This document shows, piece by piece, positions 1 through 24,501 of a stretch of 24,501 nucleotides of DNA. The notes under the pieces were generated by a model. The model did no database searches. It saw only the letters and a program-made list of their open reading frames with translations, and was not told the origin of the DNA. Each line of letters starts with the position of its first letter. Position 1 is the first letter of the stretch. The DNA comes from a virus, in IMG/VR virus record IMGVR_UViG_3300025840_000235, positions 1 to 24,501 of that record. One strand, 5' to 3'. The position numbers and the translations under genes are program-made.

Positions 1-3000
1 CGAATCTTTAAAAAACTTAGAATACTTATCAATGTTAGATAAGTCGCTAACTTCATTACCATCACTACCACCTAGTGCATTGTAAGCTTCCATTAATATT
101 GGGTAAGCGTCTAAATTTGTTAGACCCATTCTCATTAATTGAGAAAAACCTCTACCTTCCATACCTGAACCAGTAAGAGCTGCTTGCATTGCTGTTTGAT
201 ACACGTTTCTAAAACCTGATACACCACCTGCATCTAACAATTCATCCATTTCTCTTGCAAATAGTAAGTCTGCAAGGTCCTGTGTTACATCACTAATTTG
301 TGTTTTCAAAGAACTAAAATCAAATGTTCCTTCTTTTGTTAAATTATTGATTAATCCAAATAATGTTTCAACTCTTGTGTTTACAGAACCAAATGCACCT
401 TCAAGAGCACCTATTTCGTCAACATATTCAGGAGCATTTTCTTTAAAGTTTGCATAAGCTGCATCAACAGATAAAACACCTTCAGCAACTCTTTCTTCAG
501 CTTCTGCAATTCCATTAGCACCTGCTTGTACATCTAATGATATAAGTTTTTGCTCATCTAATAATTGTATATATGCATCTCTAGCAGCTACTAGCTCTGG
601 AGATATTTCTAATATTTCTTTTTCATATTCTGCTTTTTGTTCTAAAGCATTAGAGTATTCAAGTAAAAATAATTCTTTTTCTGTTTCTGATTTAAACTCC
701 CCTTTCATTTCACGAAGTTCATCTCTAGCAGCGTCTACCTCTAAAGCACTAACTATTCCTAAATTAAACATTCTTCCAAGTTCAGCAACTTCTTTTTCTT
801 TAGCTTGAATATCTAATTGTTCTCTAGCTGTGTAGTCTTTATCTAATCTACGCTTTCTTTCTGTTAAATCTAGTTCTCTCTGTAAAAGACCAATACGTTC
901 TTGGACTGTGATGTTACCAGCCATTCCAGTAACTTCTAACTTCATAAGTTTTTCTTTTTGCTTTTCTAATCTTTCAGATAAAGAAGCTTCTCTACGTAAT
1001 ACAGCAGCATAATCTTGTTTTGCTTTAACTAATGCTCTAGCTTGGTCTGTTTGAGCTCTTTCTGCTCTTGTAACTTGTGTGATTATTGCAAAAGCCTCTT
1101 GCATTCTAGAGTTTGCTTGTTGATAGGATTTAGCTAACTTTTCTGCAAACATATCTAAGTTTTGCATCATAGTCGTTCCTAAACTTGATAAGAAACCTTG
1201 TGTTAAAAAGTCGTTAGTTAGATATTGACTATTTCCTGATATTTTTCCTGCTAATTCTTCATAAGATACATTTGTTCCTTTATAACTACCTTTCATGTCT
1301 GGTAGTTCGAAGTCAGCTACAGAATCATTAATAACTGCTGCAAAAGTATCTTTAAGTTTTAACTTACCATTTTCTATACCTACTATTACACCATCTATTA
1401 ATGGTTCACCAATGTGCTTTGCAGTAAATCTTGAAGGAGAGAATATTCCATACAATGTAAATACATTGTTAAAAGCGTTGTCTAATACTTCTACGAACAT
1501 ATCTGTTATTTCTTCAGAGTTTTCTTCTATACCTTTGACAATACCCATAACAGAAGCTTCACCCATAAAGTATCCCATTTCTTCGAGTCTTTCTTTTTCG
1601 GCATCTTCTGCTTCTTCAGGAACTATTTCAGAAACATAATCGCTACCACCAAGACCTCTTAAATACATTTCCTGTGCAGAAGCAAGTGCTGGATTTGATA
1701 AATATGTTTGTGCCATATCTAATCCACCTACACCAACTTTTGCAAGTTCAGCAGCTAATACTGGTTTACCAAAAGCTCCCAATGCAGTTAATGTTTTTTC
1801 AAACTTAGCTTGTGCTGCACTTTTTTTAATTGTGTTTAGTAACACATCTAAAGCAGTCATGTCTTGAAATGCATCATCAGGTAATGGAGCTGTCAAATTA
1901 ACTAATGATTTTCTCGCGTCTGTAAATGCTTTGTCTAATCTTGCTGCAAGTTGTATAGCAGCATTCTCAGTAATTCCCAATTCTTTCTTTAGTTCATCAG
2001 AAGCTAGCTTGTTATCTTTAGTAAACTTGTCATAAGTTTTTGTATATAATTCAACAATTCTTTGGTAGTTATTTCCTGCCCTTTTAATTTCTTCTTCTGT
2101 AACAATTCCAGTATCTCTGAAATCTTCTAATCTAGCTACTAAGAATTTCTTAATTTCTCTACCAAGACCAGAACCTGGTCCTAATGTATTTTTAAAGTTA
2201 GCTTCAATATTTTCTAAACTTGTACCAACAATACCTTCAGCTGTTGATATTGCTTTTGCTATATCAAAAACAAATTGTGCTACATCTTGGTCTGTGTATT
2301 CTTCACCGAAGATATCTCTAAATGTATTAAACATATTTTTGAGCTGTTCCATAGCACTTTGACCCGGAGTAAAATCAAATTGTTTTAAATCGCCCATAAT
2401 GTATTTAAGAATACCTTCATCTCCTAATCCAAGTTTTTTACCCCAATTCATTAAGTCATTTGAAAGCTCTCCTAAAACATTTGGGTCATTAAGATTATCT
2501 AATCCTGTCATTGCGAATATTTCTTTAGAGCCTATTCTTTTATCAGAAGACTCTTGTAAAGCTATAAGCATTCCTGATGAAACTCCACTAAATAAATCTG
2601 ATGGTATGTATATATCTTTATATCCACTTGCATCTATTGTGGTATCGCTAAACAATAAACTATCCATAAGTTCTTGTATAGTAGGAAGCTTTCCTCCTGT
2701 TCTTTTTAGATTTTCTGGGTCTACTGCATTAAGTATTACATTTCCTACAGCAGTACCAATGTCTTGTCTGATATCTGCTTCAGATTTTTTGAAAGCTATA
2801 GCTTCTTGTTTAATTAATGATTCTAAGTAACCACCTTGATTTTTACTTTCTCTACCTGCTCTTGCGATAATTATGTTTTCTACAAACGATTGACCTAACT
2901 CTGCTGCTAGTTCTCTTCTAGCTTTTTGATTAGCAGCTTCAAGTTGTTCTATTTTTTTGAGCGCATTTTCTAATACTGCTTTATCTGTTATTTCATCTAA

Positions 3001-5487
3001 TACTCCACCAGATTGTAACTGGTCAAGTTTTAATTGATTCATGTAAAGTTCATTTAGTTTTTCTGATGCTTCTGATAAAGCAGCTGAATATTCTTCAACA
3101 CCTCTAGCAGCTGCACCAAACTTTCCAACTAATTTGAATATACCTTGTATTGCTACTGTGTATATAAGCATCTTACCAAGAGCTTTAACAGTTCCCATAA
3201 CAGCATTTGTAAACCTACCCAAGCCTGCTCTACCTTTGTCAACAGCTTCTAAGAATTGAAGTTCTGATGCAGTTGCTTCTCCAGTATTTTTAACTTTCTC
3301 TTGTAACGAAGCTACTACATCATTGAATGCTTTACTTTGTCCCTGTAATGCAGATTTTCTTAATCTAGCTCTATCAAGTCTTCCCATATTACCAAAATCT
3401 AACTGGTCTCCGTATAGAGCTTCTATTTGTTTGTCTAGTACTTGATTAAATCCCTTACCCTTACCTCTAGCAGCACCCATGAATGCATTTAAATCATTTA
3501 ATAATGTTTTTCTTCTTAAAAATTGTTGATTAGTAACATTTATTCTTTCTGCAAAAGATTTTTCATCGATAGACAATTTTGATTGGACTTTTCTTAATTT
3601 TAATATTGCAGCGCTTTGTCCTTTTAGTAATTGAAGTTTAAGTTTACCCATTTTGGTAGGAGCAAATCTTCTAAATCCTCCACGCATTTTTTCTTCTCCA
3701 AGTGTCATAAATGGGTCATTAGATACTGATAATTCTTGTAAAGCTAATTGTTCAGCAGTTGCTTTTGCATAAGCTCCTATCCCAAATGCATCAGCAGTAG
3801 CGTTATTTCTCAGACCAGGACTTACAAGTTGGTTTTGTATTTCTTGTACTTTTGCTGCATAGTTAGAAAGACCATATAATTCTTTAGGAATATTTCCACC
3901 ATAAATTAATGAAGTTACAGCAGGATTTGCTAGTGTCTCCATTAAACGCATCTGGTACTTTCCAGGCATTAACCTTTCCATCAATCCAGATGGACCTAGT
4001 GTATTAAATGGTAATCCTATGTCTCCTTTGAACATTCTTGTTTTTGTAGCATATGCAGCTACGCTGGCACCTTCAGCACTAACAGCTGTTAATGAAGCGA
4101 CTTCACCTAAAGATGATTTCAATAAGGCTGCAGCACCTTGAGCTCTTTCCAAGCTAGCAGCAAGTATTCCACCTTCTGTAGCAGAAGAAGTTAATGATAT
4201 TTTTACTCCTCTTAATATAGAATAAGCTACTCCAAGAACACCTAATCCTCCAGAAAATTTAGCAAATAATGTAGTTGCAGCTTTTGTTGTTGCGAATAAA
4301 AAGTTGTTTAAATCTTTTACAATGTTTTTAGCACCATCTAAATTATCTAGCCCAAAATCTATAAATTCTGCTTTTACTAAATTTTTTCCTCTTTGTAGTT
4401 CAGAGAATAATGTTTCATATCTTCTCTCAGCTTCTTCTGTTAATGCATTGTTTTCTAAGTATGCTTCATTAGCAGTATTTAATGCATCATATAAAGTATC
4501 GTTTGCTTTTGCTAAAGCTAGTATTGCTTTTTGTGTTCTTACCTGACCCAATCCCATTTTTTGTAGTACAGATATGTTTGTAAGACCTACGCTAGAAGTA
4601 TCTTCTAATCCTTTTATAAATGCTGCTACTGCTTGTGATGAATCTAATTTAAATAACTGTTCAAATGCAGGAACAGACATTCTTGCAACTTTAGCAAACA
4701 TTTCAAGATTGTCTCCACCCTGAGCAATTGCTTCAGACATTTCAGACATTAATCTTACAATTGCTGTAGCACCTGCTTGTGACGGCTGACCTATAGCTTT
4801 AAGTGCAGTTGAAAATGCTAAAGCGTCAACTGCTGCATTATTCATTTCACCTTGTATCTGAGCTGTAGAAGTTGCAATTTGTAATGCTGCTGTAACTATT
4901 TCAGATTCTTGAGCAGCAAAGTTGTTACCTAATGCAACAAGTGACGAACCTAAGTTATCTAGTTCTGAAGTTGCTGTGCCAGTTATTTCTTGAAGTCTTG
5001 ACATAGCCATAGCTGCATTTTCTGCGGATAGGTTTGTTGCTATTGTAAGTTTTTGTATTGTATCTGTGAAGCTAACAATATCTTTAGCAGCTACACCTAA
5101 CTGTCCACCAATTGCAGCAATCTCTGTTACTGTATCTGTGGTTGCTGGAGAAAGTTTAGTTAAATCTCTTAATTTTTTAGATATGGAATCTAAAGATTTT
5201 TCTACTTGTTTTGAGTCACCAGCTATATCTAATGTTTTCTTTACTCTAACAAATTGTTCTTCAAAGCTAGCTGCGGCACCAACACCAGCTGCAAATGATG
5301 CAGCAATAGTAGCACCAACCATCATAAAGTTAGTTTGAGCACTAGCAGCAATAGCATTAACTTTTGCTAGCTTGGTTTTCATTCCATTGAATGATTGAGC
5401 TATCTCACTATTTGCTTTTCTTAGAGAAGCTTTATCGTAACCAGCTTCGATTACTGCACGTACTTTAAATGCGTCTATTGATGCCAT
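1..5487 (-). CDS. Tail tape-measure protein (C-terminus beyond window)
   Basis: Sets tail length and is threaded through the tail tube during assembly. The frame is open from the ATG at 5487 to the window edge, giving 1829 codons with no stop in the lines I checked. Residues about 50-400 form the conserved TP901/PhageMin_Tail-type core, rich in Ala/Ser/Thr, with motifs such as TEIAAIGGQLGVAAKDI. A hydrophobic stretch lies near residues 405-430 (GGLGVLGVAYSILRGV). Near residue 1350 is the typical GIFSPSRF...IGEPLIDG motif, followed by long Lys/Glu/Arg coiled coils. It starts 3 bases after the GT chaperone frame ends, the standard order in siphoviruses. At about 0.15 nm per residue (known rule), 1829 residues imply a tail of at least about 270 nm. 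No strong Shine-Dalgarno (SD) is visible, so it is probably coupled to chaperone translation. Confidence 0.93.
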   Translation of the reverse strand, partial: MASIDAFKVRAVIEAGYDKASLRKANSEIAQSFNGMKTKLAKVNAIAASAQTNFMMVGATIAASFAAGVGAAASFEEQFVRVKKTLDIAGDSKQVEKSLDSISKKLRDLTKLSPATTDTVTEIAAIGGQLGVAAKDIVSFTDTIQKLTIATNLSAENAAMAMSRLQEITGTATSELDNLGSSLVALGNNFAAQESEIVTAALQIATSTAQIQGEMNNAAVDALAFSTALKAIGQPSQAGATAIVRLMSEMSEAIAQGGDNLEMFAKVARMSVPAFEQLFKLDSSQAVAAFIKGLEDTSSVGLTNISVLQKMGLGQVRTQKAILALAKANDTLYDALNTANEAYLENNALTEEAERRYETLFSELQRGKNLVKAEFIDFGLDNLDGAKNIVKDLNNFLFATTKAATTLFAKFSGGLGVLGVAYSILRGVKISLTSSATEGGILAASLERAQGAAALLKSSLGEVASLTAVSAEGASVAAYATKTRMFKGDIGLPFNTLGPSGLMERLMPGKYQMRLMETLANPAVTSLIYGGNIPKELYGLSNYAAKVQEIQNQLVSPGLRNNATADAFGIGAYAKATAEQLALQELSVSNDPFMTLGEEKMRGGFRRFAPTKMGKLKLQLLKGQSAAILKLRKVQSKLSIDEKSFAERINVTNQQFLRRKTLLNDLNAFMGAARGKGKGFNQVLDKQIEALYGDQLDFGNMGRLDRARLRKSALQGQSKAFNDVVASLQEKVKNTGEATASELQFLEAVDKGRAGLGRFTNAVMGTVKALGKMLIYTVAIQGIFKLVGKFGAAARGVEEYSAALSEASEKLNELYMNQLKLDQLQSGGVLDEITDKAVLENALKKIEQLEAANQKARRELAAELGQSFVENIIIARAGRESKNQGGYLESLIKQEAIAFKKSEADIRQDIGTAVGNVILNAVDPENLKRTGGKLPTIQELMDSLLFSDTTIDASGYKDIYIPSDLFSGVSSGMLIALQESSDKRIGSKEIFAMTGLDNLNDPNVLGELSNDLMNWGKKLGLGDEGILKYIMGDLKQFDFTPGQSAMEQLKNMFNTFRDIFGEEYTDQDVAQFVFDIAKAISTAEGIVGTSLENIEANFKNTLGPGSGLGREIKKFLVARLEDFRDTGIVTEEEIKRAGNNYQRIVELYTKTYDKFTKDNKLASDELKKELGITENAAIQLAARLDKAFTDARKSLVNLTAPLPDDAFQDMTALDVLLNTIKKSAAQAKFEKTLTALGAFGKPVLAAELAKVGVGGLDMAQTYLSNPALASAQEMYLRGLGGSDYVSEIVPEEAEDAEKERLEEMGYFMGEASVMGIVKGIEENSEEITDMFVEVLDNAFNNVFTLYGIFSPSRFTAKHIGEPLIDGVIVGIENGKLKLKDTFAAVINDSVADFELPDMKGSYKGTNVSYEELAGKISGNSQYLTNDFLTQGFLSSLGTTMMQNLDMFAEKLAKSYQQANSRMQEAFAIITQVTRAERAQTDQARALVKAKQDYAAVLRREASLSERLEKQKEKLMKLEVTGMAGNITVQERIGLLQRELDLTERKRRLDKDYTAREQLDIQAKEKEVAELGRMFNLGIVSALEVDAARDELREMKGEFKSETEKELFLLEYSNALEQKAEYEKEILEISPELVAARDAYIQLLDEQKLISLDVQAGANGIAEAEERVAEGVLSVDAAYANFKENAPEYVDEIGALEGAFGSVNTRVETLFGLINNLTKEGTFDFSSLKTQISDVTQDLADLLFAREMDELLDAGGVSGFRNVYQTAMQAALTGSGMEGRGFSQLMRMGLTNLDAYPILMEAYNALGGSDGNEVSDLSNIDKYSKFFKDS

Positions 5488-5490
5488 ATA

Positions 5491-6197
5491 TTACTCGTCT
5501 TTAGAAATGTCATTAAGGGTTGTTCTACTACCTAGCCCATCCGACTGGGCAATAAAATCGTCTAATGATATCCTACTACGCATCCTTCCAGTTCTGTTGG
5601 CTTTCCGGTCGTATTCTTGTTTAGTATTTCTTATATTATTAGGTGCACTTTCTGTTTCATCATTATCAGAATCCAAGAATGCAGAATAATAAGGTGACAA
5701 AAATAATGATTTGTCAAATGGCAACCCACCAATTAATACCATAAATCTTCTCCATGATATATTTAATGGATTATCTATTTTGTACCAGCGAAGGAAGTCA
5801 GCTTCTATACTAGACCAACGTTCTAGTATTTCGTGTAAGCTAAATGTTATGCTTTTGGGTCAGCTTCACCTTCCGCATCTACCTCAGCACTTTCTTCATC
5901 AGAAATATTGTATGCTTCAAGTAGGAATTGAAGTAGTTCATCTAATTGAGGCCATGTAGCACCTGCGTCTAACATTTCCTCTAGATTATCTTTACCAACT
6001 AATGATTCTAACCATAATGGTAGATTGTTAGCTTCCATACCACCATTAGAATCCATTAATTTCATTTGGGTAAGAACTACTCTTGCTGGTAGCTGACCAG
6101 GAAGTTCATATTGTTTTCCTGCTATTACGAATTTAACTTTTTCATTGTCAGCTTCAGATAAAGCTGCATCAAAGTCTTTAAATTTTTTGTCGTCCAT
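5491..6197 (-). CDS. Tail-assembly chaperone GT, -1 frameshift fusion
   Basis: Predicted product of a programmed -1 frameshift in the last codons of the 116-aa chaperone gene. The first 115 residues come from the upstream frame. After the slip at 5859-5853, reading continues with AGC ATA ACA and stays open for 120 codons to TAA at 5493-5491, giving about 235 aa. The added part contains ISWRRFMVLIGGLPFDKS, which resembles the gpT segment of lambda- and mycobacteriophage-type chaperones, then a polar tail. A small ORF could start at the internal ATG at 5742, but that would cut off the conserved W-R-R segment just upstream, so I treat the region as the frameshift extension. Family knowledge: G and GT bind the tape measure and are absent from the mature virion. 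Confidence 0.85.
5847..6197 (-). CDS. Tail-assembly chaperone G-like protein
   Basis: 116-aa acidic protein located between the major tail protein and tape-measure genes, the invariant place of the G-type tail-assembly chaperone. It starts with MDDKKFKDFDAALSEAD, and the helical middle (LLPLWLESLVGKDNLEEMLD-like) is followed by an acidic C-terminus ending DPKA. The start ATG at 6197 is preceded by AAAGG at 5-nt spacing, with a further AGGAG upstream. The final codons GAC CCA AAA GCA TAA hold the slippery site. The major tail protein ends 45 nt upstream. Identity rests mainly on position, size and the frameshift rather than on sequence similarity. Confidence 0.85.
   Translation of the reverse strand: MDDKKFKDFDAALSEADNEKVKFVIAGKQYELPGQLPARVVLTQMKLMDSNGGMEANNLPLWLESLVGKDNLEEMLDAGATWPQLDELLQFLLEAYNISDEESAEVDAEGEADPKA
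5853..5874 (-). other. Programmed -1 ribosomal frameshift site
   Basis: On the minus strand the heptamer C CCA AAA (5859-5853) sits in the zero frame, two codons before the stop, and fits the X XXY YYZ rule for tandem -1 slippage. Upstream lies GGAAGGTGA (5874-5866), which resembles a Shine-Dalgarno element. Its AGGTGA core ends 6 nt before the heptamer. In dnaX and related sites an internal SD stimulates -1 slippage, so the same may apply here. I see no obvious strong downstream hairpin. The -1 frame is the one that carries the gpT-like extension. Confidence 0.85.
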
Positions 6198-6242
6198 ACC
6201 GACCTTTATCTCCTATATGTAAATTAATACTTATATCAACTA

Positions 6243-6896
6243 TTAGTTGACATCAAATTCTGTTGAGTCGCCTGTGTTATCAACAATGATGAAGAGGTGT
6301 TTTTTACCACCTGTAGCTCCAACATTTAATGTATCATCAGGGACTAACAACTTAAACTCAGTTGCTATAACCACTTTTTGTGGTGCTTTAGCGTGTGACA
6401 TTGAGAAAGCTCCAACTGATACCATTCTAGGCATATGTATTTGCCTATCAGCACCTGCTGGACCCTCAAGTATTAACAATCCAGCTAATTCGCTGAATGA
6501 GTCAGTAATTGGGGCTTTTATTACATCATAATCTGTTGTAAATAAAGTACTGTCCTCGTCGACATAAGTGTCGAGTTGTCCCATAGCTATTGACAAGTTT
6601 TTAAGTGATGCCTGTGATAGCTCACCCATTAACCTTGCTTCCTGAGCAGTTTTAATTGTCTTAATTGGGTCTACTTCTTCTGCGACTAAAATGTCTTCAA
6701 AAGTTCTGTCCATTTCAAGAGTCCAACCATCTTCGGAATATCCGATGTCTCTCCAGTTTGCTGATGCTACAGCTGGTGTTTGAAAAGCACCTGCTCCGTC
6801 ATCAGCTGGGAAAGCTACGTTAGCTCTATCTCCGACATAAAGTACACCAGTACCGATTAATACTTCGTTAATCGTACCATTAGTATAAGTTGCCAT
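6243..6896 (-). CDS. Major tail (tube) protein
   Basis: 217 aa, the usual size of siphovirus tail-tube proteins. It begins MATYTNGTINEVLIGTGVLY and contains WRDIGYSEDGWTLEMDR, a pattern common in major tail proteins of actinobacteriophages. It then has a Thr/Val-rich beta-type body and ends with a repeat-poor C-terminus. It is expected to polymerise around the tape measure. A strong SD (AGGAG, 7-nt spacer) precedes the ATG at 6896, in line with high expression. It lies directly upstream of the chaperone pair. No C-terminal Ig-like domain is apparent. Confidence 0.85.
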   Translation of the reverse strand: MATYTNGTINEVLIGTGVLYVGDRANVAFPADDGAGAFQTPAVASANWRDIGYSEDGWTLEMDRTFEDILVAEEVDPIKTIKTAQEARLMGELSQASLKNLSIAMGQLDTYVDEDSTLFTTDYDVIKAPITDSFSELAGLLILEGPAGADRQIHMPRMVSVGAFSMSHAKAPQKVVIATEFKLLVPDDTLNVGATGGKKHLFIIVDNTGDSTEFDVN

Positions 6897-6909
6897 TTAA
6901 CTTCTCCTG

Positions 6910-7182
6910 CTATTCTTCTTCTAGTATATCTTCGAAGATATCCTCATTTGAGGAATCTACAGTGTCGTATCCAATGTTGGAATCAGCTTCATTGTCTTCC
7001 ACTGAATCCTCATCAACGATAAAGATGTTCATGTTATTTTTTAACAATCTTTCTCCATCTTTGACATCAACCTCTACCCATTCTTTGCTAGTGAATTTAA
7101 TACCTGTTACGGTATCACGCACAACATCAGCCTTTGTAAACAAGGGACTGACTTTTATCTTCATTGTTTTTTTAGCAAACAT
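6910..7182 (-). CDS. Small acidic protein of unknown function, tail region
   Basis: 90 aa, not recognised. The first 55 residues look folded (KVSPLFTKADVVRDTVTG, then FTSKEWVEVD and ERLLKNNMNIFIV). The last 35 are strongly acidic (NEADSNIGYDTVDSSNEDIFEDILEEE-like). Neither the ATG at 7182 nor the alternative Met at residue 7 (7164) has a clear SD. Short proteins with this N-terminal pattern, a beta unit ending in 'LL.N..I.IV', often sit between neck and tail genes, but I cannot name the family. It ends 13 nt before the major tail gene, so co-transcription is expected. Confidence 0.65.
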   Translation of the reverse strand: MFAKKTMKIKVSPLFTKADVVRDTVTGIKFTSKEWVEVDVKDGERLLKNNMNIFIVDEDSVEDNEADSNIGYDTVDSSNEDIFEDILEEE

Positions 7183-7232
7183 AATACTTAAATGGTATAT
7201 GATTGTTTAGAAATATGTGGTATTTATAAAAA

Positions 7233-7703
7233 TTAAACTGCTCTATAAGTCATACCAACTGAAAAGTCATATCTACCTAAACCAGTAGAAACTTCATCTA
7301 TTCTTGTTGGCATTTGAAGAATGTCTATTCCGTATATTTTAGCTCTAGTACTTGAATCATCTGTAGTAATATATTCGTTTTCCATATTGAAACATTCTTG
7401 TATTACAGCGTTTGCCAATTGCATTGCTCCACCATAATCAGGGTTTGCTTTAGTATCATCTCCACCCCATTGTCCTGCATAAGCAATAATTGGAAATATT
7501 GCAGATTGTATATGTACTTGTGAAGTAGGTCTTACTAAAATACCACCTGCTCTAATAAATACTAGGAATGGTAATTCAGCATCTCTTGGTAATCTTGTTG
7601 CTATTCTATTGTCTACCAAGTCTGTAATACCAGTTTTGGTTGTTAAAAATTTTCTGAATATAATTTCAGCGTCTGGTGGTACGGGTTGTCCTGTAGTTGG
7701 CAT
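7233..7703 (-). CDS. Tail terminator / tail completion protein
   Basis: 156 aa. The N-terminus (AEIIFRKFLTTKTGITDLVDNRIATRLP) followed by PFLVFIRAGG is typical of the tail-terminator/DUF3168-like family, which caps the tail tube and joins it to the neck. The C-terminal strand (GRYDFSVGMTYRA) also fits the fold. Its place after the head-closure and neck genes and before the major tail protein supports this. The ATG at 7703 lacks an SD but has a perfect TATAAT six bases upstream. The assignment is by pattern and context; a neck (Ne1-type) role is the main alternative. Confidence 0.72.
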   Translation of the reverse strand: MPTTGQPVPPDAEIIFRKFLTTKTGITDLVDNRIATRLPRDAELPFLVFIRAGGILVRPTSQVHIQSAIFPIIAYAGQWGGDDTKANPDYGGAMQLANAVIQECFNMENEYITTDDSSTRAKIYGIDILQMPTRIDEVSTGLGRYDFSVGMTYRAV

Positions 7704-7709
7704 GTACTA

Positions 7710-7715
7710 ATTATA
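7710..7715 (-). promoter_or_regulatory. Candidate -10 box at leaderless spacing
   Basis: On the minus strand TATAAT (7715-7710) is followed by TAGTAC and then the tail-terminator ATG at 7703. This distance would place the transcription start at or beside the A of the ATG. The gene has no SD. I see no convincing -35 and the 38-nt gap is very AT-rich, so chance is a real possibility. Confidence 0.35.
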
Positions 7716-7741
7716 TATATAAATAACTATTGTTTTGTTAT

Positions 7742-10700
7742 TTAACCACGAGGCCATGGACTATATTCTATTGGGTTTGGTCCTTGATTCCAGAACCTTC
7801 CAGCAAGAGCTCTAGAAAGATATTCTTCAGACCTTGCAGGTGATGTAGCATGCATTTTTAACAGTTTTGCTATTTCATTAAAGTCATTTGTGCTCAAAGT
7901 TGGTATTGCACCATGATTTGTTTCAATAAAATTTTTAAAGTTAAAACCTAACATATGTAAAGCTCTAACTAATTTATGATATTCAGGTGGGAGTTCTCTA
8001 AATTTATTTGCATCTTCTACTTTTCTACTAGCTAAAAAATTAGTTACTCTCACAGCTTTACCTCCACTTTGTCCCCCTGTTGGAACAGAAGCGTACCACA
8101 TTTGCTCCACAAATTTAGCCAATTCGTTTGTTCTACCCATTACTGCAGATGATTGTCCTCTTGCGGCAGATAAAGCAAGTAAATCACTGTAAACAGTTTC
8201 ATCGCTTACTGTTCTAGCTGTTTTTCTTAAACTTTTAAAATACTCTTGTGCTACTTCTCTATGGCTAGCTACTCCGTATTTTGCTAGTCTAAGTACATGT
8301 GTAAAGGTTTTACCTCTATTGTATATTGGACCCATCCCTCTCATTACTGATTCACTTGAAGGGAAAGGGTCTCTTAATGCATCAACAACTACTTTTTCTA
8401 AACCCTGGTCAACACCAACTTCAATTCCATTTTTAAATTTACCTTTTAACTCAGGTCCGCTTTCAAAATTATTGTTATTTGAATCTGCTAGCATTCTTTT
8501 TATAGATAATATTTTTTCTTTATTACCTCTATCACCTGGATGTGCATTATTAACCAATGCTTGAATTTGAGCATCTAAACCTGCCTGACTATAAATATTG
8601 TCAAATGTTAAATCAGCAGGGTCCATTCCTAAATCTCTGAAAGCTTTATTTCCGTGAATACCATATTTTGGGTCTGCAGCAAAGTTACTTTTGTTTCTCC
8701 ACTCTTCACTATAGAATTCCATTAAGGCAGCTTCTTTAGCGCTAAAGTCTCCTTCATTAGCTAACACTTTAACTACATTATTTGATGCATCTTTAGCTAC
8801 CAATTTAATACCATCTTCGTCAGGTATAAGTTGAACATTAGAAGAGTTAATTAAATCTAAATCTAATTTTCCATCAGATTGGTAAAAAACATCTGCAATT
8901 TCTTCAGTTAATAACTTAGTTTCACCCATTCTGTTTCTTATTGAACTTGCATTTTTAGTTGCATTTAATTTACAATATTTAACAGTTAATGCTACTTGTC
9001 TTAAAAATGCTCTAAATGGTAGTTCACTTCCTGTTTCAGAAAGACCTAAATGGTTTAAGATTGCTTTATTCAGACTCCTCATAAATACTTCAGCGTTTTC
9101 TCTAGCATATTGTCTTATTTGTCTTTCCAACATTTCACCTTTTGCTGTTCCTTTTAATGAGGATATTATTCCAGCTAGTTCTGATTGGTAAGCTTGATAT
9201 GTATAAACTTGTATTTCTCTTGCTACACCCGCATCATTTAAGAAAGCTTTTTTAAACATATTTGTTGGATGTGCAGGACTATTCAAAGGTATCTTTTTAC
9301 CTCCAAGAGTATGCATAGGACCATCAATATTCTTTAAACCAAAAACTTCAGCTACTCCTTCAACGTCACCATCTATAATTTTTCTTATGACCGGGTCTTC
9401 ACTTGGATTTAATTCCCAATCTAATCTGTAATCAAAACCAGTGTCAACTTGTCCAGCTGTTCTTGACTGCTGTACCATATGTCTAAGTTGACCTGGACTT
9501 AATCCTGTAAATTCAGAAAATGCATTCCAATTAACGCTATTTTTAGCTGTATTAAATCTTTTAGTACCACCACCGTATCTATTTACTTCTACAGTGTCAT
9601 GAGCTAACTCAGTAAATATGTTTTGAAGTTTGTTTAATTGATTGTTTAATAAAGGTACTACAGGCATTTCTCCATATACATCCATACCTGTTGCTAAGTT
9701 TCTATATTTAGTTGTATACAATCTTCCAACATTATTATTACCAGTTCCATAAGAGTGAGTTATTCCATGTATAGAATTCCTATCTCCTAATGGGTCAGAT
9801 AATTTACCAATATACTTTCTGCTACCAGCACTGTAATAACCTAAATTTGCTGAGTTCATTGTAAAGTTTGAAGCTACTTTATCACCAGTAATTCCTAAGT
9901 TTCCTCTAGTAACATCATCCATAGAAGTAAACAAATCTCCACCACTCATATTTCCAAATTGACCAGTATTTCTAAATAAGGCTAAAGATTTCTGTGAAGC
10001 AATTCTTGCCTCTGCACTATTAAAACTAGAGTTGGTTCTAGCACCATCTTTAAATACTTGTGTTAAATCTTTTTCTAATTTTGCTAAACGATTTTTACCC
10101 TGTCTCATATCTTCTTTAATTTGTTTTACGTCAAATCTAGTTCTACTTCTATTGGGACCATCACCTTTTAAATCCAAAGGACTTATAGCTCCTGAACCAG
10201 AAATTTTTGCTGCAAAATCCATACCGTCGACATTGCTTCTAAACTCTGTTCCTTTGTCCCATATTCCTAAGTATGCAGCTGATTTAGTACCTGCTATACC
10301 CATAAAGTGAGAAGGTAAGAAAAACATACCATCAGTTCTTTTTTCTATTTGCATGTTTTTATCGTGAGCAAATCCGCCATATTCTATCTGAGCTATATCT
10401 CTAATAGCGTCAGCTGTTTTAGAGTTTTTATTACTACCACCAGCAGAAACTGAAAATCTAAACAAGTATGGAGTTCCGTCATTTTCATTTCTACCGAATC
10501 TATCCATATCATGCATATGTATAGATTTTCTGATTTGCCCTCTAGTTGGTACATAGTTGTGACTATTTTTTAAAGCAGTAGATTTTCCCTGAAAGCTAGT
10601 TTTGCCTTCATGAAATACTGAACCTCCATATGTTGTACCTGTCATATTTTCAATAAGGTTAGACCTTTTACCATTATCTAACATAGCTTTTTCAATTTTT

Positions 10701-12868
10701 CTAGTAAGACTACCTTTATCTGTACTTACTGTTGCTCCTGTTAATTCATTTAAAATACTACCCATACCTATTAGCTTTAAATTGTTTGCAAATTCGCTGT
10801 GCATTCTTGTTAATTTATTCATCCACCATTGTTCGGGTTTTCCATAAACTTTTCCTGTTTTTTTAAATTGTCTATGAACACTACCGGTCAAATGTAATTT
10901 TTTAAATTTACCATTAGGAGCTAATTCAACAGACATACCTTTTACATTTCCAGATAAAAAGTCTTCATATGAAAAATACCTATCTCTATTAGGTTCTTTT
11001 ACAGTCGAATGAAAACCAGAACCACCACCAGTGACATCTCCCACACCCAATTTGTTAAAATATTTTTTTGTTTTAGGTAAAGTCATGTGGTCTCCAGTTA
11101 CACCTCTATAGCTTTTAACTACAGGAGGACCAGTATCAGAATCAAGAAATTGTATTTTACCTAAAGAGTATTTAGTACTTCCTTTTCTTCCTAAATACTC
11201 TCTCATCATTTTTGTGTTGCTGAATATATCTCCTGTTGGCTGGAACCTATATCCTAAATCAACATCACCAGGATTCTTACCAGAAACTAAACTATATAAG
11301 ACACCTTGATTCATAGCACCTTGCAAATTATTAATAATGTTGTTTCTTCCTTTTAAGAATCCTTTGTTTAAGTTAAAAGGAAGAATATCTAATCCAGGAT
11401 TACTTTTTTTTGTAAAACCAGCTTGTGATTTTATAACCTTAGCTAAAGTGGTATATCCATTTTTCCTAAGTGCATCAACTAAATTTTGTAAAGATGAAGC
11501 TTGCATACCAGCACCTACAAAAAATCCTTGTTTTACTTCAAATGAACTAACTGTAGTTACCATTTGTGTAAGTAAGTCTGTCATTCCAGCGGCACTCATT
11601 TTATCTAATTTTGGAAATGGAAAGTTAAAAGCAGCTGCTACATTTTTCATTTCATTTAAAATGTCAGGTCCTAATTCAAATGATGATAATACATCAAAAT
11701 CAACAGCACCGCCAGCACCAATATCGTTATGCCACGAACGTAAAAATTCTGCATTTAATTTGTTTTGTAAATCTCTTTGTTTAAGGGTACTCATTCTTTG
11801 GTTTTCAGGGTCGTAAACAATATCTTGAACCTTTTCTCCTCTTTCATTTCTAGCAGTATTAAGATGCGTGTAACCTTCTTTTAAAGTTTCTCTATCTTCG
11901 TAATCTCTAGTTTGAGTACTGTTGCTACGCATAATTTTTCCAATAGAGTTGTATTCAGCTTGTTCCATAGCTCTTATTCTTCTTTCAGTAGATAGCTTTT
12001 CGTATTTATTTTTACCTTTAAAATAATCAAGAGATTCTGCATCTAAAATTGAATTAACTATATCTCCTTGAAATCCGGCTGCCCCACCAAAGTTTTGAGC
12101 GTCTGCTATTGACATAAGTTGATTAGCTCTAGTAGCGTTGATACCTACATTTAAATCTTGATTAAATTGAAGAGAAGTTACATCAAAAGTGTCACCTTTA
12201 GTTTTGACTGTCTTACTCCTTATTTTTTCAGCTTTACGCATAGGATTATCTCTAAATGGGTCAGGAGCTCCTTTAAAAGCTTCTGTAAATGTTAAAACTT
12301 GCCATTTCTGAAATACATTATTCTTACTTGGTAGTTGAGCTTGTCTTAGTATCTCAGCATCCATTTTTCTAGCATCAGCAGTTTGAACTACTTCCATCAA
12401 AGCTCCAGCTGAACCAAACTCTCTAATGTTTTTTAATAAGCCAGCTGACTCTCTACCTAATATAATATTTGTAGCTCTATCTACAGGAGTACCAGTTCTT
12501 AATGCTCTAGAAATTGCACCTTTAGTCTTACCAACATATTTTGCACCACCTAATAATTTCTGTCTTTTCAATACCTGACCACCAAGTAAATTTGTTGGTT
12601 GTTTTAAGTTTTTTACAACTGAACGAGCAGTGTTTGTATATTCACCAATTAGATATGGAACGCTTACTATTTGACCTAAATCTAAACCAAAAGAACCTAA
12701 TGTAGTTAAGTTATAACCAACCGCATATACTCTTTCTCTAGGATTTAAATTTTTAAGGCTTTTAAATAAAGGTATTTTACCTGGCCCATATTTAGAACTT
12801 TTATCTGTGAGAGTTATTCCACCAGTTTTAAAAAACTGTCTTGTGGCGCTACCTAATCTGTAAGCCAT
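7742..12868 (-). CDS. Giant 1708-aa neck-region protein with embedded gp10-like domain
   Basis: Not recognised as a whole. The ATG at 12868 overlaps the head-closure stop (TAATG), so translation is coupled. It fills the slot normally held by a small HK97-gp10-family neck protein. About residues 735-860 look like that family: YVPTRGQIRKSI (772-783), then YLFRFSVSAGGS, then IEYGGFAH (828-835) and MFFLPSHFMGI, the order usually seen as 'P-TG-LR-SI ... EYG ... PFL'. The remaining 1500 or so residues are soluble, rich in Asn, Lys and Gly, with charged helices. I found one cysteine (in TVKYCKLN) and only a mild hydrophobic patch near residues 50-75. A virion-associated neck/ejection role is inference. 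No protease, lysozyme or nuclease motif was seen. Confidence 0.8.
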   Translation of the reverse strand: MAYRLGSATRQFFKTGGITLTDKSSKYGPGKIPLFKSLKNLNPRERVYAVGYNLTTLGSFGLDLGQIVSVPYLIGEYTNTARSVVKNLKQPTNLLGGQVLKRQKLLGGAKYVGKTKGAISRALRTGTPVDRATNIILGRESAGLLKNIREFGSAGALMEVVQTADARKMDAEILRQAQLPSKNNVFQKWQVLTFTEAFKGAPDPFRDNPMRKAEKIRSKTVKTKGDTFDVTSLQFNQDLNVGINATRANQLMSIADAQNFGGAAGFQGDIVNSILDAESLDYFKGKNKYEKLSTERRIRAMEQAEYNSIGKIMRSNSTQTRDYEDRETLKEGYTHLNTARNERGEKVQDIVYDPENQRMSTLKQRDLQNKLNAEFLRSWHNDIGAGGAVDFDVLSSFELGPDILNEMKNVAAAFNFPFPKLDKMSAAGMTDLLTQMVTTVSSFEVKQGFFVGAGMQASSLQNLVDALRKNGYTTLAKVIKSQAGFTKKSNPGLDILPFNLNKGFLKGRNNIINNLQGAMNQGVLYSLVSGKNPGDVDLGYRFQPTGDIFSNTKMMREYLGRKGSTKYSLGKIQFLDSDTGPPVVKSYRGVTGDHMTLPKTKKYFNKLGVGDVTGGGSGFHSTVKEPNRDRYFSYEDFLSGNVKGMSVELAPNGKFKKLHLTGSVHRQFKKTGKVYGKPEQWWMNKLTRMHSEFANNLKLIGMGSILNELTGATVSTDKGSLTRKIEKAMLDNGKRSNLIENMTGTTYGGSVFHEGKTSFQGKSTALKNSHNYVPTRGQIRKSIHMHDMDRFGRNENDGTPYLFRFSVSAGGSNKNSKTADAIRDIAQIEYGGFAHDKNMQIEKRTDGMFFLPSHFMGIAGTKSAAYLGIWDKGTEFRSNVDGMDFAAKISGSGAISPLDLKGDGPNRSRTRFDVKQIKEDMRQGKNRLAKLEKDLTQVFKDGARTNSSFNSAEARIASQKSLALFRNTGQFGNMSGGDLFTSMDDVTRGNLGITGDKVASNFTMNSANLGYYSAGSRKYIGKLSDPLGDRNSIHGITHSYGTGNNNVGRLYTTKYRNLATGMDVYGEMPVVPLLNNQLNKLQNIFTELAHDTVEVNRYGGGTKRFNTAKNSVNWNAFSEFTGLSPGQLRHMVQQSRTAGQVDTGFDYRLDWELNPSEDPVIRKIIDGDVEGVAEVFGLKNIDGPMHTLGGKKIPLNSPAHPTNMFKKAFLNDAGVAREIQVYTYQAYQSELAGIISSLKGTAKGEMLERQIRQYARENAEVFMRSLNKAILNHLGLSETGSELPFRAFLRQVALTVKYCKLNATKNASSIRNRMGETKLLTEEIADVFYQSDGKLDLDLINSSNVQLIPDEDGIKLVAKDASNNVVKVLANEGDFSAKEAALMEFYSEEWRNKSNFAADPKYGIHGNKAFRDLGMDPADLTFDNIYSQAGLDAQIQALVNNAHPGDRGNKEKILSIKRMLADSNNNNFESGPELKGKFKNGIEVGVDQGLEKVVVDALRDPFPSSESVMRGMGPIYNRGKTFTHVLRLAKYGVASHREVAQEYFKSLRKTARTVSDETVYSDLLALSAARGQSSAVMGRTNELAKFVEQMWYASVPTGGQSGGKAVRVTNFLASRKVEDANKFRELPPEYHKLVRALHMLGFNFKNFIETNHGAIPTLSTNDFNEIAKLLKMHATSPARSEEYLSRALAGRFWNQGPNPIEYSPWPRG
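10289..10666 (-). other. HK97-gp10-like neck domain within the 1708-aa protein
   Basis: Covers residues of about 735-860. The helix before Y772, the YVPTRGQIRKSI turn, a beta-rich stretch and IEYGGFAH followed by an aromatic FFLP strand match the motif order of HK97 gp10-family proteins (head-tail connection, completing the neck). The Thr-Gly pair of the usual 'P..TG.LR.SI' motif is shifted to T-R-G here. Boundaries are estimated by eye. Confidence 0.55.
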
Positions 12869-13218
12869 TATTCAAATGCGTGTGCTGTTATTACCAGTCC
12901 TAGCGTTCTATTTGTTGGAGTAGTAGATTTCCTGACTCCATCTATTTCATAATATACGTCTGTGTTAACAGTATCTTGTAATCTATCGCTTGCTTTTACA
13001 TCAACATCACTAGGTATTTGAATTATAAAGTTTGTTAATACTGTATTTCTACCAGCTCTGTTTTCTTGACTTCCTAAATTTTGTATGTGACATTTTACAT
13101 TAGTACTTATTGTTGACCAGTCTGTACTCTCAAGTCCTCTTTCATCTATAGAAGTATCGCTAATTCTTTGGATGTTAACTTTATCAGTAAATAATCTTGT
13201 GCTTAATTTTCCAACCAT
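12868..13218 (-). CDS. Head-closure / head-tail joining protein
   Basis: 116 aa, SPP1 gp16/HK97-type head-tail joining family by pattern. It opens with FTDKVNIQR, then GLESTDWSTISTNVKCHIQ, followed by a beta barrel-like segment with IIQIPSDVDVKASDRL, and ends VITAHAFE. These match the usual 'D.v.i.r......dg..t..w......v.c.i' layout. It follows the adaptor gene, apart from the inserted HTH/zinc gene, and precedes the giant neck protein with a one-base TAATG overlap. The ATG at 13218 lacks a clear SD. A 13-nt palindrome, TCTAACAGTTAGA (13227-13239), lies in the 24-nt gap upstream of it. Confidence 0.75.
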   Translation of the reverse strand: MVGKLSTRLFTDKVNIQRISDTSIDERGLESTDWSTISTNVKCHIQNLGSQENRAGRNTVLTNFIIQIPSDVDVKASDRLQDTVNTDVYYEIDGVRKSTTPTNRTLGLVITAHAFE

Positions 13219-13242
13219 AAGAACACTCTAACAGTTAGATTC

Positions 13243-13905
13243 TTAATTTATGGTATCAGTAATTTTGGTAGATATTGCTCTCTTGGCTCTTCTAGATTTA
13301 GATTTACATGTCTTACAAAAAGGAACTAACCCATCTCTATAGTTTTTATTTGCAGTAAATGATTTAAGTGATTTTTGCTTTTTACAAAGTAAACATATTT
13401 TTTTTGTAGATTTTTCTTTTCCCTCAGCACGTTCCCTATCAAGACTTTCACTTACGCAACTTTCACACCAAGGTAATCTACCGTCTATGTATTTTTGACT
13501 TTTTGTAAAATTATCAACACTTTTAATAGAGTTACATTTCTTGCACTCTTTATCATTAGGATTTAATTTATTTTTTTTAGCAATTTTTTGTGCGTTTAAA
13601 ACTAAGCTTTCTATATCTTCTGACTTTCTAATCCAAGTCATAAAAGCTTCTCTTCCTATAGGAAACTCATCATAAAGTTCCATTTGGGTTAATGTGTATT
13701 CACCACTAGCTATCTTATTAGCTATTTGTTTAGCGACATCATAATTTATATCAAACTTTGAACCAACACCTGATTCAAGTTTAATTTGACGTACTCTTTC
13801 TATTGTTATTCCCCATTCATCAGCCCAGTAAGATAGTTTTTTGTTAGGGTATGATAAAAATAATTTTTTAGCTTCTTCTGGTGATGGTGCTTTTCTTGCA
13901 GGCAT
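13243..13905 (-). CDS. HTH plus tandem zinc-finger protein inserted among neck genes
   Basis: 220 aa. Residues 24-45 (LSYWADEWGITIERVRQIK) look like a sigma-region-4-type helix-turn-helix. A second HTH-like unit lies at about 70-93. Two zinc-binding repeats follow with identical spacing, C121-x2-C124-x22-C147-x2-C150 and C171-x2-C174-x22-C197-x2-C200, each with Phe-Thr and Asp-Gly between the pairs. This finger is familiar from phage HNH-type endonucleases, but no His-Asn-His core is present. It could be a regulator, a DNA-binding accessory protein, or an endonuclease that lost its catalytic part. It interrupts the adaptor/head-closure pair, which suggests insertion as a moron. TATAAT lies 9 nt upstream of the ATG; there is no good SD. 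Confidence 0.75.
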   Translation of the reverse strand: MPARKAPSPEEAKKLFLSYPNKKLSYWADEWGITIERVRQIKLESGVGSKFDINYDVAKQIANKIASGEYTLTQMELYDEFPIGREAFMTWIRKSEDIESLVLNAQKIAKKNKLNPNDKECKKCNSIKSVDNFTKSQKYIDGRLPWCESCVSESLDRERAEGKEKSTKKICLLCKKQKSLKSFTANKNYRDGLVPFCKTCKSKSRRAKRAISTKITDTIN

Positions 13906-13914
13906 AATACCTAC

Positions 13915-13920
13915 ATTATA
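13915..13920 (-). promoter_or_regulatory. Candidate -10 box before the HTH/zinc gene
   Basis: On the minus strand a perfect TATAAT (13920-13915) lies 9 nt before the ATG at 13905, immediately after the adaptor stop codon. No -35 match is visible. It would allow independent, nearly leaderless expression of the inserted gene. Chance occurrence in AT-rich DNA is possible. Confidence 0.35.
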
Positions 13921-13923
13921 GTA

Positions 13924-14583
13924 TTAAATAAAAAATGTTTTCTTATATTTACCTAACATTGCTAAATCTGCACCAGATAAAACAGATACAGAGTTCATAG
14001 CTAAGTTACCTACATAATTAATTTGATAGTCTCCTACAGATTCAGAGTCTGTAGCAATAAAGTTAGACACTTGATTAGCTGAAGGTTTTTGTGCAACAAT
14101 TTCATCAGGTTCTTGTTGAGCAGATAAAACTAATGCAGATTCTAATAATCTAGCTGAAGCTCTAGCAGTTACCACTCTAAAGTTATTAGGTAGAGCAGGA
14201 CCTACGCCACCTCCTGTGTTATATCCAGCTGTATATGTAACACTGACATTATCAGGATAAGCAAAAGACCAACGAGAACCTATTCTTCTTATTCTTCCGT
14301 TTGAATACCATAAGAAATCTTCTTGATTGCCGTAAGTAAGTGTTGTTCCGTCTTCTACTACTGAAGTAACAGAGTTTACAGGTCTTTCGTCTAAGAAATA
14401 TTCTCTGGTCTGATTTCCTGAAAATGTATCAGTGTAAGTTCCATAATCTACTGTATAACCTACATATTCTCTAATAGCATCTTCGACTAAAGGAATTAAT
14501 TCATTAGTTAGATGATTTTCTAAATCTGATGAAAAGTCTATAAGAGCAAATGCTTCTGCATCTGCAGCTGTACAGAAAGCCAT
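13924..14583 (-). CDS. Head-tail adaptor (gp6-like connector)
   Basis: 219 aa. It begins MAFCTAADAEAFALIDFSSDLENHLT, then LIPLVEDAIREYVGYTVDYG, the helical start typical of gp6/gp15-type adaptors that ring the portal. Next are a beta segment (ERPVNSVTSVVEDG, then VTYTAGYNTG) and a helical C-terminus (TARASARLLESAL). Thr-Ala-Gly-Tyr before 'LP.....A....A..L' is a hallmark of the family. A strong SD (AGGAGG, 8-nt spacer) precedes the ATG. It is longer than HK97 gp6 (about 110 aa) but usual for actinobacteriophages. Confidence 0.85.
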   Translation of the reverse strand: MAFCTAADAEAFALIDFSSDLENHLTNELIPLVEDAIREYVGYTVDYGTYTDTFSGNQTREYFLDERPVNSVTSVVEDGTTLTYGNQEDFLWYSNGRIRRIGSRWSFAYPDNVSVTYTAGYNTGGGVGPALPNNFRVVTARASARLLESALVLSAQQEPDEIVAQKPSANQVSNFIATDSESVGDYQINYVGNLAMNSVSVLSGADLAMLGKYKKTFFI

Positions 14584-14600
14584 AAGTTAGACCTCCTGAG

Positions 14601-14879
14601 TTACTTGTCTTCTACTTTAGCTTTGACGGCTTTATTTTCAGCAGGTTTTTGAGCTTTAACTTCAGCTTTTTCTTCAACCTTTTCAGCTTCTACTTTTTTA
14701 GCAGGAGCTGCTTTTTTAGGTTTATCAAGAGCACCTTGCTCTTTAAGCCATTCAGTTGGATACTCTTTACCAGCTTTAGCAATCAAATCAGCTTGAGATG
14801 ATGGTAAATCTGCTGGAACACCTTTCCAAATTTTTCCGTCAGGTAATTTATAAACGTTGGTATCTAATATTGTATACAT
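14601..14879 (-). CDS. 92-aa protein with Lys/Ala/Glu-rich tail
   Basis: The N-terminal 45 residues (MYTILDTNVYKLPDGKIWKG, then SSQADLIAKAGKEYP) look like a small folded unit. Residues 53-92 are low-complexity Lys/Ala/Glu repeats (KKAAPAKKVEAEKVEEKAEV). Proteins with this plan are frequent just after the capsid gene in siphoviruses, but their role is not settled and I do not name it. AGGA lies about 9 nt upstream of the ATG. It is the fourth short gene in a row behind the capsid gene and ends 17 nt before the adaptor. Confidence 0.7.
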   Translation of the reverse strand: MYTILDTNVYKLPDGKIWKGVPADLPSSQADLIAKAGKEYPTEWLKEQGALDKPKKAAPAKKVEAEKVEEKAEVKAQKPAENKAVKAKVEDK

Positions 14880-14893
14880 AATGCTATCCTAAC

Positions 14894-14956
14894 CTATCTT
14901 CTAGTTTTTTTTGGTTTTTTACTTGTACTGCGTTTTTTTGGTTTGTTATAACCCAT
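14894..14956 (-). CDS. Micro-gene, 20-aa basic peptide
   Basis: 20 codons, MGYNKPKKRSTSKKPKKTRR, with 10 Lys/Arg residues. The ATG (14956-14954) overlaps the stop of the preceding micro-gene as TAATG, implying translational coupling. The stop is TAG at 14896-14894. Support is the tight overlap, the same basic character as its neighbour and the lack of a better use for this stretch. It is short enough that chance cannot be excluded. Confidence 0.5.
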   Translation of the reverse strand: MGYNKPKKRSTSKKPKKTRR

Positions 14957-15057
14957 TATCGTCTTCTCCTAGGTCTACGAACTCGGCCACCACGCTTCAT
15001 CTTTTTAGGACGAACCCGTCCACCCATCCTGTATGATTTTGGTCTGCCTCTAGGCAT
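14956..15057 (-). CDS. Micro-gene, 33-aa Arg/Gly-rich protamine-like protein
   Basis: 33 aa: MPRGRPKSYRMGGRVRPKK, then MKRGGRVRRPRRRR. It contains a near-repeat, MGGRVRPK and KRGGRVRRP, and about half of its residues are Arg or Lys. The ATG shares a base with the upstream stop (TAATG at 15059-15055) and its own stop overlaps the next start in the same way. Tiny Arg/Gly-rich proteins downstream of the capsid gene recur in marine phages, to my knowledge without an established role. Binding of packaged DNA or the inner capsid surface is my inference from charge only. Confidence 0.65.
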   Translation of the reverse strand: MPRGRPKSYRMGGRVRPKKMKRGGRVRRPRRRR

Positions 15058-15185
15058 TACTCCTCTTCTTCCATGGCAACTTCCATAGTTGCTTTGATTT
15101 TAAATCTTTGTAAAATTTTTTCAGAATCTTCAAAAAACTTTTCGTCTCTTTCTATATATCCAAATGATGTTAAATTGGAATTCAT
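15057..15185 (-). CDS. Micro-gene, 42-aa protein behind the capsid gene
   Basis: 42 aa, beginning MNSNLTSFGYIERDEKFF and ending MEVAMEEEE. It is probably one amphipathic helix with an acidic end. It has the best ribosome site of this cluster: AAGAGGAG seven bases before the ATG at 15185. It lies 20 nt after the hairpin that follows the capsid gene and its stop overlaps the start of the Arg-rich micro-gene. Its acidic end contrasts with the two basic peptides that follow. Function unknown. Confidence 0.7.
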   Translation of the reverse strand: MNSNLTSFGYIERDEKFFEDSEKILQRFKIKATMEVAMEEEE

Positions 15186-15204
15186 TTTATTTCTCCTCTT
15201 ATGG

Positions 15205-15236
15205 TTATAAGGGCGAATACAAATCCGCCCTTATAA
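15205..15236 (-). terminator. Strong hairpin after the capsid gene
   Basis: Perfect 11-bp inverted repeat TTATAAGGGCG / CGCCCTTATAA with a 10-nt loop, starting 11 nt after the capsid stop codon. There is no U-tract on either strand, so a full intrinsic terminator is unlikely. A role as attenuator, RNA-processing site or 3' stabiliser that sets the capsid mRNA apart from the downstream genes fits better. Confidence 0.7.
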
Positions 15237-15246
15237 ACCGTCAGTA

Positions 15247-16482
15247 CTATACGTTAGTAATAGTACAGAATGCTGTTGGGCGATAAATCGCAAAACCAAG
15301 ACGCATAGTTAATCTAATTGCCAATTGGTTCTTTGCGAAGAAATCGCTATGGCTGTCGGAAACAGCTAGGTCAACGCCTTCTCTCATAATTACTTGAGCT
15401 GCGTCGCCACCGCCGAACTTACCTACAAGCATTGTGCCTTCAGCAATAACTGTTGAAGGAACTACCCTTAGACCCCAAATTCTTGGAGCAGCATCAGCAC
15501 CGAATCCGCCAGCAACGACGAACAATGGGTTCTTAGAACCACTTGTGTCAACGTCAGTTACTGATGTAACGATTTGATACCAGTCTGATGGGTGCATTAC
15601 AATTGCATCAGGTTCAACGAAAGCGTCTTTTCTGATTTCTGTAATTGCTTGATAAATTTGTCCAAGCTTTCCTAATTCTCCAGCGTATGGTAAAGCGTAA
15701 TCAAATGTATTGATTCCGGATTTTTGTAATACACCAGTTAAATTAGGAGCTGTACCATTACCATTAATTAATTGGTTGTCCATATTCAACTTCATCATTG
15801 TTGATAAACGTGAGTTGACATATCCTTGGATACCAGCAACATCAGCTAACAATTCGTCAGTTACAGGCAAGAATGTAGCCATCTTTCTGATGGATTCTGT
15901 TCTTTCTGTAAATGCAAGTGCTGATTCTAATGAAGAGGAGATGTCTCCTGATTCTGCAATAGAACCTGCATTGTTAGTAAAAGTTGTCTCTTCTAAGTAA
16001 ACATAAGCATTTTGTGATGTTTGAATTTGGTCAAACAATCCAATAACGCTATCTGGATTACGAAGAGCGGTCTCTAGGATTCCAGGAGCTCTTAGGCTCT
16101 CTGGTGGATAACCAGTGGTATTTAAAGTTGTTTTAAACTCTGCTTGAGAATCAACACCTTTAACTCCTTTTTCCACATATGCTTTGTATGCATCAGTGCT
16201 AGCAAATTGTTCCCCAATTGTTTGTGGACCTTTTTGCTCTGGCATAGCATTAGGAATAGAGTTAACTGGTGTGTTATCTTCTACTTCGAGAGCTTTCTCG
16301 TTTTTAGCTTTTGCTTCTTCGATTTTTAAATCATCAACAAGTCCAGCTAGTTCATCGTTGAGACCTTTGATTTTCTCTTTGGCCTCAGGAGTGTACTTGC
16401 CGTCTTCTTGTGAATCAAAAGCAGCTTTTAGCTCTTCACGAGATTTTGCAATTTGCTCTTTGAGCTCATTAACATTACTCAC
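15247..16482 (-). CDS. Major capsid protein, HK97 fold
   Basis: 411 aa. Residues 1-75 are a Lys/Glu-rich coiled coil (delta-domain type) followed by a Pro/Asn linker, presumably removed by the protease encoded just upstream. The mature part has typical features: YVYLEETTFTNNAGSIAESGD (E-loop/P-domain side), FLPVTDELLADVAGIQGYVNSRLS (spine helix), AIVMHPSDW (A-domain) and a C-terminal GFAIYRPTAF. The start is GTG, with AGGAG nine bases upstream; that SD overlaps the protease stop (TAGGAG). It is followed by a hairpin. Confidence 0.95.
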   Translation of the reverse strand: MSNVNELKEQIAKSREELKAAFDSQEDGKYTPEAKEKIKGLNDELAGLVDDLKIEEAKAKNEKALEVEDNTPVNSIPNAMPEQKGPQTIGEQFASTDAYKAYVEKGVKGVDSQAEFKTTLNTTGYPPESLRAPGILETALRNPDSVIGLFDQIQTSQNAYVYLEETTFTNNAGSIAESGDISSSLESALAFTERTESIRKMATFLPVTDELLADVAGIQGYVNSRLSTMMKLNMDNQLINGNGTAPNLTGVLQKSGINTFDYALPYAGELGKLGQIYQAITEIRKDAFVEPDAIVMHPSDWYQIVTSVTDVDTSGSKNPLFVVAGGFGADAAPRIWGLRVVPSTVIAEGTMLVGKFGGGDAAQVIMREGVDLAVSDSHSDFFAKNQLAIRLTMRLGFAIYRPTAFCTITNV

Positions 16483-16494
16483 TGTATATATCTC

Positions 16495-17634
16495 CTATAT
16501 ATTGTCTTCTACTTCTAATTCAGCATCCAAAGACTCAGCAATATTTTGCTGTGCCTCTAACCATAAAGCTTCAGCCTCTTCATCAACGGAATCAGTGTTA
16601 TCTTCAGCTTGGACTGGTTCAACCTCTGGGTTGGATTCAACCTCGACTTCTTCGACTACAGGTTCCTCTGTGTCGACGTCTTCAATTTCCTCAACTGATT
16701 GTTCTTCTTCTACGTCAACGCTATCCTCAACAACTACATCTTCAGTGTCACCTACATTATCGATAAATTGGTCTATTTCAACCCAAGCATCTTGTAGGTC
16801 ATCCTGAACTGCACGTAGTGCTTCAGTGGCTTTTTCGCCTAATTTCCTTCCATCTTTGGCACGCAACATCGCTATGGCGGTAGCTCGTACCATCAAGTCG
16901 TTTAATGCAGCAAGCACATCTTTGACTTGTTCCGAGAAAGATTTAGAACCTTCCTCTGAAATCTCTTCTTTAACTTCTTCGACAGATTCTGATAATTCCT
17001 TCAAGTATTTTTCTGGATTATCAATCATATCTTGACAGTTAGAGCATTTGACATCATCTGTGTCATCACCAGCTTCATCTTCTGGTTCTTGTTCAAAGAA
17101 TGTAGAGTTACCAAGAACACCTTTTTGGTCTTCTTCAACTCCTGTCAATTCTTCTAATAGTTCTGTGTTTGATTTAATCGCCATTGTGTATGTATCTTGA
17201 TTAGCTCCAACAAGAACTGGTGAAACTTCATAAACTGTGAGGTCTTTAAGAAATCTAGCGTCTTTTTCATCGTCGCCAAACTGTCCCCTCTCTGAGTCAT
17301 TCACTCTATAACCGAATGACCATTGTTGCATGTCACCCATGTTTTTAACTATTTTATAAGCCTCTTTGCCAGATTCAGTATCCATAAAGAACTCACCATT
17401 AAATGTGGCTTTATCGCCATCTGAAGTGATTTGTCCTTTGCCAATTGGCATATCCCATTTGTGAGCCCATACCATTGGAACGTCACCTGATTTGAAGCCT
17501 GATTTAATAGCACCAGGTACTACAACATCTCCATCGGAATCTAAATTGTTGAACACTGAAAATACAGCAGAAACTTTACCTTCTGAGTCCGTTTTGAACT
17601 CGAGGTCAATATTCTTAACTTCTTTTTCAGACAT
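16495..17634 (-). CDS. Prohead protease fused to acidic scaffold-like tail
   Basis: 379 aa. Residues 1-155 match the HK97/U35 serine protease family (S78): FSVFNNLDSDGDVVVPGAI, then VWAHKW with catalytic His58, QQWSFGYR with Ser106, and VYEVSPV with a likely acidic partner at Glu136. Residues 156-379 are an extension with a Cys-x2-Cys pair (197-200), Glu-rich coiled coils and a very acidic stretch (VEEEQSVEEIEDVDTEEP). This looks like a built-in scaffold. The capsid protein also has its own delta-type N-terminus, so two assembly aids are possible. SD AGGAG lies 8 nt before the ATG. It precedes the capsid gene, as usual. Confidence 0.9.
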   Translation of the reverse strand: MSEKEVKNIDLEFKTDSEGKVSAVFSVFNNLDSDGDVVVPGAIKSGFKSGDVPMVWAHKWDMPIGKGQITSDGDKATFNGEFFMDTESGKEAYKIVKNMGDMQQWSFGYRVNDSERGQFGDDEKDARFLKDLTVYEVSPVLVGANQDTYTMAIKSNTELLEELTGVEEDQKGVLGNSTFFEQEPEDEAGDDTDDVKCSNCQDMIDNPEKYLKELSESVEEVKEEISEEGSKSFSEQVKDVLAALNDLMVRATAIAMLRAKDGRKLGEKATEALRAVQDDLQDAWVEIDQFIDNVGDTEDVVVEDSVDVEEEQSVEEIEDVDTEEPVVEEVEVESNPEVEPVQAEDNTDSVDEEAEALWLEAQQNIAESLDAELEVEDNI

Positions 17635-17705
17635 TACCTATTCTCCTGTTAACAGTATTTAGGTACGCTATATAGAAATTATTACAGATTATTTTAAAAT
17701 GTGTG
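17635..17705 (-). other. AT-rich gap with a 10-bp palindrome
   Basis: 71-nt space between the portal and protease genes. It holds CTGTTAACAG (17646-17655) next to the protease SD and AT-rich DNA with TATATAG-like stretches. A promoter or processing site for the protease/capsid genes is possible but not demonstrable by eye. Confidence 0.3.
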
Positions 17706-20700
17706 TTATTTGATAGGTTTTATAACTTTTAGTTTTGATATAGGCATAGTCACTTTTCTATCTGTTTTTTTGTGACTCCCGTCTTCCATTATTGCATAAA
17801 CTTGCATTGTTGCTTCTTTCTTTTCACTATTAACAGAAGTAACAATTCCATGGACTGTTGATGGTGGGTCTGGGTCTTTATTAATAGACCAACTTACAGA
17901 TTGTCCTACTCTAACAGAACTTGCTTTTTCTTCAATATCTCCAGATTTTTTAGAACTTAATGGATGATTGCTAGGTAATAAATCTTGGTCATATGGTTTT
18001 CTTTTAAATCTACCAGTTCTTAATGCGTGTAAGAAACCGTTAACTCTTGCCAATCCCCACTGGTCAGCTCCTGTTACATTTCCTCTAACTGAACCAGGGT
18101 TAGTGCGATAAGCACCTACACCTCTGTTAAAGACAGATGTTAATGTTCTAAGGTTGGCTCTATACTTTGGATTTTTAGCATTGTGGTCTTTTACTTTTTC
18201 AACTAAAGCTTTTCTTACTCTAGATGAAACTGCTTTTGTCTCAGCTAATTTTTCTTCATAAATTTCATCAGCCATATTTTCAGCAGCTTTTCTTCTAGCT
18301 CTAACAACTTTCTTTTGGTCATTAACTATTTTCTTCATTGCAGAAACGCCAATGTTGGAAACACCGCCCCATTTAATATTTGCAATAGTTCCATTAAGTC
18401 TGTTATTACCTTGATGTCTTCCCATATAACGTTCTCTTCTTCTGACCCAGTTAAGAACTGATTCACTTCTATCACCAGATTTATATTTAGTCCAGTTTCT
18501 AAAAGCATCATTACCCGTAAATGATGTAGGAGGATTACCACCGTTACCAGCTCTTCTCCAAATCTCAGGCCAATTTTCTTTTAGGTCTCTTGCATATCCG
18601 TATGGAAATTGTTTATATTTTGAATTTGATATTGAAACTTGTTTGTCATCTCCTGGACTAGGAAAGTTAGTTCTATCTTTTTTAGGTTTTTCTTTCTTAA
18701 TATTTTCTGGCTCTATACTAAATTGTGATTCCATAATAACTTCTGCTTCTTCTAAGCTAACTTTAAGTTCTTCCATTATATCAACTAGATAAGATTTTTT
18801 TGACCTTTCTAACTGCTCATGTGTAGCACAAGGCATATAGTAAGTTGTTCCTCTTACATCGTGCTCATGATATCCAGAACATCCCATTTCTTCTGCTCTT
18901 CTTTCAGCAGCTTCAATTGTGTCATACATAAACATATTGCTAGAAGTATTTCTATCTGGGTGTGCAGATTTTATTAACTTATCGTAGTCTTCGTCATTTT
19001 TGCAAGGCATATAAAACTTACCTGCTGGTCCTCTGTCAACAATATGATATCCATCACAACCTAATTCTTTTGCTCTTGCTGTAGCTTCTTCAGGAGTAGT
19101 ATAAGTATCAGCCATTACTGGTGCTGCAGCTTTTTTACCTAAGTAAGCTTCTGCTTCTTTTTCTGTATCAAAACATTTAATAACTTTTCCTGTGTCATGA
19201 CTTATTACACAGTATGCACCATTAGGCATCTTAGCAATATACTTTTCTTCATTACGAGGTTCTTCAGTTTGTTGTATTCTGTCTGCTCTTGGAGATTCAG
19301 CTGGAACTGCTGTTAAATTTAAAATATCTTTTACTTCAGGTAATTCAGATAAGCCAGCTGCTTGTAAAGGTTGACCCTCTTGTTCAGCTTGTGCTTGTTG
19401 TCTGTTTGCTTCAGGCATATCATTTAATATTGCATTACCATCAGCATCTACTTGAATCATGTTTAATGGTCTTAGATATACAGCATGTCTTTCGTCAACA
19501 TCCAAACCTACAACTTGTCTAGCTTCTCCGATTGTTATCCAACCACCAGATACACCCATGTTTACTCTCTTGTAAAGATTGTCTACATCAGTTTGTAAAG
19601 CTCTAACAGACTGTATATCATAATCACACATTTTTCCGTTATCACCAAAATCAGGTATAAGTAATTGATGAGTTAATTCGTTAGCAACTGTTCTCCACAT
19701 TGGTACTAGTTTTTGCTCTGTAAAAAATTCTTTAAGTTCTTTTGTATTATTGTAGGTCGCTGAATTCAATCCAGCCCCGAGGCCGGCGAGTATAGCGGGC
19801 ACTCCTAAAACCGCAGATACTCTTTCTTCTGGTATTCTTCTTAGTTCTGCTAATTTCATTTGGTCTGGTGTAAAAGAAACTACTTCAACATTCATTGCAC
19901 CAGATAAAACCATAGGAGCACCTCTGTTGGCTCCTCCAAACTTTTCTTTGTACATTGCAGAGATAGCTTCTGCTTCTTCTTTAGTAGGACCACCATAACC
20001 ATCACTTCTAGGTGTAAGAACTACACCCGGTACAGCCATATTGTTCAATAGAGCAGTTGTGAACTGTCCAGCTGATTCGTCACCTAAGATTTCTCTTAGT
20101 ACTGATTTAAGTGGTGCGTGTCCTCTTCTGTGGTCATTAGGGTCAATTCCTTGTCGGATATGTACCATATCTTTAACATCTATTTTTACAAATTCACCTT
20201 TTCCATATGTGTAGTATTCATAATGAGTAATTAATTGTTGTTCATTTCCTCTTACTTCTACAAGATGGGGCATTAAAGGAATAAGTTCTACAACTTTACC
20301 CTGTTTATTTCTGTTTTTATAAAGAAATGAGTCTCCATTTGTATTTAAAGCTAAAACAATATAGTGAGACAGTAAGTTATGAGACATAAATGGATTAGGT
20401 CTTCTAAGAAGTTCTGCTAATGGGTGAGAATAATCTACTTCTCTATCACCAAATGTTTGGTCTCTTTTTACTACTTGAAGTTGAGGTTCAGCGAATGAGG
20501 TAGCTAAAACATTGAGACATGCTGTTACAGCTGAGTTACCAGAACCATCTCCTATTTCTTTTAGTTTGTCTGCTTCCCAAAAACCTGATGTGGTATTATA
20601 ACCATAAATTGAGGCATCATTGCCAAATAACTGATTGTAATTTGATTGTACTTTACTTTCGTTACGTCTTGAAGGCGTAATAAAATCTAAAGCTTTTTGT

Positions 20701-20720
20701 AATCTGCTCTTTTCTTCCAA
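17706..20720 (-). CDS. Portal protein with long multi-module C-terminus
   Basis: 1004 aa, more than twice the usual portal. Residues 1-430 are an HK97-family portal: VTACLNVLATSFAEPQLQVV, then HPLAELLRRPNP, ALNTNGDSFLYKNR, PEERVSAVLGVPA and GWITIGEARQVVGL. Further modules follow. About 490-525 is a YCVISHDTGKVIKCF unit. Two related repeats lie at about 537-571 and 597-630 (EEA..RA.E.GC.GYH....YMPC). About 700-800 has FPYGYARDLKENWPEIWRR. About 860-905 has FNRGVGAYRTNPGSVRGNV and LARVNGFLHALRTGRF, a module I associate with marine phage proteins. About 934-1000 is a Tudor-like VGQSVSWS...HGIVTSV segment. The start is TTG at 20720, with no in-frame ATG until deep in the conserved domain. It begins 15 nt after the terminase stop. 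Confidence 0.9.
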   Translation of the reverse strand: MEEKSRLQKALDFITPSRRNESKVQSNYNQLFGNDASIYGYNTTSGFWEADKLKEIGDGSGNSAVTACLNVLATSFAEPQLQVVKRDQTFGDREVDYSHPLAELLRRPNPFMSHNLLSHYIVLALNTNGDSFLYKNRNKQGKVVELIPLMPHLVEVRGNEQQLITHYEYYTYGKGEFVKIDVKDMVHIRQGIDPNDHRRGHAPLKSVLREILGDESAGQFTTALLNNMAVPGVVLTPRSDGYGGPTKEEAEAISAMYKEKFGGANRGAPMVLSGAMNVEVVSFTPDQMKLAELRRIPEERVSAVLGVPAILAGLGAGLNSATYNNTKELKEFFTEQKLVPMWRTVANELTHQLLIPDFGDNGKMCDYDIQSVRALQTDVDNLYKRVNMGVSGGWITIGEARQVVGLDVDERHAVYLRPLNMIQVDADGNAILNDMPEANRQQAQAEQEGQPLQAAGLSELPEVKDILNLTAVPAESPRADRIQQTEEPRNEEKYIAKMPNGAYCVISHDTGKVIKCFDTEKEAEAYLGKKAAAPVMADTYTTPEEATARAKELGCDGYHIVDRGPAGKFYMPCKNDEDYDKLIKSAHPDRNTSSNMFMYDTIEAAERRAEEMGCSGYHEHDVRGTTYYMPCATHEQLERSKKSYLVDIMEELKVSLEEAEVIMESQFSIEPENIKKEKPKKDRTNFPSPGDDKQVSISNSKYKQFPYGYARDLKENWPEIWRRAGNGGNPPTSFTGNDAFRNWTKYKSGDRSESVLNWVRRRERYMGRHQGNNRLNGTIANIKWGGVSNIGVSAMKKIVNDQKKVVRARRKAAENMADEIYEEKLAETKAVSSRVRKALVEKVKDHNAKNPKYRANLRTLTSVFNRGVGAYRTNPGSVRGNVTGADQWGLARVNGFLHALRTGRFKRKPYDQDLLPSNHPLSSKKSGDIEEKASSVRVGQSVSWSINKDPDPPSTVHGIVTSVNSEKKEATMQVYAIMEDGSHKKTDRKVTMPISKLKVIKPIK

Positions 20721-20735
20721 AATATATTCCCAGTA

Positions 20736-21950
20736 TTAAAAAGCTTCCCAACTTCTTCTTTGCTGCAAAGTTGAGGCAGCTAGTCCCAGTGCGTCCACCA
20801 TGTCGTCATTTTTGCCGACAGGGAACGTTAACAGCTCTCTTTCTAAGTCTGCTAACCAAGGTGCGTCTTTTCTAAACAAGATGTCACCTGCCTCCATCCT
20901 AGCTGATAGCGGTAAACTTTTGGTTATTTTATCTTTTTCTGCTCTTATTTCTCTAACTCTTAAACCAGACCTTCCAGCTTCTTGAATGAATGGTTTTGAT
21001 AGACCTTGATTTTCAATACAGATATGAGACCAGTTATTTTGGCTTGCTAATCTTTTAGCTTCAGGAATAATATCAGGAGATTCCATTTTTCTCCTTACTA
21101 CATCTTCTACATAAAGTTTTCCGTTTGCTTGAGCAAAACTTATTATTACTGTGTAGTCACTTCTTTCTTCAGTAGTTACAGCAACGTCTAATGTTCCAAA
21201 GTGTTGCATATCTCTTGGTGCAAAGTTATTACCACCACCTACGTAGTTACCATTAGGCATAACATCATAATAGGAAAACCATTCCTGCTTGAATAAACCT
21301 TGACCTGCTTCAATAAACTCTGCCATGTACTCTTGAGCAAAAACAATAGAACCAACTTCTTCTTTGGCTGCTTCAACTTCTTCTGGGTCAATATTTGGAT
21401 TGTCTACAGTTGAATAATGAAATCTTTCCCAATCTTCTCTTTCTTCTGCGTTTTGCCATAAATCATAAAACCAATTACCAATACCAAGGGGAGTAGAAAT
21501 AAATAAAGCAGAACCTTTTCTTTCAGTTAATGTAGGACGTAGTACTTCTTGCCAGACTTCAGGTTTTACGAAAGCTGCCTCATCAATAACGATAAAGTCT
21601 AAACCTTCACCTCTTAATCTTTGCGGATTATCAGCAGACTTACAAGCAATAAAACCACCATTAGGAAACTGTACTTCCATATTGGCGATTGAAATTTTTG
21701 GTTCAATTTCTTTAGGAAAGGAAAGTGCTGCAGCTTCTAACGCCCTCCAGCCAACACGAGCAATAGCAAAAGTAGGAGCAACCCACCAAGCTCTACCGCC
21801 TGCCAAGGCAGTTTCGATGCATAATTGAACACCGAGTCTAGTTTTACCAAACCTGCGACCAGCACAAAGAATCTTCCACCTTGCTTCACTATCTGCAACA
21901 GCTCTCTGCGCATCATGTAATCCAGGAAGTTTCGGCGCATATTTAGCCAT
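20736..21950 (-). CDS. terL: Large terminase subunit (packaging ATPase/nuclease)
   Basis: 404 aa, near full length for a compact TerL. The ATPase domain has Walker A AGRRFGKT (30-37), Walker B DFIVIDEAA (Asp123-Glu124) and coupling motif FISTPLG (150-156). The C-terminal RNase H-like nuclease has acidic residues at LDVAV (Asp255), ICIENQG (Glu313) and NDDMVDALG (Asp383/Asp386). It cuts concatemeric DNA and pumps it into the prohead through the portal encoded next. The ATG at 21950 overlaps the 70-aa upstream gene by 8 nt and has no good SD, so it is probably translationally coupled. No recognisable small terminase subunit precedes it. Confidence 0.96.
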   Translation of the reverse strand: MAKYAPKLPGLHDAQRAVADSEARWKILCAGRRFGKTRLGVQLCIETALAGGRAWWVAPTFAIARVGWRALEAAALSFPKEIEPKISIANMEVQFPNGGFIACKSADNPQRLRGEGLDFIVIDEAAFVKPEVWQEVLRPTLTERKGSALFISTPLGIGNWFYDLWQNAEEREDWERFHYSTVDNPNIDPEEVEAAKEEVGSIVFAQEYMAEFIEAGQGLFKQEWFSYYDVMPNGNYVGGGNNFAPRDMQHFGTLDVAVTTEERSDYTVIISFAQANGKLYVEDVVRRKMESPDIIPEAKRLASQNNWSHICIENQGLSKPFIQEAGRSGLRVREIRAEKDKITKSLPLSARMEAGDILFRKDAPWLADLERELLTFPVGKNDDMVDALGLAASTLQQRRSWEAF

Positions 21951-22155
21951 TCTCTAACTTTGACTTATTTTTACGAAGAAGTTCAATATTTTTTTCTATT
22001 TGCATAACTTGTTGTCTCCAAACCATATGCTGTTGTTCATCTTGAAGTCTAGAGGGTTCTACTAAAGACAAGCTAAAGTGTTGTCCCTCCATTTGTTTTA
22101 ATTGATTTGTGATAATTGTAATTTTATCTTCTTCTGAAATGTGTTCGTAATCCAT
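21943..22155 (-). CDS. 70-aa helical protein upstream of terL
   Basis: Gln/Glu/Lys-rich and probably all helical (DKITIITNQLKQMEGQHFSL, then RQQVMQIEKNIELLRKNK), likely a coiled coil. AGGAG lies just 3 nt before the ATG, an unusually tight spacing. Its end overlaps terL. By position it could be a minimal terminase-partner protein, but it has no DNA-binding motif I can see. Similar small coiled-coil proteins next to TerL occur in other phages without a known function. Confidence 0.65.
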   Translation of the reverse strand: MDYEHISEEDKITIITNQLKQMEGQHFSLSLVEPSRLQDEQQHMVWRQQVMQIEKNIELLRKNKSKLENG

Positions 22156-22161
22156 ATACTC

Positions 22162-22401
22162 CTACCATCTGTATTTTGTCTTTTTTGCTTTTTCAACCTG
22201 AGCAAAACTTTTTTCACTTAATGTTGAAGGGTCTTGTGTAAATTCTACATCCATAGGAGTCTCAAATGTGACATTTTTTGAAATTTGTCTTTTGCAAATA
22301 AAAGAATCTTTAGGACACAAAATTTCTGGGTCATCTGTAATTTTATGTTCTATTTCATAAACGTGTTCACAAAGTAAACACTTATAATCGTATCTAGGCA
22401 T
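22162..22401 (-). CDS. FmdB-like zinc-ribbon protein
   Basis: 79 aa. The N-terminus MPRYDYKCLLCEHVYEIEH matches the start of the FmdB/CxxC zinc-ribbon family (C8-x2-C11). The second metal pair is altered: C29 and C36 are separated by six residues, where the family usually has C-x2-C, followed by the usual Lys-Arg-x-Ile-Ser. The rest is polar and of unknown role. The start overlaps the HNH gene end by 8 nt, with GGGAG shortly upstream inside that gene. Small zinc ribbons beside phage packaging genes are common. Confidence 0.7.
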   Translation of the reverse strand: MPRYDYKCLLCEHVYEIEHKITDDPEILCPKDSFICKRQISKNVTFETPMDVEFTQDPSTLSEKSFAQVEKAKKTKYRW

Positions 22402-22771
22402 ATCTCCCCAAGTAAGCTCTTACAAACTTAGTGTACTCTCTTTTTTGTCCAGATATAGTTTTGCCATCAAAAATATCGTGATGAAATTTACAAAAGATAG
22501 CAACATTACCTTCATCGTTCGAAATATTTCGATTCATGCCTCCCATTCCAATTCCAGTAATGTGTGCCATCTCCAACCATTGTGTAGTATCGCACTCGGG
22601 CCACTCACATCTATAGTTTGCTCGTTTTAATGCTTTTTCTCTAAGAGCTGATTTATTTATTTTTCCAGTACCTTCACGCTTTTTCTGACCCATACCGGAT
22701 ATACCAGAGTTTTCACTTCTTCTTTTTTTAAATTCTTCCCAAGTTTCATTTTCAGCATCCCAAGTTGTCAT
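22394..22771 (-). CDS. HNH endonuclease
   Basis: 125 aa from the ATG at 22771. Motifs: YRCEWPEC (C55, C60), LEMAHITG (H70), GNVAIFCKFHHDIFDG (N89, C94, H97/H98). This is the Cys-containing HNH nuclease type. I chose this start because ATGA links it to the SET gene stop; a TTG at 22783 would only add four residues. Family knowledge: HNH proteins encoded next to terminase (HK97 gp74 and others) assist specific DNA cutting during packaging. The short distance to terL supports that over a homing role. Confidence 0.85.
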   Translation of the reverse strand: MTTWDAENETWEEFKKRRSENSGISGMGQKKREGTGKINKSALREKALKRANYRCEWPECDTTQWLEMAHITGIGMGGMNRNISNDEGNVAIFCKFHHDIFDGKTISGQKREYTKFVRAYLGRYA

Positions 22772-23064
22772 ATTTGATACCAAGTATATTTTAAAGTAAG
22801 TTCTTCTCCTGATTGAATATCTTTAAAAGTTTCAAGATATACTTCTTCTTTTTTTAATACTGTTCTACAGTTAGGTTCATCTGAATGATTTACAAATCCT
22901 CCAAGTGGAGTTCTAATCCAACCATTCTCAAACCTCTCTGAAGCTACGTGAGATATTCCAAGATTAGTTCCTGCTGAAATAAATTCTTTTGCAAATAAAC
23001 CTAATCCTTCTATTTCTGATTGTTTAATAGTTAAACTATTAGGTAATGGTCTGTACTGTTTCAT
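22768..23064 (-). CDS. Compact SET-domain protein (putative protein-lysine methyltransferase)
   Basis: 98 aa. All core SET motifs are present: IEGLGLFAKEFISAG (residues 18-32), GGFVNHSDEPNC (55-66, SAM/catalytic pseudo-knot), and IQSGEELTLKY (83-93, with the conserved terminal Tyr93). It has a minimal SET-I region and no post-SET cysteines, like small bacterial SET proteins. Expected to transfer a methyl group from S-adenosylmethionine to a lysine; the target is unknown and could be a virion or host protein. It overlaps the HNH start (ATGA). No SD is visible, but TAATAT lies six bases before the ATG. Confidence 0.85.
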   Translation of the reverse strand: MKQYRPLPNSLTIKQSEIEGLGLFAKEFISAGTNLGISHVASERFENGWIRTPLGGFVNHSDEPNCRTVLKKEEVYLETFKDIQSGEELTLKYTWYQI

Positions 23065-23098
23065 AAAAATATATTAACAGAATTTGAAATTAGATACA

Positions 23099-23149
23099 GC
23101 TCTTCCTGAGAAGAGCCGATGATGGGAGGAGGTCGGTGTGGATGCCGAC
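23099..23149. other. GC-rich non-coding island with two hairpins
   Basis: In the 94-nt gap between the 75-aa gene and the SET gene lies a 51-nt stretch with 31 G/C (61%), against roughly one third in the surroundings. It holds GCTCTTC-CTGA-GAAGAGC (23099-23116, perfect 7-bp stem) and GTCGG/CCGAC (23132-23149, 8-nt loop). Between them is a purine-rich GATGATGGGAGGAGG. Neither hairpin is followed by a T-run. Candidates are a packaging (cos/pac) site, given HNH and terL downstream, or a structured RNA leader. Confidence 0.55.
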
Positions 23150-23158
23150 AATTTAACT

Positions 23159-23386
23159 TTAGCTCTTGGTACTTGAGAAAGTGGTATTTGAGGGTACCTT
23201 GATTAAAAATCTTTGGCTGTACCAATACATCAATGCAATTCTAATAGTATCTGGGTCGTCTTGCTTTGGAATATAAAATTCTTCAACTAACTGATTAGTT
23301 TTATAATATTCAACTAAGAAGTGTTCTTCGGTATCCCCTACTATTTTAAATCTGTTTTTGCTTGGAAAAATATAGTCTTTAATCAT
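23159..23386 (-). CDS. 75-aa protein of unknown function, first gene of late operon
   Basis: Not recognised. Starts MIKDYIFPSKNRFKIVGDTE and has a central FLVEYYKTNQLVEEFYIPK followed by DTIRIALMYWYSQRFLIK, so probably a small alpha/beta protein. There is no SD before the ATG at 23386; TATAGT ends 10 nt before it. It is the first gene after the intrinsic terminator and so may mark the start of the packaging/structural transcript. Confidence 0.65.
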   Translation of the reverse strand: MIKDYIFPSKNRFKIVGDTEEHFLVEYYKTNQLVEEFYIPKQDDPDTIRIALMYWYSQRFLIKVPSNTTFSSTKS

Positions 23387-23396
23387 CGTAATTGTA

Positions 23397-23407
23397 ACTA
23401 TATCATA
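23397..23407 (-). promoter_or_regulatory. Candidate late-operon -10 region
   Basis: The minus strand reads TATGATATAGT here, holding two overlapping -10-like hexamers (TATGAT and TATAGT), 10-15 nt before the ATG at 23386 and just after the terminator. No -35 match is evident; the expected region lies in the terminator stem. The arrangement fits a short-leader promoter, possibly dependent on an activator. Confidence 0.4.
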
Positions 23408-23421
23408 GGGGAGTGGTATTT

Positions 23422-23460
23422 AAAAAGAGAGTCCGCCTCACAGGACGGACTTGTCTCTTT
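23422..23460 (-). terminator. Intrinsic terminator of the whiB-exonuclease unit
   Basis: On the minus strand the arms AAAGAGA/TCTCTTT, GTCCG/CGGAC and an inner CCT/AGG fold into one long hairpin with a CAA bulge and a 3-nt loop. It is followed by a run of five T (23426-23422). It starts 66 nt after the exonuclease stop. The reverse orientation has a weaker T-run, so the minus strand is the likely direction. Confidence 0.8.
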
Positions 23461-23526
23461 CAGTACATACATACATAAACAACAAGGAGGCTATCTATGT
23501 AAAATAATTATTACACAATTTTGTTT
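23461..23526. other. Non-coding spacer with consensus SD followed by ATG-TAA
   Basis: This is the 3' untranslated part of the whiB-exonuclease transcript. It has ATAC repeats (CATACATACATA). On the plus strand AAGGAGG (23484-23490) stands six bases before ATG TAA (23497-23502). On the minus, transcribed strand this is CCTCCTT, identical to the anti-SD tail of 16S rRNA. No gene is seen. Confidence 0.4.
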
Positions 23527-24132
23527 TTATACAAAAATCCAATCAGGTTTTTCTTGTGCTGGTTTATCTTTGTAAAGAATTTGGAATATATTTGCAACTG
23601 CCATAGTATCTGCAACTGCGTCGTGTTCTAAATAATCTCCAAAACCAAATTCGTGATGTAAATGACTTAATGTATGACCTGAACATTCACTTCTACAGGT
23701 GTCAAAACATTTTGTTGGGGAATTAAAGTATTCTTTAGACATATCTTTAGTGCATAACCACTCATTAGTAAACATTGGTTTGTTGTAATAATCTAAAGTA
23801 TCCTCCATAACCTTTTTATCAAACTTAGCATTATGAGCTACAAATGTCTTTTTTCCTACTAAGCCTACTAATATTGGAAACAATTTATCAAAAGTTGGTG
23901 CATTTTCGCTATATTCTTTTTTTGGTGAAGCAAAAGACCATTCTAAATTAAAGTAAGCACTAGGGGGTTTGATGTAAGAGTGCGCAGATTCGAACTCTAA
24001 ACCGTCATACCATACTAATCCTATCTGTACTGCGTCTTGTTTTGGTACATTTTTGTCGAAATAGTATCTTCCTGCTAAATCTCTACCTGTTGTTTCAAAG
24101 TCTATAAAGATAAAATCACTTAGATTCTGCAT
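23527..24132 (-). CDS. DnaQ-like 3'-5' exonuclease (DEDDh)
   Basis: 201 aa from the ATG at 24132. Motifs: Exo I FIFIDFETTG (Asp11, Glu13), Exo II FVAHNAKFDKKV (Asp105), Exo III EHDAVADT (His170-x4-Asp175). This is the DEDDh pattern of DnaQ-type proofreading and RNase T-like exonucleases. I use this start because AAAGG precedes it at a good distance and the longer frame back to 24219 would lie within whiB. It still overlaps the end of whiB by 17 nt. Likely roles are phage DNA replication fidelity or recombination/repair. The middle carries several Cys residues (141-150) of unknown meaning. Confidence 0.9.
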   Translation of the reverse strand: MQNLSDFIFIDFETTGRDLAGRYYFDKNVPKQDAVQIGLVWYDGLEFESAHSYIKPPSAYFNLEWSFASPKKEYSENAPTFDKLFPILVGLVGKKTFVAHNAKFDKKVMEDTLDYYNKPMFTNEWLCTKDMSKEYFNSPTKCFDTCRSECSGHTLSHLHHEFGFGDYLEHDAVADTMAVANIFQILYKDKPAQEKPDWIFV

Positions 24133-24388
24133 TTTTACGCCTTTCTCTACGAATAGCTCTGCGTTCTCTCTCTGATTTACCTCCCCAAATACCAAATCTT
24201 TCTTTGCGTTCGACCGCATATTCTAAACATTCGGATTGGACTTTGCATTCGCCACAAATCTTTTTAGCAATAACTGTTGAACTTCCTCGCTCTGGAAAGA
24301 AATCATCTTGATTAACTCCCTTACAGTTAGCATATTTATAAAAACTAGGTACTGCTAGTAAATCAGCTAGTTCTGTATGTAAATCCAT
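24116..24388 (-). CDS. WhiB-like [4Fe-4S] transcriptional regulator
   Basis: 90 aa, a typical Wbl size. Four cysteines sit in the family pattern C22, C45-x2-C48-x5-C54 for the iron-sulfur cluster, followed by GIWGGKSERERR (66-77), the turn that contacts sigma factor region 4. A basic C-terminal tail (RRAIRRERRK) is for DNA binding. Known family: actinobacterial and actinophage regulators; phage WhiB proteins can interfere with host gene control and superinfection. It is the first gene leftward from the divergent region; no SD is seen, consistent with a leaderless mRNA. A LexA-type box lies 16 nt upstream of the ATG. Confidence 0.95.
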   Translation of the reverse strand: MDLHTELADLLAVPSFYKYANCKGVNQDDFFPERGSSTVIAKKICGECKVQSECLEYAVERKERFGIWGGKSERERRAIRRERRKNAESK

Positions 24389-24451
24389 ATATAGATACTG
24401 TACTAGAACATTTGTTCGAAAAAAAGGATTACAAAAAGGCTTATTAATATC
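24389..24451. promoter_or_regulatory. Divergent promoter region
   Basis: 63 nt between whiB (minus) and a plus-strand gene start. For whiB, TACAGT (24402-24397) lies 8 nt before the ATG and the -35 position would fall in a run of T (24425-24420), 17 nt upstream. The LexA-like box occupies the spacer. For the plus gene only an AT-rich TATTAAT at 24442-24448 is visible. Confidence 0.45.
24405..24418 (-). promoter_or_regulatory. Candidate LexA (SOS) box
   Basis: The minus strand reads CGAACAAATGTTCT. The actinobacterial/Bacillus SOS operator is CGAACRNRYGTTYG, and only the last base differs. The GAAC-N4-GTTC core is exact. It lies within the divergent region, overlapping the predicted whiB promoter spacer, where bound repressor would block RNA polymerase. 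Confidence 0.65.
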
Positions 24452-24501
24452 ATGGCGAATACGAAAATTAGGAAATTAGATGTAGGTTTGGGATGGGCAA
24501 G
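24452..24501 (+). CDS. Start of a plus-strand gene (truncated by window end)
   Basis: ATG at 24452 followed by 16 open codons (MANTKIRKLDVGLGWA) to the edge. It points away from all other genes, and the spacing to whiB fits a divergent promoter. There is an AAGG about 12 nt upstream, too far for a good SD. Too short to identify. If real, it marks the switch to a rightward transcribed arm. Confidence 0.4.
   Translation, partial: MANTKIRKLDVGLGWA

Follow-up and report, generated by a model that had tools for sequence, protein, structure and literature searches.

A single uninterrupted gene of 1,708 codons fills the neck slot of the head-tail gene cluster in the window, by which we mean the whole stretch of DNA analyzed here, 24,501 nucleotides of a 24.5-kb virus contig with a G+C content of about 0.32-0.40. 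We lean towards the reading that this gene encodes a tail completion protein, a lumenal plug with extensions borne in the tail or in the capsid; its product would work like a tail completion protein and is probably derived from one. What would be new is a tail completion protein far beyond the published length range, held constant across a clade of uncultured marine phages. Almost all long-tailed phages have a tail completion protein, a small protein whose place in the virion was determined only recently, and a clade that lies several-fold to more than tenfold above the published lengths would break this size rule. Giants throughout a clade suggest that the neck plug is able to bear very large extensions, so that in these viruses the head-tail plug may come with a large added structure or a cargo. 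A protein family unrecognized by any library, in widely sampled marine phages, now has a candidate function.

All features of the window given here lie on the minus strand. The major capsid protein of the HK97 fold (15247..16482; PF05065, 2.5e-36) belongs to the same cluster as the head-tail adaptor (Ad1; 13924..14583; phrog_442, 1e-22), the head closure or stopper protein (Hc1; 12868..13218; phrog_615, 4.3e-7), the giant (7742..12868), the tail terminator (7233..7703; phrog_123, 8e-6), the major tail or tube protein (6243..6896; phrog_2175, 1.1e-13, with matches to major tail proteins of Streptomyces phages), the tail assembly chaperone (5847..6197; phrog_6959, 6.8e-9) and the tape measure protein (1..5487; phrog_13339, 3e-67). 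The order from adaptor through head closure, giant, tail terminator, tube and chaperone to tape measure equals the one known from HK97 (adaptor, head closure, gp10, terminator, major tail protein) and also follows Ad1-Hc1-Ne1-Tc1, the published order for Type 1 necks (PMC4362835). The giant sits between Hc1 and Tc1, the gene position of the Ne1 superfamily.

One gene is additional to the HK97 order, a Zn-ribbon or endonuclease VII-like protein between adaptor and head closure (13243..13905; phrog_1035, 1.5e-12; phrog_5558, 1.1e-13). It is kept in many relatives and is without a match in others, for example L030 and L032, in which the adaptor directly adjoins the head closure gene. The chaperone gene is followed by an ORF of 83 aa (5491-5742) without a Pfam match, which may be a second chaperone product made through a frameshift. 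The tape measure protein is incomplete at the window end; a complete copy in L001 has 2,098 aa and no cysteine. On contig L280 (reverse complement 1142-9793; the contig of L067), the tape measure frame is broken at about 4148-4150 by a single in-frame stop into parts of 1,002 and 1,880 codons, for which sequencing error, mutation and recoding are candidate causes.

The giant ORF has an ATG start and no internal stops, and its start overlaps the stop of Hc1 as TAATG, an overlap kept in most of the relatives checked. The predicted protein has a pI of 9.6, a net charge of +54 and a single cysteine. The preliminary description of the window, which had placed a 1,708-aa ORF with one cysteine between head closure and tail terminator, is thus borne out, with neighbors that PHROG profiles name. 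Its three gp10 motifs are also present in the order it gave, VPTRGQIRKSI at aa 773-783, IEYGGFAH at aa 828-835 and FFLP at aa 849-852; the range it had assigned to them, 735-860, begins slightly early. An ORF identical at 100% occurs in four other contigs and one of 86-87% identity in a fifth. An assembly artefact or a pseudogene is rejected because the ORF recurs in other contigs, because all 48 comparable slots in relatives hold such an ORF, and because dN/dS is 0.06-0.33 throughout, a sign of purifying selection.

The comparable slots come from related viruses. With the capsid protein as query, 80 related loci were retrieved from IMG/VR and further scans added more; the loci that include the genes on either side of the slot yielded 48 distinct slots. 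Every one of them (48/48) holds one uninterrupted ORF of about 1,050-1,775 aa that fills 97-100% of the slot, although a good number of them belong to closely related viruses and 48 is no count of independent events. A fusion peculiar to the window phage is rejected on this ground. The earlier idea of a neck subunit grown about 13-fold therefore keeps its giant size and loses its restriction to one phage, the size being clade-wide. L012, with an ORF of 554 aa, is an uninformative short exception, since only 46 bases of contig remain beyond the ORF. Giants have a pI of 9.1-10.2 in nearly all members (6.3 in L076), and 39,753 residues of them include 8 cysteines. More distant phages have a small gene in the neck slot, of about 109-161 aa (109 aa in L209, 139 aa in L215). 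A tblastn search with four giants of different subgroups against 50,697 deposited phage records yielded no recognizable relative, and no relatives of the core were found in genome contigs.

Conservation along the protein is uneven. Profile comparison among four subgroups reveals two parts in common, a domain near the N-terminus (aa ~30-216) and a core (aa ~762-873). The N-terminal domain (aa 1-220; 12209..12868; pI 10.4), delimited by hhalign between subgroups and by alignment, is matched over aa 34-208 between subgroups G1 and G2 (E 1.7e-35) and over aa 32-216 between G1 and G3 (E 8.7e-8); its alignment is too diverged for profile scanning. It is followed by a poorly conserved linker (aa 221-740; 10649..12208; mostly 12-18% identity per 60-aa bin, dN/dS 0.17), by the putative tail-completion core of HK97-gp10 type (aa 762-873; 10250..10585), defined by conservation, by hhalign to the core of relatives and by the fold match of the joint family, and by a fast-evolving C-terminal region (aa 906-1708; 7745..10153; 9-22% identity per 60-aa bin, dN/dS 0.20-0.33). 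Members of the subgroup to which the window belongs are most alike over aa 1-240 and 781-900, and in tblastn or blastp comparisons with distant relatives often nothing but aa ~762-876 aligns. Compared with L002, the window gene has a dN/dS of 0.09 in the N-terminal part, 0.17 in the next segment, 0.06 in the core, then 0.20, and 0.33 at the C-terminus; all segments are constrained, the C-terminal one least. The flanks had been described as being of unknown fold throughout; about 200 residues at the N-terminus turn out to form a second conserved domain, traced between subgroups by hhalign.

Two conserved parts set apart by diverged linkers are also what would be seen if the giant were a polyprotein, cut into an N-terminal protein, a tail completion protein of normal size and a C-terminal protein, and the cluster also encodes a serine (S78) prohead protease. 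Proteases of the S78 type usually work inside the prohead, while a tail completion protein becomes part of the tail, and no cleavage site was noticed, short of a systematic search. We regard processing of this kind as improbable.

The relation of the core to the HK97-gp10 fold emerges from structure prediction. Scans of the whole giant, the core, the N-terminal domain and relatives against Pfam, PHROG and PDB sequences returned chance-level rows only. The giant falls below the Pfam cut-off for PF04883 (HK97-gp10_like) and is not filed as a member of that family, and PF05069 (Phage_tail_S) is absent from the Pfam scans of the whole protein, the core members and the relatives. By hhalign, the core compared with 13 HK97-gp10-type proteins, a small and imperfectly aligned set, reached probabilities of 0.1-0.2, which are not significant; the joint core profile gave no link to the normal-sized neck proteins of outgroup phages. 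AlphaFold modeling of the core from the window alone, one of the checks proposed at the outset, produced a poor model with a mean pLDDT of 52 (about 75 within the core) for which Foldseek found no match.

A better model comes from a subgroup in which the core lies nearer the N-terminus (the G4-type core of L042, L054, L057, L060 and L061). The core of the window's subgroup is homologous to it (hhalign probability 92, E 5e-7). AlphaFold, given 42 cores of both kinds in one alignment and the L057 core as the modeled query, reached a pLDDT of 79.8 and a pTM of 0.73 and predicts a long helix, a hairpin, a short helix, strands, a helix, a strand and long C-terminal helices, in that order. Foldseek matched this model among the BFVD predicted viral proteins to a "putative tail component" (E 1.9e-5, probability 1.00), to an "HK97 gp10 family phage protein" (E 3.0e-3, probability 1.00) and to several further proteins named gp10. 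Since TM-scores are modest (mostly 0.35-0.5) and the rmsd is large, these matches are support, short of proof. A gp10-type fold is therefore supported for the core family as predicted from the L057 query, the window-only model having matched nothing; for the window's own core it would follow from homology to the L057-type core (hhalign E 5e-7). The gp10 homology proposed in the preliminary description thus finds backing in the predicted fold of a relative's core and none in sequence profiles of PF04883 or PF05069.

The lack of sequence-profile support, and the fact that Foldseek matched nothing to the model of the window core, would also be compatible with some other virion or assembly protein, whose core is merely gp10-like while the true completion function lies elsewhere or has been lost. 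The gp10 slot is conserved and holds no rival candidate, and the fold matches are led by gp10 and tail components. PF04883, a weak test as the core itself scores nothing there, detected no separate gp10-type gene in the window record or in any of 20 related records; a gp10 homologue elsewhere in the genome had been named as a finding that would count against the original reading. We find this alternative hard to favor.

If the giant is a tail completion protein, its size sets it apart from those described. Ne1 proteins have 56-231 residues (PMC4362835) and the experimentally studied tail completion proteins 112-255 aa (PMC11099176); the giant, with 1,708 aa (about 1,050-1,775 aa in relatives), is outside both ranges, which are descriptive and not a definition. 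HK97 gp10 (PF04883) resembles it in gene position between head closure and tail terminator, in the predicted fold of the relatives' core and in motif order (TG-x-L-x-x-x-I / R-x-Q-I-x-x-x-I, followed by E-x-G and by PF-x-RP / LPS-x-F). It has 149 aa and lacks the giant's conserved N-terminal domain and its large extensions on both sides, and no sequence or profile score between the two is significant. SPP1 gp16.1 shares the tail completion slot, although it has 141 aa; it is required for routing DNA into the cell and was judged most likely not to be ejected (PMC11099176). The deposited phage with the closest capsid protein, at 35% identity, is MW202444 (Manatee Spring phage), whose PF05069 Phage_tail_S protein occupies the same part of the neck module but is 161 aa long and without extensions.

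One tail completion protein has a solved structure, gp51 of Staphylococcus phage 80alpha. A single copy of gp51 occupies the lumen of the neck and separates the end of the DNA from the tape measure protein: a loop covers the DNA end, and the hairpin and terminal helices lie packed against three N-termini of the tape measure protein, together with which gp51 is presumed by the authors to exit (PMC11661146). It shares with the giant the gene slot, and with the L057 core model a long N-terminal helix, a hairpin, a short helix and a long C-terminal helix. Unlike the giant, which is known from genes, it has been located in the lumen, is small (residues 7-115 were modeled) and has no extensions.

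By analogy with gp51, the core (aa ~762-873), of the HK97-gp10, SPP1-gp16.1 and 80alpha-gp51 type, would most likely sit in the neck lumen, where it would cap the end of the packaged DNA and bind the tape measure protein at its N-termini. The N-terminal (about 740 aa) and C-terminal (about 800 aa) extensions would run down the tail lumen or stay in the capsid. The first of these courses is suggested because the terminal helices of gp51 run with those of the tape measure; in a core placed in the same way both ends would point down the tail, and the extensions would most simply lie in the lumen alongside the tape measure protein and may exit with it ahead of the DNA. Position in the lumen, copy number, ejection and the role of the extensions are all inferred from this analogy. 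The length of the giant correlates with that of the tape measure between subgroups only, with no correlation within them, and so offers no independent sign that the lumen is shared. A basic and nearly cysteine-free chain would fit an internal or ejected protein, but low cysteine content, which other virion proteins here share, is weak evidence. The clade offers a natural test of where the protein ends point and of whether exit with the tape measure protein occurs.

Given a large protein in the neck slot with a fast-evolving C-terminal region, such as would suit surface exposure, it could be argued that the flanks form an external collar or whiskers, fixed to the neck through the gp10-type core. 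The sole solved homologous case is a single copy in the lumen, and Pfam finds no carbohydrate-binding, Ig-like or fibre domains in the window protein or in seven relatives; we consider an outer structure unlikely. The collar of the preliminary description, built from a ring of copies, is not favored, since a single lumenal copy as in gp51 (PMC11661146) forms no ring and makes a very large collar less likely.

A tentative extension of the lumenal plug reading is delivered cargo: one large basic chain, nearly free of cysteine, would lie threaded in the tail lumen next to the tape measure, with its gp10-type core as the plug at the top. It would enter marine actinobacteria before the DNA does, and its conserved N-terminal domain and variable C-terminal region would then target the cell or its envelope. 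We view this as possible but doubtful.

An actinobacterial host is likely because the window encodes a WhiB-like regulator (24116..24388; PF02467, 6.8e-21); from a WhiB gene and an att site, Mizuno et al. 2013 attributed to Ca. Actinomarina a fragment of a marine phage that has relatives in a phage group of 35% GC (PMC3861242). In genome contigs the capsid query found nothing better than 34-43% matches, giving no host link for the clade. Adjoining the WhiB-like gene is an exonuclease (23527-24219; RNase_T, PF00929, 5e-11), and a 98-aa SET-domain protein (22768-23064; PF00856, 8.2e-12) brings a domain of lysine methyltransferase type into a phage. The portal protein (17706-20720), with 1,004 aa, is a second overgrown head or neck protein of the window phage; its portal domain extends to about aa 400-526, and the long C-terminal part carries two DUF3721 stretches and a weak match to DUF5824.
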